A stretch of DNA of 64,000 nucleotides, from positions 489,639 through 553,638 of the forward strand of contig NZ_BJKN01000001.1 in the NCBI RefSeq assembly GCF_006538365.1, given 5' to 3'. The notes under the pieces were generated by a model. The model was not told where the DNA came from. It searched no databases and saw only the letters and a list, made by a program, of their open reading frames with translations. Made by a program: the position numbers and the translations under genes. Of this stretch, positions 1 to 64,000 are shown in pieces. Position 1 is the stretch's first letter. Each line of letters opens with the position of its first letter. The DNA is from Moorella sp. E308F. Its GTDB lineage: Bacteria; Bacillota; DSM-521; Neomoorellales; Neomoorellaceae.

Positions 1-623
1 ACCGGGGTGCCGACCGGTACCCTGGCAGTGATGGGCTTCCGGACGGCGCCGGTGACGGTGATGTACTTATGGGTTACAGGGTTTCCTTTCAGAGCCTGGT
101 GGATATTATATAAAGTCTCGACGTTTAAAACTACCGCTCCCGCCTGTAATGGTAACCCTCCCGGCGGAATTATTTTGCCGGTGACGCTATAGGTCAATAA
201 GTGCTCGTCCCCCATGGGGTAGACGTCCGGCAGGAGGTGGAGCTTTAGCCCCGGGTAATTGCTTATTTCTCCTGCCAGGGCAGCATGGGCCTCCCGGTAT
301 TTTTCTTTGAGGGCTATAACCCCTGTTCGGGCGCCGGTGGCCTGAACAAGGGTGGCTAAAGTGGCCAGGAGTTCCGCCGGGTAGCGGGCCATGAGTTCCT
401 GGTCGACTTTAAGTAAGGGTTCGCACTCGGCCCCGTTAATGATAATGGTCTGGATAGGTGTTCCGGTCTTCAGTTTAAAGGCGGTGGGGAAACCGCCCCC
501 GCCAGCGCCGACCACGCCGGCAGATGCTATTTTACTTATGATGGCGTTTAGTTCGCTGCCAGGCATTTCCTTCAACGCGGTATCCACTCCGCTCTCGTTC
601 CTTATTTCACAATATAACTGCAT
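1..623 (-). CDS. PduS/RnfC-like flavoprotein, N-terminal part (cut by window edge)
   Basis: The first 207 codons are visible; the rest lies beyond the left edge. The start is an ATG at 621-623, seven bases after the stop of the aldehyde dehydrogenase gene. A glycine-rich NAD/FMN loop (GAGGGGFPT, residues 39-47) and the following NGAECEPLL are typical of the RnfC/NuoF-like family. In microcompartment operons this family is PduS, which passes electrons from NADH to flavin or cobalamin, or balances NADH inside the shell. The iron-sulfur part expected further on cannot be seen. Its place as last visible gene of the shell operon supports the PduS reading over a respiratory RnfC, but the two cannot be separated from this fragment. 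Confidence 0.8.
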   Translation of the reverse strand, partial: MQLYCEIRNESGVDTALKEMPGSELNAIISKIASAGVVGAGGGGFPTAFKLKTGTPIQTIIINGAECEPLLKVDQELMARYPAELLATLATLVQATGARTGVIALKEKYREAHAALAGEISNYPGLKLHLLPDVYPMGDEHLLTYSVTGKIIPPGGLPLQAGAVVLNVETLYNIHQALKGNPVTHKYITVTGAVRKPITARVPVGTP

Positions 624-630
624 TTAATTA

Positions 631-2103
631 CTAATCTACCGTCCGCAGCGCCCCGACAATGACCGTCCGCTGTTCCCGGGTGTAGGTCCGGGGTGTGCAG
701 ATGCCCTCGCCTGTGGGGCTGGCGATGGTGTGGCTGAAGTGCCCTTCGCCGCCGATGTTTAAACCGGCAGCCGAGGAAGCGTTGGCCACCAGGATGTCGG
801 TGCGGAGCTTGCGGGCGTAAGCGGTGATGCGGCTAACGTCCTGGCTGTGGATGATGGCTGTATGTTTGAAGCCGTGCTCCACCTGCACGGCCAGTTCCAG
901 GGCGGCGTCGAAGTCCGGCACTCGTACCAGGGGCAGGACCGGCAGCAGCTGTTCTTCCTGTACCAGGGGATGCTCCGGGGGACATTCCATGAGGGCGATC
1001 CTGGTGTTTTCCGGTGCGTCGATGCCGGCTTGCTTTAGAATAACAGTGGCGTCCCGGCCGATAAGGTCGGGGTGGAAGCGCTTGCCGTCGGGCAGGATGG
1101 TGCGCATGAGTTTTTCTTTATCCCCTTCATCCCGCACGAGATAGGCGCCGTGGCTCTGGAGGTGGAAGAGGAGCTCATCGGCTATTGCTTCCACGGCGAT
1201 GATGACCTTTTCGGCTATGCAGAGGACGGTGTTGTCAAAGGCGGCGCCGTCGACAATACATCTGGCGGCATAGTCCAGGTCCTTGACGGTTTCGTCGACG
1301 ACTACGGGGGGATTGCCTGGCCCGGCGGCAATGGCTTTTTTGCCGCTTCTTAAGGCGCGGTTGACTACTTCCGGCCCGCCGGTGGCGACGACCAGATCTA
1401 CATCGGGATGGCTTAGGACCAGGTCCAGGTTTTCCAGGCTGACTTTATCGCCAACGACTAATAAATCCTCCGGCCCGCCGGCTTCCTGGATGGCGGCGTT
1501 GAAAAGGCGCACCAGGTACTGGGTGGTCTTGAGCCCTTTGGGATGGGGCAGGAAGATTATGCTGTTGCCGGCGGCGACCATGCTGATGGCGTGGTTGATG
1601 ACGCAGGAGCCTGGATGGGTGGCCGGCTCGATGGAGGCGATGAGGCCGAAGGGCGCCCGCTCAATCAGGATGAGGCCGTTGTCGCCGCTGATGGCTTCCG
1701 TCTTTATATCCTCGAGGCCCGGGGTTAGACGGGCGGCATAGAGCTTTTTCTGGATCTTGTCTTCTACCCGGCCGTAGCCGGTTTCTTCGTGGGCCAGCCG
1801 GGCAATTGTTTCTACGTTTTCAATAGCCGCCCGGCGGATGGCGGCGACGATCTCGCCCCTGGTTTTGAGGCTTAACTTTACCAGTTCTTGCTGCGCTCTT
1901 TTGGCAACGCGGATAGCTGCCTTCAAGTCGCTGTATACGCCTTTGTCACCGCGGGAGGTAGTGGCCGCGGCCTGGCCGGCCCGCGCCTGGCAGGCACCGC
2001 TACACGTTGTTGCCGTAGTAGCTGTTGTCCCATTGCGGGACTGCTGCTGGATGTTTTTTAATACTTCGGCGACAATGCTGGCGATAGTGGTTTCGTCGAT
2101 CAT
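631..2103 (-). CDS. CoA-acylating aldehyde dehydrogenase of a microcompartment (PduP/EutE type)
   Basis: 490 residues, the usual size. It should oxidise propionaldehyde or acetaldehyde (lactaldehyde-derived here) to the acyl-CoA with NAD. The catalytic cysteine is Cys295 in DNTVLCIAEK, and the GPGNPP loop lies near residues 261-266. The first 20 residues (IASIVAEVLKNI) form an amphipathic helix like known encapsulation peptides. They are followed by a Thr/Ala-rich flexible linker (about residues 24-52) before the catalytic fold, so targeting into the shell is likely. It lies directly after two shell genes and before the PduS-like gene. The family is clear; the preferred aldehyde is inferred from context. 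Confidence 0.93.
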   Translation of the reverse strand: MIDETTIASIVAEVLKNIQQQSRNGTTATTATTCSGACQARAGQAAATTSRGDKGVYSDLKAAIRVAKRAQQELVKLSLKTRGEIVAAIRRAAIENVETIARLAHEETGYGRVEDKIQKKLYAARLTPGLEDIKTEAISGDNGLILIERAPFGLIASIEPATHPGSCVINHAISMVAAGNSIIFLPHPKGLKTTQYLVRLFNAAIQEAGGPEDLLVVGDKVSLENLDLVLSHPDVDLVVATGGPEVVNRALRSGKKAIAAGPGNPPVVVDETVKDLDYAARCIVDGAAFDNTVLCIAEKVIIAVEAIADELLFHLQSHGAYLVRDEGDKEKLMRTILPDGKRFHPDLIGRDATVILKQAGIDAPENTRIALMECPPEHPLVQEEQLLPVLPLVRVPDFDAALELAVQVEHGFKHTAIIHSQDVSRITAYARKLRTDILVANASSAAGLNIGGEGHFSHTIASPTGEGICTPRTYTREQRTVIVGALRTVD

Positions 2104-2116
2104 TTCTGCTCACCGC

Positions 2117-2389
2117 TCAGGCTGGTAATATCGTGCTGAGGTCAGTGTGGGGCCGCGGGATGACGTGGACGGCGACAATCTCGCCGAGTCTCCCGGCGGC
2201 AGCGGCTCCGGCTTCGGTGGCGGCCTTGACGGCTCCGACATCACCTTTGACCATGACGGTGACGAGACCCGAGCCGATCTTCTCCATACCGGCCAGCTCG
2301 ACGCCGGCGGCTTTGAGCATGGCATCTGCCGCTTCAATGGCCGCGACCAGTCCTTTGGTTTCGATGAGCCCCAGGGCGCCGTCTTTCAT
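2117..2389 (-). CDS. BMC-domain hexameric shell protein (PduA/EutM type), copy 1
   Basis: 90 residues, a single BMC domain. It opens with [17 protein letters not shown] and ends with HVIPRPH, both hallmarks of hexagonal shell tiles. These hexamers form the facets of the microcompartment and their central pore admits small substrates. It is nearly the same as the next gene upstream (2391-2687) over most of its length, so the two look like a recent tandem duplication. It sits 13 bases before the aldehyde dehydrogenase start and is surely co-transcribed. Apparent long frames on the opposite strand mirror the repeated codon usage and are not genes. Confidence 0.95.
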
Positions 2390-2390
2390 G

Positions 2391-2687
2391 TTAATCTACC
2401 CCCTTGGCAGAGGCGTCTTTTTTAGCGGGCAGGATGCGGGCGACGTCGCTATGGGGCCGCGGGATGACGTGGACGGCGATGACTTCCCCGAGCCTGGTAG
2501 CAGCAGCACCGCCGGCTTCGGTGGCGGCCTTGACGGCACCTACTTCGCCGCTGACCATGACGGTGACAAGACCCGAGCCGATCTTCTCCATTCCCACCAG
2601 CTCGACGCTGGCGGCTTTGAGCATGGCATCTGCCGCTTCAATGGCCGCGACCAGTCCTTTGGTTTCGATGAGGCCTAAAGCGCTCAT
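2391..2687 (-). CDS. BMC-domain hexameric shell protein (PduA/EutM type), copy 2
   Basis: 98 residues, a single BMC domain with the [14 protein letters not shown] start and the VHVIPRPH motif. It is closely similar to the shell protein encoded just downstream. It differs mainly in a short C-terminal tail (about ten residues, lysine-rich) and in a few mid-domain positions ([19 protein letters not shown] against [19 protein letters not shown]). The one-base gap to the next gene shows tight coupling. Keeping two near-identical tiles may allow mixed hexamers or raise the dose; that is inference. Confidence 0.95.
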
Positions 2688-2747
2688 GGGTTCACTCTTC
2701 CTCCTTTAATTTCTAAGGTTCTCCTGGGTTTTTACCTGGAGGGTTTC

Positions 2748-3020
2748 TTAGCTTAAATACCGCGCCAGTTCTTCATGGGGCCGGGCAATAATCCGGCTGG
2801 CAAAAACAGTACTTATGGCCGCAACCTGTTCCCTGGCGGCTTCGATGGCTGCCGTGACGGCACTGACTTCACCGCTGATTTTTAATACTACCAGGCCGCT
2901 GCCTTTGGTCGGTTCGTAGCCGAGGATGGTGACTGCCGCCGTTTTGGCGGCCGTGTCCGCGGCGGCGACGGCGGCGGCCAGGCCGCGCACTTCGATTATA
3001 CCCAGGGCTTGATTGTTCAT
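2748..3020 (-). CDS. BMC-domain hexameric shell protein, divergent third copy
   Basis: 90 residues with one BMC domain: ALGIIEVRGLAAAVAAAD at the start, GSGLVVLKISGEVSAV in the middle and RIIARPHEEL near the end. It is clearly more distant from the other two shell proteins than they are from each other, so it probably supplies a distinct pore. An ATG start at 3018-3020 follows a GGAGGCAC-type ribosome site. It lies between the aldolase gene and the shell pair. No pentameric (EutN/CcmL) vertex protein is visible in this window, although one is needed to close a shell; it may lie past the left edge. Confidence 0.94.
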   Translation of the reverse strand: MNNQALGIIEVRGLAAAVAAADTAAKTAAVTILGYEPTKGSGLVVLKISGEVSAVTAAIEAAREQVAAISTVFASRIIARPHEELARYLS

Positions 3021-3097
3021 GGTGTGCCTCCGAAATTGAGTTGCAATGGTTGTAATTAACTTGACTTAAGGGAAGACGGAGCTACCCTGCCCCTCCT

Positions 3098-3892
3098 TTA
3101 CTGTTTCCTATCCCTAAGGGAGGCCAGGACGCGCCGGGTTACGGCGCTGATGATTTCCTGGAGCTCTTCTGCCGGGATGCCGCTCGTCCCATTATCCACC
3201 TGGCCGGATATGCTGCAGGCACCGCACCCCGTGCATCCCGGGTGACGGCCGCTGACGCCGAGCTTTTCCCGGATCTGCAGCAGCTTCTCTACTTCCTCAC
3301 AGGGCAGTACGCGTTCCCCGCCCAGCTGCCGGGCCGCCAGGCTGATCTTGGCAAAGTGTTCGATGGATTCCATCTTGTAAAAGGCGTTGTAGACGTCCGT
3401 CCCCATGGTAAGGGCGCCGTGGTTTTCCAACAGGACGGCGTCGTATTTATCCAGGTACTCCCTGACCGCCAGGGGTATCTCTTCGGTAGACGGGGTGCCG
3501 TATTTGGCGATGGGGACAGCCCCCAGGGTGATGATGATTTCCGGCAGTACCGGCTTGTCCAGGGGGATACCGGCCACGGCAAAGGCGGTGGCCACAGGCG
3601 GATGGGCGTGAACTACCGCCCGCACATCGGGCCGGTGCCGGTAAACATCCAGGTGCATTTTAATTTCTGAAGAAGGTTTAAGATTGCCGGCTATTTTTCG
3701 CCCTTCCAGGTCCACCTTGATGATCATGTCGGGCGTCATAAAGCCCTTGCTCACGCCGGTAGGGGTGGTTAAAACCTCATTTTCCCCGATGCGGACGCTA
3801 ATATTACCGTCATTGGAGGCAACAAATCCTTTGGCATAAATACGCCGGCCTACTTCACAAATGTCCTGCCTGATTTGATACTCGGAAGCCAC
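3098..3892 (-). CDS. Class II aldolase (fuculose/rhamnulose-1-phosphate aldolase type) with microcompartment targeting tail
   Basis: 264 residues. The class II aldolase/adducin fold shows the metal and catalytic residues: SNDGNIS near 26-32, Glu76 in SSEIKMH, His95 and His97 in HAHPP, and His158 in ENHGAL. Such enzymes cleave L-fuculose-1-phosphate or L-rhamnulose-1-phosphate to dihydroxyacetone phosphate and lactaldehyde. After the enzyme domain comes a linker with CxxCxxC (Cys220, 223, 226), then a predicted amphipathic helix (about 239-262, IPAEELQEIISAV) like a C-terminal encapsulation peptide. The start is GTG, eight bases after GAGAGGAG. The sugar phosphate is inferred from neighbours; no kinase is in view. 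Confidence 0.88.
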   Translation of the reverse strand: MASEYQIRQDICEVGRRIYAKGFVASNDGNISVRIGENEVLTTPTGVSKGFMTPDMIIKVDLEGRKIAGNLKPSSEIKMHLDVYRHRPDVRAVVHAHPPVATAFAVAGIPLDKPVLPEIIITLGAVPIAKYGTPSTEEIPLAVREYLDKYDAVLLENHGALTMGTDVYNAFYKMESIEHFAKISLAARQLGGERVLPCEEVEKLLQIREKLGVSGRHPGCTGCGACSISGQVDNGTSGIPAEELQEIISAVTRRVLASLRDRKQ

Positions 3893-3927
3893 TATGAAAT
3901 CTCCTCTCTTACCAGCTACCTATGCCT

Positions 3928-4902
3928 TCAGGGCAGAATGTGCTGCCGGATAAAGCTCAAGGTAGCTATGGCATCACCTTTAGCGATTAGCTCATCCAGT
4001 TTGTTGATTCCCAGCCGCTCTATAAGGTTTAAGATACCTTTCAACGTAGCAATGCTCTCCCGGCATACCTGGACCGGGTCCTCCCGGTAGGGGAAGACGT
4101 CCAGGGAGTACCAGCCGTCATAGCCCACCTTTTGCAGCCAGTACAGGAGTTCAATGTATTCGACCAGGTGGACCGAGCCCACCAGCAGGTCGTCGTCCCA
4201 GCTGCGGTAGTTGTCATTGAAGTGGAAGTGGAACATCTTGCCGTGGCCGGCCAGTAACGCCAGGGCTTCAGCCACATTTTCCCCGGCATTGAGGGAATGG
4301 CCGACATCAATGGTAACCCCGATATTGTCCAGCCCTACCTCCTGGACCAGCAGGAGGGCCTTGGCGGCGTTATTAATGAAAGCATGAGTCCGCGGCTCCT
4401 TAGGCTTGTACTCAACGCAAACCCGGACATCGCTACGATAACCGGCTATCTCCTTTAAACTCTCCACCAGCCAGCGCCAGGCCTTTAAATAATCCACCTG
4501 GAAACAATAATCAAAACCATCCTGTCCCAGCCAGATATTGACCTGATTCGCCCCCAGCCGGGCGGCCACATCCATACCGCGTTGGGCCAGGGTTACGGCT
4601 TCCCCGCGGATACTGGCATCGGCCGCTGCCAGGCTGCCAAACTGCCACTTGCGCTGCCCGCTGTGATCCACGCCAATAATAGAAGCCTGCAGGTTGTTAG
4701 CTTTCAGGGCCTCTTCGACTTCATCCAGATTGGCATCGGTTACGTCGGCCGGGTAGTTTAACTCTACGCCACTCAAACCGGGAATGCTGGCAGCCTCTTT
4801 GATGCGCTCCACCACGGGTTTGCCGTCGCGATAGCCGCTTAACAGGAAGCGGTCACCGCAGCCGTCAAAGGCCCAGACGCCGGCGGAAAATTTAGTTTCC
4901 AT
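3928..4902 (-). CDS. Sugar isomerase/epimerase, xylose-isomerase-like TIM barrel
   Basis: 324 residues from an ATG that follows AGGTGGG by six bases; an upstream in-frame start would add seven residues but has no ribosome site. The protein has the AP-endonuclease-2/sugar-isomerase barrel pattern. Signs are VCVEYKPKEPR, TIDVGHSLNAGE and FHFNDNYRSWDDD, which carry the acidic and histidine metal ligands of this family. Between a sugar importer and a deoxy-sugar-phosphate aldolase it most likely converts L-rhamnose or L-fucose (aldose) to the ketose. Epimerase activity on a related sugar is possible. The fold is secure, the substrate is not. Confidence 0.8.
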   Translation of the reverse strand: METKFSAGVWAFDGCGDRFLLSGYRDGKPVVERIKEAASIPGLSGVELNYPADVTDANLDEVEEALKANNLQASIIGVDHSGQRKWQFGSLAAADASIRGEAVTLAQRGMDVAARLGANQVNIWLGQDGFDYCFQVDYLKAWRWLVESLKEIAGYRSDVRVCVEYKPKEPRTHAFINNAAKALLLVQEVGLDNIGVTIDVGHSLNAGENVAEALALLAGHGKMFHFHFNDNYRSWDDDLLVGSVHLVEYIELLYWLQKVGYDGWYSLDVFPYREDPVQVCRESIATLKGILNLIERLGINKLDELIAKGDAIATLSFIRQHILP

Positions 4903-4978
4903 GCTTATCCCACCTGCCTGCACGTTAGTTCAAGTTAAAAGGGGAGGGGCAGGCCCCTGTCCCTCCCCAATTAAACGT

Positions 4979-6016
4979 TTAGAAGTTGAATTGATCGACG
5001 TTGTCTTTGGTAAAATCGGTAGGCGGTCCCATAATGACCGTCTTGCCGTCTGATTTGACCTGAATCTTGCCTACATTGGGCACTTCCTGCCCGTCGGTAG
5101 GCTTCTTGCCATCCAGCATGTCTTTAATTAATGCTACCGTAAGATAACCCAGTTTGGCCGGTTCCCATAAAGTCGCAACATCCAGGGACCCGTCCTTCAA
5201 ATAGGTCTTGGAGTCATTGGGCAGGGCGGTCCCGACAACACTGACTTTTTCCTGCAAGCCTTTTTCCTGAACCGCCTGGGCAGCACCGATGGGAGCCGGT
5301 GTGCTGATACCAATGATGCCTTTCAGGTTGGGATAAGCCTTGATCAGCTCCAGAGCCTTCTGGTAAGCCACTTGCTGCTTTTCATCGGACGGGATCTTAT
5401 CGGTAACCAGTTTCAGGTTGGGATATTTGGTTTTGGCATACTCGAGGCCATAGTTAATCCAGCTATTTAGATTAGCCGCGGAGAGACCGCCGGTGATAAT
5501 GGCGTATTCGGCGCTATCAGTACCCATGCTTTTGACCAGCAGGTCCCAGATATGTTCACCATACTGTTTGTCATCAATCTGGTGCACGGATAGGTCGACC
5601 ACCGACTTATCAGCCGGCGTATCCCAGTCGACAACCAGGATGCCTTTATCCTTTGCTTTCTTGAGCACAGGGGTTAAAGCAGCCGGGTCGTTGGGAGCCA
5701 CGGCAATGGCATCAACACCCTGGGTGATAAGGTCTTCAATCATTTTTACCTGTTCAGCGGCGTCGGCCTTGGTGGGGCCGGTATAAATCACCTCTACGCC
5801 CAGATCCTGGCCGGCCTTCTTGGCGCCCTGCTCAGAAGCGTTAAAATAGGGTATGCCTACCAGTTTGGGCATGACAACAATTTTATATTTTTTATCTTTG
5901 GCTGGAGTGGTCTGCTGCTGTCCTTGTTGCTGCTGGGTCTCGGATGGTTTACTTCCGCAACCGGCTAAAGAAATTATTAATAGCATTGATAATAGAAACG
6001 CTATGAGCTTTTTCAT
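4979..6016 (-). CDS. Sugar ABC transporter substrate-binding lipoprotein (RhaS/LsrB type)
   Basis: 345 residues. A short lipoprotein signal ends at the lipobox LAGC (about residues 17-20), followed by a Gln/Thr-rich tether, so the mature protein should be anchored on the outer face of the membrane. The body is a periplasmic-binding-protein type I fold. PKLVGIPYFNASEQGAKKAG, VIYTGPTKADAAEQV and IAVAPNDPAAL recall rhamnose (RhaS) and autoinducer-2 (LsrB) binders more than ribose binders. It is the receptor for the two permeases and the ATPase encoded upstream in the same operon. A 122-base gap separates it from the permease gene, and its own AAAGGAGG site is about 13 bases from the ATG, a rather wide spacing. 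Confidence 0.9.
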   Translation of the reverse strand: MKKLIAFLLSMLLIISLAGCGSKPSETQQQQGQQQTTPAKDKKYKIVVMPKLVGIPYFNASEQGAKKAGQDLGVEVIYTGPTKADAAEQVKMIEDLITQGVDAIAVAPNDPAALTPVLKKAKDKGILVVDWDTPADKSVVDLSVHQIDDKQYGEHIWDLLVKSMGTDSAEYAIITGGLSAANLNSWINYGLEYAKTKYPNLKLVTDKIPSDEKQQVAYQKALELIKAYPNLKGIIGISTPAPIGAAQAVQEKGLQEKVSVVGTALPNDSKTYLKDGSLDVATLWEPAKLGYLTVALIKDMLDGKKPTDGQEVPNVGKIQVKSDGKTVIMGPPTDFTKDNVDQFNF

Positions 6017-6076
6017 TTAAAACTGACAACCTCCTTTGCTAAAGTATGAATTTGGGAGATATGGTAAAATTCTTTC

Positions 6077-6097
6077 TTAATATCTTTTCTTTTCCAT
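6077..6097 (-). other. Possible six-codon leader ORF
   Basis: In the gap between the second permease and the binding-protein gene, a near-perfect ribosome site (AAGGAGGTGAG) is followed at once by ATG-GAA-AAG-AAA-AGA-TAT-TAA, a six-codon frame encoding MEKKRY. It may be a translational relay, a leader peptide or the end of a decayed gene. Nothing further supports translation. Confidence 0.25.
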
Positions 6098-6138
6098 CTC
6101 ACCTCCTTAGTATCGTATTTATCCCCCTACCTGTCTTC

Positions 6139-7158
6139 TCACGTGGCAATACTCGTCTTTTTTTGCTCTATTTTTACCTCCTTCCCCTGTCTTCTTTTAC
6201 TAATAAAGTAGTTTAATAACAATACAGCAATTAGCAGAACCCCCATAGTAACGTCGACTATAAACCTATTAATACCAATTAAATTCAACCCGCTGGAGAG
6301 TACCTGGACTATACCTGCTGCCACAACCGTTCCCACGACCTTGCCATAGCCCCCAGCGATATCGGTCCCACCCAGGACCACAATGGCCACGCTCTGTAAT
6401 AAATATGATGAACCATAATCCACCTTGGCGGAATTATAGCGGGAGGTCATAATGATGGCGGCCATGGCAGCCATCACTGCTGCATAGAGATAAACAAGCA
6501 TTACCACCTTTTTGGTATTAATGCCTGAAAAATAGGTAGCCACTGAGTTACAGCCAAACATATAAACGCTTCTCCCCCAGGCCGTCCGCTCCAGTAGAAT
6601 CCCGGTCAAGACAGCAAAGACGATAAATATTAAAATTGGAACGGGAATAAATCCCAAATAGCCATTGCCAATCCACTGGTACTGTTCCGGGAACCCTGAT
6701 ATGGCGCCGCCTTTGGTCAGCCAAACACTCAGCCCTTCAAAAAGCGTCATAGTTCCAAGGGTGACAAGGATAGGCGAAACACCAACATATGATACGAGGA
6801 AGCCGTTTACAAAACCGCAGATTAAGGCGGTGATCAGGGTTGCCAGCAGGGCCCTCACGATTAAAAGTAGAACTGCTGTTCCCTCAACCCCGGCACTATA
6901 GCCGGAAGACAGGACCAGGGCTCCAACTATTCCCGATAGGGCGGCAGTAAAGGTAATCGAAAGATCTATTCCGCCCGTAATAATAACCACCATCATGCCC
7001 AGGGCTATCAGGCCTAATTCGGGCATCTGGGTCGCCATGGACTGGAGGTTTCCCAGGCTCAAAAACTTTGAGGGAGAGATTACTGACATTAACAGAAAGA
7101 GGCCCGCAAAAACATACAGGAGTATCATTTCTTTGCTAGTTTTCGACAAAGTTTCCAC
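6139..7158 (-). CDS. Sugar ABC transporter permease (RbsC family), second of the pair
   Basis: 339 residues, mostly hydrophobic, with the RbsC/BPD-transp-2 signature GLIALGMMVVIITGGIDLS near residues 48-66 and VLGGTDIAGGYG toward the C-terminus. The second motif is the coupling region that contacts the ATPase. Some eight to ten membrane segments are expected. It pairs with the permease encoded five bases upstream to form a heterodimeric channel. The annotated GTG lies very close to a GAGGGTGG site, so a TTG three codons later (7149) is an equally good start. The C-terminus ends in a lysine-rich cytoplasmic tail. Confidence 0.9.
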   Translation of the reverse strand: METLSKTSKEMILLYVFAGLFLLMSVISPSKFLSLGNLQSMATQMPELGLIALGMMVVIITGGIDLSITFTAALSGIVGALVLSSGYSAGVEGTAVLLLIVRALLATLITALICGFVNGFLVSYVGVSPILVTLGTMTLFEGLSVWLTKGGAISGFPEQYQWIGNGYLGFIPVPILIFIVFAVLTGILLERTAWGRSVYMFGCNSVATYFSGINTKKVVMLVYLYAAVMAAMAAIIMTSRYNSAKVDYGSSYLLQSVAIVVLGGTDIAGGYGKVVGTVVAAGIVQVLSSGLNLIGINRFIVDVTMGVLLIAVLLLNYFISKRRQGKEVKIEQKKTSIAT

Positions 7159-7163
7159 CCTCT

Positions 7164-8162
7164 TTAATATTCTACATCCACTCTAGGCAGGCTCTTTTCC
7201 ATCCGTTTCCTCTGGATTACATCAAAGCTGACGGCCAAGATGATGATCAGGCCAACGATAATCTTTTGCCAGAAGGTAGGGATATGGGTCAGGATAAGGC
7301 CGTTATTAAGAACGGCCATAAATAAGACGCCAAGGACTGTGCCAATGATAGAACCGTTGCCACCCGCAAGGCTGGCCCCTCCGACCACCACTGCCGCGAC
7401 TACCTGTAATTCAAATCCTAAAAAGGCATTGGGATCGACCTGACGCATAATAGATGTATGGACAACTGCCGCCACGCCGGCCAGGAAGCCCATATAGGCA
7501 TATACAAATATCAAAGTGCGTTCTATATTAATACCCACTCGTTTGGCCGAGACAGGATTACCCCCCACGGCATATACCGCCCTGCCAATCAGGGTATATT
7601 TTAATAACGCCCAGGTCAGCAAAACCATTATCAGGAAAATTATTATCTGAATAGGGATTCCCACCATATTGCCGCTGGCATCAGGAAACTTAAAAAAGGT
7701 GATTTTACCGAAATCTATAAACCAAGAGGGAATATCATTAATCCAGGTGCCGTTGGTGTAATAAAGCATAAGACCATTTATAATGCTCATGGAGCCCAGG
7801 GTAACTACAATGGCGGGAATATTAGCCCGGGCAATTAAAGTACCATTTATTATTCCAATGATAACCCCGCCTGCAACAGCAACTAAAAAAGTCAGCAGCA
7901 GGTTGCCGCCAAAAGTCACCATAAATTTGCCGATCAAAACCGTTAGCACAGCCACCACCGCGCCGACGGATAAATCAATGCCCCCTGTAATAATGACCAG
8001 CGTCATTCCCAAAGCCATAATGCCCAGGACAGCATTGTTTTTTAACAAATCAATTAAGTTATCCGGACGCAGGAAAACATTGCTGCGAGCACTTATCAAA
8101 ACTGATAAAACTACCAGCATTATAAAAATCCATAGTTCCTTTGATTTGGTACGTTGTTTCAT
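7164..8162 (-). CDS. Sugar ABC transporter permease (RbsC family), first of the pair
   Basis: 332 residues of RbsC type. It carries LGIMALGMTLVIITGGIDLSVGA near residues 46-68 and VVVGGASLAGGNGSIIGT near the C-terminus, the pattern of permeases in the ribose/rhamnose/autoinducer-2 importer family. It is similar to, but clearly diverged from, the neighbouring permease; two different permeases per transporter are the rule for rhamnose (RhaP/RhaQ) and LsrCD systems and not for ribose. That supports a deoxy-sugar or autoinducer-2-like substrate. The ATG start follows an AAGGAG-type site. Confidence 0.9.
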   Translation of the reverse strand: MKQRTKSKELWIFIMLVVLSVLISARSNVFLRPDNLIDLLKNNAVLGIMALGMTLVIITGGIDLSVGAVVAVLTVLIGKFMVTFGGNLLLTFLVAVAGGVIIGIINGTLIARANIPAIVVTLGSMSIINGLMLYYTNGTWINDIPSWFIDFGKITFFKFPDASGNMVGIPIQIIIFLIMVLLTWALLKYTLIGRAVYAVGGNPVSAKRVGINIERTLIFVYAYMGFLAGVAAVVHTSIMRQVDPNAFLGFELQVVAAVVVGGASLAGGNGSIIGTVLGVLFMAVLNNGLILTHIPTFWQKIIVGLIIILAVSFDVIQRKRMEKSLPRVDVEY

Positions 8163-8198
8163 TTTTTACACCTTCTCCTTGTATCGCCAAAGACAGGT

Positions 8199-9713
8199 TT
8201 AAGCCGTTACCCGACCCGGCATTCCCATAAAAGCCCTGTTCATAATTTTTTCCTGGGTGGCTTCCTCGATATCAAACTCACCCACCAGCCGGCCGCGGCG
8301 CATTACCAGAATACGATCACTTACTGCTAAAATTTCAGGTAGTTCCGAAGAAATCATAAGGATACCCATCCCCTGTGATGCCAGCTGGCGCAGGAGTTTA
8401 TGAATTTCTGCTTTAGCACCAACATCTATACCATTTGTTGGTTCGTCAATAATTAAGATTTTAGGACGTGTTGCCAGCCATTTGGCCAGTACTACCTTTT
8501 GTTGATTGCCACCTGAAAGCTGCATCGCCAGCATATTGGGTAGACGGGGCCTTACGTCCAGAGCCTCCATATACTCTCCTACAAGTTCTCTCTCTTGGCC
8601 GGTATTCAAAAGGCCAAATTTGCCCCGCATTTTTTTGAGCATGGCCAGGGAAATATTATTGGCTACTGATTGCCTTAATACCAGTCCTTCACGCTGCCTG
8701 CCTTCAGGAATATAAGCAATACCCAGACGCATGGCTTCTTCCGGAGAGCGTATATTAACCTTAATGCCTTCTAAGAAAATTTCGCCGCTATCGGGAATAT
8801 TAAGTCCAAATAAGGCCTGGGCGACTTCGGTCCGCCCCGCGCCTACCAGCCCGGTAAGTCCCAATATTTCTCCTTTGTGCAAGGTAAAAGAAATGTCTTT
8901 AAAATTACCCTTCTTGGTTAACGACCTTACTTCTAACAGGACCGATCCCGTTTCGTTTCTGGATTGCTTGATAAATTCTATCTTTCGTCCCACCATTAAT
9001 GAAATGAGTTTTTCTTCATCCAGTTCTTCTTTAAGATAAGTACCAATATATTTACCATCACGCAAAACAGTAAAGCGTTCGGCAATAGTAAATAATTCCT
9101 GTAATCTATGGCTAACGAAAAGAATGGCGATTCCCTTCTCTTTTAAAGTACCGATGATTTTAAATAAGTTCTCAACCTCACCGCGAGATAGGGAAGAGGT
9201 GGGCTCATCCATAATAATAAATCTCGCTTTAAAGGCAAGGGCACGGGCTATAGCTACAAGTTGCTGTTTGGCTACAGGTAATCTTTCTAATTGTAGATTA
9301 AGGTCCAATTCAACCCCTAGCTCAGCCAGGGCATTTGTAGCTGTTTCTTTAATCTCGGACCAGTTAACAAAGCGCTTGCCCTGGCCGATTTCCTTGCCAA
9401 AACTTATATTTTCCGCCACCGTAAGGTTGGGAAAAAGACTGAAATCCTGGTAAATAACAGCTATACCTTGCTGATTGGCATCAATGGGCTGCCGGATGTT
9501 CGCCGGATGCCCGTCGATTAAAATTTCCGCTCCCGGATCGGGTTGCTCCACACCAGCCAATATCTTTATCAGGGTTGATTTGCCGGCACCATTTTCACCC
9601 ACCAGGGCATGAACTTCACCCGGCAATATTTCCAATTGAACTGAGTTCAGGGCTCGAACACCCGGAAAAGTTTTGCTTATATTTCTCATTTGCAGAAAAG
9701 GCTTTCGACTCAT
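8199..9713 (-). CDS. Sugar ABC transporter ATP-binding protein (RbsA family, two ATPase domains)
   Basis: 504 residues, normal for the double-domain RbsA/RhaT family. The N-terminal domain has Walker A GENGAGKST (near residue 38) and Walker B FIIMDEPTSSLS. Its signature is degenerate (LPVAKQQ in place of LSGGQQ), as usual in this family. The C-terminal domain has a relaxed Walker A (GLVGAGRTE), a good signature LSGGNQQKVVLAKWL and Walker B ILIIDEPTNGIDVGA. It energises the import channel formed by the two downstream permeases. It lies 36 bases before the first permease and follows the DeoR regulator gene. Confidence 0.93.
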   Translation of the reverse strand: MSRKPFLQMRNISKTFPGVRALNSVQLEILPGEVHALVGENGAGKSTLIKILAGVEQPDPGAEILIDGHPANIRQPIDANQQGIAVIYQDFSLFPNLTVAENISFGKEIGQGKRFVNWSEIKETATNALAELGVELDLNLQLERLPVAKQQLVAIARALAFKARFIIMDEPTSSLSRGEVENLFKIIGTLKEKGIAILFVSHRLQELFTIAERFTVLRDGKYIGTYLKEELDEEKLISLMVGRKIEFIKQSRNETGSVLLEVRSLTKKGNFKDISFTLHKGEILGLTGLVGAGRTEVAQALFGLNIPDSGEIFLEGIKVNIRSPEEAMRLGIAYIPEGRQREGLVLRQSVANNISLAMLKKMRGKFGLLNTGQERELVGEYMEALDVRPRLPNMLAMQLSGGNQQKVVLAKWLATRPKILIIDEPTNGIDVGAKAEIHKLLRQLASQGMGILMISSELPEILAVSDRILVMRRGRLVGEFDIEEATQEKIMNRAFMGMPGRVTA

Positions 9714-9770
9714 ATAAAATTCCGTCCTTCCCCGATCGGCCAGGATACTCTGGTTATTTTTTATAGCCCT

Positions 9771-10586
9771 TTATGTGGTTAACAACTTGTCTGCTAATCG
9801 CTCTCCTGATGAGTCGCTCGCCCCTCCGGCCACAATCACTTCCACCCCGGCCTGGCGAAATTTCTCTAATTCCTCCTCAGGAGTTCTCATATCAGTAATC
9901 AATTTGTGTACAGCCGTTACTGGCGCCACCGTGGCCAGGGCCGCCGTGCCAAATTTATCATGATCTGCCAGAAGAATTATCTCCTTGGCTCCCCGCAGCA
10001 ACTCCGCTTTCACCCTGGCCTGCACCTCCGTGGATTCAGTAATGCCTTCCTCCAGGGTTACCCCCTTGCAAGAAATGAACGCCTTCTTAATATTGTAATT
10101 GGCCAAGGCGCTTTCAACCAGAGGTCCGACAAAGGACAACGTCCGCGAATGCAAGGTGCCGCCGGTGCAGATGACCGTTATATCGGGATTGCCCATGAGG
10201 GCCATAACAACTTTCAGGGCATGGGTAATTATCACCAGGTCCTTTTTATCTTTAAGATAATGAACAAACTGCAGAGCGGTGGTGCTGGCGTCAACGGCGA
10301 TAACATCACCGGGCTGGACCAGTTCAGCCGCCCTCCTGCCTATCAGCTGCTTTTCGTAGCGATTGCGCATATTGCGGATATGGAAGGCGGTTTCTTCCTG
10401 GTTAGAGGCTATTTTTACGGCGCCCCCGTGGGTACGCTTCAAATAGCCTTCGTTTTCCAGGCGTTCCAAATCGCGGCGGATGGTTTCTTCCGTGACTTGA
10501 AAAATACTGCTGAGTTCGGTAACTTTGACGATACCCTGGTCATCCAAATGCCTGATAATTTCTCGCCGCCGGTCTTCAGCCCGCAA
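9771..10586 (-). CDS. DeoR/GlpR-family transcriptional regulator
   Basis: 271 residues from a TTG (10584-10586) that follows GGGAGGG by eight bases; a longer frame opening at 10613 has no such site. The N-terminus is a DeoR helix-turn-helix (RRREIIRHL, ELSSIFQVTEETIRRDLERLE, then YLKRTHGGAV). The rest is the DeoRC sugar-phosphate sensor domain with GDVIAVDASTTA and ILLADHDKFG. These repressors release DNA on binding a phosphorylated sugar. As the first gene of the sugar operon it probably controls itself and everything down to the shell genes. Two palindromes upstream (10655-10671, 10704-10715) are candidate binding sites. Confidence 0.9.
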   Translation of the reverse strand: MRAEDRRREIIRHLDDQGIVKVTELSSIFQVTEETIRRDLERLENEGYLKRTHGGAVKIASNQEETAFHIRNMRNRYEKQLIGRRAAELVQPGDVIAVDASTTALQFVHYLKDKKDLVIITHALKVVMALMGNPDITVICTGGTLHSRTLSFVGPLVESALANYNIKKAFISCKGVTLEEGITESTEVQARVKAELLRGAKEIILLADHDKFGTAALATVAPVTAVHKLITDMRTPEEELEKFRQAGVEVIVAGGASDSSGERLADKLLTT

Positions 10587-10654
10587 GCCCTCAACCCTCC
10601 CTTCCGAAAACAAATATCGTTATCTTTGATTTGCTTAATTAATTCGCCATATAC

Positions 10655-10671
10655 CCAGAAATTCCTTCTGG
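10655..10671. promoter_or_regulatory. Inverted repeat, candidate DeoR-type operator
   Basis: CCAGAA-N5-TTCTGG is a perfect six-base inverted repeat about 70-85 bases before the regulator's start, in an AT-rich stretch where its promoter must lie. Binding by the adjacent DeoR protein is inferred. Confidence 0.4.
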
Positions 10672-10703
10672 TTGCGCAAATTTTTTTGTTTAAAATTTGG
10701 GTT

Positions 10704-10715
10704 TACAAATTTGTA
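10704..10715. promoter_or_regulatory. 12-bp perfect palindrome upstream of the DeoR gene
   Basis: TACAAATTTGTA is a perfect palindrome in the AT-rich intergenic region between the regulator gene and the tRNA promoter. It may be a second operator or a global regulator site; AT-rich palindromes also occur by chance. Confidence 0.3.
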
Positions 10716-10815
10716 TCCTGTGTTTTCCCAAAAAATAATTCTATCGCCATACTTGCTTCACAATACTAAGGTGAAAATCGTGGCTATTAATAATAATCAA
10801 GCAAATATTTCCCTC

Positions 10816-10844
10816 TTGACAGGACTGAAATAAGCATGTAATAT
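10816..10844 (+). promoter_or_regulatory. Strong sigma-A promoter for the tRNA cluster
   Basis: TTGACA, a 17-base spacer and TAATAT lie about ten bases before the first tRNA. This is a near-consensus housekeeping promoter in the right place for a short stable-RNA transcript. Confidence 0.85.
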
Positions 10845-10854
10845 ACTGACCTGT

Positions 10855-10930
10855 GGGCCATTAGCTCAGACGGTAGAGCACCTGACTTTTAATCAGGGTG
10901 TCGGTGGTTCGAGTCCACCATGGCTCACCA
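10855..10930 (+). tRNA. tRNA-Lys (anticodon TTT)
   Basis: A 76-base cloverleaf. The acceptor arms GGGCCAT/ATGGCTC pair with one G-U, the anticodon stem CTGA/TCAG holds the loop CTTTTAA with anticodon TTT, the T-arm is GGTGGTTCGAGTCCACC, and an encoded CCA ends it. First of three tRNAs in one transcript. Confidence 0.97.
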
Positions 10931-10937
10931 GATATAT

Positions 10938-11012
10938 GGCCCGTTGGTCAAGAGGTTAAGACACGAGCCTTTCACGCTCGTAACGGGGGTTCGATTCCCC
11001 CACGGGTCACCA
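10938..11012 (+). tRNA. tRNA-Glu (anticodon TTC)
   Basis: A 75-base cloverleaf. The acceptor GGCCCGT pairs with ACGGGTC, the anticodon loop CTTTCAC gives TTC, the T-arm is GGGGGTTCGATTCCCCC, and CCA is encoded. It lies seven bases after tRNA-Lys. Confidence 0.97.
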
Positions 11013-11017
11013 AACCA

Positions 11018-11094
11018 GGAGCCGTAGTGTAGCGGTCTAACATGCCGGCCTGTCACGCCGGAGATCGCGGGTTCAATTCCCGTCGGCTCCGCCA
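11018..11094 (+). tRNA. tRNA-Asp (anticodon GTC)
   Basis: A 77-base cloverleaf. The acceptor GGAGCCG pairs with CGGCTCC, the anticodon stem GCCGG/CCGGC-type arms hold the loop CTGTCAC with anticodon GTC, and CCA is encoded. Last of the three-tRNA cluster, with a terminator ten bases on. Confidence 0.97.
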
Positions 11095-11104
11095 GGAAAG
11101 AATG

Positions 11105-11127
11105 AAGCCCCGGGAAGGGGCTTTTTT
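11105..11127 (+). terminator. Intrinsic terminator of the tRNA cluster
   Basis: The hairpin AAGCCCC-GGGAA-GGGGCTT is followed by a run of Ts, directly after tRNA-Asp. Confidence 0.9.
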
Positions 11128-11249
11128 GCTACGTATAGCATGGTATAATAAATGTAGAGGTATAAGCAGTTTTTAGGGTATGATGAGACTGTAATAATTT
11201 TCGAGAATGCACCGACGGGGTTTGCAGGCAATGCGGGAAGGTGTTTTCT

Positions 11250-11510
11250 ATGGTACAAATTAGCTGGTTCTATGGCATCAAGATTTCAATGTTTTATGAC
11301 GAACATTTACCGCCTCATTTTCATGTGGAATATGGGGATTACCATGCTATTGTCGATATTCAAAAGGCGGTTATTATTAAAGGCCATCTGCCCAAAAAAC
11401 AGGCGAGTTTGGTCATAGCCTGGACCCTACTGCACCAGGATGAGTTAATGGATAACTGGCATAACGCTTATCATAAAAAAGAGCTCTTTAAAATCGATCC
11501 CCTCAGATAG
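11250..11510 (+). CDS. DUF4160-family small protein
   Basis: 86 residues from an ATG seven bases after GGGAAGGTG; an upstream in-frame GTG at 11241 overlaps that site and is less likely. The pattern ISWFYGIKISMFYDEHLPPHFHVEYGDYHA, with its HxPPHFHxEY core, is the DUF4160 signature. Family members usually lie next to a DUF2442 gene, as here, and this pairing is often taken as a toxin-antitoxin-like module. The biochemical role is not established. The clustered histidines could bind metal. The stop is 13 bases before the next start. Confidence 0.85.
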   Translation: MVQISWFYGIKISMFYDEHLPPHFHVEYGDYHAIVDIQKAVIIKGHLPKKQASLVIAWTLLHQDELMDNWHNAYHKKELFKIDPLR

Positions 11511-11523
11511 GAGCGTGATAAAT

Positions 11524-11808
11524 ATGATACCACCGGCGTTGATCCAGGTATATGCAGATAAAGAAAGGGATTACGCCATTATCTGCCAGTTCGTGGACGG
11601 CAAAGTGACCCGTTACGATATGAAAAAACTTTTATACGGAGTTTTTGAACCCTTAAGAGATAAAGAGGTTTTTAAAAACACTTTAACGATCCTGGATAAT
11701 ACGGCGGCATGGGATTTAGCAGGAAAAAGGGATGAAACAAACTGCCTGACCATTGATCCCTGGACATTATATAATGCCGAAGATATAACCGGCGATATGA
11801 TTCATTAG
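11524..11808 (+). CDS. DUF2442-family small protein
   Basis: 94 residues from an ATG ten bases after AGGAG; an in-frame GTG nine bases earlier lies on top of that site. The features are IQVYADKERDYAIICQFVDGKVTRYDM, VFEPLRD and TILDNTAAWDLAGKRDETNCLTIDP, the usual DUF2442 layout. It is the standard partner of DUF4160 proteins, and the two genes form a compact operon after the tRNA cluster, a common insertion neighbourhood. A partner or antitoxin role is inferred only. Confidence 0.85.
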   Translation: MIPPALIQVYADKERDYAIICQFVDGKVTRYDMKKLLYGVFEPLRDKEVFKNTLTILDNTAAWDLAGKRDETNCLTIDPWTLYNAEDITGDMIH

Positions 11809-11839
11809 ACCCACCTGGATGTCCCTGGTGGGTCTAATG
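11803..11839. terminator. Hairpin between convergent genes
   Basis: A perfect 13-bp stem (CATTAGACCCACC with its complement) and an 11-base loop overlap the end of the DUF2442 gene and face the convergent FadR-type regulator. There is no clear T-run on either strand, so it is a weak or factor-assisted terminator, or an mRNA 3'-end structure. Confidence 0.55.
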
Positions 11840-11878
11840 CATATTATCCCGCTAAAGAAGGTCCGGGCGGCAGTTCTC

Positions 11879-12580
11879 CTATTCCTTTTGCAGTTCTCGC
11901 TCGACAAAACGCAGGTGCTGGCATATGGCCCTCCGGGCGGCACGGGGGTTGTGGGCTTTGATGGCTTCGTAAATGCCTTTGTGCTGCTCAAAGAGAAGTT
12001 CCTGGTTGCCAGGGGTGTTATAGAGGCGCTGGCGGCTGGTACGCAGGGCCTGGCGCATGGTGTCGGAAACCGTATGCATGAGCCTGGCCAGGACGGAATT
12101 GCGGGCCGCTTCGGCTATGGCCAGGTGAAAGCGCAGGTCGGCTTCTTCCCCCAGGGTGCCCTTCTGCAGGTCGCGCTCCATCTCCTTTAAAATCTCGGCC
12201 ATTTTTTCTAAATCTTGCGGCCCGGCGCGGCGGGCCGCGAGATACGCGGCCTCGCCTTCCAGGGCCTGGCGCGCCTCCAGAAGTTCCATGGCTACCTGGC
12301 GGTCCAGAAGCAGGGCCATTGCCAGGGGTTCTACAATGGCCCCGTGACGGATATTCTGGACAAAGGTGCCCTCCCCCGGCCGGATGTCGATAACCCCCAT
12401 GGCCGCCAGGGCGCTCAGGGCTTCCCGCACGGAGGCGCGGCTGACACCCAGGCGCTCGGACAGTTCCCGCTCCGGAGGCAGGCGGTCCCCGGGTTTCAGG
12501 TTGCCCTCACCAATAAGGTCCTTGATCTGCCGAACAATTTCTTCATATATTTTTTTAGGGCGGATAGGCCTCAGGTCCAC
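11879..12580 (-). CDS. FadR/GntR-family regulator of lactate genes (LldR/LutR type)
   Basis: 233 residues from a GTG preceded by GAGGTGAGG; an in-frame GTG 12 bases upstream has no ribosome site. The N-terminal winged helix carries KIYEEIVRQIKDLI, LPPERELSERLGVSRASVREALSALAAMG and RPGEGTFV. The C-terminal helical FCD domain binds a small carboxylate, often through metal-held histidines (RFHLAIAEAA region). It follows the LUD-type lactate genes on the same strand, so control of lactate use is very likely. A matching palindrome sits at the start of that operon (16843-16855). Confidence 0.88.
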   Translation of the reverse strand: MDLRPIRPKKIYEEIVRQIKDLIGEGNLKPGDRLPPERELSERLGVSRASVREALSALAAMGVIDIRPGEGTFVQNIRHGAIVEPLAMALLLDRQVAMELLEARQALEGEAAYLAARRAGPQDLEKMAEILKEMERDLQKGTLGEEADLRFHLAIAEAARNSVLARLMHTVSDTMRQALRTSRQRLYNTPGNQELLFEQHKGIYEAIKAHNPRAARRAICQHLRFVERELQKE

Positions 12581-12669
12581 CTCTGTCCTCACCTCTAAAA
12601 AATAGCCTGTCTAATCCCGGTATAAAGTCCGCACAGGTTCCCTCCAGGTGCAGTTTTTACCCCCATGTT

Positions 12670-14838
12670 TCAGTCTTGAGCGGCTGCAAGTATCTCGGCC
12701 GTATGCTTAACCTGTACAGTACTTCCCATCTGGTCCAGACCGCCGCGGAGCTGGAGGACGCATCCCGGGCAGTCCACCGCCACCAATTCCGCCCCGCTCG
12801 CCGCAATATTTTTTAGCTTGCGCGCCAGGATTGGCCTGCTGATTTCCGGGTATTTGATGCTGTAGGAGCCGCCAAAGCCGCAGCAGCGGTCGCTTTCCTG
12901 CATCTCAACCAGTTCTACCTCTGGCCGGCCTTTTAACACCTCCCGCGCCACCCGGTCCAGGCCCAGGTGCCGCTTGAAGTGGCAGGAATCGTGGTAGGTG
13001 ACTTTAAGGGCCCGCCCGCTTTCTTTAAGCGGCTGGCCGGAAGGTCCCTGGCGATCCCTGGTCAGTTCATGGACGAGTTCGGTAAAATCCTTGACCTTTG
13101 CAGCTAGAATCCGGGCCCGCGCTTCCCAGGCCGGGTCTCCGGCCAGGAGCTCGGGGAAGTCCTTTTTCAGGGCCACGGCGCAGGTGGGACAGGCGGTAAC
13201 GATAACCCCGGCACTGGCGCCTTCCAGGGCGGCGATATTCTGTTTAGCCAGTTTAACTGCCGTCTCCCGGTCGCCGGCGTAAGCTGCTGGGGCGCCGCAG
13301 CAGGCCTGCTCCTGGGGGAACACTACCTGCACCCCTTCCCGCCCCAGTACCTTATAAACGGCCTCACCGATCTCCGGGTAGACGAAGTCAATGACGCAGC
13401 CGCTGTAAAAGGCAGCTCGCAGGCGGGGCCGGCTCAAGGGCCGTTCCAGAACCTTCACCCGGTCACGCAGGGGCACCCGGGCAATGGCCGGCAGGCTGCG
13501 CCCTTCCGTGAGACTGCTGAAGAAGAGGGGCAGGTGCCGGATGAGGGGCCGGCCATGGGTCACCGGGCCCTGAAGACGAGCAGCGGTCCGCAGCAGGGTG
13601 TGCATGAGCTTCGGCCTAGCCACCACCCCGTGGAGGGCAATGCGGTACCCGCTGGAGAGGCCCTGCTTCGTGACGACCCGCTCCCGCAGCTTCAACACCA
13701 GATCGGGGATATTAATCTTTGCCGGGCAGACCTCGGCGCAACGCCGGCAGCCGATGCACAGGCTCTGGGGGTCGGCGGCGTCTTCCAGGGAATTAAAGAA
13801 GGCCGTCAGGATGCTGCCGATGCCACCGCTGTAAATATAGCCGTAGACCTGGCCGCTGACCAGCTGGAAGACAGGGCAGACGTTGGTGCAGGAGGCACAG
13901 CGGATGCACTGCAGGGCTTCCTTGAAGACCGGGTCGGCGGCCATCCGGGTACGGCCGTTGTCCAGGAGAACGACGTGCAGCTCCTTAATCCCCTCACCTT
14001 CGCCCTGCCAGGCCGGGACCGGACCGGTAATCATGGTCACATAGCTGGTAATGGGCTGGGCCGTACCGCTGCGGGGCAGGGCCTCAAGGATAGGAACGAT
14101 ATCTTTGAGCTCCGGCACCAGCTTCTCGTAGCCGACAATGGCCACGTGGACCGGCGGTACAGTCGTAGCCAGGCGGGCGTTGCCCTCATTGGTGCAGATG
14201 ACAATGGTCCCCGTTTCAGCCACAGCAATGTTGGCGCCGCTGATGCCCATGCCGGCGGTAAGAAACTTTTTCCTCAGCTCCCGGCGGGCGATGCGGACCA
14301 GGTTTTTAATATCCGGTTCCACCGGTTCACCCAGGTAACGGCTGAAGACCCGGGCCACCTCTTCTTTGGGCAGGTGAATGGCCGGCATGACCATGTGGGA
14401 AGGCCTTTCTCCCGGCATGAGCTGCAGTATCCACTCGGCCAGGTCGGTCTCATGGGGGTTGATGCCCCGCTCCTGAAGGAATTCGTTCAGGTGGATCTCT
14501 TCCGAAGCAAAGGACTTGGATTTGACGATATCGGTAACGCCGTGTTCTCTAGCCACCTGGTAGATATATTCCCTGGCGGCCGCGGCGTCCTTAGCGCGGA
14601 ATACCTTGCCGCCACGGGCCTCCACCGCCCGGGTGAACCGGTCGGCCAGTTCCTCGTAACGTCCGGCGGCATCGGCCTTGATAGCGGCAATCCTCTGCCT
14701 TAAGGATTCAAAATCCCGGCCGGCATAGACCTGTTCCCGGGAAACGATGTAAGAGTCGGCAAAACGCCCCAGCGCCCCGCGCAGGCTGGCATTGTTCAAG
14801 GCCTGACGTATACGCTCCCTGAATTCTTTACCGGCCAT
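12670..14838 (-). CDS. lutB: Lactate-utilisation iron-sulfur protein, LutB-LutA fusion
   Basis: 722 residues from an ATG six bases after GGAGGTG. It is much longer than ordinary LutB (about 470) because a second protein is fused on. Domains in order: LUD domain (about 60-290, with ITGPVPA); two 4Fe-4S motifs, CIRCASCTNVCP near 311 and CIGCRRCAEVCP near 360; then two cysteine-rich CCG repeats of the LutA/LldE type, SGCVIDF with QACCGAPAAY (476-510) and YHDSCHF with DRCCGFGGSY (about 620-655). It should oxidise lactate to pyruvate together with LutC at the membrane face. Its start overlaps the end of lutC by 11 bases. The FAD-free LUD mechanism is still poorly understood. Confidence 0.9.
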   Translation of the reverse strand: MAGKEFRERIRQALNNASLRGALGRFADSYIVSREQVYAGRDFESLRQRIAAIKADAAGRYEELADRFTRAVEARGGKVFRAKDAAAAREYIYQVAREHGVTDIVKSKSFASEEIHLNEFLQERGINPHETDLAEWILQLMPGERPSHMVMPAIHLPKEEVARVFSRYLGEPVEPDIKNLVRIARRELRKKFLTAGMGISGANIAVAETGTIVICTNEGNARLATTVPPVHVAIVGYEKLVPELKDIVPILEALPRSGTAQPITSYVTMITGPVPAWQGEGEGIKELHVVLLDNGRTRMAADPVFKEALQCIRCASCTNVCPVFQLVSGQVYGYIYSGGIGSILTAFFNSLEDAADPQSLCIGCRRCAEVCPAKINIPDLVLKLRERVVTKQGLSSGYRIALHGVVARPKLMHTLLRTAARLQGPVTHGRPLIRHLPLFFSSLTEGRSLPAIARVPLRDRVKVLERPLSRPRLRAAFYSGCVIDFVYPEIGEAVYKVLGREGVQVVFPQEQACCGAPAAYAGDRETAVKLAKQNIAALEGASAGVIVTACPTCAVALKKDFPELLAGDPAWEARARILAAKVKDFTELVHELTRDRQGPSGQPLKESGRALKVTYHDSCHFKRHLGLDRVAREVLKGRPEVELVEMQESDRCCGFGGSYSIKYPEISRPILARKLKNIAASGAELVAVDCPGCVLQLRGGLDQMGSTVQVKHTAEILAAAQD

Positions 14839-15391
14839 GGCGGCCACCTCCGTTATTCCTCACCAGGATAATCAGCAGCCTTTCCGGGCCGTGAACGCCA
14901 ATGGTCAGGCTGCGTTCAATGTCGGCCGTACGGCTGGGACCCGTGACCAGGGTGAAATACCCCGGCCAGTTCCCCCGCTCCAAATAGGCGTCGATTACCT
15001 CGGTCAAACCGGCCCGGATTCGCTCCGCCCGCAGCAAAGCCACGCAGGTCAGGGGCAGCATGGTCGCCAGGCGTGTTTTCAGGTCAGTGGCGTCCATGGC
15101 CAGGGTTCCCGTCTCGGCAATGCCATAATCAAACTCAACAATACCAGTATCGGCCTGGCGGGCAAAATCGGCGCCTTCCTTCTCAATGCCGAAGCCGGCT
15201 GCTGCCAGGGCCGCCTCCAGCCCCGCTTCCCTGCACATAGAAGACTCTACCAGGGCTACCCTGTTCCCAAAGGGCTGTAAAGCCTCGACCAATTTCGGCC
15301 CGATCCCCCCCGCGCCTTCCACGGGTATGACCTGCGCCCCCATGACCTCAGCCTGGCGGGTAAAGAAAGCAATTAAATCATCTTGGTTCAA
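14828..15391 (-). CDS. lutC: Lactate-utilisation protein C (LUD domain)
   Basis: 187 residues, a small stand-alone LUD domain. Typical features are GIVEFDYGIAETGTLAMD (about 95-112) and ALLRAERIRAGLTEVID, followed by FTLVTGPSRTADIERSLTIGVHGPERLLIILV near the C-terminus. It is the third component of the LutABC lactate oxidase. Its last 11 bases overlap the LutB-LutA fusion gene, which fits translational coupling. It begins 31 bases after the preceding iron-sulfur gene in the same operon. Confidence 0.92.
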   Translation of the reverse strand: MNQDDLIAFFTRQAEVMGAQVIPVEGAGGIGPKLVEALQPFGNRVALVESSMCREAGLEAALAAAGFGIEKEGADFARQADTGIVEFDYGIAETGTLAMDATDLKTRLATMLPLTCVALLRAERIRAGLTEVIDAYLERGNWPGYFTLVTGPSRTADIERSLTIGVHGPERLLIILVRNNGGGRHGR

Positions 15392-15421
15392 GAATAAACC
15401 CTCCCCGTGATTAGATATTCT

Positions 15422-16717
15422 TTATCCCACCTCTCGCCTCTCACTTCTCACTTCACTCCTGGCATAGGCCTGCTTCAGGAGCTGGACGACGTGGAGGACC
15501 CGCGGCGAAAACCCCGCCTGGGCCAGGCCGTCTTCCAGCTGCATACGGCAGGCCGGGCAGCCGGTAACCACCGTATCAGCCCCGGTGGCCTTAATGGCCG
15601 CCACCTTGTGGGCCTGGACCTGCATGGATATGTTGTAGTTGGTCAGGCTGAAGGAACCGGCGCCGCCGCAGCAGCGGCCGGCATTTTTCATTTCCTGGAA
15701 CTCCAGGCCGGGAATGGAGCGCAAAACCTGCCGCGGTTCATTGCTAATACCCTGGCCGCGCACCAGGTGACAGGGATCATGGTAGGTCACCTTGAGGGGC
15801 AGGCCGGCGGCCGGCCGGCGGTAATCAATCTCCAGCAGCAGTTCGTTGATATCCCGGGCCCTGGCGGCCGTGACCCGGGCCGCCGCTCCCTGGAAGCTGT
15901 TCGCAAGAAGCTGCGGGTAAAAATGCTTCCAGGCCTCGCCGCAGGTGGCGCAGGCCACCACCAGGTAGTCAAAGTTATAACGCTGGAAAATCTGCAGGTT
16001 GGAAGCGGCCATTTCCCTGACCGTCGGGACGTCGCCGTGTACCAGGACCGGGATACCACAGCAGTGCTGGTCCCGGGGGATTATAACCTCGATATCATTG
16101 ACCAGCAGGACGTTGACCACCGCCCGGCCGATGTCGGTATAGATATAATTTTCCAGGCAACCGGTGAAAAAGGCCGCCCGGGCCCGGGGTTTTACCGGGC
16201 GGATTACCTCGGGGAACTCTTCTTTCAGAGTCCTTTTAGCCAGGGGCGGCAGTACCCGCCGCAGTTCCAGCCCGATGGGGAAGCGGGGGTGACAGCGCTG
16301 GATTTCCGGCCGGTAACGCAGGGCCAGGGGCTGGAGACGGCGGCCGGTTTTGAGGGCCGTGTCAAAGAGCCAAGGACGCTTCAAGCCCTGGAAGATTATT
16401 TTTTTTACCCAGGGCAGGCCCTTTTCCCGCACCATGGCCGCCCGGGCAGCCAGGACTACCGTATCGACCCGGACACCACTGGGGCAGTTGGCGACGCAGG
16501 CCATGCAGGTGAGACAAAAAAGCAGCTTTTCCGCCAGGATGTTGGTGGCCGGGATCTCGCCCTTCAGGTAGGCATAGGCCAGCTGGATCTTACCCCGGGC
16601 TACCGCCGTTTCCTCCAGGGTTTCTTTATATAGCGGGCAGACCGCCTGGCAGTTGCCGCACTTCATGCATCTAGCCATTTCCTCTTCTACCAGAGCTAAA
16701 TCATCGAAAAGACTCAC
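15422..16717 (-). CDS. Iron-sulfur CCG-domain oxidoreductase subunit (GlcF/GlpC type)
   Basis: 431 residues from a GTG nine bases after AAAGGAG; the frame opens 20 codons earlier at another GTG with no ribosome site. Two 4Fe-4S motifs (CMKCGNCQAVCPLY near 19, CLTCMACVANCP near 69) are followed by two CCG domains (QHCCGIPVLVHGD and GRCCGGAGSF near 349), the layout of GlcF and GlpC. These subunits normally pass electrons from an FAD enzyme (GlcD or LldD-like) to quinones or another acceptor. No GlcD gene is adjacent. The last residues are encoded by a CT-rich minisatellite (ARSEVRSERREVG), so the C-terminus may have been extended by repeat insertion. Confidence 0.85.
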   Translation of the reverse strand: MSLFDDLALVEEEMARCMKCGNCQAVCPLYKETLEETAVARGKIQLAYAYLKGEIPATNILAEKLLFCLTCMACVANCPSGVRVDTVVLAARAAMVREKGLPWVKKIIFQGLKRPWLFDTALKTGRRLQPLALRYRPEIQRCHPRFPIGLELRRVLPPLAKRTLKEEFPEVIRPVKPRARAAFFTGCLENYIYTDIGRAVVNVLLVNDIEVIIPRDQHCCGIPVLVHGDVPTVREMAASNLQIFQRYNFDYLVVACATCGEAWKHFYPQLLANSFQGAAARVTAARARDINELLLEIDYRRPAAGLPLKVTYHDPCHLVRGQGISNEPRQVLRSIPGLEFQEMKNAGRCCGGAGSFSLTNYNISMQVQAHKVAAIKATGADTVVTGCPACRMQLEDGLAQAGFSPRVLHVVQLLKQAYARSEVRSERREVG

Positions 16718-16842
16718 GGCAGTTCGCTCCTTTGCCGGCAAGGGGCCTACCAGCTTTCCCTGAATTAACGCCTCCACAGAGGCACGGCCTGCTTGCGCCG
16801 CCGGATAACCGCTTCAATGATCAGACAATTTTGTCCGGCCTG

Positions 16843-16855
16843 ACCACCTGGTGGT
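16843..16855. promoter_or_regulatory. Candidate LutR/LldR operator
   Basis: ACCACC-T-GGTGGT, a perfect inverted repeat with the TGGT/ACCA halves favoured by FadR-family regulators. It begins four bases downstream of the -10 element and covers the expected transcription start, so binding would block RNA polymerase. The presumed regulator is encoded at 11879-12580. Confidence 0.6.
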
Positions 16856-16858
16856 TCT

Positions 16859-16886
16859 ATTATAACATTTTTTTACGGCAATTCAA
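16859..16886 (-). promoter_or_regulatory. Sigma-A promoter of the lactate operon
   Basis: On the minus strand, TTGAAT, a 16-base spacer and TATAAT lie about 140 bases before the GTG start of the iron-sulfur gene. The operator palindrome follows directly. Confidence 0.65.
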
Positions 16887-16948
16887 TAATTATTTCGCAG
16901 AATAGCCCCCGCTATTTCACGAGGACTTAATGGACTGCAGCGCTCATT

Positions 16949-16975
16949 AAAAAAGCCCCGGCCGGCGGGGCTTTT
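16949..16975 (-). terminator. Terminator after the lactate permease gene
   Basis: AAAAGCCCCGCC-GGCCGGGGCTTTTTT on the minus strand, 15 bases after the permease stop. Strong stem and T-run. Confidence 0.88.
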
Positions 16976-16990
16976 ATCATCTCCTACAGC

Positions 16991-18766
16991 CTATTTGCCC
17001 GGCGTATAAACTTCCCGCCGACCGGCACGGCGGTTGCTGGCAGTAACAATAACCGCTAAGATGGCAATAACGATCAGTGTTCCGGCAAGGATCCATAACC
17101 CGTCGGACAGGCTGACCATGGCGGTGTTAACAACCGGCTGAGCCAGGTCGCCGTGGGCCGGGATCATCCATGTAAAGAAATAGGCCTGAAGGGTTGTTAT
17201 GACGCTGATAAAAACCGTCATCAAGATGCTGGGTACGATAGCGAAACGGAAGAGCTCACCCTCCTGACCCACCTGACCGGTAGCCGCCGTGGCAACAGCG
17301 ATGCTCTGAGGGGAGATCATTTTTCCAGTGACACCGCCGGAGGAGTTGGCAGCTACCGTCAGCACCGGATCGACGCCGATATTTTGGGCGGTAATATACT
17401 GCAATTTACCGAAAAGGGCATTGGCGGACGTATCGCTACCCGTAATGAAGACACCCAGCCAACCCAGAAAGGGTGCTACAAAAGGAAAAGCCTTGCCGGT
17501 AACTGTCAGGGCCTGTCCCAGAGTGGTACTCATCCCGGAATAGTTTGCTGTATAAGCAAAGCCCAGAACTAAAAATATCGTAAGGACAGCATAGCGCAGA
17601 TCATGTAAAGTCTCGCCGAAGAGGCGCAGCCAGTCGCTAAAGCGCATATCTAGAATCAGCATCGATATGAAAGCAGCAATCAGGATCCCTGTACCCGGGG
17701 CAGCAAGCCAGTTAAAGGTAAAGATAGCGTTCATGGGTTCGGAAGTACCGACCTTGATAATGGCCTGATGCAGGCCAGGTATGGCGAATTTGATAGTAAC
17801 CAGATCTAGTACAGCCTTTACCGGACCGATACCCCAGTCAGCTACCATCAACGTGAGGATGATAAAAGGCGTCCACGCCTTCAGAATAGTGCCGGGCGCA
17901 TGGTGGGATCGGGGCCCCTTTGAGGCAGTCTCGTTGGGGAAACGCCAGATATGTCCGGGTTGCCAGACGCGCAGAAACAATATCAGGCAGATTAGAGAAA
18001 AGAGAGCGGAGATAATATCGGGCAGCATGGGACTTAAATAGTTGGAGGAAAACCACTGACTGACGGCAAAAGAACCGCCGCTTACAAGACAAGCCGGCCA
18101 CGTCTCTTTGACACCTTTCCAGCCCGACATGATTGCCACCAGCCAGAAAGGCAACAGGACAGAGAGGAAAGGCAACTGGCGGCCGATCATTTTGCTAAGG
18201 AGCATGGAATCAATCCCTGCCACCTGGCCGAGGGTGAGCACAGGAACGCCAATAGCACCGAAGGCCACCGGCGCCGTGTTGGCCAGCAGGCAAATACTGG
18301 CGGCATAAACGGGGTTGAAGCCCAGGCCTGCCAGCATAGCGGCGGTAATGGCCACCGGAGCGCCAAAACCAGCCGAACCTTCAAGGAAAGCACCAAAGGA
18401 AAAAGCAATCAGCAATGCCTGCAGGCGCCGGTCTTCAGTAATACCGGCAATAGAATCCTTGATAATTTCAAACTGCCCCGTTTTTACAGTTATCTGGTAC
18501 AAAAAGACGGCGGCAACTACAATCCAGCCAATGGGAAACAGACCGTACAGTCCACCGTTAACAAAAGAAAGAATGGCCAGGTCGGCCGGCATGCGGTAGC
18601 CGAAAACAGCGACAGCAATAGCCGCCACCACCGTCAGAAAAGCGGCAATATGTCCTTTCATTTTTCGAACGGCCAGGGCATAAAAAAGGAAAATAATGGG
18701 GATAGCAGCCAGCAAGGCTGATACGGCAAGATTGTTGGCCGGATCATAGACTTGGGTCCAGGGCAT
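16991..18766 (-). CDS. lctP: L-lactate permease
   Basis: 591 residues, a multi-spanning membrane protein of the lactate permease family (LctP/LldP/GlcA; proton-coupled import of lactate or glycolate). Family marks are the N-terminal WTQVYDPANNLAVSALLAAIPII, the central GSAGFGAPVAITAAMLAGLGF and GSDTSANALFGKLQ in the C-terminal half. It has its own terminator and is separated by the promoter and operator region from the lactate oxidation genes that follow. Thus uptake and oxidation are two transcripts, probably under the same regulator. Confidence 0.95.
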   Translation of the reverse strand: MPWTQVYDPANNLAVSALLAAIPIIFLFYALAVRKMKGHIAAFLTVVAAIAVAVFGYRMPADLAILSFVNGGLYGLFPIGWIVVAAVFLYQITVKTGQFEIIKDSIAGITEDRRLQALLIAFSFGAFLEGSAGFGAPVAITAAMLAGLGFNPVYAASICLLANTAPVAFGAIGVPVLTLGQVAGIDSMLLSKMIGRQLPFLSVLLPFWLVAIMSGWKGVKETWPACLVSGGSFAVSQWFSSNYLSPMLPDIISALFSLICLILFLRVWQPGHIWRFPNETASKGPRSHHAPGTILKAWTPFIILTLMVADWGIGPVKAVLDLVTIKFAIPGLHQAIIKVGTSEPMNAIFTFNWLAAPGTGILIAAFISMLILDMRFSDWLRLFGETLHDLRYAVLTIFLVLGFAYTANYSGMSTTLGQALTVTGKAFPFVAPFLGWLGVFITGSDTSANALFGKLQYITAQNIGVDPVLTVAANSSGGVTGKMISPQSIAVATAATGQVGQEGELFRFAIVPSILMTVFISVITTLQAYFFTWMIPAHGDLAQPVVNTAMVSLSDGLWILAGTLIVIAILAVIVTASNRRAGRREVYTPGK

Positions 18767-19117
18767 TATTTCAGCGCCTCCTTGCCATCATTAAATTCCG
18801 AATATACTGTTATGACATTCAGGCGATCAGACCAGTTACTTACTAAGCGCGAATACCCCCCCTTCCCTAATTAAAATCCCAGGCCAGAGCAAGGCTCACG
18901 CTGCCTGTCCTGCTTCATCGCGGCGGCGTTCCCCTCCCCGGCATGACTGTCAGGCAATTTTTATGTTAAACCATTTTTGCGGCAATTTCAATACCTGATA
19001 TATTTAATGCATGCCATCCTTTTCACAAACATCTATTACCCTTAATTAAAAAAGATCCGTTAATTTTTTCATTCAATCTGGTTTCGCCATGTAAAACCTT
19101 CTCCGGGTTGCCCAAAG
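18767..19117. other. Intergenic region upstream of the lactate permease gene
   Basis: About 350 bases without a credible gene. It must hold the permease promoter (minus strand). TGGTCTGA at about 18820 resembles half of a FadR-type site, but no full palindrome is seen. The remainder is AT-rich and unremarkable. Confidence 0.4.
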
Positions 19118-19167
19118 CAAAGAAAAAACGCCGGCGACTGGTCTTCAGGGCCAGGCACCGGCGTGTT
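19118..19167 (-). terminator. Terminator after purA
   Basis: On the minus strand, ACGCCGGTGCCTGGC pairs with a complementary arm ending GCCGGCGT, followed by TTTTTTC; it begins 14 bases after the purA stop. Confidence 0.85.
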
Positions 19168-19180
19168 GCTACAAGCAAGG

Positions 19181-20464
19181 CTAGAAAACGTCTTCCACCA
19201 CAATGGTCTGGTCCCGGCGCGGGCCGACGGCAATGAGATGAACGGGCACGCCGGTCAGTTCTTCCAGCCGCCGGATGTAGCTGCGGCAGGCAGCAGGCAG
19301 GTCCGCCAGGGACCTAGCTGCAGTGATATCTTCCTGCCAGCCGGGGACTTCTTCGTAAACGGGCTCACACTGCTGCAGGACCTTCAGGCTGGCTGGGAAA
19401 TCCCGGATTATCTCGCCGCCGTAACGGTAGCCGGTACAAATGCGTAAAGGATCAATTCCCGTCAGGACATCCAGCTTGGTCAGGGCGAGGCCCGTCAGGC
19501 CGTTGACCTCGGCGGCATGGCGCAAGATGACCGTATCCAGCCAGCCGCAGCGGCGCGGCCGCCCGGTGGTGGTACCATACTCCCTTCCCTGCTCTCTCAA
19601 AGTATCGCCGATACTCCCCGTTATTTCAGCCGGGAAGGGCCCGGCTCCCACCCGGGTGGTATAAGCCTTGACCACCCCCAGGACCTTATTAATCTTCGTC
19701 GGGCCAATACCGGCACCAATGCAGGCCCCGCCAGCCGTCGGGTAGGAAGAAGTAACAAAGGGATAAGTCCCCTGGTCCAGGTCCAGGAGGGTCCCCTGGG
19801 CACCTTCAAAGAGGACCCTGCGACCGTTCTTTAAAGCCTCATTAACCAGGCGGACGGTATCGGCAATGAGGGGCCTCAGGCGCCTGGCATAGCCGGCATA
19901 TTCGTCCAGGATGGCCTCCAGGACGTAACCCGGCCGGTCGTAAATTTTAGCCAGCATCTCGTTGACTGCCGCCAGGTTGCGGGCCAGCTTCCCGCGGAAT
20001 TCCTCCCAATCCAGGAGATCCCCTACCCGGATGCCCGTCCGGGCCGTTTTATCAACATAGGCCGGGCCAATGCCCCGTTTGGTGGTGCCGATCTGGGCTT
20101 GGCCCCGGCGCTCTTCCTCGGCGGCATCCAGGCCCTTGTGGTAAGGTAAAATGAGGTGGGCCCGGTCGCTGATCCTCAAACTTGAGGTATCTATACCCCG
20201 CTCCGCCAGGCCGTCCAGTTCCTGCACCAGGACGGCCGGGTCGACCACCACACCATTGCCAATAAGGCAGAGCTTGCCTGGATAGAGGATACCGGAAGGC
20301 ACCAGGTGCAGTTTGAACTCCTGTTCCCCGACCATTACCGTATGGCCGGCGTTGCTCCCTCCCTGGTAACGAACCACCACTTCAGCTTTTTCCGCCAGGT
20401 AATCGGTAATTTTTCCCTTGCCCTCGTCGCCCCACTGGGCTCCCACCAGGACTACCGCCGCCAT
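19181..20464 (-). CDS. purA: Adenylosuccinate synthase
   Basis: 427 residues, the family's normal length. It joins IMP and aspartate using GTP to give adenylosuccinate, the first committed step to AMP. The start ATG gives [18 protein letters not shown] with the GDEGKGK phosphate loop near residues 11-17; an in-frame TTG six codons earlier overlaps the ribosome site. Other family blocks are [23 protein letters not shown]-like [48 protein letters not shown] and [10 protein letters not shown]. It follows the FAD-dehydrogenase gene with about 100 bases between and ends in a strong terminator. Confidence 0.97.
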
Positions 20465-20560
20465 GCAAGCACCGCCTTTCAATTTATTGTTTGTTTATTC
20501 GTTTGTTTTATTTCATCCTCGCCTGGTATCGGGGCCGGGCGCAAGCCAGGCCACCACCAG

Positions 20561-21949
20561 TTAAGCGCTGGCTATAATAGCCCGGGCGGCAATGACACCG
20601 GCCGCCGAAGCCTGGGCCAGGCCGCGGGTAACCCCGGCGCCGTCACCGGCAGCGTACAGGCCGTGGATATTTGTTTGCAGTTCCTGGCTTAAACTTAACC
20701 GGGACGAATAAAATTTAACCTCCACGCCGTAAAGCAGGGTATGCCGGGAATAAACCCCCGGCGCGATCTTATCCATGGCCGCGAGCATCTCCACAATGGC
20801 CGTAAGGTGCCGGTAAGGGAAGACCAGGGACAGGTCCCCGGGCGTGGCCTCGGTCAGTGTCGGTGTTACCAGGCCCTTTTCCAGGCGGTCAGCTGTGGTC
20901 CGCCGCCCCGACAGGAGGTCACCCAAGCGCTGGACCAGGACACCGCCGCCCAGGAGGTTGGCCAGCCGGGCCACATAACGGCCGTAGGCAATGGGTTCCT
21001 TGAAAGGCTCGGTAAAGGTCTTGCTGACCAGCAGCGCAAAGTTGGTATTGTTAGTCTTTTTGTCCGCATAGGAATGGCCGTTCACCGTCACCAGGCCCTC
21101 GTTATTTTCCAGCACTACTTCCCCGTAGGGGTTCATGCAGAAGGTCCGCACCCGATCGTCAAATTTCCGCGAGTAAAAGATAAATTTAGATTCGTAAATG
21201 ACGCTGGTCAGGTGCTCCATGACGGCCGCCGGCACTTCTACCCGCACGCCAATATCCACGGGATTGACGACCAGCTTCAGGTTCAACCCGGCAGCCACCC
21301 GGCGCAGCCAGTCGGCGCCTTCCCGGCCGGGAGCCAGGACCACATAACGGGCGCTGATCTCTTCACCCCGCCGGGTAACCACCCCGGTAACCCGGTTATC
21401 TTCTACCAGGATTTCCTCAACCGGCGTATCCGTGCGCACCTCTACGCCGTGCTCCTCCAGGTAATCCTTCATGGCCTGGAGGATCTCCTGGGTGCGCCCG
21501 GTGCCCAGGTGGCGGATGGGAGCCGGAATCAGCTTTAAATCCGCCAGGACGGCCTGGCGCTGGATGTCGGCAATGCGCTCATCTTCCAGGCTGCCGTAGA
21601 CCTTATCCGGCGCCCCGAAATGGCGGTAAACGCCGTCGACATAATCGATTAAAGCCGTTACTTCCCGCTCCGGTATATATTCACTCAGCCAGCCGCCTAC
21701 TTCCGGCGACAGGGTTAATTTGCCGTCACTGAAAGCCCCGGCTCCTCCCCAGCCGGATACTACCGAGCAGGGGTTGCAGTGCAGGCAGCTGGAACGCGTC
21801 TCCTTGGACGGGCACACCCGGCGATTTAAGCCGTGTCCCTTCTCAAGGATGAGCACTTTGAGCCCGCTTTCCTGCCGCACCAGCTCCAGGGCGGTGAAAA
21901 TCCCTGCCGGGCCGGCGCCAACGATGACCACATCATATTTTCCAGCCAT
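20561..21949 (-). CDS. NAD(P)/FAD-dependent dehydrogenase (COG2509 type)
   Basis: 462 residues. An N-terminal Rossmann FAD site (VIVGAGPAGIFTALEL) is followed by a cysteine-rich block, CPSKETRSSCLHCNPCSVVSG then GWGGAGAFSDGKL, which marks this uncharacterised dehydrogenase family. A second FAD-contact motif (GLYAAGDGAGVTRGLAQA) lies near the C-terminus. The family is widespread in anaerobes and archaea, but its substrate is unknown. The start ATG follows GAGGAGGGGAG. It precedes purA on the same strand, with no functional link apparent. Confidence 0.88.
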   Translation of the reverse strand: MAGKYDVVIVGAGPAGIFTALELVRQESGLKVLILEKGHGLNRRVCPSKETRSSCLHCNPCSVVSGWGGAGAFSDGKLTLSPEVGGWLSEYIPEREVTALIDYVDGVYRHFGAPDKVYGSLEDERIADIQRQAVLADLKLIPAPIRHLGTGRTQEILQAMKDYLEEHGVEVRTDTPVEEILVEDNRVTGVVTRRGEEISARYVVLAPGREGADWLRRVAAGLNLKLVVNPVDIGVRVEVPAAVMEHLTSVIYESKFIFYSRKFDDRVRTFCMNPYGEVVLENNEGLVTVNGHSYADKKTNNTNFALLVSKTFTEPFKEPIAYGRYVARLANLLGGGVLVQRLGDLLSGRRTTADRLEKGLVTPTLTEATPGDLSLVFPYRHLTAIVEMLAAMDKIAPGVYSRHTLLYGVEVKFYSSRLSLSQELQTNIHGLYAAGDGAGVTRGLAQASAAGVIAARAIIASA

Positions 21950-22085
21950 CCGTCTCCCCTCCTCAACCTGTTTCCGGGCAAAAAAATAGCCCCCGCAACG
22001 GGATTAGCCAGAACAACATTATAATTTTACCAGACCCTTTACGGGGCGTCAAGGAGAATCGGCACTCTGAGTTCTTATAAACAAT

Positions 22086-22116
22086 AAAGCCTTCCCTATG
22101 GGAGGGAGGCCTATTT
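22086..22116 (-). terminator. Terminator after the aconitase-like gene
   Basis: On the minus strand, GCCTCCCTCCC-ATA-GGGAAGGC forms an imperfect stem followed by TTTATTGTTT, about 15 bases after the stop codon. Confidence 0.65.
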
Positions 22117-22130
22117 CAAGAAGGTATTCG

Positions 22131-23300
22131 TCAACCGGCCACAATGGCGCCGGCGACAGCCGCCAGGCCGGCCGTCCGGGGTGAAGCCAGGTAAATCTCC
22201 GCCTCGGGAGAGCCCATGCGCCCGGGAGTGTTGCGGACCGTAGCTGCCAGCACCCGGTCACCCGGCGCCAGCAAGCCGGCATGCTGCCCCGGACAGGGGC
22301 CACAACCGGGAGGCAAAATTACGGCCCCCTGCTGTCGTAAGCTCCAACTCAAGCCCCGGGCTTCCATTTCCTGCAAAACAGCCCTGGATGCCGGTACTAA
22401 CAGCAGGTTTACGTCCCCGTGAACAGGTCTGCCGTTCATAGCAGCGGCCAGTTCTTCAAAATCCTCCAGGCGACCGCTCCCGCAACCCCCTACCATAACC
22501 TGGGTTAAGGGTAAGCCAGCGACCTTCTGTACCGGCTGGACGTTATTCGGTGCTGGAGGACAGGCAACAAGGGGCTTCAGGGTAGAAGCATCAATAGTTA
22601 AATCGCTGTCAGCAACCTGTTCCTCTGGTGGGATAATCATTCCTGTCATACAGCCCATTTCGCCGATCAGGTTACAAACGCTCATCCGTCCACTTGGCGA
22701 AAGCTTCCAGACACCCTCTCCCTGCAGCAGCAGGGCTTTATTTTTTAAGACGCCTCCTCCCAAGCGTCGCAGGAGTTCCAATCCCAGATCCCGCGGGGAT
22801 ACCCCTGGTGGCAAGCCGCCCTTTATTGTTACTATTACTGTTTCTGGCACCACTAATGGAAGTTGTCCGGTAAGCAGTACCGGTACCAGTTCGGCAGGGG
22901 CAAGAGAAAACGCTATGACACCAAAGGCGCCGGCCGTTGTTACATGACCATCGGCACCGGCAATAATCATGCCGGCCCGGGGATGGAAGTATTCAGCCAC
23001 CACCTGGTGGAGAACCCCCTCACACCTTTCAAAAAGGTTAATTCCCTGCCGGCGAGCGTAAGCCCTTAACTGCAAATGCAGCTGCCGGCTCGCTATCGTC
23101 GGCGCCGGCATAGCATGATCGAGAGTGAAAACCACTTTTGCCGGTTGCGCGACTTGTTCCCCTTCAGGCCAGGCAGCCAGGATTTTGGCGGCAGTTCCAT
23201 CATGAGCAAGAATTAAATCAACGTTGATGGTTATCTCTTCGCCCGGTACTACTCGCTGTATCCCGGCGGCAGCTCCCAGGGCTTTAAGGAAAAAGTTCAT
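22131..23300 (-). CDS. Aconitase/isopropylmalate-dehydratase family large-subunit-like protein
   Basis: 389 residues from an ATG that aligns with the usual LeuC start; the frame is open 17 codons further to a GTG with no ribosome site. The fold is that of the aconitase large subunit. It has PGEEITINVD, DHAMPAPT, a GADGHVTTAGAFG block (GADSHT in LeuC), GEMGCMTGMI, GGCGSGRLEDFEE and PGCGPCPGQHAG. The last two supply the three cysteines of a 4Fe-4S cluster. It should dehydrate or isomerise a hydroxy-di- or tricarboxylate. No small (swivel) subunit gene is adjacent. It lies 180 bases after the GntP permease gene, so the permease may import its substrate. Confidence 0.8.
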   Translation of the reverse strand: MNFFLKALGAAAGIQRVVPGEEITINVDLILAHDGTAAKILAAWPEGEQVAQPAKVVFTLDHAMPAPTIASRQLHLQLRAYARRQGINLFERCEGVLHQVVAEYFHPRAGMIIAGADGHVTTAGAFGVIAFSLAPAELVPVLLTGQLPLVVPETVIVTIKGGLPPGVSPRDLGLELLRRLGGGVLKNKALLLQGEGVWKLSPSGRMSVCNLIGEMGCMTGMIIPPEEQVADSDLTIDASTLKPLVACPPAPNNVQPVQKVAGLPLTQVMVGGCGSGRLEDFEELAAAMNGRPVHGDVNLLLVPASRAVLQEMEARGLSWSLRQQGAVILPPGCGPCPGQHAGLLAPGDRVLAATVRNTPGRMGSPEAEIYLASPRTAGLAAVAGAIVAG

Positions 23301-23468
23301 ACCTGAAGACTTCCCTTCTAAAAATTTAGCCTTCAGTTTTATCTTTTGCACTATAATCGCCTATACAACCACTCGAACATACCCGGGTACATGGTAAAAA
23401 CGTCTGATGCCTGTAAAATCTATCTCGCCCAATGCAGTATCGGTTAGCCTTTTTTCTGCTTTTAGCTC

Positions 23469-23521
23469 ACCTGGCCCGGATTGGGCGCCTGCAAGCAACT
23501 TCCATCCGGGCCAGGTTTTTG
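23469..23521 (+). terminator. Strong hairpin with T-run on the plus strand
   Basis: ACCTGGCCCGGAT pairs perfectly (13 bp) with ATCCGGGCCAGGT across a 22-base loop, followed by TTTTTG on the plus strand. On the minus strand, where the flanking genes lie, it starts ten bases after the GntP stop but has no T-run. It may act as an mRNA 3'-end stabiliser or a partial terminator there. Confidence 0.55.
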
Positions 23522-23530
23522 TTTACATAA

Positions 23531-24877
23531 TTAAATAAGATGCATAAGCCACATGACATAGACGGCAATCATGGAGAAGATACCACCAACCAGCGTAACA
23601 CCGCCGTAGGAAATCAAGGCAGATTTAAGTTCCATCTTGGAGAGAGAAGTGCACACCCAGAAATAACTGGAATTAACATATTTGATAATTACCGAACCGG
23701 CGGCCCCGGCCAGCATGGCAGCTTCCGGGCTTAAATTAAGAGTTCCCAGCATGGGAGCTACCAGAGAACCTGCGGTAATGACGCCTACAGTCGTCGAACC
23801 GGTTATCATGTTGCCAATTACGCCTAAAACAAAGGGCAGGAAAATGGCCGGAACCCCCGTCTGGGCCACGGACTTGGCAATCAGATCTACCGCCGGTGTT
23901 CCCTTTAAAATTGCACTCAAGGACCCACCCAGGCCAGTTACAACAATGATCATAGCAGAAGTCCGCAGGGCATTTTCAATCCACTCACTGTTTTGTTTCT
24001 TTTTCTGCTCTCCCTTGGTATTGCGGTAGGCCAGCCAAACACCAATGGATAAGGCCACAACCGGCCAGCCTAAATAGGTAAGGGCAAGCCTCAAAAGGCT
24101 TTCTTTAGGAAGGGCAAAAGAAGCTACACTCTGCCCGGCAATCAAAATTAAGGGGATGAGGATAGGTGCATATGCTGCCGCCGTGGTGGGCAGTTCGGAT
24201 TCCATCCCTTTTTCGGCAAATGATTGACCCAGAAACTCTTCTGAAGGTGGTGAAGGCACCCGTGGCCCCACTATTTGTGCATAAACCCAGCCCGCCAGGG
24301 AGCCTACAAGGCAGGCAATGCTACCAAAAACAATAATTTTACCCACATCGGCTTTCACCAGGGCCGCGGCCGCCAGCGGTCCCGGTGTAGGCGGCACCAT
24401 GGCATGGGTAAGCTGCATGGCTCCCACCAGTCCCGTAGCCATTACACTCATATTGGTGCCTACTTTAATAGCTGCCGAATGCACTAATGGGTTCAGAATA
24501 ACGTAACCGATGTCGGAAAAAATGGCAATACCGATAACGAAGCCGGTCAAGGTTAGGGCCAGCGGCATCCTTTTTTCGCCGATCCATTTAATCATAGTTA
24601 AGGTGATTTTTTCAATACCACCCGTATTTTTTAAGGCCTCGGCAATAATAGAGCCAAGGACTATAACAACCGCAATAGATTGGACTGTTTTACCAAAACC
24701 GGTTTCAAAGGCTTTAATAAACTTATCCATATCCAGGCCAGGCACAAGACCCATTAGGACGATGGGAATTAAAAGCGCCAGGAAAACATGCCATTTGAAC
24801 CTTCCAATAAACAAAAATAACAAAGCAATAACTGCCACAAAAGCCGATAAAGCCACAACTGCGTTTTGGATAATCAT
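23531..24877 (-). CDS. GntP-family permease
   Basis: 448 residues with some 12 hydrophobic segments. It belongs to the gluconate:proton symporter family (GntP), which also moves other sugar acids and hydroxy acids such as glycerate, 2-keto acids and tartrate-like compounds. Family features are LIFGRFKWHVFLALL-type N-terminal helices, the PPTPGPLAAAALVKAD loop after residue 150, and GSTTVGVITAGSLVAPML near residue 355. The ATG follows AGGGGGGAACC. Position between an oxoacid oxidoreductase and an aconitase-like gene suggests import of an organic acid that both then process. Confidence 0.9.
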   Translation of the reverse strand: MIIQNAVVALSAFVAVIALLFLFIGRFKWHVFLALLIPIVLMGLVPGLDMDKFIKAFETGFGKTVQSIAVVIVLGSIIAEALKNTGGIEKITLTMIKWIGEKRMPLALTLTGFVIGIAIFSDIGYVILNPLVHSAAIKVGTNMSVMATGLVGAMQLTHAMVPPTPGPLAAAALVKADVGKIIVFGSIACLVGSLAGWVYAQIVGPRVPSPPSEEFLGQSFAEKGMESELPTTAAAYAPILIPLILIAGQSVASFALPKESLLRLALTYLGWPVVALSIGVWLAYRNTKGEQKKKQNSEWIENALRTSAMIIVVTGLGGSLSAILKGTPAVDLIAKSVAQTGVPAIFLPFVLGVIGNMITGSTTVGVITAGSLVAPMLGTLNLSPEAAMLAGAAGSVIIKYVNSSYFWVCTSLSKMELKSALISYGGVTLVGGIFSMIAVYVMWLMHLI

Positions 24878-25032
24878 AAGGTTCCCCCCTATCTATTAAT
24901 TTTTATTTTCGTCATGATTTCTTTATTTTCCTTCATAACAACTTATACGGCATCCCCCCATTCTTTTTAGTAAAATATTCAGCATCACTCCTTTCCTAAA
25001 ATTCTATAAGCAAAACGCCAGAAAAACTTCCC

Positions 25033-25467
25033 TTAATTGTGATGCTGGAGCATGCCCAACTTACTTAATTCCGCTAAAATCATTTCTTCTTTTTTATCTA
25101 TACTTGCGTCCGAATCAAGGGATAGCAACTGCCAATTTACCCTCTGATTACTTCTTTTTACCGCTGGATCGACGTTAATGGCTATAACTATCCCCCCAGC
25201 TTTCAATCCCCGGGTTACATCCATAATACCCAGCAGGCTGTTATCCAGGAGCACCACGACATCCGGACGGCTGGCATTGGCCGAGCGTTCCCGGATAAAA
25301 CTATCAGCAATACGCACCACCGTATACATAGGCGCCCCCGGCCGGTAAGCGGCAAAGTTTTCAAAGACCTGGACATATTTACCTGCCGCCAGGGCGGCTT
25401 GAGCTACTTTACCGGCCAGGGCGGCCACCGGCTGGCCGTAACGGCCGTGGAAGCGGATTTCGATCAT
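25033..25467 (-). CDS. 2-oxoacid:ferredoxin oxidoreductase, gamma subunit
   Basis: 144 residues with the gamma-subunit core: IRFHGRYGQPVAALAGKVAQAAL at the N-terminus, YVQVFENFAAYRPGAP and DVVVLLDNSLL. This subunit helps bind CoA in pyruvate synthase-type enzymes. It is shorter than the usual 180-190 residues; the sequence stops soon after the equivalent of residue 140, so the C-terminal part is reduced. Its ATG overlaps the stop of the beta-subunit gene by four bases. Which 2-oxoacid is used cannot be told from the sequence. Confidence 0.88.
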   Translation of the reverse strand: MIEIRFHGRYGQPVAALAGKVAQAALAAGKYVQVFENFAAYRPGAPMYTVVRIADSFIRERSANASRPDVVVLLDNSLLGIMDVTRGLKAGGIVIAINVDPAVKRSNQRVNWQLLSLDSDASIDKKEEMILAELSKLGMLQHHN

Positions 25468-26336
25468 GACTGCACCTCCTGGAAGCGGCGGTCAGCCTCG
25501 GCCTGAAGGGCCTCGACGGCCGCTTCATCCATGTTCTTAAAGCGCCCCTGAAGCCGCAGGTACTCCCGCACCGGTATACGGCGTTCCGGGACGACTGTTA
25601 ACCGCCGCCGGCCGCCTATCTCTTCATAAAGCTGCCACAGGCCGCACTCTACTGCCAGACGGGCGAGCTGCACCGTCTGGTCCTCCCGAATACCCCAGCC
25701 TCTAAAGCAAGGGGCCAGGATGTGGATATAGCGGAAGCCCTGAATGGCCCTGGCCTTCTGGAATTTCCGGATCAGGTCCAGGGGATAGGCGACTGAAGCC
25801 GTAGCCAGATAGGCCGGGTGGTGGGCGGCCATGATGGCCAGCATGTCTTTGCGCGGCGTAGGCTTGCCGGCGGGCGTGTCAGGCGTGACCGCCTGGTAAG
25901 GGGTAACGCTGCCGGCCTGGCCGCCGGTATTCATATAAGTTTCATTATCATAGCAGACGTGGATGATATTCTCCTGGCGTTCCGCCGCTCCGGTCAGCGA
26001 CTGGAAGCCTATGTCGGCCGTTCCGGCGTCACCGGCCCAGGAAACGACATTGACATCTATAATCCCCTGGATGTCCAGGGCCGCCCGGATACCGGAGGCG
26101 ACGGCCGGAGCGCATTCAAAAAGGGAATGGTAAAAGGGTATCTCCCAGGCGGTACTTAAGCCCGAACCGCCGATGGTGGCCATACAGGAAGCAGGAATGG
26201 TAACAATGGTCCGCGGACCCAGGGCCTTCATGGCCTGGCGCACCGCCAGGGCCGCCCCACACCCGCGGCAACCGCCGTGGCCCCCGGTAAAAAGCTCGTC
26301 TTGCGGTATTTCGGCCAATGTCTTGTATACTTCCAT
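25464..26336 (-). CDS. 2-oxoacid:ferredoxin oxidoreductase, beta (thiamine diphosphate) subunit
   Basis: 290 residues. The TPP-binding half shows GGHGGCRGCGAALAVRQ near residue 18, VTIPASCMATIGG, then the Mg-TPP motif WAGDAGTADIGFQ and YDNETYMNTGGQAG. The CxxC in GCRGCG, with further cysteines at ASC and APCFRG, fits the 4Fe-4S ligands of the beta subunit. With the alpha subunit it decarboxylates a 2-oxoacid to acyl-CoA and reduces ferredoxin, or runs in reverse for carboxylation. Gene order delta-alpha-beta-gamma matches four-subunit enzymes. Confidence 0.92.
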   Translation of the reverse strand: MEVYKTLAEIPQDELFTGGHGGCRGCGAALAVRQAMKALGPRTIVTIPASCMATIGGSGLSTAWEIPFYHSLFECAPAVASGIRAALDIQGIIDVNVVSWAGDAGTADIGFQSLTGAAERQENIIHVCYDNETYMNTGGQAGSVTPYQAVTPDTPAGKPTPRKDMLAIMAAHHPAYLATASVAYPLDLIRKFQKARAIQGFRYIHILAPCFRGWGIREDQTVQLARLAVECGLWQLYEEIGGRRRLTVVPERRIPVREYLRLQGRFKNMDEAAVEALQAEADRRFQEVQS

Positions 26337-26354
26337 ATCTTCTCACCTCCGGCC

Positions 26355-27521
26355 TTACAGCCCATGCCATTGATAGAGCGCCGGAATCTTTCCGGCGGCA
26401 AGTCCTTCGTTTACCTGCCGGTAAATGGTGATTAAATCTTCAACACCTACATCCCGTCCGCCGAGGCCGAGGATATAACTGTAAACCGGTACCTTCGTAA
26501 ATCCGTAGAGAACGGCCCGCAGTTCCCGGCCCAGGGCGCCCCCGGCGCCGTAAACGATATTTTTATCCAGGGCGACTACGGCCCGGGTATGATGCATCAT
26601 TTCTCGCACCGTATCCGCCGGGAAGGGCCGGAAAAGGCGGATTTTCAGCAGCCCCACCTTTTCTCCTGCGGCCCGCAGAGCGTCGACGGCAATCCTGGCC
26701 GTGCTGACCAGGGAGCCCATAGCCACCAGTACGATTTCCGCATCCTCCAGGCGGTAGCCCGATACGGCACCGCCCCAGTCGCGGCCCGTTAGTTTGGCAT
26801 AATTCGCGCTAACCTCCTGCAAGACTTCGCCCGCCCGCTGCAGGGCGGCATCCTGATGGTATTTGTAGTCCATATATAGTTCCGGGCCAGTAACGGTATT
26901 GACCGCCAGGGGGTTATTTACATCCAGGACCGGCCGCCGCACCAGGGGCAGGAAGGTATCTACTGCTTCCTGCTCCGGCAGGTCTACGGTTTCCCGGGTA
27001 TGGGATTGGATGTAACCCTCATAGTTGACCATTACCGGCAGGCGCACCCGCTCGTCTTCACCCAGGCGAAAAGCCTGGATGAGGCTGTCCAGGACTTCCT
27101 GGTTGTTCTCGCAGAAAAGCTGGATCCACCCGCATGCCTCCTGAGCCACAACATCGCCGTGCTCCGGGAAGCGGCTGTGGGGGGCCGCCAGGGCCCGGTT
27201 GACTACAGCCATGACCACCGGCTGGCGGAGGCCGGAAGTATGGTAGAGGACCTCGCTCATATAGGCCAGGCCCTGGGAATTGGTAATGAGAAACGATCTG
27301 GCTCCGGCCATGGCCGCCCCCAGGGCCGCGGCCATGGCGCTGTGGTCGGACTCCACCCGGACAAAATTACATTTGAGGTTGCCGTCGGCTATAAACTGCG
27401 TAATCTTTTCCATGACCGGCGCCGCCGGGGTAATAGGGTAGGAAGCCAGGACTTCTACCCGCGCCAGGCGGGCGGCATGGGCGGCCGCTTCGTTGCCGTT
27501 TAATAACAGGTGCATTTTCAT
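26355..27521 (-). CDS. 2-oxoacid:ferredoxin oxidoreductase, alpha subunit
   Basis: 388 residues. YPITPAAPVMEKI near residue 28, VESDHSAMAAALGAAMAGARSF, and SQGLAYMSEVLYHTSGLRQPVV define the pyrimidine-binding half of the TPP site. IRLFRPFPADTVREMM near 305 marks domain II. Most similar in layout to pyruvate and branched-chain oxoacid enzymes; the sequence does not decide between them. It lies 11 bases after the delta-subunit gene and 18 before the beta-subunit gene. Confidence 0.92.
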   Translation of the reverse strand: MKMHLLLNGNEAAAHAARLARVEVLASYPITPAAPVMEKITQFIADGNLKCNFVRVESDHSAMAAALGAAMAGARSFLITNSQGLAYMSEVLYHTSGLRQPVVMAVVNRALAAPHSRFPEHGDVVAQEACGWIQLFCENNQEVLDSLIQAFRLGEDERVRLPVMVNYEGYIQSHTRETVDLPEQEAVDTFLPLVRRPVLDVNNPLAVNTVTGPELYMDYKYHQDAALQRAGEVLQEVSANYAKLTGRDWGGAVSGYRLEDAEIVLVAMGSLVSTARIAVDALRAAGEKVGLLKIRLFRPFPADTVREMMHHTRAVVALDKNIVYGAGGALGRELRAVLYGFTKVPVYSYILGLGGRDVGVEDLITIYRQVNEGLAAGKIPALYQWHGL

Positions 27522-27532
27522 TCACTCCCTGC

Positions 27533-27826
27533 TTACTTCTCAATAAACCCCCGGTTGCCGGCATGTTCCGGAACCATGGTGATAGCCCGGGCGGGGCACT
27601 CGACGGCGCAGATGCCGCATCCTTTGCAAAAACGCAAATCCACTCTCACTTCCCCTTTATCTGTCGCCAGGGCTGCGTCCGGGCAATACAGCAGGCACTC
27701 GCGGCAGAGATTACATTTTTGTTTATCAATCACCGGCCGCCGCTCGCGGATACGCTCCATGGCCGCCCCCGCGGCCATGGTACCCGGCCTGGCCGATGGT
27801 ACTACCGGTAGCTCTTTAGCCGCCAC
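27533..27826 (-). CDS. 2-oxoacid:ferredoxin oxidoreductase, delta subunit (2x 4Fe-4S ferredoxin)
   Basis: 97 residues with two ferredoxin motifs, CNLCRECLLYCPD and CKGCGICAVECPA. It is the electron-exit subunit that hands electrons from the TPP subunit to soluble ferredoxin. It is the first gene of the operon, 45 bases downstream of a -24/-12 promoter. The N-terminal 30 residues (basic, Pro/Ala-rich) precede the ferredoxin fold, and the family often has such an extension. Confidence 0.92.
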   Translation of the reverse strand: MAAKELPVVPSARPGTMAAGAAMERIRERRPVIDKQKCNLCRECLLYCPDAALATDKGEVRVDLRFCKGCGICAVECPARAITMVPEHAGNRGFIEK

Positions 27827-27870
27827 TTTTATTCGCCTCCTCCGCTAAGACAACAGACATTAATTAATAT

Positions 27871-27886
27871 TGCAAAATTCATGCCA
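27871..27886 (-). promoter_or_regulatory. Sigma-54 (-24/-12) promoter of the oxidoreductase operon
   Basis: On the minus strand, TGGCAT-N5-TTGCA matches the sigma-54 consensus TGGCAC-N5-TTGCA with one change, and the invariant GG and GC are correctly spaced. It lies 45 bases before the delta-subunit start. A sigma-54 activator gene is divergent at 28279, which makes the assignment much stronger than the motif alone. Confidence 0.82.
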
Positions 27887-27982
27887 GCCCGCGGGAAATG
27901 ACCTGGTATTTTTTTACTGCCTTACAACCCTTGCTATTTAAAGACCCCGGGGAAAGAAAAGCCGGCCGCAGCAGCCGGACGG

Positions 27983-28050
27983 ATCCCCTTATGTTTCATC
28001 AATATTACTTATACGACCAAACGTAACGTTCATGTATGTTTCAAGGGGAT
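27983..28050. promoter_or_regulatory. Candidate enhancer sites for the sigma-54 activator
   Basis: About 100-165 bases upstream of the -24/-12 promoter there is an outer inverted repeat (ATCCCCTT at 27983 and AAGGGGAT at 28043), a repeated ATGTTTCA (27991 and 28036) and a central palindrome AACGT-A-ACGTT (28020-28030). Such clustered repeats at this distance fit upstream activator sites. Confidence 0.45.
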
Positions 28051-28278
28051 AGCGGTTAAAAACAGAAATATTTCCTTGACAACATTTTGCTTTTTATAGC
28101 AGCCATTTTTTTCCTGGTTTAACGAGTTTCTTTTAAATATAGAACTAAAAACGAAAATTTTGCAACCCGGCAAGGAAAAACCATCTTAACGTCGAATAGT
28201 AACATCAAAATCTGTCATGTTTCTTTTTTGTAACGGCCTATCGCCGTTTCCGGATTGAAACTCAGGGGGAACGGTTTC

Positions 28279-30213
28279 GTGGCAGAAATTGCTTTTATTG
28301 CTCCCTACGAAGACCTGGCCCACATCGCCCGCCAGGTGAGCCTGGAGCTGGGCCTGGATCTATCCATCCACGTTGCCAGGATGGAAGAAGGGGCAAACCT
28401 GGCCCGCGATCTGGCTAGAAACGGTTGCCAGGTCATTGTCAGCCGCGGCGTAACAGCCTGGCTCATCCAGCAGGCCGTGGACCTCCCGGTGGTCGACGTT
28501 CCCATTGGCGGTTACGATATCCTGCGAGCCTATTACCAGGCCAAACAATTCGGCGGCCCCATCGGCATCGCTGATGTCCCCGATGTCATCCAGGGCCTGG
28601 AGAGCCTGGAAACCATCCTGGGAGATACTTTTCTCAAATACACTCTAAAAAACCAGGATGATGACATCCGGCGGGGCATTCTGGCCCTCAAGGAAGCCGG
28701 TGCCGAAGTAATCATCGGCAAAATTGCCATGGCCCGCGAGGCGCGCAATTTCGGCCTAAACAGCGTCATCATTACCTCCGGCAAGGAAACGGTCTACCAG
28801 GCCCTCAAGGAGGCCCAGCGGGTGTTACAGGTCCGCCACCAGGAGAAACGCCGGGCCGAACAACTCAAGGCCATCCTGGACTTTGCCTATGACGGCATTA
28901 TCGCCCTGGATGAAGAAGGCCGCATAACCGTCTTCAACCCCGTGGCGGAAAAACTCTCCGGCTGGCGCGCCGGGGATGCTATCGGCCGCCCGGTAACGGA
29001 GGTCATCCCCAATGCCCAGTGCCATATCTTGTTAAAGACAGGAAAGCCGGAACTTGGTGAGCTGCTGGACATCGGCAATACCAGGGTGGTGGCCAACCGC
29101 GTACCCATCATTGTCGACGGCCGCACCGTAGGAGTGGTAACTACTTTCCAGAATATTTCCAGCCTGCAAAGCCTGGAGCACAAGGTCCGGCGCCGCCTGG
29201 CCGGGCGCGGCCACGTGGCCAAGTATACCTTTGCCGACATCCTTGGCGAAAGCCCGGCCTTGAAGGAAGCCGTGCGTCTGGCCCGGGAGTACGCCTCCGT
29301 CCAGTCCACGGTCCTCATTCATGGTGAGACAGGTTCAGGCAAGGAAATGTTCGCCCATGCCATCCACCTGGCCGGCCCCCGGCAGGACGGTCCCTTTGTA
29401 GCCGTCAACTGCGCCGCCCTGCCGGAAAACCTCCTGGAAAGCGAGCTTTTCGGCTACGCCGAGGGGGCCTTTACCGGCGCCCGCAAAGGCGGCAAACCCG
29501 GCCTTTTCGAACTCGCCCACGAGGGGACCATCTTCCTGGATGAAATCGGGGAAATGTCGCCCCGCCTCCAGGCCCGGGTACTGCGGGTCCTGGAAGAAGG
29601 GGAGATCATGCGCCTGGGGGATGACCGCATCATCCCCGTCAACGTAAGGGTTATTGCGGCCACCCACCGCAATCTCGCGCAGATGGTCAAGGAGCAGGCC
29701 TTCCGGGAAGACCTTTACTACCGCATCAACGTCCTTAACCTGGAAATCCCGCCTTTGCGGGAGCGCGGGGCTGATGTGCTCCTCCTGGCCGAACATTTCC
29801 TCCAGGAGTTCTGCCGCCAGTTGCAGCGGCCGGCAGGGAACCTCACGCCGGAGGCAGCCAGGGAGTTGCTCCAGTACCAGTGGCCGGGCAACATCCGGGA
29901 GCTGCGCAACTGCATGGAACGCCTGGCCTTACGCTGCCATGGGACCACCATCAGCGCTGCTGAGGTTCGCCAGGCTCTGGGGTTGGTAACAGCGCCGGAG
30001 CCCGGGAACCCCGGAGAAGGTGCACCAGGAGAAGGACGGATAGAAAGACTGGCCGGCCAGGTAAACATCCTGGAACGCGGCCTGATCATGCGCGTTCTGG
30101 CCGAAACGGGGGGCAACAAGGCCGAAGCCGCCCGCCGCTTAGGCGTCAGCCGCACCACCCTGTGGCGGAAGTTAAAAGAGGAAAATAAGATAGACAAAGC
30201 TGGTAAAGCATAG
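28279..30213 (+). CDS. Sigma-54-dependent transcriptional activator with PrpR-like sensor and PAS domain
   Basis: 644 residues from a GTG eight bases after AGGGGGA; an in-frame TTG at 28255 has no site. The N-terminal 180 residues are a PrpR_N-type ligand domain (SRGVTAWLIQQ, VDVPIGGYDIL). A PAS domain (about 200-300, GIIALDEEGRITVFNP) comes next, then an AAA+ domain with Walker A GETGSGKE (about 348), the sigma-54-contacting GAFTGA (about 394) and Walker B TIFLDEIGEM (about 418), and a Fis-type helix-turn-helix (NKAEAARRLGVSRTTLWRKL) at the end. PrpR itself senses 2-methylcitrate. This protein very probably activates the divergent oxidoreductase operon. Confidence 0.94.
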   Translation: MAEIAFIAPYEDLAHIARQVSLELGLDLSIHVARMEEGANLARDLARNGCQVIVSRGVTAWLIQQAVDLPVVDVPIGGYDILRAYYQAKQFGGPIGIADVPDVIQGLESLETILGDTFLKYTLKNQDDDIRRGILALKEAGAEVIIGKIAMAREARNFGLNSVIITSGKETVYQALKEAQRVLQVRHQEKRRAEQLKAILDFAYDGIIALDEEGRITVFNPVAEKLSGWRAGDAIGRPVTEVIPNAQCHILLKTGKPELGELLDIGNTRVVANRVPIIVDGRTVGVVTTFQNISSLQSLEHKVRRRLAGRGHVAKYTFADILGESPALKEAVRLAREYASVQSTVLIHGETGSGKEMFAHAIHLAGPRQDGPFVAVNCAALPENLLESELFGYAEGAFTGARKGGKPGLFELAHEGTIFLDEIGEMSPRLQARVLRVLEEGEIMRLGDDRIIPVNVRVIAATHRNLAQMVKEQAFREDLYYRINVLNLEIPPLRERGADVLLLAEHFLQEFCRQLQRPAGNLTPEAARELLQYQWPGNIRELRNCMERLALRCHGTTISAAEVRQALGLVTAPEPGNPGEGAPGEGRIERLAGQVNILERGLIMRVLAETGGNKAEAARRLGVSRTTLWRKLKEENKIDKAGKA

Positions 30214-30249
30214 TAAGATGTTATCAGAGGAGCGAAAGGGGTGGCAGCT

Positions 30250-30479
30250 ATGGCTGAAGAAGCCTACAAAAACAAATCAGCGACACTAAGAATGACCTTG
30301 AGGCCAAGATAAGTAATGTCAAAAACGATCTACAAAAGCAAATAAGTGACACTAAAGAAGCCCAGGAAGCCAGGTTTGATAATAAAATTGAAGCCCTACG
30401 CCAGGAAGTAAAAAATGATATCAACCGTCTTGATGGCAAACTGGAAAAGGGGTGCATAACAGCACCCCTTAGTTTTTAA
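30250..30479 (+). pseudogene. Small coiled-coil protein, frame broken at a run of As
   Basis: After a GAGGAGCGAAAGGGGTGG stretch, an ATG opens MAEEAYK and then runs out of frame. Reading on in the -1 frame gives a clean heptad-like helix (QISDTKNDLEAK, VKNDLQKQISDTKEAQEARF, EALRQEVKNDINRLDGKLEKG) to a stop at 477-479. Adding one A to the A5 run near 30268-30272 joins the halves into about 77 residues. So it is a recent single-base deletion, a slippage site or a base-calling error. The last codons lie inside the terminator hairpin. Function unknown; it follows the activator gene by 36 bases. Confidence 0.7.
30447..30477 (+). terminator. Intrinsic terminator overlapping the coiled-coil ORF end
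   Basis: AAGGGGTGC-ATAACA-GCACCCCTT, a perfect nine-bp stem, then AGTTTTT. It ends the activator transcript and also encodes the last residues of the coiled-coil frame. It faces the convergent fdhA gene. Confidence 0.88.
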
Positions 30480-30492
30480 CGCTGGACGGTTT

Positions 30493-33189
30493 TCAACTCG
30501 CCGGTTCCAACCGTACCGCGGTCACCTTGTATTCCGCCGTCTTGGCGATGGGGTCAAAGGCGGCGTTGGTCAAGATGTTCACCGGGGACTCTTTGTAGTG
30601 GTAGGTCATGAACATTATCCCCGGCGGTACCCGGTCCGTCACTTTAACCTTCGTCACCAGTCGGCCGCGGCGGGAGACTACTGTTACCCTGTCCCCCGTC
30701 CGGACACCCAGCTCGGCCGCCTGGGCGGGGTTTATTTCCGCGTATTCTTCCGGCCGGTAGCTTTCCAGGGACGGCGAATGGCGGGTGGTGATGCCGTAGT
30801 GGTACAGCATGCGGCCGGTAGTCAGCAAAATGGGATATTCCTCGTCCGTCAGCTCGGCCGGAGGCTGATACTCAATACCCTGGAGCAAGCCCTTGCCCCG
30901 CGGGAACCTGCCGGCATGGAGGAATTTAGTCCCCGGGTGTTCCGGCGTTGGGCAGGGCCACTGCAGGCCGTTACCCTCCAGGCGGGCGTAGCTCATACCG
31001 GCATAGCTGGGGGTGAGGCTGGCCATCTCGGCGAAGATCTGCTCCGGGGAGTCGTAGTGCATTGGGTAGCCCAGGCGCGTTGCCAGATCGCAAATAATCT
31101 GCCAGTCGGGCCGGGATTCTCCCCTGGGCCTCAAGGCCCGGCGCACCCTTTGCACCCGGCGCTCGGTATTGGTGAAGGTGCCGTCCTTCTCCAGGAAACT
31201 GGCGCCGGGCAGGATGACGTCGGCAAACTTCGCCGTCTCGGAGATAAAGAGATCCTGCACTACCAGGAAGTCCAGGTTGGCCAGGGCTTTGCGCACGTGG
31301 GTGATATCCGGATCCGTCAGGGCCGGGTCTTCGCCCATGATGTACATGGCCCTGATATAGCCCTCCGTCGCCAGGTCGATCATCTCCGGGATGCGAAGGC
31401 CCGGGGTGGCGTCCAGCCGGCAGTTCCAGGCGGCAGCAAAGCGCTCTCGAACCTCCGGGTTGGCCACCTTCTGGTAACCGGGGAAGACGTCGGGCAGGGC
31501 ACCCATGTCACAGGCCCCCTGGACGTTATTCTGGCCACGTAAGGGGTTGACGCCGCTGAACTCTTTGCCCACATGGCCGGTAATCATGGCCAGGTTGGCC
31601 AGGTTCATGACGTTGCTGGTACCGCTGGTATGCTCGGTGATGCCCAGGGTATAGAAGATCCCCGCCCTGTCAGTCGTGGCATAAAGCCGCGCCGCGGCGT
31701 AGATCTTCTCCGCCGGCACGCCGGTAATCCCCGCCACCCGCTCCGGCGGGTAGTTCTGGACTACAGCCCAGAGGTTTTCAAAACCTTCCGTCCGTTCCTC
31801 AATAAACTTTTTATCCACCAGGCCTTCCGTGATGATGACATACATCAGGCCGTTAATTAAAGCCACATTGGTCCCCGGCCTGATGGGCAGCCACAGGTGG
31901 GCGTGCTCCACCAGCTCAATCCGGCGCGGGTCAACAACGATGAGCTTTGCTCCCCGCCGGGCAGCCTGTTTCATCTTCTGGCCGATGACCGGGTGGGCTT
32001 CGGTGGTGTTAGAACCGATAATGAGCAGGACGTCGTTATGCTCGATTTCAGCGATGGAGTTCGTCATAGCGCCGCTACCGAATGCTATGGCCAGACCGGC
32101 CACGGTAGGGGCGTGTCAGGTCCGGGCGCAGTGATCGACGTTGTTGGTGCCGATCACCGCCCGCATGAACTTCTGCATCAGGTAGTTTTCTTCGTTGGTA
32201 CACCGGGCCGAACTTAAAGCGCCGATGGCCCGGCTGCCGTACTGCTCCTTGATCTCTTGCAAGCGCCGGGCGGTAAATTCCAGGGCCTCGTCCCAGGTAG
32301 CTTCCCGGAAGCGACCCTCGCCCCGCTCGCCCACGCGGATGAGGGGCCGGGTAATGCGGTCCGGGCTTTCAGCAAAGTCGACGCCGAAGCGGCCCTTGAC
32401 GCAGAGCCAGCCGCTGTTGACCAGGGGGTTGTCATAGCCGCGGACGCGCACCACATGGTCGTCCTTCACGCTGACCTCCAGGTTGCAGCCCACGCCGCAG
32501 AAGGTGCAGGTGGTCCGCACTTTCGTCAGCTCCCACTCGCGGCCCTGCCATAAACTCGCCTTCTCCGTCAGGGCCCCCACCGGGCAGACCTGGACACAGT
32601 TGCCGCAAAAGACGCATTCTTCCGATTCCCTTAAGGTCAGATCCATGGCCGGGGTTACCCTGGTGTTGAAACCGCGGTGGGCAAAGTCGATGACGTTGTT
32701 AACCTGGACTTCCGCGCAAACGCGGATGCACTTGCCGCACAGGATGCACTTGTTCATATCCCGCACGATGAAGGGGTTGTCATCCTCCAGGGGATAGTCG
32801 TGTTTTTCCCCGTGGAATTTGTCTCCCCTTACGCCGTAATAGTAGGCGTAATCCTGCAGGCTGCAGGCGCCGCTCTTGCTGCAGGTGAGGCAGTCCCGGG
32901 GATGGTTGGCCAGCAATAATTCCAACATCATTTTGCGGGCTTCAATTACAGCCGGCGAAGCCGTCTGCACCACCATGCCCTCGGCGACGGCGGTCACGCA
33001 TGAGGCCGGCAGGCCGCGCATACCCTCGATTTCCACCACACACAGGCGGCAGCCGCCCCAGGGCGTGAGCTTCGGGTCATGGCAGAGGGTAGGGATAAAG
33101 ATGCCGTTGTCCCGGGCGGCCTGCAAGACCGTTGTCCCGGCCGGTACGGTTATTCTCTTGCCATCTATGGTCAAGGTGACATCAGCCAT
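30493..33189 (-). CDS. fdhA: Selenocysteine-containing formate dehydrogenase, catalytic subunit
   Basis: 898 residues when the in-frame TGA at 32116-32118 is read as selenocysteine (residue 358, context CART-U-HAPTVAG). Conceptual translation without recoding splits it into 357 and about 536 residues. Domains in order: NuoG-like 2Fe-2S ([16 protein letters not shown]), His/Cys 4Fe-4S ([19 protein letters not shown]), two ferredoxin motifs ([27 protein letters not shown]), the 4Fe-4[10 protein letters not shown], then the bis-molybdopterin (Mo or W) catalytic domains and the C-terminal dinucleotide-binding domain ([14 protein letters not shown]). It reduces CO2 to formate, the entry of the Wood-Ljungdahl methyl branch. 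A SECIS hairpin follows the TGA. Confidence 0.96.
32077..32106 (-). promoter_or_regulatory. Bacterial SECIS element in fdhA mRNA
   Basis: Starting nine bases after the UGA, ACCG-UGGCC-GGUCU-GGCCA-(UAGCAUU)-CGGU folds into a five-bp upper stem, a GGUCU apical loop and a four-bp lower stem with a bulge on the 3' side. The GGUCU loop is the feature SelB recognises in the E. coli fdhF hairpin, and the distance from the UGA fits. Confidence 0.85.
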
Positions 33190-33215
33190 CTGTTTTCCCC
33201 CCTACGTAAATAGAT

Positions 33216-33253
33216 GTGGGAAATGGGAAGTGGGAAGTGGGAGGTGGGAAGTT
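33216..33253. repeat. GGGAAGT minisatellite between fdhA and the NuoF-like gene
   Basis: On the plus strand five imperfect seven-base units (TGGGAAA, TGGGAAG, TGGGAAG, TGGGAGG, TGGGAAG) lie in the 80-base gap between the two genes. A similar CT-rich tract occurs at 15425-15460. The G-triplets could form a quadruplex on the plus strand, which is not the transcribed-RNA sense here. Confidence 0.75.
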
Positions 33254-33268
33254 GGAGCTTAAAGTACG

Positions 33269-35122
33269 CTACAACCTGGATATCGCCCCGAACTTGCACT
33301 TCTCCATACAACTGCCGCACTTGATGCACAGGGCGGAATCAATGCGGTGCGGCTGTTTTTTCTCGCCGCTGATGGCCCCCGCCGGGCAGGCCCGGGCACA
33401 GGCGCCGCAGCCGGTACACTTGTCGGCGTCAATGGTATAGACCAGCAAGGCCTGGCAGACGTGGGCCGGGCAGCGCTTATCTTTGATGTGGGCCTCATAT
33501 TCGTGGCGGAAGTACTGGAGGGTGGAGAGGATGGGGTTGGGACAGGTCTGCCCCAGGCCGCAGAGGGCCGTGTTCTTGACTACCCGCGCCAGCGTTTCCA
33601 GGGTATCCAGATCCTCCATCTTCCCCTCACCCTCGCATATACGGGTGAGGATCTCCAGCATCCGTTTGGTGCCCTCGCGGCAGGGAGTACACTTGCCGCA
33701 GGATTCCGCCTGGGTAAAGTTCAGGAAAAAGCGGGCCACATCCACCATGCAGGTATTCTCATCCATGACCACCATGCCGCCGGAACCCATGATGGCCCCC
33801 GCGGCAGTGAGGGATTCGTAATCCACCGGCAGGTCCAGCTTGTCTTCCGGCAGGCAGCCGCCCGACGGCCCACCGATCTGGACGGCCTTGAACTGCTTAT
33901 CATCCTGGATACCGCCGGCGATATCAAAGATAATTTCCCGCAGGGTTATACCCATGGGCACTTCGATGAGCCCGGTCTTCTTGATCTTGCCCGTCAGGCA
34001 GAAGACCTTGGTCCCCTTGCTCTTTTCCGTGCCCATAGAGGCAAACCACTGGCCGCCGTTCTTGATAATAAAGGGGACGTTGGCGTAGGTTTCGACATTA
34101 TTGATATTGGTAGGCTTACCCCATAACCCCTGCTGTGCCGGGAAGGGCGGCCGCACCCGGGGCATGCCCCGCTTGCCCTCGATGGAAGCGAGTAAAGCCG
34201 TCTCCTCGCCGCAGACAAAGGCGCCGGCGCCGGCCTTGATATGCAGGTCAAAATTAAAGCCCGTCCCCAGGATATCCCGGCCCAGCAAGCCCTTTTCTCC
34301 GGCTGCAGTTATGGCCGTTTTCAGACGTTTGATGGCTAAAGGGTACTCCGCACGGCAGTAAATATAGCCTTCATCGGCGCCTATGGCGTAGGCGGCGATG
34401 GTCATGCCCTCAATAACGGTAAATGGGTCGCCTTCCAGGACGCTGCGATCCATAAAGGCGCCGGGATCGCCCTCATCGGCATTGCAGACCACATACTTTT
34501 TGTCCCCCGGGGCCTGCCGGGTAAAACTCCACTTCAAGCCCGTAGGAAAACCGGCTCCGCCCCGGCCGCGCAGACCCGAAATCTTGATTTCCTCGATAAC
34601 CTGTTCCGGGGTCATCCGGCTCAAGACCTTTTCCAGGGCCTCATAGCCGCCGGTGGCAATATATTCTTCCAGGCTTTCCGGGTCGGTCAAACCCAGGCGG
34701 GAAGTCACCACCCGCACCTGACGGCCGTAGTAAGGGCTTGCCGCCATCACCGGGATGTCTTCATAGGGAGCTACCTCACCGGGCACCTGGATCAGGGCCC
34801 AGTCCCTGACAGGTTCCCCCTGCACCACATGTTTTTCAATCAAGACGGGGACCCGCTCCGGGGTTACATCGCCGTAAAACACGCGCGGTTTCCCCGGCAA
34901 GACTACTTCTACGATGGGTTCGGCGTAACACATGCCGATACAGCTCGTCTGGCTTATATCTACCTGCAAACCCCGCCTGGCCGTCTCTTCTACCAGGGCC
35001 GCCATTACCTTCGCTCCCCCGGCCGCCTGGCCGCAGGTGCTCATGCCCACGGTAAGGGACGGCCTGTCCCCCCGGTGAGATTGCTGCTGCAAAGTATCCC
35101 GCCATTCCTTCAGGTCCAGCAA
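33269..35122 (-). CDS. NuoF-like diaphorase subunit of formate dehydrogenase complex
   Basis: 617 residues from a TTG seven bases after GGGGGTGA; the frame opens 14 codons earlier at a TTG without a site. Domains: thioredoxin-like 2Fe-2S ([23 protein letters not shown]), the FMN/NAD(P) core ([14 protein letters not shown] near 183; [14 protein letters not shown]), SLBB, the NuoF 4Fe-4S site ([16 protein letters not shown]) and two C-terminal ferredoxin motifs ([24 protein letters not shown]). It links NAD(P)H and probably ferredoxin to FdhA. Similar proteins serve electron-bifurcating hydrogenases (HydB). It lies 80 bases upstream of fdhA on the same transcript. Confidence 0.93.
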
Positions 35123-35196
35123 TTCGGTTTCACCCCCGCCTAAAATCGAAGTCTTTTTATCCAAGCTGTAGAAGCTCGCGACGTCACATCGTATAG

Positions 35197-35679
35197 CTAG
35201 TATTTTTCCAGTATGGTCGGGATCTTCTCAGGCGCCAGCCGCCCGTAGGTTTCTTCGTTAATCATCATCACCGGGGCCAGGCCGCAGGAACCCAGGCAGG
35301 CCACCGTTTCCAGGGTAAAGCGGCCATCGGGGGTGGTTTCATTTTTACCTATACCCAGGGTCGCCGAAATAGCCTCCAGGAGCCGGGCACCCCCCCGCAC
35401 GTGGCAGGCCGTACCCTGGCAGACGCGGATGATGTTCCGGCCGCGGGGTTTCAAGTGAAACTGGGTATAAAAAGTAGCCACGCCGTAAACCTGGCTGAAA
35501 GGGATTTTCAGCCTCCTGGCAATTTCCTGCATCACTTCTCGCGACAGGTAGCCGTAAATCTCCTGGGCTTCCTGGAGGAGAGGGATCAGGGCGCCTTTAG
35601 TTCCAGCATAGCGTTCCAGGACCTCCGCCAGGGCTTTTGCCTTAATGTTCGCATCATTATTGCCACCAGGATCTATCAA
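35197..35679 (-). CDS. NuoE-like 2Fe-2S subunit
   Basis: 160 residues, TTG start ten bases after GGGAGGG. An N-terminal helical region ([17 protein letters not shown]) precedes a thioredoxin-like fold with the four 2Fe-2S cysteines in [11 protein letters not shown] and [19 protein letters not shown]. It is the small partner of NuoF-like flavoproteins in NADH dehydrogenases, bifurcating hydrogenases and soluble formate dehydrogenases. First gene of the nuoE-nuoF-fdhA operon; the 75-base gap to the next gene has no terminator. Confidence 0.94.
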
Positions 35680-35811
35680 ATCTAGCCAACCCTCCCATCA
35701 AATGTTTTCCACCAATTTAGTGTTATTATAACACTAAATCTACGCACCAGTCAGTAACTTTTTTGTCACTAAATTTTACTATTTTGCATATTTAACTTTG
35801 AACGGACAAAA

Positions 35812-36846
35812 TCAAGAAATTCGGATGGGGTGCAATATCCCCGGTCCTATATCCCCTAAATCGCCGCAAGCAGTAAGGCGCATGGCAACGGCCAGGTCGT
35901 CGGCCATAGTTTCCAGCTGTAGCCGCACACCGGCGGCACCGCCGCCGATGGCGGCAATGGCCAGGGGACGGCCCACCAGGACCGCCCGGGCGCCCAGGGC
36001 CAGCATTTTCAGAACATCCACCCCCGAGCGCGCGCCGCCGTCGGCCAGGACCGTTATTTTATCTCCCACCGCCGCCGCGATCTGCGGCAGCACCGCCGCC
36101 GTCCCCGGCGTGTGGTCCAGGGCGCGGCCGCCATGATTGGAAACCACAATGGCCGCCGCCCCGCCGGCCACGGCGGCCTCCGCGTCGGCCACCGTCATAA
36201 CGCCCTTCAAAATTAGGGGAAGAGAGGTCGCCGCCGCGATCCCGGCAATCTGCTCCACCGTCTTGGGTTCCACCAGCTGGCCGGCGCGGGTCATATTCAC
36301 CAGCCCGGCAGCATCGACATCAATAGCTATGGCCACGGCGCCGGCATCCTCGGCCCGGCGAATGAGGCTCACTATTTCTGCGTCTTCCCGGGGTTTGATG
36401 ACCGGGATGCCCCGCCCGCCTGCGGCCCTGATGGCTTTGAGCCCGGCGTCCATAAGTTCCGGCAGGGGACCGTCTCCGGTGAAGGAGAGACTGCCGGCCC
36501 CGGCCGCCCCCAGGACAAAGGCCCGCGCCAGTTCTTCCTCGCCGATACGCCCCTGGAAATTGACCCTGGCCCCGGCCACAGCCGCCCCCAGGATGGGAAA
36601 GGCCAGCTTCTGGCCGAAAAGCCTTAACCCCAGGTTCTGGTCTTTGCGGTCGTGGAGGACGCGCATGTTGACCTGCCAGGCCGCCAGGGCCGTTACATTA
36701 TTGCGGAACGACGCTCCGGTGCCAATGCCCCCCATCCCCGGTACACCGGTAGGACAGCGCCGCCCGTCACATACCGGGCAAACGTGGCAGATGCCGTCCA
36801 GGAGCACCCTGGCCCGCTCGCGAATAGACGCAAGGGTTACCGGCAT
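35812..36846 (-). CDS. FMN-dependent alpha-hydroxy-acid oxidising protein
   Basis: 344 residues from an ATG nine bases after AAAGGAG. FMN TIM barrel of the lactate/glycolate oxidase family. VIKPREDAEIVSL, AIDVDAAGLVNM, LILKGVMTVADAEAA (the Lys) and VVSNHGGRALDHTPGTAAVLPQI (catalytic His plus Arg) are followed by the phosphate loop TVLADGGARSGVDVLKMLALGA. The N-terminus has CHVCPVCDGRRCPTGVPGMGG, a cysteine-rich lead seen in clostridial members. It could oxidise lactate or another 2-hydroxy acid, though it is apart from the lactate locus. The isopentenyl-diphosphate isomerase branch is a less likely alternative. Confidence 0.85.
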   Translation of the reverse strand: MPVTLASIRERARVLLDGICHVCPVCDGRRCPTGVPGMGGIGTGASFRNNVTALAAWQVNMRVLHDRKDQNLGLRLFGQKLAFPILGAAVAGARVNFQGRIGEEELARAFVLGAAGAGSLSFTGDGPLPELMDAGLKAIRAAGGRGIPVIKPREDAEIVSLIRRAEDAGAVAIAIDVDAAGLVNMTRAGQLVEPKTVEQIAGIAAATSLPLILKGVMTVADAEAAVAGGAAAIVVSNHGGRALDHTPGTAAVLPQIAAAVGDKITVLADGGARSGVDVLKMLALGARAVLVGRPLAIAAIGGGAAGVRLQLETMADDLAVAMRLTACGDLGDIGPGILHPIRIS

Positions 36847-36874
36847 AAGCAAATTCTCCTTTCTTAAATATATC

Positions 36875-36903
36875 TTGATAAATACATATTTTAGCGTTAT
36901 ACT
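36875..36903 (+). promoter_or_regulatory. Sigma-A promoter of the VapBC-type pair
   Basis: TTGATA, a 17-base spacer and TATACT lie about 35 bases before the antitoxin start, in an AT-rich divergent intergenic region. Confidence 0.65.
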
Positions 36904-36937
36904 TTACAACAAATAGTATAATTTGGCGGTGATGTGT

Positions 36938-37183
36938 ATGCCTTATATTGTTCGCGTATCTTCAAAAGGCTGGGTCGTTATACCTAAAGAACTGCGCCAG
37001 CGTTATAACATCAGCCCCGGAACCAAGATTGTTTTTACAGAAAATGATGGCAGCCTCAATCTTACGCCCGTTCCCCCGAATCCTATCGCCTCAGGTAAAG
37101 GAATGCTTCAAGGTTATCACCTGGTAGAAACACTCCTCGCCACCAGAAAAGAAGAGGTAAAAAATGAAGAAGTACGTTTTTGA
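36938..37183 (+). CDS. vapB: AbrB/MazE-type antitoxin (VapB)
   Basis: 81 residues from the ATG seven bases after GGCGGT; in-frame ATG and TTG codons upstream overlap that site. The AbrB swapped-hairpin domain is clear: VRVSSKGWVVIPKELRQRYNISPGTKIVFTE. The C-terminal tail (about residues 45-81) would wrap and inhibit the toxin. The last 20 bases overlap the PIN-domain gene, the common toxin-antitoxin arrangement. It probably represses its own promoter just upstream. Confidence 0.9.
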   Translation: MPYIVRVSSKGWVVIPKELRQRYNISPGTKIVFTENDGSLNLTPVPPNPIASGKGMLQGYHLVETLLATRKEEVKNEEVRF

Positions 37184-37583
37184 CAGTTACGCCGTCCTGG
37201 CATATTTACAAAACGAGCCGGGAGCCGATCAAGTAGAAGCTATAATCGAAGAAGCCCAAAACGAGGCGGCGCAAATTTTGATGAGTGCCGTTAATCTTGG
37301 CGAAGTTGCTTATATTATCGAAAGAGCAGCAGGCACAAAAAAGCTAAATGAAGCCATGGCTCTTTTGGAAACGTTGCCGATAGAAATTGTTAACGTAAAT
37401 AAAGAATTTGCACTAAAAGCCGCTAAATATAAAGCTAAAAACCCAATCGCCTATGCCGATTGTTTTACCCTGGCCCTCGGAGTACAAACCGGAAGTCAAA
37501 TAGTAACCGGCGACCCGGAGTTTCATAAAGTCACCGGTGAGGCCGGCATCATGTGGTTGCCTGAAAAAATCAAGGCAAAGTAA
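37164..37583 (+). CDS. vapC: PIN-domain ribonuclease toxin (VapC)
   Basis: 139 residues, PIN fold with the acidic metal-binding residues in place: Asp7 (VFDSYAVLAYL), Glu47 (NLGEVAY), Asp99 (AYADCFTLALG) and Asp117 (VTGDPEF). VapC toxins cut tRNA or other RNA and are held by VapB. The ATG overlaps the antitoxin gene, and the stop nearly abuts the convergent protease gene (one base between). All catalytic residues are intact, so the toxin is probably active. Confidence 0.92.
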   Translation: MKKYVFDSYAVLAYLQNEPGADQVEAIIEEAQNEAAQILMSAVNLGEVAYIIERAAGTKKLNEAMALLETLPIEIVNVNKEFALKAAKYKAKNPIAYADCFTLALGVQTGSQIVTGDPEFHKVTGEAGIMWLPEKIKAK

Positions 37584-37584
37584 A

Positions 37585-38733
37585 TTACCGGCAGGCCAGG
37601 TTGCCCACCACCAGGGGTGGGGCAATTTGCGCCCGCAGGACCTTCAGGGCGCGGTCCAATTGCTTCCGTCCCTCCGTCACTTCAATATCAGGTATTAGCC
37701 CTACCCCGTCAATAGCTTGACCGGCAGGAGTACGATAATATGCCGTAGTTAATTTTAAAGCGCCGCCGTTGCTCAAAGGAAAGATAGTCTGCAGCGCCCC
37801 TTTGCCGTAGGTCCGGGTGCCGATGAGGATGGCGGCGCGATTGCCCTGCAGGGCCCCGGCCAGGAGCTCCGCCGCGCTGGCCGTGCCCCGGTCCACAAGG
37901 ACCACCAGGGGCAGGTCCTGTCCCGGTCCCCGGGAACGGAGGACGGTAACTTTTTTATCCCGGCCCACCACCTGTACCACAGGTTTATCCGGGAGCAAAA
38001 ACAGAGAAGCAATCTCCAGGGCAGCGTCCAGGTAGCCGCCGGGGTTGCCCCGGAGATCCAGGATAATTCCCCGGGCACCCCGGGCTTCCAGCTCCGCCAG
38101 CGCCGTTTCCACCTCCGCAGGCGCCCAGTAGGGGAAGGAGCGCAGGTAAAGGTAGCCTACCGGCCCGGCGAGCAGGCGGCTGCTGACCACCGGTGGCCGG
38201 ATTACCTCCCGGCGCAGGTAATAGCTCCGGCGACTGCCACCGCCGGGCAGGGTAACAGTCAGGTCCACATAGGTTCCCGGCTTACCGCTCAACAGCCGGC
38301 CTATCTCCTCCAGGGGCAAGCCCTTGACCGGCCGGCCGTCCACGGCCATCAGCACCGAGCCGGGCGCGACCCCCAACCGGGCGGCCGGCGAGCCGGGGAT
38401 AATATTACTGATCACCACCTGTCCCTCAATTTCCTGGAAAACAACCCCTACACCCGTATATTCATCATTTAGCGAGGAAGCAAAAGACGGTAAATCTTCC
38501 GGGGCTATGTATTCACTGTAAGGGTCGCCCAGGGACTCCACCAGGCCCTGGACGGCCCCTGCTTCCAGGGCTGCCCGGTTTAAAGGACCGGCATAATTTT
38601 TTTCCGTGAGAGAACGCACCTCGTCCAGGAGGGACCATCCCGGCGCTGCAGCCCGGGCTACAGCCAAATCCCCCAAGAAAAGGGCAAAAAACGTCACCAG
38701 AAAGAAAACCCACCGCCGCACTTTCGGCATCAT
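37585..38733 (-). CDS. S41-family carboxyl-terminal processing protease
   Basis: 382 residues. An N-terminal signal or anchor (VFFLVTFFALFLGDLAVARA) is followed by a helical stretch, a PDZ domain (about 90-170, GVGVVFQEIEGQVVISNI, GSPAARLGV) and the S41 core. The core has ILDLRGNPGGYLDAA, the nucleophile serine near residue 287 in RGTASAAELLAGALQ and the lysine near 311 in RTYGKGALQ. Such CtpA proteases act outside the membrane and trim or degrade exported proteins. It lacks the C-terminal peptidoglycan-binding repeat of many Firmicute paralogues. It is flanked by toxin-antitoxin genes on both sides with no operon partner. Confidence 0.92.
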   Translation of the reverse strand: MMPKVRRWVFFLVTFFALFLGDLAVARAAAPGWSLLDEVRSLTEKNYAGPLNRAALEAGAVQGLVESLGDPYSEYIAPEDLPSFASSLNDEYTGVGVVFQEIEGQVVISNIIPGSPAARLGVAPGSVLMAVDGRPVKGLPLEEIGRLLSGKPGTYVDLTVTLPGGGSRRSYYLRREVIRPPVVSSRLLAGPVGYLYLRSFPYWAPAEVETALAELEARGARGIILDLRGNPGGYLDAALEIASLFLLPDKPVVQVVGRDKKVTVLRSRGPGQDLPLVVLVDRGTASAAELLAGALQGNRAAILIGTRTYGKGALQTIFPLSNGGALKLTTAYYRTPAGQAIDGVGLIPDIEVTEGRKQLDRALKVLRAQIAPPLVVGNLACR

Positions 38734-38816
38734 ACCGTCATTTCCCCTCTCCCGGTTTGATGTTCTTAACTATTCGGTAGAGTACGTTCTTTTCCTGCTC
38801 CTATTTTTTGATTGCA

Positions 38817-38845
38817 TTGATCTTTTTCCCAATAAATGTTAACAT
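38817..38845 (+). promoter_or_regulatory. Sigma-A-like promoter of the MNT/HEPN pair
   Basis: TTGATC, a 17-base spacer and TAACAT, about 35 bases before the GTG start of the nucleotidyltransferase gene. Confidence 0.5.
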
Positions 38846-38880
38846 GAAAACAAATAGATAACGGAAGGAGCAAAAACGTA

Positions 38881-39198
38881 GTGAACACTAAAGACCTGGC
38901 CATTGCCAGGAAGGTAAAAGAGCGTCTCACAGGGAAGATTCCTCTATACGAAGTACGTCTATTTGGCTCCCGGGCACGCGGGCAAGCTAGACCAGATTCC
39001 GATCTTGATCTTTACTTAGAAACAGGTCCTCTTTCACGTGAGCAAAAACGTTTAATCAGCGATGTAGCCTGGGAAGTTGGATTTGAAAACAATGTGGTTA
39101 TCGTACCACTGGCAGTTAATCGTAATGAAGTACTAAACGGACCTTTTTCTATTTCGTCATTGTACCGTTCTATAAAAAAAGAAGGAATAAAAGTATGA
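38881..39198 (+). CDS. MNT-type nucleotidyltransferase (antitoxin of a HEPN/MNT pair)
   Basis: 105 residues, GTG start after GGAAGGAG. The minimal nucleotidyltransferase signature LFGSRARG followed by DSDLDLYLE gives the metal-binding aspartates. In HEPN/MNT (type VII) modules, this enzyme adds AMP to the HEPN ribonuclease and so silences it. The stop TGA overlaps an ATG (ATGA at 39195-39198), the normal coupling to the HEPN gene, but the coupled frame is disrupted (see the next feature). Confidence 0.9.
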   Translation: MNTKDLAIARKVKERLTGKIPLYEVRLFGSRARGQARPDSDLDLYLETGPLSREQKRLISDVAWEVGFENNVVIVPLAVNRNEVLNGPFSISSLYRSIKKEGIKV

Positions 39199-39244
39199 AA
39201 AGAAGATAATATAAACGAGCTTTAGGTTAAACGAAGCATATGAA

Positions 39245-39598
39245 GTGCTGGCAGATGCGCAAAAACTACTGGCAACCCAGGGCAGCCCGCGCAGTATAAT
39301 CAATCGTTCTTATTATGCCATGTTTTATGCTACCCTGGCTCTTCTAGTAACTATCGACCAGGGTTCCGCCAAACATAGCGGGGTTATCGCCCTCTTCGAT
39401 CGTTATTTCGTTAAGCCAGGGATATTCCAAAAAGAACTTAGTAAATCGCTTCATCGCGCTTTTGAATTCCGGCAACAAGGAGATTATGGCGAAGTTACTC
39501 CTATAGTAGTAGAAGATGCTCTTGAACTTCTGCAAGCTGCGGAAAAGTTTATCCACGCCGTACAACGCTACCTTAAAGAAAGAGGATTTGCTGATTAA
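39245..39598 (+). CDS. HEPN-domain protein, N-terminus disturbed
   Basis: 117 residues if it starts at the GTG at 39245. The HEPN helical fold is recognisable: RSIINRSYYAMFYATLALL, then ALFDRYFVKPGIFQKELSK and AFEFRQQGDYGEV. The expected start is the ATG at 39195 that overlaps the stop of the nucleotidyltransferase gene, but that frame hits TAA after four codons. The HEPN frame itself is open from 39215 (SFRLNEAYEV) with no start codon before 39245. So the gene probably lost its proper start to a small indel, and the product, if made, is truncated by about 15-20 residues. Confidence 0.75.
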   Translation: MLADAQKLLATQGSPRSIINRSYYAMFYATLALLVTIDQGSAKHSGVIALFDRYFVKPGIFQKELSKSLHRAFEFRQQGDYGEVTPIVVEDALELLQAAEKFIHAVQRYLKERGFAD

Positions 39599-39602
39599 AA
39601 AT

Positions 39603-41396
39603 TTACTTATCCACCCGGGCGCCGAAGCGCTGCACCAGTATCTCCCGGACGGCCGCCACGTCGGCATCGGTGAAGGTACCGGGATCGCGACCTTTCGTCA
39701 CGGCGTAGGCCGCCGCCACCCCGGCAGCATCCCCCAGGACGCAACTATTAGGCAGGACCCGTAGCTCGGCCCAGGCCAGTGAGGAAATACTGGCCGCGTA
39801 GCCGGGGATGAGCAAATTGGGCACCGACCGGCTGAGGAGGGTGTTAAAGGGGATATAGACCGGGTTTTGCGGCCACCCGCCCGGTCCCGGCGTGGTCCGG
39901 GGATAATCAGGCCGCAAGAAAGGCGTCACCGGCCAGCGGTAGCGACCGTCGCTGCCTTTAAGGTCGCTGAAATGATAGGCATTGATATCCTGCCAGTAGA
40001 AGCCCAGGCCAATGCGGTTTATATAATTGCCAAGATCGTTGCCTTCCGCCGGGCCTGGACCGGCGCCCTGGGTGGCCGCCGCGGTTAGGGCGTAGTTGCT
40101 GTTCTCCGTCCCCGGTCCCGCTTCCCGGGGGTCGACCACCGTATGCACGGTTTCCCGTAAGTATAGCATCCCCCCGGTGACCGGCCGGCCCTGTCCATCG
40201 CGTACCAGTTCCACCTTATCAAAACCCTCAAAACGGCGCAGCGCCCGGAGAAAATCAGGGTTATCCAAAATCTCCCGCGCCTTATGCCAGGCCGTATCGG
40301 TATCCAGAGCGCCCGGAGCCATATCGCGAGGGTATGGGTCATGCCCGCGGTCGCGGGCATTCGCCCGGCCGTCGACATTAAAGATGAGGAGGGCATTGAC
40401 CCACCACTCCGGGCTTCCCGGGCCGTCCTGGGCGGCATTAAGTGGCTTTAAGGCAAAGCCCAGGGGCCCGTACTTGTCGTTAAAGGCGGTAACAACCGGG
40501 TCGTTTATGTAAACTTCCCTGCCGCCATAGGCCCCCCACGCACCCCGCTCCTGGCGGAAAGTCATATCCCGGTAACGGCCGGGCTGCACCCCGCGCACCT
40601 TGAACATGAGGGTAGCCGCCTGCTGGCGGGGCAGCAGGATATCCCCATCGTCGCCGGGCCCCGGCCGGCCAGCCGCTATTCCTCCGGCGCCGGCAGTACC
40701 GCCTTGCAGCCGCAAGCTCTTCAGACGCCGCGCCTCTTCCTTGCTAACCAGGTCCGCCGCCAAAAATTCAACGGGCCAGTCTTCCCGGCCCACCGTTACG
40801 CCGGCCTCGCTCAAGCGGCTGAGCCGCCCATCTTCCGAGGCGTCGACAAAGATGGACGCGGCCAGTACCCGGCGCCTGTTACCCCAAACTATGGTACCGG
40901 CGGCATCCCTCTGTAGCTCCCGCAGGGCCAGGGCCTGGAGCCGCCCGCGCCGGTCCTTCCGGACGGCAGTAATATCCATGGCCCAGTAAGTATGAAGATT
41001 GGGCAGTCTCCCCAGGTCAGCAGCAATCCGTGCCCCAAGATCTGCCGTGCGGTAAAATGGTCCCACCGCTTTAAACCAGTGGGCAAAAGAGCCCCCCTGC
41101 GCAAGCCTTCCATCCCGGAGCCAGTAGCGCACGTCCCAGAAGTTCTGGCCGCCCACCGTGGCCAGCCCGCCATATTCGCCCTCGGGGTAGGGGACCACCA
41201 GGACCACCGTTCTATCCGGTGCCGTTGCCGCTGCCTTCCAGGCCGCCGCGCAGCCGGCCAGGCCCCCGCCGTAAACGACGATATCCGTACGGACCACAGG
41301 TGCCGCCAGGGGCCAGCCTTCCGGCCGGCTCCCCGTACCGGTCAGAGTCAACATAAAACATAAAGCGAAAAAAAATAACAGCAACCGTTGCCCCAT
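39603..41396 (-). CDS. Exported FAD-dependent oxidoreductase (FAD_oxidored family)
   Basis: 597 residues. An N-terminal signal peptide (LLLFFFALCFMLTLTGTG) is followed by an FAD-binding Rossmann motif (DIVVYGGGLAGCAAAWKAA, about 38-56), EYGGLATVGGQNFWD, and ASIFVDASEDGRLSRLSEAGVTVGRED, the second FAD motif. The C-terminal NLLIPGYAASISSLAWAELRVLPNSCVLGDAAGVAAAYAV closes the FAD site. This family includes secreted or surface oxidoreductases and many of unknown substrate. No ribosome site is obvious before the ATG, and a decayed HEPN frame reads straight into this gene from upstream. Physiological role unknown. Confidence 0.85.
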   Translation of the reverse strand: MGQRLLLFFFALCFMLTLTGTGSRPEGWPLAAPVVRTDIVVYGGGLAGCAAAWKAAATAPDRTVVLVVPYPEGEYGGLATVGGQNFWDVRYWLRDGRLAQGGSFAHWFKAVGPFYRTADLGARIAADLGRLPNLHTYWAMDITAVRKDRRGRLQALALRELQRDAAGTIVWGNRRRVLAASIFVDASEDGRLSRLSEAGVTVGREDWPVEFLAADLVSKEEARRLKSLRLQGGTAGAGGIAAGRPGPGDDGDILLPRQQAATLMFKVRGVQPGRYRDMTFRQERGAWGAYGGREVYINDPVVTAFNDKYGPLGFALKPLNAAQDGPGSPEWWVNALLIFNVDGRANARDRGHDPYPRDMAPGALDTDTAWHKAREILDNPDFLRALRRFEGFDKVELVRDGQGRPVTGGMLYLRETVHTVVDPREAGPGTENSNYALTAAATQGAGPGPAEGNDLGNYINRIGLGFYWQDINAYHFSDLKGSDGRYRWPVTPFLRPDYPRTTPGPGGWPQNPVYIPFNTLLSRSVPNLLIPGYAASISSLAWAELRVLPNSCVLGDAAGVAAAYAVTKGRDPGTFTDADVAAVREILVQRFGARVDK

Positions 41397-41681
41397 TAGC
41401 TAATACCCAATAGTTTTTTATGGTTAACATAAAATGCTTTAAATCGCCGAGATCACGTTTTAATATTCCCCAGATGATCTCAGCATCAAGTCGAGCATAA
41501 TCATGGACAATAATGTTACGAAATTGGGCCATCTTCATAAGTTTTTTAGCCAGTTCCTCGGGCAGTCGTTACCCAGAATCAACGGGATGTCGGCATAGGT
41601 TTCCGGTTCGGGTAAATCCATGGCGCTGATAATATAATTGCCTATATCCATGATGCAGGTAATGGCCAGCTCCATGCTCAC
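41212..41681 (-). pseudogene. HepT/DUF86-type HEPN toxin remnant
   Basis: The minus strand encodes a recognisable DUF86 (HepT) core in two frames. MELAITCIMDIGNYIISAMDLPEPETYADIPLIL comes first; then, after a one-base shift near 41566, LPEELAKKLMKMAQFRNIIVHDYARLD with the RNxxVHxY catalytic motif (RNIIVHDY). The N-terminal third is missing, and an in-frame stop lies just upstream. The original stop is also lost, so the frame runs on into the FAD oxidoreductase gene to 41212. No nucleotidyltransferase partner is next to it. It is a dead toxin. Confidence 0.8.
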
Positions 41682-41781
41682 CTTTAACTTAGGCAAAAAA
41701 TCCTTGCTTTAAGCCGGAAATTGTAGTGTAATTTTTATATGACTGAGTTAGTTGCTTGTGTTTCAGGAGGTTCCTCATCAA

Positions 41782-43317
41782 ATGTTTGCTCCCAATACCT
41801 TTCAGCAAATCTACCGCCAGAACAGGGACCTGCTTATCTACCAGGATCTCACCGGCGATCCTGTTATCGCTGCTTTCCTTGAAGTCTGCCGCTTGCTGGG
41901 CGAAGGGGAGGAAAAGGACCGGGAAGGGGCCGGCAGGGCAGGCGCCGGCGACGGGACAAGGGCAAGCGCCAGTAACGGCACAGGCAAACAGGCGCCCGGC
42001 GAGGAGCTGGCCGCCGCCTGCCGCCGCTTTTTTCGCCTGCTGGCGGGTTACACCGAGCTCTATCAGCGACCCTTTACCGGCGACCCCTGGGAGAACTACC
42101 TCCTCGACCGCATCATTGAAGCGGAAAATACTTTTACCCTCAAGGCCGGGCAGCAGGGGTGGAATGATATGGGCGCCGCCCTTAAAGACGCCGTCCGGCA
42201 GGACCTGCGTTCCCTCCAGGCCCTGGCCGGCCTGGGCCCCGCCGCCTACAAAGCCGCTCTGGCCCTGATGGGCTCCCCGCCCGTTGCCACCGCAAACAAC
42301 CCGGCCGGCGCCCCCCTGCCGGCCTGTGTCCCGAATCCCAACGCGGGCGGACATGCACTAGCCGAAGATTTTACCCCCGGCCGGGCACCCATCCCCGACT
42401 GGACGCAGCTTCAACCTCTCAACCCGGACCAACCCCTCCAGCCACCAGAGGCGGCCCGCCGGGAGATCAAAGAAAAACTCCTGGCTACCGGTGACTGGGG
42501 CCGGGACGGTATCAAGCTCCTGGCCGACTACTACCACACCTGGGGTACGGGCATCTTCGGTGCCTATTGGGCCTTCCGCTGGGAACGCGGCCCGGCGGGC
42601 GGCAGGCTCATATGTATCGACCGCCCCGACCCCATTACCATGGCCGACCTGGTAGGGTATGAAGCCGAACGCCGGGAGGTCGTTCACAATACCGAGAAGT
42701 TCCTGCGCGGCCTGCCGGCCGTCAACATCCTCCTCTACGGCGCCCGGGGTACCGGCAAGTCGTCAACGGTCAAGGCCCTCCTGCACGCCTACGGTTCCCG
42801 GGGCCTGCGGCTTATAGAGTTACCCAAGAAGTACCTGGGCGACTACCAGGAGATACTAAAAATCCTCGCCACCCGGCCGCAGAAGTTTATCATCTTCATC
42901 GACGACCTTTCCTTTGAAGAGGACGAGGTGGAATATAAAGAGCTTAAAGGTCTTTTGGAAGGGAGCCTGCAGGTACGGCCGGCCAACGTCCTGGTTTACG
43001 CTACCTCCAATCGCCGCCACCTGGTGAAGGAATTCTTCGCCGACCGCGCGCCGAATGCTGGCGGCGAGGTGCGTCTGCAGGACACCGTCCAGGAGAAGCT
43101 CTCCCTGGCGGAGCGCTTCGGCCTTACCGTCATTTTCCCCAGCCCGGACCAGGAGCAGTACCTGGCCATTGTAGGCGAGCTGGCCCGCAAAGCCGGCCTG
43201 CAAATAGCACCTGCCGAGCTGCGCCGCCGCGCCCTGCAGTGGGCCCTCTACCAGAACGGCACATCCGGCCGCACCGCCCGGCAGTTCGTCGATTACCTCC
43301 GGGGAGAGCTGGAATAA
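41782..43317 (+). CDS. DUF815-family AAA+ ATPase
   Basis: 511 residues from an ATG 11 bases after AGGAGG. The N-terminal 200 residues are helical with a low-complexity Gly/Ala insert (about 55-75). The C-terminal half is the DUF815 AAA+ domain with Walker A GARGTGKSS (about 321), Walker B FIIFIDDLSFEE (about 369), sensor-like YATSNRRHLVKEFF (about 412) and FPSPDQEQYLAIV. The family is common in Firmicutes and proteobacteria, but its function is not settled. It converges on a toxin-type gene pair seven bases away. Confidence 0.88.
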   Translation: MFAPNTFQQIYRQNRDLLIYQDLTGDPVIAAFLEVCRLLGEGEEKDREGAGRAGAGDGTRASASNGTGKQAPGEELAAACRRFFRLLAGYTELYQRPFTGDPWENYLLDRIIEAENTFTLKAGQQGWNDMGAALKDAVRQDLRSLQALAGLGPAAYKAALALMGSPPVATANNPAGAPLPACVPNPNAGGHALAEDFTPGRAPIPDWTQLQPLNPDQPLQPPEAARREIKEKLLATGDWGRDGIKLLADYYHTWGTGIFGAYWAFRWERGPAGGRLICIDRPDPITMADLVGYEAERREVVHNTEKFLRGLPAVNILLYGARGTGKSSTVKALLHAYGSRGLRLIELPKKYLGDYQEILKILATRPQKFIIFIDDLSFEEDEVEYKELKGLLEGSLQVRPANVLVYATSNRRHLVKEFFADRAPNAGGEVRLQDTVQEKLSLAERFGLTVIFPSPDQEQYLAIVGELARKAGLQIAPAELRRRALQWALYQNGTSGRTARQFVDYLRGELE

Positions 43318-43324
43318 GAATTGG

Positions 43325-43852
43325 TTACACCTCGCTGCCACTGTCAAGCCCGAGGATCCGGCGCATTCTAAGGGTAAAAAGATGGAGGTCCTTCTTAAAA
43401 TCACCGGCCACCTCCGGCAATCCCTCCAGGAGCTGGCGAATTTTTGCCGGGTCCAGGCTAAAACCATAAATGTTACGGAAAACGTGCCTGAAAGCCCGGA
43501 GTTCATCCAGGCTCCGGGCTGTCTTACCGGCAAGCAACGCCGGGCGTAAGCCCGGCACTTCCAGGGTCATTTGATCCAACAACTCTTTATGCCATTGCTC
43601 GCCGGCAGGGACGGAACAGTCAATATCCCTGGCTATTATTCTAAAAATCTTTTCTATAGCCGTATAGTAATCGTGCAATATGGAACCTATAATCCGCAGG
43701 GAGGCTTCATCAGCAAGGCTGAAACCTCCCAGGGAATCGGCTTGAATCCTGGGAAATAAATTGTACCGCGCCAGTTCCCTTTCCAGCCTTTCCAAGTTGG
43801 CTACTTCTTTACGAATACGGGCTTCCAGCAGGAGGTATTTTTCAGGAATCAA
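43325..43852 (-). CDS. HepT-like ribonuclease-type protein (HEPN superfamily)
   Basis: 175 residues from a TTG at 43850-43852 that overlaps the stop of the nucleotidyltransferase gene (TTGA); the frame opens further upstream but only inside that gene. The protein is helical and ends with DELRAFRHVFRNIYGFSLDP, where the RxxxH-type motif matches HepT-like toxins paired with minimal nucleotidyltransferases. ILHDYYTAIEKIFRIIARDID in the middle is also typical of this group. Partial, internally deleted copies of this gene lie at 45702-45880 and 50728-50768. Confidence 0.82.
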   Translation of the reverse strand: MIPEKYLLLEARIRKEVANLERLERELARYNLFPRIQADSLGGFSLADEASLRIIGSILHDYYTAIEKIFRIIARDIDCSVPAGEQWHKELLDQMTLEVPGLRPALLAGKTARSLDELRAFRHVFRNIYGFSLDPAKIRQLLEGLPEVAGDFKKDLHLFTLRMRRILGLDSGSEV

Positions 43853-44193
43853 ATTTCCACCCCTTCCCGGGCGACTTCTTCCTGTAAAGATGGGAGGGCG
43901 TCTTCGGCGCATACGATACTGACCTCAAAGGGCGCTGCCAGGCGGCCGGCCCGGGCCAGCATCTGCCAGTAAGAGCCTGTAAAGCCCTTGATATAAAGAT
44001 CAATATCGGACCCTTGCCGGAAATCGCCCCGCGCCAGGGAGCCATAGAGGATAACCTCCTGCGCGCCGTAAGTATCCCGCAAAAAGGAGGCCACCTCCCG
44101 GGCCTTCTGCCAGGCCAGAGCGCGGCGCTTATCTAACTCTTCCTGGCGTTTCATGTCAAGAAGCCGCTTTAACCGGGCAGATTCTTGTGTCAT
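43849..44193 (-). CDS. MNT-type nucleotidyltransferase, partner of the HepT-like gene
   Basis: 114 residues. A basic N-terminal helix (MKRQEELDKRRALAWQKA) leads to the nucleotidyltransferase motif VILYGSLARGDFRQGSDIDLYI, with the paired aspartates of the metal site. Probably the adenylating antitoxin of the HepT-like protein encoded four bases downstream with overlapping stop and start. The first codons and the upstream region are repeated at 45850-45895. Confidence 0.87.
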   Translation of the reverse strand: MTQESARLKRLLDMKRQEELDKRRALAWQKAREVASFLRDTYGAQEVILYGSLARGDFRQGSDIDLYIKGFTGSYWQMLARAGRLAAPFEVSIVCAEDALPSLQEEVAREGVEI

Positions 44194-44308
44194 ACTATCC
44201 TCTCCAGCGAGTTCCTGAAAGATAATGGCATCCCCTTCACAGGCTTAAAATCTATACCCAGGCACATGGATTCGGCATGTAAGAATGATATCATGAAAGA
44301 ATGATCTA

Positions 44309-44420
44309 TATCTGATGCTACCAAATTTCCAGAGCAGCAGTCAACCAAAAAAAGTAAAGGCCGCGCCTTTTTATTGGTGCGGCCTCAAACCGGGCCGGGA
44401 TTGTCCCTTTGGGAAATCGC
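44309..44420. repeat. About 112-bp non-coding repeat, copy A
   Basis: Beginning at TCTGATGCTACCAAAT and ending near GGGAAATCGC, this stretch recurs at 50925-51035 with roughly 85 percent identity by eye. It contains the hairpin GGCCGCGCC/GGTGCGGCC. No credible gene is seen in the 330-base gap that holds it, between the nucleotidyltransferase and the adaptor pseudogene. Confidence 0.8.
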
Positions 44421-44523
44421 CGGGGCGGACTGAGAAAGAGGTTCCCCATCTCACCCGGGTCGGCATTAGAATCGTCGCCACCCGCTCCCGCGGGGCACCG
44501 TTTAAGCCCTGCCCGTACTAACA

Positions 44524-44945
44524 TTACTCCACCGTCACGGCCATGCCGTCCTGCAGCACGCCCACGTTGGTCACGGCCACCTGCTCGCCGACCTCAAGGC
44601 CCTTAAGTACCATCACCTGCTCCTCGTTCTCCAGGCCCAGAACAACCGGCCGCCGCTCTACCGTACCGTTTTTTACCACGAAGACATAATCCTGGCCGTT
44701 GTCCGTACGCACGGCAGCAAGGGGCACAACTACGCCCTCCGGGGCCGCCAGTTTAAATACGGCCCGGGCCGTCATGCCGGCCTTCAGCTCGCCCGGGTTG
44801 GCCAGGCTGATCTCTACCGGGAAACGCTGTCCCGTAGCCGCCGCTCCCAGGGCCTGGGGGTTAATGGCGCTTGAAGGAGGGTAGATTCCAGGTTCAGCCG
44901 GCCCAGGACCTGCCCGGCTATAGCCTCATCGCCTTCCTGGACGGG
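44524..44945 (-). pseudogene. Chimeric efflux-adaptor pseudogene (EmrA-like 5' part joined to RND-adaptor 3' part)
   Basis: The 3' part (44524 to about 44850) repeats the end of the adaptor gene at 46648-47847 almost exactly (PVEISLANPGELKAGMTARAVFKL, then RRPVVLGLENEEQVMVLKGLE). The 5' part (about 44850-44945) repeats the middle of the EmrA-like gene at 47882-48574 (EGDEAIAGQVLGRLNLEST). They join at a shared GCCGCCG, which also stands at the matching points of both parents (about 46965 and 48298). So this is a copy of the neighbouring two-gene segment with about 1.3 kb deleted through microhomology. The join is out of frame; only an 83-codon open stretch remains. Confidence 0.85.
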
Positions 44946-44966
44946 AGGGAAAATATGCTCAAATGT

Positions 44967-45368
44967 TTATTTTTCTTCATGCTGTTTGGTAAGGGATAAA
45001 GCCCATTGGTAAACTTCCTGGGCGAGAGAGACTGCCTGTTTGTATTCTGCTTCATCTATTGGTTCCCAGTCTCCCGGGTAACGGGTCGTTACAGCGTAAT
45101 CAGTTAGTATTGCAGCTTCCTTAAGGCTTTCAGTAACTTGCCCTACCCCCGCTTCTTCAATTAACTTTAAAAGGTATCCAATAGAATGTGTTTTTGGGAT
45201 CTCAATCTTAAAAAAGGCCATTATACCTTTAAGAGCTTTCTCGGCTGCTTGCTGGGCGTCAAAACAAAGATCTTCGTATAGAATATCAGGTGTTTGCCTG
45301 CCCAGTTTTGCCCTGGCGAGATTGCTTTTTGCTTTTTTTAACCACAGCCGCCATAATTCATCGCTCAT
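44967..45368 (-). CDS. HEPN-domain protein
   Basis: 133 residues of the classical HEPN family: WLKKAKSNLARAKLG, CFDAQQAAEKALKGIMAFF, KTHSIGYLLKLIEE, and TTRYPGDWEPIDEAEYKQAVSLAQEV with the RYPG motif typical of HEPN proteins paired with nucleotidyltransferases. Its start overlaps the stop of the nucleotidyltransferase gene by 11 bases. The frame is intact. Either an RNase toxin or an accessory binding domain of the nucleotidyltransferase. Confidence 0.88.
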   Translation of the reverse strand: MSDELWRLWLKKAKSNLARAKLGRQTPDILYEDLCFDAQQAAEKALKGIMAFFKIEIPKTHSIGYLLKLIEEAGVGQVTESLKEAAILTDYAVTTRYPGDWEPIDEAEYKQAVSLAQEVYQWALSLTKQHEEK

Positions 45369-45663
45369 AAACTACCAACCCTTTGGCAGCCTCAGCATAA
45401 ACCAACCCCTGTGAAGTCTGGTACCTTTCTATTTTTTCCGGAGTATCTACAAGTATATCTACAGCCGCAGGAACATCGACCAGGTTTTTATAAAGCTGTT
45501 GAGCCAAAGCGCGGCGATTATTTATTCCGCTCTTCAGCACCAGGAGATCATAATCACTATTAAATCCTGCTTTCCCTTTACTTCTGGACCCAAAAAGGAT
45601 TATTTTGTCGGGATTTACGGTCTTCACTATTCTGTCTACTACGTCCTTAAGAACTTCTTCCAA
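45358..45663 (-). CDS. MNT-type nucleotidyltransferase, partner of HEPN protein
   Basis: 101 residues. The motif IILFGSRSKGKAGFNSDYDLLVL carries GSxxxG and the paired Asp of the minimal nucleotidyltransferase fold; VDILVDTPEKIERY supplies the third acidic region. The start ATG follows AGGGGAGG-like sequence. A diverged, frameshifted copy of its C-terminal half together with the HEPN start lies at 50772-50920. Confidence 0.88.
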   Translation of the reverse strand: MEEVLKDVVDRIVKTVNPDKIILFGSRSKGKAGFNSDYDLLVLKSGINNRRALAQQLYKNLVDVPAAVDILVDTPEKIERYQTSQGLVYAEAAKGLVVYER

Positions 45664-45701
45664 GGAATTTTCCTCCCCTTGTTCAAACTTTACTCTTCAA
45701 T

Positions 45702-45880
45702 GCAGGTCCTTCTTAAAATCACCGGCCAGATCCGGCAATCCCTCCAGGAGCTGGCGAATTTTATCCGGGTCGAGGCTAAAACCATAAATGTTACGGAAAA
45801 CGTGCCTGAAGGCAACTCTTTATGCCATTGCTCGCCGGCAGGGACGGAACAAGATTCTTGTGTCATATTATCCTCTCCGG
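45702..45880 (-). pseudogene. Internally deleted remnant of the HepT-like/nucleotidyltransferase pair
   Basis: 45702-45812 repeats 43384-43493 (C-terminal part of the HepT-like gene) nearly base for base. 45813-45850 repeats 43580-43617, and 45850-45895 repeats the start region of the nucleotidyltransferase gene (44183-44215). The intervening parts are gone, so two internal deletions have shortened a duplicated module to about 180 bases. No function is expected. Confidence 0.85.
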
Positions 45881-45897
45881 GGGGGCCTGAAAGATAC

Positions 45898-46248
45898 CTA
45901 ATCACTTATTTGGCTCTTAATGAACAGCAATACCGCGCTGAGATCTATCTCTAATGATGGTTCTACCCTTTCTGATGAACCTATATGCTTATGATGAGGA
46001 AAGGTGGTAATCTGGCGCCAGTGAGGAGCATTGTCCCAGCGAATAATAAGTTCTCCATATCTATCTGCCCAGTGATACGAATACTTCCGTTCAGAGCCAA
46101 AATTATAATCTTTTATGAAAAGCCTGCTACCATCGATAAAAGTAATGGTTGCTTTTAAACGCTTACGATTGGTTTCCCGTTCAAAAAGTTCAACGACATA
46201 AGTCTTATTAATACTCTGGAAGGCTTTAAGGACATTAAGCATCCTCAA
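45898..46248 (-). CDS. TumE-family toxin-like protein (DUF6516)
   Basis: 116 residues. The pattern YVVELFERETNRKRLKATITFIDGSRLFIKDYNF, SYHWADRYGELIIRWDNAPHW and TFPHHKHIGSSERVEPSLEIDLSAVLLFI is that of the TumE/DUF6516 family, a small beta-rich protein found as the second gene of toxin-antitoxin pairs. Its start overlaps the partner gene by 14 bases. The molecular target is not evident from sequence. A related but broken copy lies at 57237-57428. Confidence 0.8.
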   Translation of the reverse strand: MRMLNVLKAFQSINKTYVVELFERETNRKRLKATITFIDGSRLFIKDYNFGSERKYSYHWADRYGELIIRWDNAPHWRQITTFPHHKHIGSSERVEPSLEIDLSAVLLFIKSQISD

Positions 46249-46555
46249 TCTCCTTTTTCTGGCGCATTAAATCTTCCAATGTTTCCTTTGCAAACCGCCA
46301 GTCCAGGAGATCGTCTTCATGTTCGAAATCCTCACCACCATTTTCATTAACCATGGTAGTAAACTTTTCAAAAGTCATACCATACTTTTTTTCGTAGTAT
46401 GAGCATTCGGCTCGATATCGGTTTATCTTGCTTAAAATTAGGAGTAAAGCCTGCTCCTTAAGTGCTTCCCTCTCATTGGCAAACCCCATACTCCTAAGCA
46501 CAGGACCTACCTTACGTAAAAAATCGGCATCCAGATTAGCCCTTTCTCCATACAT
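46235..46555 (-). CDS. TumA-type helical antitoxin-like protein
   Basis: 106 residues, charged and helical: ANEREALKEQALLLILSKINRY, YYEKKYGMTFEKFTTMV, DDLLDWRFAKETLEDL. No DNA-binding motif is obvious. It precedes and overlaps the TumE-like gene, the usual antitoxin position. The protein encoded at 56953-57240 shares the same features (YFERKYGMS, DFFEWKATKDMLDEL), which shows a family of paired helical partners in this genome. Confidence 0.75.
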   Translation of the reverse strand: MYGERANLDADFLRKVGPVLRSMGFANEREALKEQALLLILSKINRYRAECSYYEKKYGMTFEKFTTMVNENGGEDFEHEDDLLDWRFAKETLEDLMRQKKEIEDA

Positions 46556-46647
46556 GTAATCACCTTTCCCCTCTCTTGGCTGAAGTATTTCTTTATTTTA
46601 CATCCTATCATTAGCCAATTATCCAGTCAATCCTGCCCGTACTAACA

Positions 46648-47847
46648 CTACTCCACCGTCACGGCCATGCCGTCCTGCAGCACGCCCACGTTGGTCACGG
46701 CCACCTGCTCGCCGGCCTCAAGGCCCTTAAGTACCATCACCTGTTCCTCGTTTTTCAGGCCCAGAACAACCGGCCGCCGCTCTACCGTACCGTTTTTTAC
46801 CACGAAGACATAATCCTGGCCGCCGTCCGTACGTACGGCAGCAAGGGGCACAAGGACGCCCTCCGGGGCCGTCAGTTTAAATACGGCCCGGGCCGTCATG
46901 CCGGCCTTCAGCTCGCCCGGGTTGGCCAGGCTGATCTCCACCGGGAAACGCTGTCCCGTAGCCGCCGCCACCGGGCCTACCTGGGTCACCGTGCCGGTGA
47001 ACTCCCGGCCCGGCAAGGCGTCCAGGGTGACTGTCACTTTCTGTCCCGTTGACAGCAGGGGGACTGCCTCCTGGCCGATAGTACCCTGGAGCTTCAGCGT
47101 TGATATATCAGCAACGGTCAGCAGGGGCAGGGGGCTCGTTGGTGCGGCTATTTCGCCGGGATTAATGTTCCTGTTAGTGACCACGCCGGTGATCGGGCTG
47201 GTTATGACGGCATTGCTCATATTCACTTTAATGGTGTTCACCGCCGCCTGGGCCTGGGCCAGGCCGGAGCCGGATGCGGTTTCGTACTGCTTTTTGGCCA
47301 CCTCGTACTGCTTGCTGGCAGCCTCATAGCCGTTCTTTGCCTGGTCCAGCTTGGTCCGGGCATCGTCCAGCTGGCTCTGGGACGCCGCACCGGCGTCCGC
47401 CAGGGCCTTAATGCGGTCGTAGTATTTCTGGGCGGCGTCCAGCGCCACCCTGGCATTGGCTACGGCTACCTGCGCCGCCTCCATGCCGATGCGTGCCTGT
47501 TCCGCCTGGTCCTGAACGCCGCGGACGGCCGCCTCGGCCTGCTGGAGCTGGGCCTGGAGTTCTTTGGTATCGATCTCCACCAGGACCTGACCGGCCTTAA
47601 CCTGGTCGCCGACATCGGCCTTCACGGCCAGCACCTGCCCCACCAGCTTGCTGGCCACATTGGCCACCCGCGCCGGCACCAGGGCGCCGGTTATTTCTAC
47701 CGTGGCCGCCAGCTTCCCCTTGCCGGCGGCCACGGCTTTAACAGTCACCCGGTCGCTGGCCCTGGCCCTGGTGCCGCAACCGGCGGCGCCCAAAGGCAGG
47801 ACAGCGGCAAGCAAAAGGGCAAGCGCCCTTTTCCCCCACATTCGCAT
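46648..47847 (-). CDS. Efflux periplasmic-adaptor lipoprotein (RND/MacA-type HlyD protein)
   Basis: 399 residues. The signal ends in a lipobox (LPLGAAGC, about residue 24). Then come the lipoyl half (LVGQVLAVKADVGDQVKAGQVLVEID), a long Ala/Gln-rich coiled-coil hairpin (about 95-200), the second lipoyl half and beta-barrel (ITSPITGVVTNRNINPGEI, VTVTLDALPGREFTGTVTQVGP), and a membrane-proximal domain (TARAVFKL to the end). It normally bridges an inner-membrane pump and an outer channel; here it follows an EmrA-like gene and an MFS pump gene. Its 3' end was copied into the pseudogene at 44524. Confidence 0.9.
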   Translation of the reverse strand: MRMWGKRALALLLAAVLPLGAAGCGTRARASDRVTVKAVAAGKGKLAATVEITGALVPARVANVASKLVGQVLAVKADVGDQVKAGQVLVEIDTKELQAQLQQAEAAVRGVQDQAEQARIGMEAAQVAVANARVALDAAQKYYDRIKALADAGAASQSQLDDARTKLDQAKNGYEAASKQYEVAKKQYETASGSGLAQAQAAVNTIKVNMSNAVITSPITGVVTNRNINPGEIAAPTSPLPLLTVADISTLKLQGTIGQEAVPLLSTGQKVTVTLDALPGREFTGTVTQVGPVAAATGQRFPVEISLANPGELKAGMTARAVFKLTAPEGVLVPLAAVRTDGGQDYVFVVKNGTVERRPVVLGLKNEEQVMVLKGLEAGEQVAVTNVGVLQDGMAVTVE

Positions 47848-47881
47848 GGCTCGTTCCCCTCCGCAATGGATAAATTTCTAT

Positions 47882-48574
47882 CTAAATATGAATCCGCACC
47901 GTAGCGTTCATCCCCGGCATCAGCTGCACATCGCCGGCGTCAACGAGCTGGATCTTCACCGGGATGACCTGGGTCACCTTGGTATAATTGCCGCTGGCAT
48001 TCTGGGCCGGCAGCAGGGAAAACACCGACGTCGTCGCCCGGCCGATGGACGTCACCCGGCCGCTGAAGACCCGGCCCGGGTAAGCGTCAATCCGCACGTC
48101 CACCGCCTGGCCTACCTTGACCCTGGCAATGACAGTCTCCTTGATGTTGGCGCTGATGTAGAGGTTATTGGTGTCGGCAATAATGGCCAGGGTCATGCCC
48201 GGCGCCGCCATTTGCCCCACCACCGCCTTGGATTGCAGCACCCGGCCGTCTATAGGCGCCCGGATTTCCGCCTTGCGGGCCATGACGCCGGCCGCCGTAC
48301 CCAGGGCCTGGGGATTGACGGCGCTGGAAGTCAGGGTAGATTCCAGGTCCTGCCGGCCCAGAACCTGCCCGGCTTTTACCTCATCACCTTCCTGGACGCG
48401 CCATTCCAGGAGTTTCCCCGCTATTTCCGGGGTTACCGTCACCGTATCCGCCGCCACCCGGGCGTCGTCAGTGCTGGCATAGTTGAGGTTTTCATAGTAG
48501 TAGTAAAAGGCAATGGCGCCGGCACCGGCCAGGGCCAGAACCAGCACCAGGATGACTACCAGCTTCCTTGACAA
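47882..48574 (-). CDS. EmrA/HlyD-family adaptor, short form
   Basis: 230 residues with one N-terminal membrane helix (LVVILVLVLALAGAGAIAFYYYY). A lipoyl domain (GKLLEWRVQEGDEVKAGQVLGR) and a beta-barrel (ISANIKETVIARVKVGQAVDVRIDAYPGRVF) follow. The long coiled-coil hairpin of ordinary EmrA (about 390 residues) is absent and replaced by about 20 residues (SSAVNPQALGTAAGVMARKAEIRAP). Such short forms suit a cell without an outer membrane to span. TTG start. It lies between the MFS pump and a second adaptor. Confidence 0.88.
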   Translation of the reverse strand: MSRKLVVILVLVLALAGAGAIAFYYYYENLNYASTDDARVAADTVTVTPEIAGKLLEWRVQEGDEVKAGQVLGRQDLESTLTSSAVNPQALGTAAGVMARKAEIRAPIDGRVLQSKAVVGQMAAPGMTLAIIADTNNLYISANIKETVIARVKVGQAVDVRIDAYPGRVFSGRVTSIGRATTSVFSLLPAQNASGNYTKVTQVIPVKIQLVDAGDVQLMPGMNATVRIHI

Positions 48575-48597
48575 CTGCCGCTCACTCCCTATTTTGT

Positions 48598-50193
48598 TTA
48601 CTCGCCGCCGCCAAAGCCCGGTCGGGCACCACCAGGCCCCTTCTGAAGGAAGAAGGCCGGAATAACGCCGGCCAGGGCAAAGCCGGCCATTACTATAAAG
48701 ATGTCATCTATGCCCCGCACGAAGGCCGCCCGCGACACCAGCCCCGCCAGGTAGGTGATTGCCAGGCTTTTAACCTGGGCTGCCGGCATCCCGCCCCCCA
48801 GGTAAGCATCAACCCGCTGGAAAAAGGTGACAACGGCCGGATTGTCCGCCGTCACCTGGCTGGCTAGCTGCATGGTGTGCAGGGCCGTACGGTGGTTTAA
48901 AATCGAGGTCAGGATGGCTATCCCAAAAGAGCCCGACACCCGGTTGATAATATTGGTCATGGCCGAAGCCCGGCCCACCAGCTCGGGCGGCAGCCCCGCC
49001 AGGGCCGCCGTCTGGGCCGGCATGGAGGCAAAGGACATGCTTACGCTACGCAGGATCAGCCAGGTAATGATGACCCTGTCGGGGGTAACAATATCTAAGA
49101 AGTGAAAGAGATAGGTAGTTATAGCCAGCACTACCAGCCCTGTCACCGCCATCAGACGAGGGCCGATGCGGTCGTAAAGGCGGCCGGTTACCGGCATCAT
49201 CAGCGCCGAGACCAGGGCACCGGGCATAGACAACAGGCCTGTCTCCATAGCCCCCAGGCCGCGGATGGTCTGGAGAAAAAGGGGAACATAAAAGATGCCC
49301 CCAAACAGGCCGATGGTGGTCACCACCACCATGAGATTGGCTAGGGTAAAGGCCGGATAGCGGAACACCCGCAGGTCCAGCAGGGGATTAGGACAGGTAA
49401 GCTCCAGGTACACAAAAAGGCCCAGGGAAACGGCGCTGGTGTAAAACAGGAGGACAGTGGCTTCCGCGGTCCAGCCCCAGTCCGCTCCCTTGCTCAAGGC
49501 TAACAGGAGGGTAAAAAGTCCTACCGCCGCGGTGATGGCCCCGCCGATATCCAGGCTACCCGCCCCGGTAGCCGGAAAGTCGGGCAGGAGGACCAGGGAA
49601 AGCAGCACCCCCAGCACCCCGATAGGCAGGTTGATGGTAAAGATCCAGCGCCAGTCAACATACTCCACCAGGTAGCCGCCCAGGGTCGGCCCGATGGCCG
49701 GAGCTACAAAGAGGGCGATCCCCAGCACCCCCATGGCGCTGCCGATCCTGTCGCGGGGCACCATGCGGTAAATCATGGCCATAGTGGTGGGCATGATCAA
49801 GCCGCCGCCCAGGGCCTGGACCACCCGGGCCGCGATGAGGGAATCGATGTTCCAGCTCAAAGCACACAAAAGAGAACCGAAGGTGAAGATGACCAGGGCG
49901 AGGATGTACAGCTTTTTAAAGCCCAGCCTGTCCCCCAGCCAGCCGCTTAAGGGGACGACGACCCCCAGCGCCAGCATGTAAATGGTGACCACCCATTCGA
50001 CCGTGCTGGTATCGGTGTTAAAAACGTGCATGATGGTGGGGATGGCCACGTTGACGATGCTGGAATCCAGGATAGACATAAAAGCCCCGATGAGGGCCAC
50101 CAGGACGGGGACAACCCAGGAGTCCTGCCGTCCATGGCCGGTTGCCGGCAGGTCTGCTCCCGCCCCGGCCTGTTCCCGCTCACGCCCGGCCAT
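48598..50193 (-). CDS. EmrB/QacA-family (DHA2) drug-proton antiporter
   Basis: 531 residues with 14 expected membrane helices. Family motifs include VALIGAFMSILDSSIVNVAIPTI (helix 1), SGWLGDRLGFKKLYI (motif A) and GLIMPTTMAMIYRMVPRDRIGSAMGVLGIALFVAPAIGPTLGGYLVE (motif C region). It should export lipophilic drugs or toxic metabolites with the two adaptors encoded downstream. Its start overlaps the end of the marR gene by 14 bases, so regulator and pump are coupled. Confidence 0.94.
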   Translation of the reverse strand: MAGREREQAGAGADLPATGHGRQDSWVVPVLVALIGAFMSILDSSIVNVAIPTIMHVFNTDTSTVEWVVTIYMLALGVVVPLSGWLGDRLGFKKLYILALVIFTFGSLLCALSWNIDSLIAARVVQALGGGLIMPTTMAMIYRMVPRDRIGSAMGVLGIALFVAPAIGPTLGGYLVEYVDWRWIFTINLPIGVLGVLLSLVLLPDFPATGAGSLDIGGAITAAVGLFTLLLALSKGADWGWTAEATVLLFYTSAVSLGLFVYLELTCPNPLLDLRVFRYPAFTLANLMVVVTTIGLFGGIFYVPLFLQTIRGLGAMETGLLSMPGALVSALMMPVTGRLYDRIGPRLMAVTGLVVLAITTYLFHFLDIVTPDRVIITWLILRSVSMSFASMPAQTAALAGLPPELVGRASAMTNIINRVSGSFGIAILTSILNHRTALHTMQLASQVTADNPAVVTFFQRVDAYLGGGMPAAQVKSLAITYLAGLVSRAAFVRGIDDIFIVMAGFALAGVIPAFFLQKGPGGARPGFGGGE

Positions 50194-50626
50194 GACTTTC
50201 CCCTTCTTCCCGTTCCAGGTATTGATTGAGCGCTTCTAGATCAGCCACCAATCGCCGCCTGCAGTCTTCCGGCAGGGCATTAAAGATACGCCTCAGTTCG
50301 CCTTCAAGGGCTGCCGCCAGCCGGTCCATCAATTCTGCCAGGGCAGGAGTACCCCGCACCAGGATGCCGCGGCGGTCCCCCGGGTCCGGCACCCGCTCCA
50401 GGAGCCCCCGGGCCACCAAGCGGTCCAGGACGCCGGTAAAGGTGCTGGGCGGGATGCCGGTGTGCCCGGCCAGCTCCGTCACCCGCAAAGAACCCCGTTT
50501 CTGCACTTTCCAGAGGACCAGGATCTCCGTCCCGGAAAAACCTTCCGCCTGGAACAGCGGCGCCAGCCGCCGCACCAGCCGCCGGTACACCCGGCTGAAA
50601 AGCTCTAAAAGCTGGATCTCCTGCAA
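50180..50626 (-). CDS. MarR-family transcriptional regulator
   Basis: 148 residues from a TTG that follows AGGTGG by five bases; two in-frame GTG codons just upstream overlap that site. Winged-helix features are LFQAEGFSGTEILVLWKVQKRGSLRVTELAGHTGIPPSTFTGVLDRLVARGLLERVPDPGDRRGILV, including the DxR wing. It is first in the efflux operon and probably represses it until a drug or phenolic ligand binds. The palindrome-rich stretch at 50645-50672 just upstream is the likely operator. Confidence 0.92.
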   Translation of the reverse strand: MQEIQLLELFSRVYRRLVRRLAPLFQAEGFSGTEILVLWKVQKRGSLRVTELAGHTGIPPSTFTGVLDRLVARGLLERVPDPGDRRGILVRGTPALAELMDRLAAALEGELRRIFNALPEDCRRRLVADLEALNQYLEREEGESHGRA

Positions 50627-50644
50627 TCCCACCACCTGCTTTGA

Positions 50645-50672
50645 AATCGAATATTACGATATCGAAGTAACA
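50645..50672. promoter_or_regulatory. Candidate MarR operator
   Basis: ATCG-AATATT-A-CGAT and the adjoining CGATATCG palindrome overlap within 28 bases directly upstream of the marR ribosome site. Dense AT-rich dyads of this size are typical MarR-family sites. Confidence 0.5.
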
Positions 50673-50727
50673 ACGATAAAAATAATAGCACCACCATGGT
50701 GCTCTGTCAACTGTTACCGCTCTACCC

Positions 50728-50920
50728 GTGGGTCCAGGCTGAAACCGGCACCTCCAAGGTCATTGTCTCTCTTCATCGCTCATAAACTACCAGCCCTTTT
50801 GCAGCCTCAGCATAAACTAACCCTCGTAACGTCCGGTGTCTTTCTATTTTTTTCTGAAGTTTCTATAAGTATATCTACAGCAGCAGGAACATCAACCAGG
50901 TTTTTATAGATTCTGTTGAC
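50728..50920 (-). pseudogene. Debris of two toxin modules (HepT-like and HEPN/MNT)
   Basis: 50728-50768 matches two separated pieces of the HepT-like gene (43450-43468 and 43553-43571) joined by deletion. 50772-50920 matches 45355-45500, namely the HEPN start and the last 45 codons of its nucleotidyltransferase. It has frame-breaking changes such as a seven-T run, and it leads directly into repeat copy B. It shows that the same modules were duplicated here and then lost. Confidence 0.8.
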
Positions 50921-50924
50921 TCTT

Positions 50925-51035
50925 TATCTGATGCTACCAAATCTCTAGCGCAGCAGTCAACCAGAAAATGTAAAGGCCGCGCCTTTTCGTTGGTACGGCC
51001 TCAAACCAGCCGGGATTGCCCCGGCGGGGCATCGC
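50925..51035. repeat. About 112-bp non-coding repeat, copy B
   Basis: Second copy of the element at 44309-44420. The hairpin is kept with partial covariation (GGCCGCGCC/GGTACGGCC). It lies directly next to toxin-module debris and upstream (on the plus strand) of the end of the DUF2283 gene. The whole 50636-51104 gap otherwise contains only the marR control region and this debris. Confidence 0.8.
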
Positions 51036-51104
51036 AGTATTTACGTTGCAATTCATCCGGCTAACGAATCATCCTCTGTACCAATAGTGGAAATAAAAAG
51101 CAGG

Positions 51105-51317
51105 CTATATAGTAGCCGTCTTCGGTAGCTCTACCTCCACAGTTAAAGGGGGCTTTCCCAATTTTTTAGATGCATTAAGAATCTCCAGGCCTACCAGCTT
51201 GCCTTCTTCATCGATGTCCAACAATACACCCTGGGATATTTCTTCAGTTTCATAAATAGAGTTGTCATTAAAACGAATATATACGGCGTCAGCATCTGGA
51301 TCATAACGAAACTTCAT
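51105..51317 (-). CDS. DUF2283-family small protein
   Basis: 70 residues: MKFRYDPDADAVYIRFND, then ISQGVLLDIDEEGKLVGLEILNASKKL, the DUF2283 signature. The family occurs as the second gene of pairs with DUF4258 proteins and is thought to act as their partner, perhaps an antitoxin. The ATG overlaps the stop of the DUF4258 gene (ATGA). Intact, with an AGGCGATAA-type spacing to a weak ribosome site inside the partner gene. Confidence 0.88.
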   Translation of the reverse strand: MKFRYDPDADAVYIRFNDNSIYETEEISQGVLLDIDEEGKLVGLEILNASKKLGKPPLTVEVELPKTATI

Positions 51318-51574
51318 GATTTATCGCCTCCGTACTTTTTAATTTTTGACGTTTTATATGCGGTTAAAACCACTTGTGTATCTCCCGATAATTTTATGGC
51401 AACCCTGAGCAGGTATTCTTTCCCCAGTTCCTTATAAATTTTCTGGTAGATTAAAACATCCTGTCCTTGCGGTATTATTTGTTCCGGATTACGTACTGTC
51501 TCATTCACCAGCTGTTTAGGGATTTTCCTTTCTATTAGCTGCTTTTCAGCATGGAAGGTAAATCTAAGCTTCAA
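51314..51574 (-). CDS. DUF4258-family small protein (RelE/BrnT-like fold)
   Basis: 86 residues from a TTG that follows GGAGGAAGGA by four bases; the frame is open for 17 more codons upstream, but those lie in unrelated TetR-like debris on the other strand. LRFTFHAEKQLIERKIPKQLVNETVRNPEQI and YQKIYKELGKEYLLRVAIKLSGDTQVVLTAYKTSKI match DUF4258, related in pattern to BrnT toxins. With DUF2283 it forms a likely toxin-antitoxin pair. Confidence 0.85.
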   Translation of the reverse strand: MKLRFTFHAEKQLIERKIPKQLVNETVRNPEQIIPQGQDVLIYQKIYKELGKEYLLRVAIKLSGDTQVVLTAYKTSKIKKYGGDKS

Positions 51575-51579
51575 GGGTT

Positions 51580-51640
51580 CCTTCCTCCTGGATGCCGCAG
51601 AAGAAGTCTTCGCCGCCAAGGGCAAAGACGAGAATTTAAT
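51580..51640 (+). pseudogene. Fragment of a TetR-family regulator gene
   Basis: The plus strand reads LDAAEEVFAAKGKDEN, closely matching LAAAEEVFAAKGIDGA of the TetR gene at 56216-56824, with about 85 percent base identity over 45 bases. Only the start of the helix-turn-helix domain is left. It lies at the opposite end of the exporter operon from the intact gene. Confidence 0.7.
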
Positions 51641-51801
51641 TAAAGTTTACACCGGAAAAAGCCGGCTAGCAAGGGTTTACCTTTTGAATGAAGACCTTAC
51701 CTGCCCCGTGGTACTGTTTTTGTTTTGCGTAGTTAAAGTAACTAAAAAATTTGTAAAACCCTGTTTCAAGCCATTAGAGGGAAGGAACTGGTAAATAAGG
51801 T

Positions 51802-51829
51802 AGACCGTTGGTCCAGGACGGTCTTTTTT
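51802..51829 (+). terminator. Intrinsic terminator upstream of the exporter promoter
   Basis: AGACCGT-TGGTCCAGG-ACGGTCT followed by TTTTTT. No intact plus-strand gene lies before it; a short open stretch ending at about 51797 may be the tail of a lost gene. It insulates the exporter operon from upstream reading. Confidence 0.8.
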
Positions 51830-51834
51830 CGTGT

Positions 51835-51863
51835 TTGACATCGTATACGCCAGGCTATATAGA
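51835..51863 (+). promoter_or_regulatory. Sigma-A promoter of the ABC-2 exporter operon
   Basis: TTGACA, a 17-base spacer and TATAGA, close to consensus. The predicted start (about 51870) is followed immediately by the operator palindrome and about 100 bases of leader. Confidence 0.8.
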
Positions 51864-51876
51864 TAGTAGATAGGTA

Positions 51877-51890
51877 ACTAACTAGTTAGT
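51877..51890. promoter_or_regulatory. Candidate TetR operator
   Basis: ACTAACTAGTTAGT is a perfect 14-bp palindrome just after the predicted transcription start. A related half (GCTAACTAAC, about 51904-51913) follows. The regulator is probably the TetR protein encoded last in this operon. Confidence 0.65.
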
Positions 51891-51971
51891 ATACAAAATT
51901 ATGCTAACTAACATAAAACAAAGCCAGCCCGGAAGTCACACGCACTTAAGCAATGCAAAGAGGTGACCACT

Positions 51972-53084
51972 GTGAACGCTTTAACCCGCATCAAACTCCA
52001 AAAAACGGCAGTAACCGTCTTACTGGCAGGTATCTTCACCGCTGCCGTCTTTATCTTTCACAACTACTTTTACAAGCAACAAATGGCAATCGTCGAAGAG
52101 CGCGACAGCCTCACCGCCACCGGCACCATAGAAGCCAGGACAGCCGTGGCGGCCTTTAAAATACCCGGCAGGATCGAAACCATTCTCGTCGACGAGGGCG
52201 CCAGGGTGGAGCAGGGCCAGGAGCTGGCCCGCCTGGACAGCAGCGAGCTCAATGCCAAGCTGGCCCAGGCCGAAGGGGCCTATGCCGCCGCCCAGGGGCA
52301 GGTAAACCAGGCCAGCCACAACGTAACCTTACAGAGCCAGCAAATTGAAGCCAAGATCAAGCAGGCCGAGGCAGGTGTCGCCGCAGCCGAGGTGGGCGTA
52401 AAAGACGCCCAGGACCAGTTGAACAACGCCAAAGACCTGTACGACCGCCTCCGCCTGCTGCACGAGCAGGGCGCTGTGGACGACCGCAAGCTGGAAGAAG
52501 CCAAAATCGGTTACGAGCGCGCCCAAAACGCCTATAACGTCGCGCAAAAGAAGCTGCAGGAGGCCCGGGCCCTCCTCGAGCAGGCAATATCAGCGCGCAC
52601 AGGGATAGCGGTAGCCCAGGCCCAGCTAGAAGCTGCCGCCGGCCAGGCCAAACAGGCTGGCGGTGCGGTAGAGGAAGCAAAAGCCTACCTGGCCGATGCC
52701 GTTTTAAAAGCCCCCATAGCCGGCTTCATCACCCAGAAATACCTCGAGCAGGGCGAAATGGTAAACGCCGGGACGCCTGTCTTTGAAATCACCGATTTGC
52801 TCCATACCTACGTCAAAGTTTACATAAGCGAAAAGAAGATCGGCCGCGTCCACCTCGACCAGGAGGCGGAGGTAACGGTAGACGCCTTCCCGGGCAAAAC
52901 CTTTAAAGGCAAGGTGGTGTGGATCAACGACGCCGGCGAGTTTGCCGTCAAAAAGGCGATTAATGATCAGTACGAGCACGACATCCGCAGCTTCGAGGTT
53001 AAAATCGACGTCCCCAACCCGGACCTGGTCTTAAAGACCGGCATGACGGCCAGGGTAAAGATCCTGGAAGGGGAGCAGCAGTAA
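51972..53084 (+). CDS. HlyD-family membrane fusion protein of an ABC-2 exporter
   Basis: 370 residues from a GTG six bases after AGAGGTG. One N-terminal membrane helix (VTVLLAGIFTAAVFIFHNYFY) comes first. The lipoyl domain (RIETILVDEGARVEQGQELARLD), a long Ala/Gln/Lys coiled-coil hairpin (about 85-220), the second lipoyl half (LKAPIAGFITQKYLEQGEMVNAG) and a beta-barrel (VKVYISEKKIGRVHLDQEAEVTVDAFPGKTF) follow. Same architecture as YbhG/MdtA-type adaptors that serve ABC-2 pumps. The next gene starts directly after its stop. Confidence 0.93.
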   Translation: MNALTRIKLQKTAVTVLLAGIFTAAVFIFHNYFYKQQMAIVEERDSLTATGTIEARTAVAAFKIPGRIETILVDEGARVEQGQELARLDSSELNAKLAQAEGAYAAAQGQVNQASHNVTLQSQQIEAKIKQAEAGVAAAEVGVKDAQDQLNNAKDLYDRLRLLHEQGAVDDRKLEEAKIGYERAQNAYNVAQKKLQEARALLEQAISARTGIAVAQAQLEAAAGQAKQAGGAVEEAKAYLADAVLKAPIAGFITQKYLEQGEMVNAGTPVFEITDLLHTYVKVYISEKKIGRVHLDQEAEVTVDAFPGKTFKGKVVWINDAGEFAVKKAINDQYEHDIRSFEVKIDVPNPDLVLKTGMTARVKILEGEQQ

Positions 53085-53792
53085 ATGGAGATAATAGTTG
53101 CCGTTAAAGACCTGACGCAGAAAATCGGCCCAAAAACCGTCCTGGACGGCCTGAATCTGGAAGTGGCCGCGGGCGAATGCCTGGGCATCTTCGGCATGAA
53201 GGGCAGCGGCAAGACGGCTCTCCTCCACATCCTGGCCGGCATCGACAGGTTCAATTCCGGAAAAGTAGAGATAGCCGGGATGGATATCCGCAGGAACGAG
53301 AAGTTTAAAAGATACCTGGGACTGGTCACCCAGGAGCGCAGCCTTTTCCAGGATTTGAACGCCGCGGAAAACCTCGACTTTATCGCCGCGCTGAAAAACG
53401 CCGACCGGGACAATATCGACCGGCTGATTGAGCGGCTGGAGCTGAGCGAGATTTTAAATCAACCCGTCGGCAACATGGAAGTGGGACCATACCAGCGCCT
53501 GGCCCTGGCCTGCGCCCTCCTCAATAAACCCCGCGTGCTCATCGCCGACGAGCTCATCGGCGCCATCGACCTGGATTCGCGCCGCATCATCTTGCGGGAG
53601 TTAGATAACTTTCTTGCCGGAGGCGGGACCTGTATCTGGGCTTTCAGCAACGCCGAGTTTATGCACCACGTCCACCGGGTCGGCTGGCTGGAGAAGGGTA
53701 AAATCACCTTCTACCCGCCCGCCGAAGCCCTGATGCGGTGGAACGCCCGGCTCCAGTCCCTCACCGGGCAGGGCGGTGACGGCGATGTTTAG
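53085..53792 (+). CDS. ABC exporter ATPase with altered signature motif
   Basis: 235 residues. Walker A GMKGSGKT (about 41-48), Q-loop LVTQERSLFQDL and Walker B VLIADE are present. The signature LSGGQ is replaced by EVGPYQ (in GNMEVGPYQRLALACALL), and the usual H-loop histidine is replaced (FSNAEFMHHV). Reduced or atypical ATP hydrolysis is possible, yet the gene is intact and tightly coupled between the adaptor and the permeases. It overlaps the first permease gene by 17 bases. Confidence 0.88.
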   Translation: MEIIVAVKDLTQKIGPKTVLDGLNLEVAAGECLGIFGMKGSGKTALLHILAGIDRFNSGKVEIAGMDIRRNEKFKRYLGLVTQERSLFQDLNAAENLDFIAALKNADRDNIDRLIERLELSEILNQPVGNMEVGPYQRLALACALLNKPRVLIADELIGAIDLDSRRIILRELDNFLAGGGTCIWAFSNAEFMHHVHRVGWLEKGKITFYPPAEALMRWNARLQSLTGQGGDGDV

Positions 53793-54924
53793 ACAGTGCC
53801 TGGCCATTATGCGGCGCGAGGTGTTTTACCTCTGGCGCGACAGGGGCTTGCGTTATATCCTTTTCTGCGGCTCTCTACTGGGGCTGCTGCTCTTTTACGC
53901 CGTCTACAGCGCCCAGGTATTAAAAGACATCCCCACCGCGGTCGTCGACCTGGACAACTCCGCCGCCAGCCGCGAGCTGGTGGACAAGATAGGAAAGGCG
54001 GAATATTTAAAGCTAGTCGCCTCGGTCACGAGTTACGACGACTTGCAGGAGTTAATCAAGCAGGGGAAAGCCGTCGTGGGCGTCGTCATCCCCGAGAACT
54101 ACGGCAGGAATCTGGCCCTCGGCCGGCAGGCGCGGGTGCTGGCAGTTATCGACGGGAGCAACATGATCTATGCCACCAACGCCTCCGCGGCTTTGCTGAC
54201 CGTCACCCGCACCCTCAGCGCCCAGGCCGGCGTCAGCGCCCTGGTGGCCCGGGGAGTCCAATTGCAGCAAGCCAAAGAAGCCTACCAGGCCATCGACATC
54301 AGCGAGGAAGCATGGTTCAACCCGGCCCTCAACTACGCCTACTTCCTGGTGCTGGCCCTGGCTTTAAACATCTGGCAGCAATGCTGCACCCTGGCGGCGT
54401 GCCTGAACGTCATCGGCGAAAGGGGCATGAAAAGCTGGCTGCAGATCAAGGCCTGCGGCATTTCCAAATTTAGATTCTTCGCCAGCAAGTCGATAGCCCA
54501 GATATTTATTTTTATGGCCGTCGTCTTGCCCATCTATGTCCTGGCCTTCGGCGTCTTTAAGATGCCCCTTAACTTCAGCTGGGCGGCCCTTCTCTTCTTC
54601 ACCCTGGCTTTTGCTGTAGCCGTCCACAGCATCGGCACCCTGGCCTCCAGCTTCGCCCATAACGCCGTTAATGCCGCCAGGTTCGGCATGATTATCGCCT
54701 TACCTTCCTTTGTGTTGTCGGGCTACACCTGGCCCCTGGAGGCCATGCCGGTTTACCTGCAGAAGATTGCCTGGATACTGCCCCAGACGTGGTTCTTCCA
54801 GGGGTTAAACTACTTCGCCTTCAAAAACGCAGGGTGGAATTTGATGACCCATTATATACTAGCCATACTGGCCGTCGCCGCCGTATGCTATGGAGCAGCT
54901 GCTATCTTTATCGCGCGGAGTTAG
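53776..54924 (+). CDS. ABC-2-type permease, first subunit
   Basis: 382 residues. N-terminal membrane helix (LRYILFCGSLLGLLLFYAVYSA), a large external domain (about 45-180, DIPTAVVDLDNSAASRELVDKI), then five membrane helices with the ABC-2 motif region PSFVLSGYTWPLEAMPVYLQKIAWILPQTWFFQGLN. This is the YhfE/YbhR layout used to export drugs or envelope substrates. It forms a pair with the next gene product. Confidence 0.92.
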   Translation: MTAMFRQCLAIMRREVFYLWRDRGLRYILFCGSLLGLLLFYAVYSAQVLKDIPTAVVDLDNSAASRELVDKIGKAEYLKLVASVTSYDDLQELIKQGKAVVGVVIPENYGRNLALGRQARVLAVIDGSNMIYATNASAALLTVTRTLSAQAGVSALVARGVQLQQAKEAYQAIDISEEAWFNPALNYAYFLVLALALNIWQQCCTLAACLNVIGERGMKSWLQIKACGISKFRFFASKSIAQIFIFMAVVLPIYVLAFGVFKMPLNFSWAALLFFTLAFAVAVHSIGTLASSFAHNAVNAARFGMIIALPSFVLSGYTWPLEAMPVYLQKIAWILPQTWFFQGLNYFAFKNAGWNLMTHYILAILAVAAVCYGAAAIFIARS

Positions 54925-54937
54925 GAGGAAGAGGCTC

Positions 54938-56137
54938 ATGCGGCAGATCCTCAGCATCGCCCACTACGAAATGCTCCACATCTTCAAAGAGAAAATCCTC
55001 TTTCTAATGGTCTTCCTCGTCCCCCTCGGCTACGCCGCCCTTTTCGGCGCCGCCTATGTCACCGCCGTCCTTAACAACGTGCCTATAGCCATCGTCGACC
55101 TGGATGACTCAAAACTCAGCCGGGAAATAGCCGCCGCCTTCGCCAACAGCCCTCACTTCAAGGTCGTCGACGACATAAAGACTTATCCTGAGCTTCAGGA
55201 GGGGATGAAAAACGGCCGGGTGCGGGCCGGCGTGGTCATCCCGGAACACTTTGAGCAGGACATATCCCGGCACACCTTGACCAGGGTACTTGCCATTTAC
55301 GACGGCTCCAATTTAATCTGGGGGTACAATACCCGCAAGTACATCCGCGAGGTGTTTAACGAGTTCAGCGCTAGCAGCACGGCCTCCTATCTAGCGGGCA
55401 TGGGCTATACTAAAAACGAGATCCGCGCCATTATGGACACGGTCTCCCTGAACACCGAAGTCTGGTACAACCCCACTTTTAGCTATACCAACTTTTTATA
55501 TATGGGGTTAATCATGATTATCCTGCACCAGATCGGCCTCCTCAGCGTCAGCCTGACCGTAACACGGGAGAAAGAGCGCCGGACCTGGCTGCAGTACTTA
55601 AGCACTCCTGTGCCGGCGTGGAAAATCTTCGCCGGCAAGGCCCTCCCTTATTTCGTCGCCGGCTTTTTCAATTATGCCCTCCTGCTTTGGTTCGCCTCCC
55701 GCTTCGTCCACGTAAAGATCGGCGGCTCCCCGACCCTGCTTATCCTGCTCGGCCTGCTCTACGACTTGATCATCACCGCTGCCGGTTTTTTCATTTCCAC
55801 CCGCGCACCCAACTCCCTGCAGGTTACCAGGTACGTGATGCTTTTGTCCGTCCCCTTCTTTATGATCTCCGGCTTTACCTGGCCCTGGACCCATATACCG
55901 GCTTTTATCAATTACCTGGCCCGGCTGCTGCCCTCCACCTGGATGATGCTGGGCTTCCGGCAGGTCGCGCTGAAGGAGCTTGATATAAGCTATGTCCTGC
56001 CGCACATCCGGGCCTTAGGCCTGATGGCCCTCCTGGCGGTGCTGGCTGCCGTCACTTTTCCCAAGCGGCTCAACCCGCCCCCGAACGCCGGGACGGCGAT
56101 AAACAGCGGCCCCTCGTATCCCTCCCGCTGGAAATAA
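54938..56137 (+). CDS. ABC-2-type permease, second subunit
   Basis: 399 residues from an ATG after TTAGGAGGAAGAGG; the frame extends 16 codons back into the preceding gene. N-terminal helix (ILFLMVFLVPLGYAALFGAAYV), an external domain (NVPIAIVDLDDSKLSREIAAAF) and C-terminal helices with VPFFMISGFTWPWTHIPAFINYLARLLPSTWMMLGF. Clearly homologous to the first permease, so the channel is a heterodimer. It starts 13 bases after the first permease's stop. Confidence 0.92.
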   Translation: MRQILSIAHYEMLHIFKEKILFLMVFLVPLGYAALFGAAYVTAVLNNVPIAIVDLDDSKLSREIAAAFANSPHFKVVDDIKTYPELQEGMKNGRVRAGVVIPEHFEQDISRHTLTRVLAIYDGSNLIWGYNTRKYIREVFNEFSASSTASYLAGMGYTKNEIRAIMDTVSLNTEVWYNPTFSYTNFLYMGLIMIILHQIGLLSVSLTVTREKERRTWLQYLSTPVPAWKIFAGKALPYFVAGFFNYALLLWFASRFVHVKIGGSPTLLILLGLLYDLIITAAGFFISTRAPNSLQVTRYVMLLSVPFFMISGFTWPWTHIPAFINYLARLLPSTWMMLGFRQVALKELDISYVLPHIRALGLMALLAVLAAVTFPKRLNPPPNAGTAINSGPSYPSRWK

Positions 56138-56215
56138 ACCCGGAACCCTGGCTGGACCGGAAAAAATGGGGTAAAATTTATTTTGTAAACCTAACAGGCA
56201 AGGCGTGAGCAAGGG

Positions 56216-56824
56216 ATGGAAAGGAGAGCAAAAGGCAGCCGGGAACGCATCCTGGCTGCCGCCGAAGAAGTCTTTGCCGCCAAAGGCATAGATGGCGCGC
56301 GGGTAGATGAAATCGCCGCCCTGGCGCGGGTAAATAAACGCATGCTCTATCACTACTTCAACAGCAAAGAAGAACTTTATACTTACGTCCTCAAGGTGAA
56401 TTTCGAAAAAAGCCTCGCCGCCGGGAAAAAGGCCTTCCGCAAGAAGGGGGACTTGAAGCATCAGGTCGCGGCGGCCATCCGCAATTACTTTTATTTCCTG
56501 GCCGCCAACCCCAACTACCCTCGTCTCATGGCCTGGGAGGCCCTTCAGGGAGGTAAGTACGCCCGTAAAGTTTTACCGGAGGTGTGGGAACAGGGGCTGC
56601 CCACCCTCAGGGCCATCCTCGCCGAAGGCATTTCCCGGGGCGTCTTCCGCCCCGACCTGGACCTCAAACAGGTGCTGGCCAGCATCACCACCCTCTGCTC
56701 CGGCTATTTCACCAACAGGGACATCCTGGCCATCCTCTGGGAAGAGGACCCCTTATGCCCCGGCAATATGGAAAAGAGGCTCAAGCATATCACCGATCTG
56801 ATATTAAGCCACATCGTTGCATGA
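56216..56824 (+). CDS. TetR-family transcriptional regulator
   Basis: 202 residues. The N-terminal TetR helix-turn-helix is complete (RERILAAAEEVFAAKGIDGARVDEIAALARVNKRMLYHYFNSKEELY). The C-terminal ligand domain resembles YcfQ/CmeR types (YPRLMAWEALQGGKYARKVLPEV). It is the last gene of the exporter operon, 78 bases after the second permease. It most likely represses the promoter at 51835 through the palindrome at 51877. The ligand is unknown. Confidence 0.93.
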   Translation: MERRAKGSRERILAAAEEVFAAKGIDGARVDEIAALARVNKRMLYHYFNSKEELYTYVLKVNFEKSLAAGKKAFRKKGDLKHQVAAAIRNYFYFLAANPNYPRLMAWEALQGGKYARKVLPEVWEQGLPTLRAILAEGISRGVFRPDLDLKQVLASITTLCSGYFTNRDILAILWEEDPLCPGNMEKRLKHITDLILSHIVA

Positions 56825-56952
56825 GCCGCTCTAAAGGCTTCTTCGCATCTCCGCTGGCGTGATATAATATTTTAGTAATGGCTAAAAGAAATGGTCAGAA
56901 AAAGCGGACGGTTCCGCTTCCAGCTAATTTTTTCCCAAGAAGGGTGATGCAA

Positions 56953-57240
56953 ATGGGATTGGATGCAGATAAAATAAACGCCAGTGAGAAAATGGTTAAA
57001 AGACTTGTTCTGAAAACTTTACTCGCCAAGGTAGAAGAAATAAACCGTACTGTTGAAGAACTTAAAAAAAGCCTTGGCTACTTTGAAAGGAAATATGGGA
57101 TGAGTACCGAAGCATTTTATCAGGCCTTTGTTCAAGGTAGTCTGGATGATAATATGGATTTTTTTGAGTGGAAAGCAACAAAAGATATGCTAGATGAACT
57201 AAAAATAGAAAAAGAAGCCTTGCTCGGGGTATTAAAATGA
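56953..57240 (+). CDS. TumA-type helical protein, second copy
   Basis: 95 residues from an ATG after AGAAGGGTG; the frame opens earlier at 56878, but that lies only about ten bases after a likely -10 box (TATAAT, 56863-56868), which leaves no room for a ribosome site. Helical and charged: VKRLVLKTLLAKVEEINRTVEELKKSLGYFERKYGMSTEAFYQ, then DFFEWKATKDMLDELKIEKEAL. Same family as the protein at 46235-46555. Its own TumE-like partner downstream is broken. Confidence 0.72.
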   Translation: MGLDADKINASEKMVKRLVLKTLLAKVEEINRTVEELKKSLGYFERKYGMSTEAFYQAFVQGSLDDNMDFFEWKATKDMLDELKIEKEALLGVLK

Positions 57241-57428
57241 TCCAGGAATACTTCGACTTCCTAAAGAAAATCGCCAGGAATTCCGGCTTATTAAGGAAGT
57301 GATTGCTCTTAATAGAGGTTTCATCAGGTTTATCAGGCCACATCAATAGGCACGAAGAGGATCAAATTAAACCCTCTATAGAACCAACGTTAACTGAAAT
57401 TTTAAAGATAATAGAGAATAACTTCTAG
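57237..57428 (+). pseudogene. TumE-family toxin remnant
   Basis: An ATG overlaps the stop of the helical-partner gene (ATGA) and reads MIQEYFDFLKKIARNSG before a stop. A one-base shift continues as LIKEVIALNRGFIRF. A second shift gives HINRHEEDQIKPSIEPTLTEIL to a stop at 57426-57428, which parallels the C-terminus of the intact TumE-like protein (HHKHIGSSERVEPSLEIDLSAVL). The central part is deleted, so no toxin is made. Confidence 0.75.
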
Positions 57429-57496
57429 CTTCCCTTTGACCATGGACACAAAACTGGATGTCTTGAAAAGCCGGATTAAAATGGTCCGTCAAACCC

Positions 57497-59059
57497 TCAC
57501 CAGATCTTCACGCCAATATTAAAAGCCCGGTTCCAGGGGAAAGAAATCTCCAGGGAGTCAATTTTAAAATCACGCAAGTGGGCCCGGGCGAACCGGTCCA
57601 TACCCTCCCTGATGGCGGTGAAAATACGATCCGCATAAGCTCCCAGGTTATTTTTATCCACCCCGTAGGGCCGGATAATCTCCCGGTCAACCTGGCCGCG
57701 CACATTGGCCTGATAGCCCCAGTCATCGAGGAGGCGCACGGCCAGGATGGCCTGCTGGTCCTCCGGCTGCATCTGGCGGGCCAGCAGCCCCTGGCAGAGA
57801 GCGTAGCCGATGGAATTGCCGGCCGTGTTCATGCCCGCATAGGCCTGAAGACGCGGCAGCAAGCCGGCCTGCTCCAAGGCCGCCAGCAAGGAATTGTCGC
57901 CGCCGTTGGCGAAGGCAATATCGGCCAGGGCCACCGGCCGTCCCCCGGCGATGTACGCCGCGATTTTGTCCGCATAAGCTGCCGCCGCCGGCCTCAAGGC
58001 GGCGCTGTTAGCTGGCGAAGCAGCTTCCCTGGTAACGCCGTCCGGCGGCGTGTTGAGCATTAACACCAGGTCGGCCGAGCGGGAGTCGGTCACAATCCGG
58101 CCACCGGCCGCGGCAATGTGGGCGGCTGCGTTTTCGCCGACGGTGGTGTCCTCATAAAGCGCTACGGTGGCCGCCCCCGGCCCCGGGGCGTACTCCAGAT
58201 AAACCCCGGGCTTTTCTCCAGCCAGTAGGTTGGCCAGGCGCGTCAGCAGGACGAGGCCCCCTTCATCAACGCCGGGAAAAGAAATAAATTTGTCCGCCGT
58301 CAGGCCCTCCGCCTGCTGCAACAGGTAACGGTATTCCCAGTGGGACTGGCTGGGGGCGGAAGTATCATCCCGCCCCAGGACCAGGTAGTCGATTATCCCC
58401 TCCCGCGTCAATTCCAGCAGGCGGGAGGTTACCTCCAGGTTTTTCGCCCGCCGTTCCAGCCAGTCCCGGAGGTACTCCCGTGGTATGAAGGACTTTAAAC
58501 CGGCCAGCTCCGTTGCTTCCCAAGGTTCTAAACCGCCGTTTTCCTTTTTATCCTCCAGAGCAGTCAACCTGTAAATAGCCGCACCGTAGGTACCGTAGTA
58601 AGCAGGTTCCTCCACCGCCGTATTTACAGCCGGGGTGCGCATAAGGGTGGTAAAGGCTAGAACCTTCAAGCGAGGGTTGAGGGCCTTTAGCTTTTTGAAG
58701 TTTTCCACCCGGATCAGAAGCTCTTCCCGGGAAAGCTCGTGGTTCCGGGAGGAGATCAGGCTGCCGTAAATCAAAGTGTCGGTAGCCAGCACCATCCCTC
58801 TTGTGTCAGTTGCGTTTTTAAAGACCCAATCCCAAAGGGGCTCCACCGGTGCCGGCGTTCTGTGGTCAGGCAACATAAAATCGGGAGGTGTTTCCACATA
58901 TAGGACGTCCGCCATAGCAGTGATAACATAATCCAGGTTCAACGGCCGCTCATCCAGGGGTATGTACAGGACCTTGTCCTGGGCCCGGGCCAGGCCGCTA
59001 AAACTAATTAAACCCCAGACGGAAAACAAGATAACCAGTACCAGGCGTTTTATTAACAT
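57497..59059 (-). CDS. DUF4127-family exported protein
   Basis: 520 residues from an ATG preceded by GAAGGAGAATGTT; a longer in-frame opening 36 codons upstream has no site. N-terminal signal peptide (LVLVILFSVWGLISFSGLARA), then YIPLDERPLNLDYV, LATDTLIYGSLISSR, VLGRDDTSAPSQSHWEYRYL and FPGVDEGGLVLLTRL, the conserved blocks of DUF4127. The family is found mainly in Firmicutes and has no assigned function; conserved Asp, His and Arg residues suggest an enzyme. It stands alone, with toxin debris on one side and mobile-element debris on the other. Confidence 0.88.
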   Translation of the reverse strand: MLIKRLVLVILFSVWGLISFSGLARAQDKVLYIPLDERPLNLDYVITAMADVLYVETPPDFMLPDHRTPAPVEPLWDWVFKNATDTRGMVLATDTLIYGSLISSRNHELSREELLIRVENFKKLKALNPRLKVLAFTTLMRTPAVNTAVEEPAYYGTYGAAIYRLTALEDKKENGGLEPWEATELAGLKSFIPREYLRDWLERRAKNLEVTSRLLELTREGIIDYLVLGRDDTSAPSQSHWEYRYLLQQAEGLTADKFISFPGVDEGGLVLLTRLANLLAGEKPGVYLEYAPGPGAATVALYEDTTVGENAAAHIAAAGGRIVTDSRSADLVLMLNTPPDGVTREAASPANSAALRPAAAAYADKIAAYIAGGRPVALADIAFANGGDNSLLAALEQAGLLPRLQAYAGMNTAGNSIGYALCQGLLARQMQPEDQQAILAVRLLDDWGYQANVRGQVDREIIRPYGVDKNNLGAYADRIFTAIREGMDRFARAHLRDFKIDSLEISFPWNRAFNIGVKIW

Positions 59060-59171
59060 AACATTCTCCTTCAGCAATAATCGACATGCCTCAAAGCTAT
59101 TATACCAGCAATTTTCCCCTTTTGTCTCTTGTGGGCACAAATTTTGTCGCCGGCACAAACTAATCAAGGCC

Positions 59172-59541
59172 GTAAGCGTAAAATAACCCCCACCTATTAT
59201 CTAAGGTGGGGGTTATTTTATGCTTACGTAACGCAAAAAGTGGGTAGTATTTGACGCTTACCTTCTACCGGCAACCATCGGTTGGATTCTCCTGAGGAAA
59301 CTCCGTTCTGTTTTTTATACTTCCGCAGCCAGTACCATAATTGTTTGGGGCTAACATCTTCATGGGAGGCGCACCACTCTTTAACTCTTTGCCTGCTCAT
59401 CTTATATTCGGCTATCCAGGCTTCCCATAGTGCTTGCCTTCGGCTTTGGTCATAAGAAAAACCCTCCTCAGCGTGTTTTCTGAGAAGGATTATCCCCTAA
59501 ACTTGGGTATGATGCCAAGGTGGGTTTGGTTTGGCGCTTAC
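59172..59541. mobile_element. IS66-like mini-element with 24-bp terminal inverted repeats
   Basis: The ends are GTAAGCGTAAAATAACCCCC (from 59172, plus strand) and, on the minus strand from 59541, GTAAGCGCCAAACCAAACCC. They match at 18 of 24 positions, and GTAAGC is the usual IS66 terminus. The only gene inside is a frameshifted tnpA. At the 59172 end the repeat is mirrored at once (59204-59227), forming a 24-bp hairpin with an eight-base loop. No 8-bp target duplication is visible (TCAAGGCC against GCAGGAAT), so one flank has been rearranged. Confidence 0.65.
59224..59453 (-). pseudogene. IS66-type TnpA accessory protein, frameshifted
   Basis: AGGAGG and an ATG at 59451-59453 open MTKAE, then the frame is lost. 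One base off, RQALWEAWIAEYKMSRQRVKEWCASHEDVSPKQLWYWLRKYKKQ continues, the small helix-turn-helix TnpA of IS66 elements, to a stop at 59224. A single-base deletion in the fifth codon explains it. TnpB and the main transposase are absent. Confidence 0.75.
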
Positions 59542-59812
59542 GCAGGAATTAACCGCTTATTTCAAGTACCCACCAGAAATACACCGGATTATCTATACCA
59601 CCAATACCGTCGTGGGTTATCACCAACAGCTGAGAAAGGTTACTAAAACTAAATCGGTCTATATGACGGATGATGCTCTCTGTAAAATCATCTACCTGGC
59701 CATCCTCGACATTGCAAGAAAATGGACTATGCCGATAAGAGATTGGGGCAGGTGTCTCTCTCAACTAAAAATCTACTTTGATGATAGACTGACGGCAAGA
59801 ATGATTATTTAA
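59541..59812 (+). pseudogene. IS256-family transposase, C-terminal fragment
   Basis: The plus strand encodes LTAYFKYPPEIHRIIYTTNTVVGYHQQLRKVTKTKSVYMTDDALCKIIYLAILDIARKWTMPIRDWGRCLSQLKIYFDDRL, the conserved C-terminal part of IS256-type transposases, about 90 of some 400 residues. The 5' part is missing; the fragment begins at the end of the IS66-like element, which probably cut it. Confidence 0.85.
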
Positions 59813-60054
59813 CTGGCATACAAGGGAATATTAACTGAGATAGTTCTTGGGGGCTCTGCCCCCAAACCTCCGAGGTTTATCGCTAGTTCTCCCAGGGATA
59901 ATTGGTACTGGGACCTTAATGATTTACACTCCCAAGGAAAATGGTTATCTTGAACTTCCCACCCTCCATTATCCACAGCAGAATTCCGGCAGGTAACGGT
60001 TTGCTTTTCAGCATTGTCCTATCCTCCTGCTTATTCACCCACATGCAACTCTCC

Positions 60055-61155
60055 TCAACTGCCAGATGCTGCCCATGGCTTTTCAAAAGCAAGCTTCATG
60101 TAAGCGTGCTGTCGGGTCAATTCATTCAAGTTTATCCTTGCCTGGACTACGGCAATTTCTGCTGCCACAACATCTGCCTCTGTAGCCATACCGGTGTCAT
60201 ATTTTACCTTGGCGACCCTTAAATTCTCCTGGGCCATTTTTAAAGTTTCCCGGGCGGCTTGATAGCTTTCCTCCAGGCTTTTTGTGTTATAATATATTTG
60301 TTTAGTTACCATTTCCATTAATTCCTGGGCGCTTGCCGCATCCAACTTGGCCTGATCAACCGCTATTTGTCTAGCCTTATATGGCGTATATTCTCCAGAA
60401 GAAAATATCATATCTGCCGCCCATTCTTTTAATGTCACTTGCTGCTGGGCTTGCCAGACACTGGGGCTGCTTTCGATAATTCTTGCTACTTCATAATTAA
60501 GATCGTCGATTTCCAGAGGTTCATAGGTCGGCTTATCGGTTAAAGTCGGCCTTGCGTTTGTATCCAGGCCGATTTGCTGGTTAAAAGAATTATAAGCCTC
60601 TTCCAAATCATGCCGTGCAGCCTGCAAATTGTTTTTTGCCTTTTGCCACTCTCCCTCTGCAGCGACAATAGCTGACTCGGCCACGGTCCCTGCTCGCAAG
60701 CCTGCACGTGCGTTCTGTAGGTTTAAAAGGGCCTGCTGTTCCAGTTTCTCCTGTAGTTCAACCTCCTCCTGGGCAGATTGCACATTCCAATAACTTTGGC
60801 ATGTTTCCAATACCACCGCATCTCGTTTTGCTTCCAGAGATTTTTTGCTCATACGCCAGGTGAGATCGGCTGATAATAGATTGTTCCATTTAACCTCATA
60901 AGTCGAATCGTAGCTACTGCCCATTTCTGGCGTAAATGTTACACTCTCGGCCGCATTATCTCTCAAATATTTCGTTCGATCAATTTCCGCTTCGGCTTTC
61001 TTTAGTTCTTTATCATTCTGGAGGGCTAGGTCAATCGCTTGCTGAAGGGTCAACGAGGTTTCCCCCGTATTTGTTCCCGTTGCAAACGCTTGGAAGGGAA
61101 AAAGATTAAATAAAAGTAAAGCTGGCAGCAAGATATAGATACCCGCGCGCCGCAT
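60055..61155 (-). CDS. TolC-like outer-membrane-efflux-family protein
   Basis: 366 residues from an ATG eight bases after AGGAG. A signal peptide (GIYILLPALLLFNLFPFQAFA) is followed by the OEP repeat pattern SLTLQQAIDLALQNDKELKKAEAEID, then long helices (about 85-160, 250-350) that end in YDTGMATEADVVAAEIAVVQARINLNELTRQHAYMKLAFEKP. Ordinary TolC has about 430-490 residues with membrane strands; here the strand regions seem reduced. In a single-membrane Firmicute its role is unclear; it may span the cell wall or S-layer. It follows the S-layer-like gene on the same strand with a hairpin between. Confidence 0.82.
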   Translation of the reverse strand: MRRAGIYILLPALLLFNLFPFQAFATGTNTGETSLTLQQAIDLALQNDKELKKAEAEIDRTKYLRDNAAESVTFTPEMGSSYDSTYEVKWNNLLSADLTWRMSKKSLEAKRDAVVLETCQSYWNVQSAQEEVELQEKLEQQALLNLQNARAGLRAGTVAESAIVAAEGEWQKAKNNLQAARHDLEEAYNSFNQQIGLDTNARPTLTDKPTYEPLEIDDLNYEVARIIESSPSVWQAQQQVTLKEWAADMIFSSGEYTPYKARQIAVDQAKLDAASAQELMEMVTKQIYYNTKSLEESYQAARETLKMAQENLRVAKVKYDTGMATEADVVAAEIAVVQARINLNELTRQHAYMKLAFEKPWAASGS

Positions 61156-61174
61156 ATATTTCACTCCTAAATCC

Positions 61175-61207
61175 GGGACCCGGATCTATGTCTGAGATCC
61201 GGGTCCC
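61175..61207. terminator. Hairpin terminator between the S-layer-like and TolC-like genes
   Basis: GGGACCCGGATCT pairs perfectly with AGATCCGGGTCCC across a seven-base loop. On the plus strand TTT follows; on the minus strand GGATTTA. It lies 37 bases after the S-layer-like stop and just before the TolC-like ribosome site, so it probably limits read-through. Confidence 0.7.
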
Positions 61208-61243
61208 TTTGCTACTACTCTAACGTGAACGTTTTTTCATTGC

Positions 61244-63442
61244 TTATAGACTCATGTTGACGGTCTGAGTTGTCTCATTGTAATCCACTTGGGCGCCAAA
61301 GGCCTGAGCAATCCAACGGAACGGCACCATTACGCGACCGTTGACCACTTCGGTGACAACGTCCATGGTTACGGGAGCACCGTTGATGGAAAGTATGGCG
61401 CTGCCAGGAGTGGCCTGCACTACGCGACCATTGCCAATAAATGTAGCGGTCTTGCCGTCCCAGAGAATATTTTCCGGGGAAATTCCCAGGGCGTATGCAA
61501 CATATCGTACAGGCAGGTAGGTGCGGCCGTTTTTCACGTAGGCGGCGACATCCATGGTGGCTTCCACACCGTTTACTGAGTATGTGGTGCTGCCAATGAC
61601 AAAGGATGCACTCTGCTTGGTCGCACCGCCGGCAGCAGTTACACATGTAGCGTTGACTACTACAGCAGCTACATCGTCATCTTCAAAGAAGGGGTCGTCA
61701 CTTTCATAACCTACTTTATCAGTTTCTACCACTGCGTCGCCACCGATTTCAACTTCTATGTCGCCTTCGGGCAAGACGCGATTAACGGCATACTTAATGT
61801 CGCTGATTACGATCGTGCTGGCTTCGGTACTTTCGTCGCCAATAGTTATAGTCAAAACATTATCATCAACGTCAATATCTTCGATCTCCAGATCGCCTTC
61901 GGTCACCTCAACATCGGGGGTGCCATCGAAGTCGACATCGTCAGGCAGCGTGACCACCAAGTCGTCAGCTTTAATTGCTTCTGCAGCATACTCGGTAATC
62001 ACAATGTCACCGGCAGCTTGGCCATACTTGCCAATCTCAATATTAGTCTTATCAGCGGATACACTAATAGGAGCAACTACTTTGGCGATGGTAATCTCGC
62101 CTTCCAGACCGGCGCTGCCGCCAACTTCTACCACCAGGTCACCGGTCACGCCAGCTTTCAGGGCTACCTGGATGTCTTCAATAGTTAATTCAACAGCATC
62201 GTCACCCTCGGAACTTCCGTCCACTGTCAGTTTCAATGTCCGATCGTCAGTTCCTTGGAGCTTGGCGTCTAATCGAACGTCGCCATCTTCTGCTACATTG
62301 GTTACGCCATTATCCGGATCAATTTCTTTATCATCAATCTTGACCCACCTGGCGTTGGCGGGTAGGGTCAAAGTAATGGAGCGACCGTTAATAAGGCTAC
62401 CGGCTACAGTTTCCTTAATGGTGATGTCGCTGACGTCCTGCTCATTATAACCGGCATAAGCGATGACATCAGGATCATCAGCTTCGATGGTCACGTCGTA
62501 ATCGCCGTAGGTACCGACTATGATCTCGTCAGGGGTGGCAGAATAATCCCCTTTAACATCCACCACTACATCGCCATATTCCGCATCATCCGTCTCAGCT
62601 ACCTCTATATCTACTGTGAACTCAAAAGCAGATCTTGAAGTTGACTTGCTTGCTTCGCTCTGCAAAGAAATGTGTAACTCATCCTTATCATCCGGATCCA
62701 CAACAATATTTAAATCGCTCGCGTTTAAGCTGCCCCATAGGACATTCTTATTACTTGGCTTAGACCACTCAAATCCGTCTGGCAAGACTAAGTCTAACGT
62801 GTCCTCTTCATTGAGGCTACCTGCCACGTCTTCTTCTACCCGGATGGTGACCGTGCCGCCTTCGTCAGAGAAAGTATCGTCTTCGACGACGCTGACTTCC
62901 ACAGCGCTGCCGCTGACTTTACCGATGACTACCTTGCCATCGCCGAATTGGCCGCTGATACCATCGATAGTTACTTCAATATCGCCTTTGGGAGCACCGT
63001 CGGCTACGTATATATTTTCAAACGGGATGTATATGTTGAGTTCGCCGCTCCCCGACGGAGTATAAGACAGCTTAAAAGAGTTTTCGTCAACCTCAGTTAA
63101 ATATACGGCATTCGTTACATTCGTTACACCGTCATCTTCAAGATACGCGCTTATGCCCGCTGCAAAGTCAGCGAAATTTTGCACGTCGGTACCTTCTTCA
63201 TAAACAATATCAAAATCATCAGGTAAAGAAATCAAGGCTTCTGAAGTTTTACCAGGCACGGTAGGATCGACGTTAATGCGTAGGGTGCCTAGATCCCTTA
63301 CGGCATCGTCTTTTACTGATGGTGCATCTAATGCTTCATAGGTGGTTCCCGCTATCGCTGTCCCGGCGAAGGGCACCATCAGGCCCACCAGCATGGCTAG
63401 GGTGAGCAGGATGGAAATCCATTTTTTCCTCGTCTTTAACAA
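61244..63442 (-). CDS. Large secreted S-layer-like protein with copper-amine-oxidase-N-type C-terminal domains
   Basis: 732 residues from a TTG eight bases after AAGGAGG. Signal peptide (ISILLTLAMLVGLMVPFAGTAIA). The body (about 30-600) is acidic, Val/Asp/Glu-rich and repetitive in design, with recurring beta-strand units such as GEITIAKV, GDIEVEIGG and LVVTLPDDVDF. The C-terminal 120 residues hold two units of the copper amine oxidase N-like domain (GVEATMDVAAYVKNGRTYLPVRYVAYALG; GAPVTMDVVTEVVNGRVMVPFRWIAQAFG), a wall-associated module in Clostridia. It is likely a structural surface protein. Function inferred from composition and domains. Confidence 0.85.
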   Translation of the reverse strand: MLKTRKKWISILLTLAMLVGLMVPFAGTAIAGTTYEALDAPSVKDDAVRDLGTLRINVDPTVPGKTSEALISLPDDFDIVYEEGTDVQNFADFAAGISAYLEDDGVTNVTNAVYLTEVDENSFKLSYTPSGSGELNIYIPFENIYVADGAPKGDIEVTIDGISGQFGDGKVVIGKVSGSAVEVSVVEDDTFSDEGGTVTIRVEEDVAGSLNEEDTLDLVLPDGFEWSKPSNKNVLWGSLNASDLNIVVDPDDKDELHISLQSEASKSTSRSAFEFTVDIEVAETDDAEYGDVVVDVKGDYSATPDEIIVGTYGDYDVTIEADDPDVIAYAGYNEQDVSDITIKETVAGSLINGRSITLTLPANARWVKIDDKEIDPDNGVTNVAEDGDVRLDAKLQGTDDRTLKLTVDGSSEGDDAVELTIEDIQVALKAGVTGDLVVEVGGSAGLEGEITIAKVVAPISVSADKTNIEIGKYGQAAGDIVITEYAAEAIKADDLVVTLPDDVDFDGTPDVEVTEGDLEIEDIDVDDNVLTITIGDESTEASTIVISDIKYAVNRVLPEGDIEVEIGGDAVVETDKVGYESDDPFFEDDDVAAVVVNATCVTAAGGATKQSASFVIGSTTYSVNGVEATMDVAAYVKNGRTYLPVRYVAYALGISPENILWDGKTATFIGNGRVVQATPGSAILSINGAPVTMDVVTEVVNGRVMVPFRWIAQAFGAQVDYNETTQTVNMSL

Positions 63443-63730
63443 CTAGTTTCCCTCCTTGATTTTTTGCCCGTATGTAGGGCGGCAACTTGCTTCTCTGCGG
63501 CCAGGGAGGCCTTTTTGCCCGGTATCTCCCTCCTTATCTCTGATTTCGCAATTGTTGCTACGGCTAAGGCTACGACTACTGCTGGGATTAGGCAAATGTG
63601 CCATGGGAGGAATATTCTACGCCGCCAGCCGTTTTTCTGCCGGACTGGACGGCTTTTCCTCGCCCAACCAGTTAATTAGACACCGCTGAGCGGCGAAAAG
63701 TTCCCGGCCGAGATTAATTTTTTAGGTTCA
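63443..63730. other. Untranslated leader of the S-layer-like gene
   Basis: 288 bases between two minus-strand genes. It contains GC-rich dyads (GGCCTCCC/GGGAGGCC region near 63505-63535, and GCCGCTCAGCGGT near 63681-63697, the latter followed on the minus strand by TAATTAA) and ends in a strong ribosome site. A structured leader for a very abundant mRNA is plausible; no known riboswitch class was recognised. Confidence 0.4.
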
Positions 63731-64000
63731 TTACAGAGTTTCGTCGTCTACGTAATAGGTGAAGCTGTCAAGCAAGTTGTAATCGTAATAGTATAAGTAT
63801 ACTCGCATCTCTTCAAGGCTTACGCCGACATCGTCGAAAACGCCGACGACGTCTTCGCAAATATCCAGGACATCATTTTCGATTGTTCTGCTGCTCAGAG
63901 CGTCCCAGGCGTCGCCGGCATCGCCCCCCACGGCTTCCAGGTCGATGGTCGCCATGTCGCTGCTCTCAGAATACCCAGCATAAGTTACCTCAATCTTGAT
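63731..64000 (-). CDS. Acidic surface-type protein, C-terminal part (cut by window edge)
   Basis: The last 89 codons are visible and the frame is open to the right edge. The sequence is acidic and Val/Asp-rich (IKIEVTYAGYSESSDMATIDLEAVGG, CEDVVGVFDDVGVSLEEMRVYLYYYDYNLLDSF), and the last strand is tyrosine-rich. It shares the composition of the S-layer-like protein downstream, so it may be part of the same surface locus. No domain can be named from this fragment. Confidence 0.7.
   Translation of the reverse strand: MKIEVTYAGYSESSDMATIDLEAVGGDAGDAWDALSSRTIENDVLDICEDVVGVFDDVGVSLEEMRVYLYYYDYNLLDSFTYYVDDETL

Follow-up and report, generated by a model that had tools for sequence, protein, structure and literature searches.

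A conserved aconitase-family large subunit with domains 1–3 only: a possible hydro-lyase of new build in operons of Moorella and some others of its phylum

A structural study (PMC8184944) gives the aconitase superfamily three architectures, with domain 4 present in each. The same source places Ser642, the catalytic base of mitochondrial aconitase, in domain 4 and has three cysteines hold the cluster; it describes the large subunits of isopropylmalate/citramalate isomerase and homoaconitase as functioning with a small subunit, and AcnX as carrying domain 4 either fused or as a separate subunit, with S70A, the AcnX counterpart of Ser642, almost inactive. The superfamily also includes dehydratases of other substrates, as stated in PMC8184944, PMC10040528 and PMC5144071. 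Among the open-licence papers listed, titles and abstract openings give no description of a member with domains 1–3 only, or of the gene and operon reported here. The closest described relative is DmdA, which by name and pathway we take to be the large subunit of 2,3-dimethylmalate dehydratase.

Here we compare these systems with an aconitase-family gene (the orphan) in a 64-kb stretch of DNA from a Moorella genome (the window). The assembly is 3.06 Mb and 99.98% complete, and the nearest named relatives of the window are Moorella sulfitireducens (89%, best segment) and Moorella stamsii (76%).

A large subunit with a rebuilt motif set

The orphan and the genes around it are as follows.

22131..23300, minus strand: the orphan, an aconitase-family large subunit with domains 1–3 only (PF00330, motifs, start comparison)
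23531..24877, minus strand: GntP-family permease, 448 aa (profile matches)
25033..25467, minus strand: short PorC-like gamma subunit of 144 aa (covers about positions 1–103 of 177-position profiles)
25464..26336, minus strand: PorB-like beta subunit (profile match and alignment)
26355..27521, minus strand: PorA-like alpha subunit (profile matches and alignment)
27533..27826, minus strand: PorD-like ferredoxin subunit, 97 aa, under the 100-aa floor of the initial ORF list (TIGR02179 above cut-off)
28255..30213, plus strand: divergent PrpR_N-PAS-sigma-54 activator, the probable regulator of the operon (profile matches)
11879–18766, minus strand: lactate-type cluster of a GntR-like regulator, a 725-aa LldH-like protein, a LutC-like protein, a GlcF-like protein and a lactate permease (partly by eye)

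The open reading frame of the orphan runs from a GTG at 23351 to 22131 on the minus strand (406 aa, the numbering used for residues here), and the conserved start is the ATG at 23300, giving 389 aa. Its sole Pfam match is PF00330 (E 2.1e-59). It matches 19 NCBIfam families, those of the LeuC, HacA and AcnA kinds included, and for each its score stays under the curated cut-off; the best is TIGR02086 at 340.6 bits against a cut-off of 410.15. Isopropylmalate/citramalate isomerase and homoaconitase large subunits of known structure (4NQY, 4KP1 and 4KP2; E 4.9e-69 to 3.9e-67) align with it in two stretches that span nearly the whole protein, and the cluster cysteines are identical where aligned. 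A structure prediction from a four-sequence alignment (the window, L039, L040 and L041) reached a mean pLDDT of 43.3 and was rejected.

Orthologues of at least 58% identity occur in 10 of the 22 genomes of the window's class, its own genome counted. A sample of 398 genomes from the same phylum yields 21 with a match whose E value is 1e-70 or lower; these divide into 11 core orphans, recognised by motif and tree, nine DmdA-like proteins and one sister protein, L087 of genome G389. A further search of one order (that of G393) found matches at 1e-100 in 17 of 73 genomes, all 17 with GADGH. The 28 core loci discussed below, all from this single phylum, comprise the 10 of the window's family, one from G187 and the 17 from the order of G393. 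The core orphans, all 28, group as a single clade with 100/100 support in a tree built from 53 proteins, and L087 joins them at 99/99; DmdA-like proteins, themselves not monophyletic, surround both in a clade of 38 (100/100). The orphan is also under purifying selection, with dN/dS of 0.10–0.23 against five relatives and a sixth pair saturated, and its clade sits in a stereotyped operon. A search for further L087-type proteins in 59 genomes from the class to which G389 belongs returned only L087 itself at E 1e-85. None of the 60 records from a plasmid search reached at least 60% identity, and viral contigs gave no relative with the single orphan protein and one partial relative, 37% identical, with the orphan alignment.

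Three cysteines, C290, C350 and C353, occupy the cluster-cysteine positions of the family and are invariant in all 28 core orphans, which agrees with the initial annotation that the cluster cysteines are kept and, together with PF00330, places the protein among the large subunits of the superfamily. That annotation had also read GADGHV in place of the usual GADSHT, and this too holds across the clade: G135-H136-V137 is found in 28/28 members, against S-H-T in relatives. Two more motifs are changed, GSCTNGR to GGCGSGR and NRNF to VRNT. By position, S135 is replaced by Gly, T137 by Val and N372 by Val or Ile in every core orphan, T291, N292 and F375 are substituted in every one, and all 28 have G289 where 19 of 24 tabulated relatives (LeuC-like and DmdA-like) have Ser. 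Position 373 is Arg in 21 orphans and Lys in seven, against Arg in all 24 relatives, the sister apart. Altogether, 13 positions with at least 90% conservation among the 24 relatives are retained in fewer than 20% of orphans. The sister L087 has G135, V137 and G289 yet retains TN and NRNF, as if the motif changes had been made stepwise.

Alongside these changes, none of the 28 orphans varies at D78, H79, H115, D134, H136, N227, E231, N374, R378 or the three cysteines, and at least 22 of the 24 relatives have the same residues there. In aconitase numbering, assigned in part from alignment to 1ACO, the active-site residues that we take to be equivalent are Asp100, His101, His147, Asp165, His167, Asn258, Glu262 and Arg452, all of them invariant in 28/28, and the changed positions presumably correspond to Ser166 (Gly in all 28) and Asn446 (Val or Ile in all 28). 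These two, with the TN of GSCTN, are where the orphans differ from isopropylmalate isomerase and homoaconitase. Because the catalytic residues of domains 1–3 are invariant and the swaps are fixed throughout the clade, the active site looks re-tooled rather than decayed, as judged from the alignment. No candidate replacement for the domain-4 base was found in the orphan in this analysis.

The nearest comparison is with the DmdA-like proteins, whose clusters we recognised by gene content. They are neighbours of the orphans in the clade of 38, 38–45% identical over their length, and share the short form without the insertion of LeuC. The differences lie in the motifs and in the company kept: DmdA-like proteins have GADSHT in 8/9 and Ser and Thr at the two positions in 9/9, where orphans have Gly and Val; they keep GSCTNGR and NRNF, both changed in orphans; and each of the nine DmdA-like loci comes with nicotinate-type genes and a neighbouring small subunit, whereas the orphan loci have neither. 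The DmdAB arrangement of an adjacent DmdB and a nicotinate-type cluster is accordingly absent. The same is true of aconitase X, which has domain 4: the orphan, with PF00330 alone, shows neither the AcnX catalytic family nor its PF01989 swivel. On its sequence we class the orphan as a variant of the aconitase superfamily that is separate from LeuC, DmdA and AcnX.

The search for a small subunit

The initial annotation had stated that the swivel domain is missing from the gene and its neighbourhood, and this is borne out. With DmdB, LeuD and an aconitase tail as tblastn queries (E up to 1e-3), no swivel was found at any of the 28 orphan loci, the entire 64 kb being covered for the window, or at the sister locus L087; the same search detected a small subunit in 9/9 DmdA-like loci. 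Flanks are short at L099 (3.1 kb) and L112 (6.3 kb), so the absences at these two loci carry little weight. None of the 28 loci encodes a recognisable domain 4 with its serine base, either fused or as a subunit.

We extended the survey to 23 whole genomes, namely those of the sister and of 22 of the 28 core orphans; G007, G429, G438, G439, G445 and G452 (58–86% complete) were set aside. The window's genome has three PF00330 genes (a 652-aa aconitase, LeuC and the orphan) and two PF00694 swivels, one fused in the 652-aa aconitase and the other, an intact LeuD, beside LeuC. When each large-subunit gene, taken once and from the PF00330 matches listed, is paired with all PF00694 matches, the orphan alone has no swivel within 4 kb in 22 of the 23 genomes, among the matches listed. 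In the remaining genome, G459, one more PF00330 gene is unpaired among the matches listed, 7 kb from a swivel.

The initial annotation named as its own refutation a small-subunit gene elsewhere that always co-occurs and completes a known dehydratase, and the 23 genomes were searched for one. Among the matches listed, 20 of the 23 genomes have no unpaired PF00694 domain; the unpaired one of G459 is that lying 7 kb from the other large subunit, and those of G411 and G417 are N-terminally short leuD genes without leuC, flanked by leuB and a LeuA-like ORF (by eye). We rejected the latter two as spare small subunits, as they are shortened genes of leu operons. G459 apart, no intact dedicated PF00694 gene was seen in the 23 genomes. 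The loci L125 and L126 are ilv-leu-type operons (some names by eye) that have no leuC and an N-terminally short leuD. Twenty of the 23 genomes, the window's included, lack the AcnX-type swivel PF01989; it is present in G001, G017 and G459.

To look beyond known swivels, the 2,702 ORFs of at least 40 aa within 9 kb of the 28 orphan genes were clustered into families. The labelled families present at 16 or more loci are the orphan (28), PorA, PorB, PorC and PorD (25 each), PrpR (23), a GlcF type (20) and a GlcD type (17), and no other; equally common unlabelled families are antisense overlaps of labelled genes, judged by coordinates. Because no intact dedicated PF00694 small subunit was seen, G459 apart, PF01989 is absent in 20/23 genomes and no added ORF family appears, the sequence evidence favours a hydro-lyase of new build over one with a dedicated small subunit. 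Which of two possibilities applied, a borrowed subunit or a new build, had been left undecided by the initial annotation; the second is now favoured, with a borrowed LeuD as a rival weighed below.

An operon with a 2-oxoacid oxidoreductase

The constant partner of the orphan is PorDABC, with PorA, PorB, PorC and PorD present at 25/28 loci; the three loci without it (L099, L112 and L116) are all on short or cut contigs. The tie to a GntP permease proposed in the initial annotation holds in the window and does not generalise, as GntP occurs at 6/28 loci and another transporter class at 20/28: MatC-type at 15 (two cut by contig ends), TRAP at three, MFS at one and Nramp-type at one, with none seen at two. 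These five classes do not point to one particular acid, and PDB matches of TRAP binding proteins did not settle a ligand. In the window, the gap between GntP and the orphan contains a perfect 11-bp inverted repeat (23470–23515, minus strand) with no T run after it, noted by eye.

PorDABC has the alpha, beta, gamma and delta subunits of a 2-oxoacid:acceptor oxidoreductase, and the beta-subunit cysteines C23, C26, C51 and C210 are invariant in 25/25 aligned sequences. Its gamma subunit is short: PorC is about 140 aa across loci, with GRYGQP or GRFGQP in most members. Several cluster cysteines are absent from the PorD-like proteins of L082, L117, L119 and L109. A PrpR-type regulator is found at 23/28 loci and GlcD, at 500 bits or more, at 14/28; the contig end truncates the GlcD of L118 to a fragment, and that of L045 is a weaker match (201 bits). 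No GlcD match lies between 14 and 38 kb of the window; a GlcF-like protein and LctP belong to the lactate-type cluster at 11.9–18.8 kb, about 3–10 kb from the orphan. At L109 (G459), a methyltetrahydrofolate methyltransferase and an MtaA-like gene adjoin the orphan.

Co-occurrence of the two partners is tight. Taking operon-type PorB as matches of 383 bits or more (the next best is 272), 17 of the 73 genomes in the order of G393 have PorB, 17 have the orphan and 16 have both, that is, 16 of the 18 genomes with either (Fisher 5e-14, with related genomes treated as independent). Of the three genomes whose orphan locus lacks PorDABC, G438 and G450 carry PorABC on a different contig from the orphan, and the search for operon-type PorB came up empty in the third, G439 (78% complete). 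Nevertheless, each partner occurs alone. In G423 (L122, 5158–13316), the same regulator and PorDABC, with a short PorC, are joined by a more divergent MatC-like carrier (37%) and an acetate/propionate kinase, and tblastn detects neither the orphan nor GlcD/F across 19 kb. In G389 (L087, 1605–12300), PorDABC is absent over 19 kb, and the sister orphan has as neighbours PrpR, GntP, a BhcA-like aminotransferase and a GntG/threonine-aldolase-like enzyme. This operon also has MttB-like and other methyl-transfer genes. The two are therefore separable, and the orphan has the look of an enzyme at the entry to the pathway.

A proposed role and its rivals

The retained metal site, the missing partner and the catabolic-looking operon together hint at an undescribed build for the aconitase family, and the orphan family of Moorella and some other members of its phylum may represent one. 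We tentatively prefer the reading, drawn from sequence comparison, that the orphan acts on its own as a [4Fe-4S] hydro-lyase or isomerase, readying an imported short hydroxycarboxylate for oxidation and decarboxylation in a catabolic operon. Its line would have branched beside the DmdA-like large subunits, with loss of the small subunit and a remodelling of the active site. From these comparisons we infer cluster binding, catalysis, the class of substrate and the direction of the pathway. An operon under sigma-54 control would break down a short hydroxycarboxylate that the permease brings into the cell; the [4Fe-4S] cluster, as Lewis acid, would bind and polarize the hydroxy acid, and the retained Asp-His and Glu residues would deal with the leaving hydroxyl as in aconitase, so that the orphan would turn the hydroxy acid into a 2-hydroxy or 2-oxo acid. 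Oxidation would fall to a 2-hydroxyacid dehydrogenase (GlcD/GlcF where encoded), and PorDABC would decarboxylate the 2-oxo acid to an acyl product. The acetate/propionate kinase of G423 suggests that this product would be an acyl-CoA ending as acyl phosphate.

A bolder extension, which we hold to be rather unlikely, adds a fourth architecture to the superfamily, made up of domains 1–3 alone. Such a hydro-lyase or isomerase would take its base from the large subunit or the substrate and feed a 2-oxoacid oxidoreductase with a truncated gamma subunit. Its substrate would be a small acid for which the carboxylate-binding residues of the swivel are not needed, such as a 2- or 3-hydroxy acid entering lactate- or glycolate-type oxidation. 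As the accepted mechanism puts the base of aconitase in domain 4, a conserved clade with domains 1–3 makes the need for domain 4 directly testable. The operon may also represent an undescribed catabolic route in Moorella and one further order of its phylum.

Among the alternatives, we give most weight to the idea that the orphan borrows LeuD, the small subunit of isopropylmalate isomerase, which would make the holoenzyme a conventional dehydratase of two parts, one of them shared; even this we consider unlikely. A stand-alone swivel gene (frames of 121–288 aa) is recorded in 23/23 genomes, so LeuD would be available for sharing, as the intact copy in the window's genome illustrates, and the majority of the domain 1–3 active-site residues are retained. 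However, every DmdA-like locus carries its own small subunit next door, and the 13 family-conserved positions that are mostly or always altered in orphans, S135, T137, T291, N292, N372 and F375 among them, argue against a shared LeuD. It is distinctly less probable that the base comes from a small subunit of unrelated fold, which would be invisible to PF00694 and PF01989 and missed by profile and tblastn searches alike; the clustered ORFs within 9 kb hold no further labelled family at 16 or more of the 28 loci in which such a subunit might be sought, although a partner encoded at a greater distance would escape this clustering.

Two further readings take the orphan out of catalysis. It would be a non-catalytic or accessory [Fe-S] subunit of PorDABC, perhaps occupying the space left by the short gamma subunit, in a proposal that we regard as improbable. 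The constancy of PorDABC at the loci, the near-complete overlap of the two genes in one order and a PorC that matches only about the first 100 of 177 profile positions all speak for it, but G423 has PorDABC with the short PorC and no orphan, G389 has the sister orphan without PorDABC, and the invariant hydro-lyase residues would be needless for a scaffold. Given G423 and G389, we rejected an obligate POR subunit as the main reading. Nor does a regulator or pseudoenzyme, such as a ligand or iron sensor, seem at all probable: loss of the domain bearing the known base would be in keeping with one, whereas the orphan lies within catabolic operons and never varies in its cluster cysteines and acid residues, both of which speak against this reading.

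Two more features of the window lie beyond the divergent regulator.

30493–33189, minus strand: formate-dehydrogenase-like gene (by eye), interrupted by an in-frame TGA
33269–35164: NuoF-like gene, adjoining the formate-dehydrogenase-like gene

As the TGA is in frame and can be read as U, it probably encodes selenocysteine.
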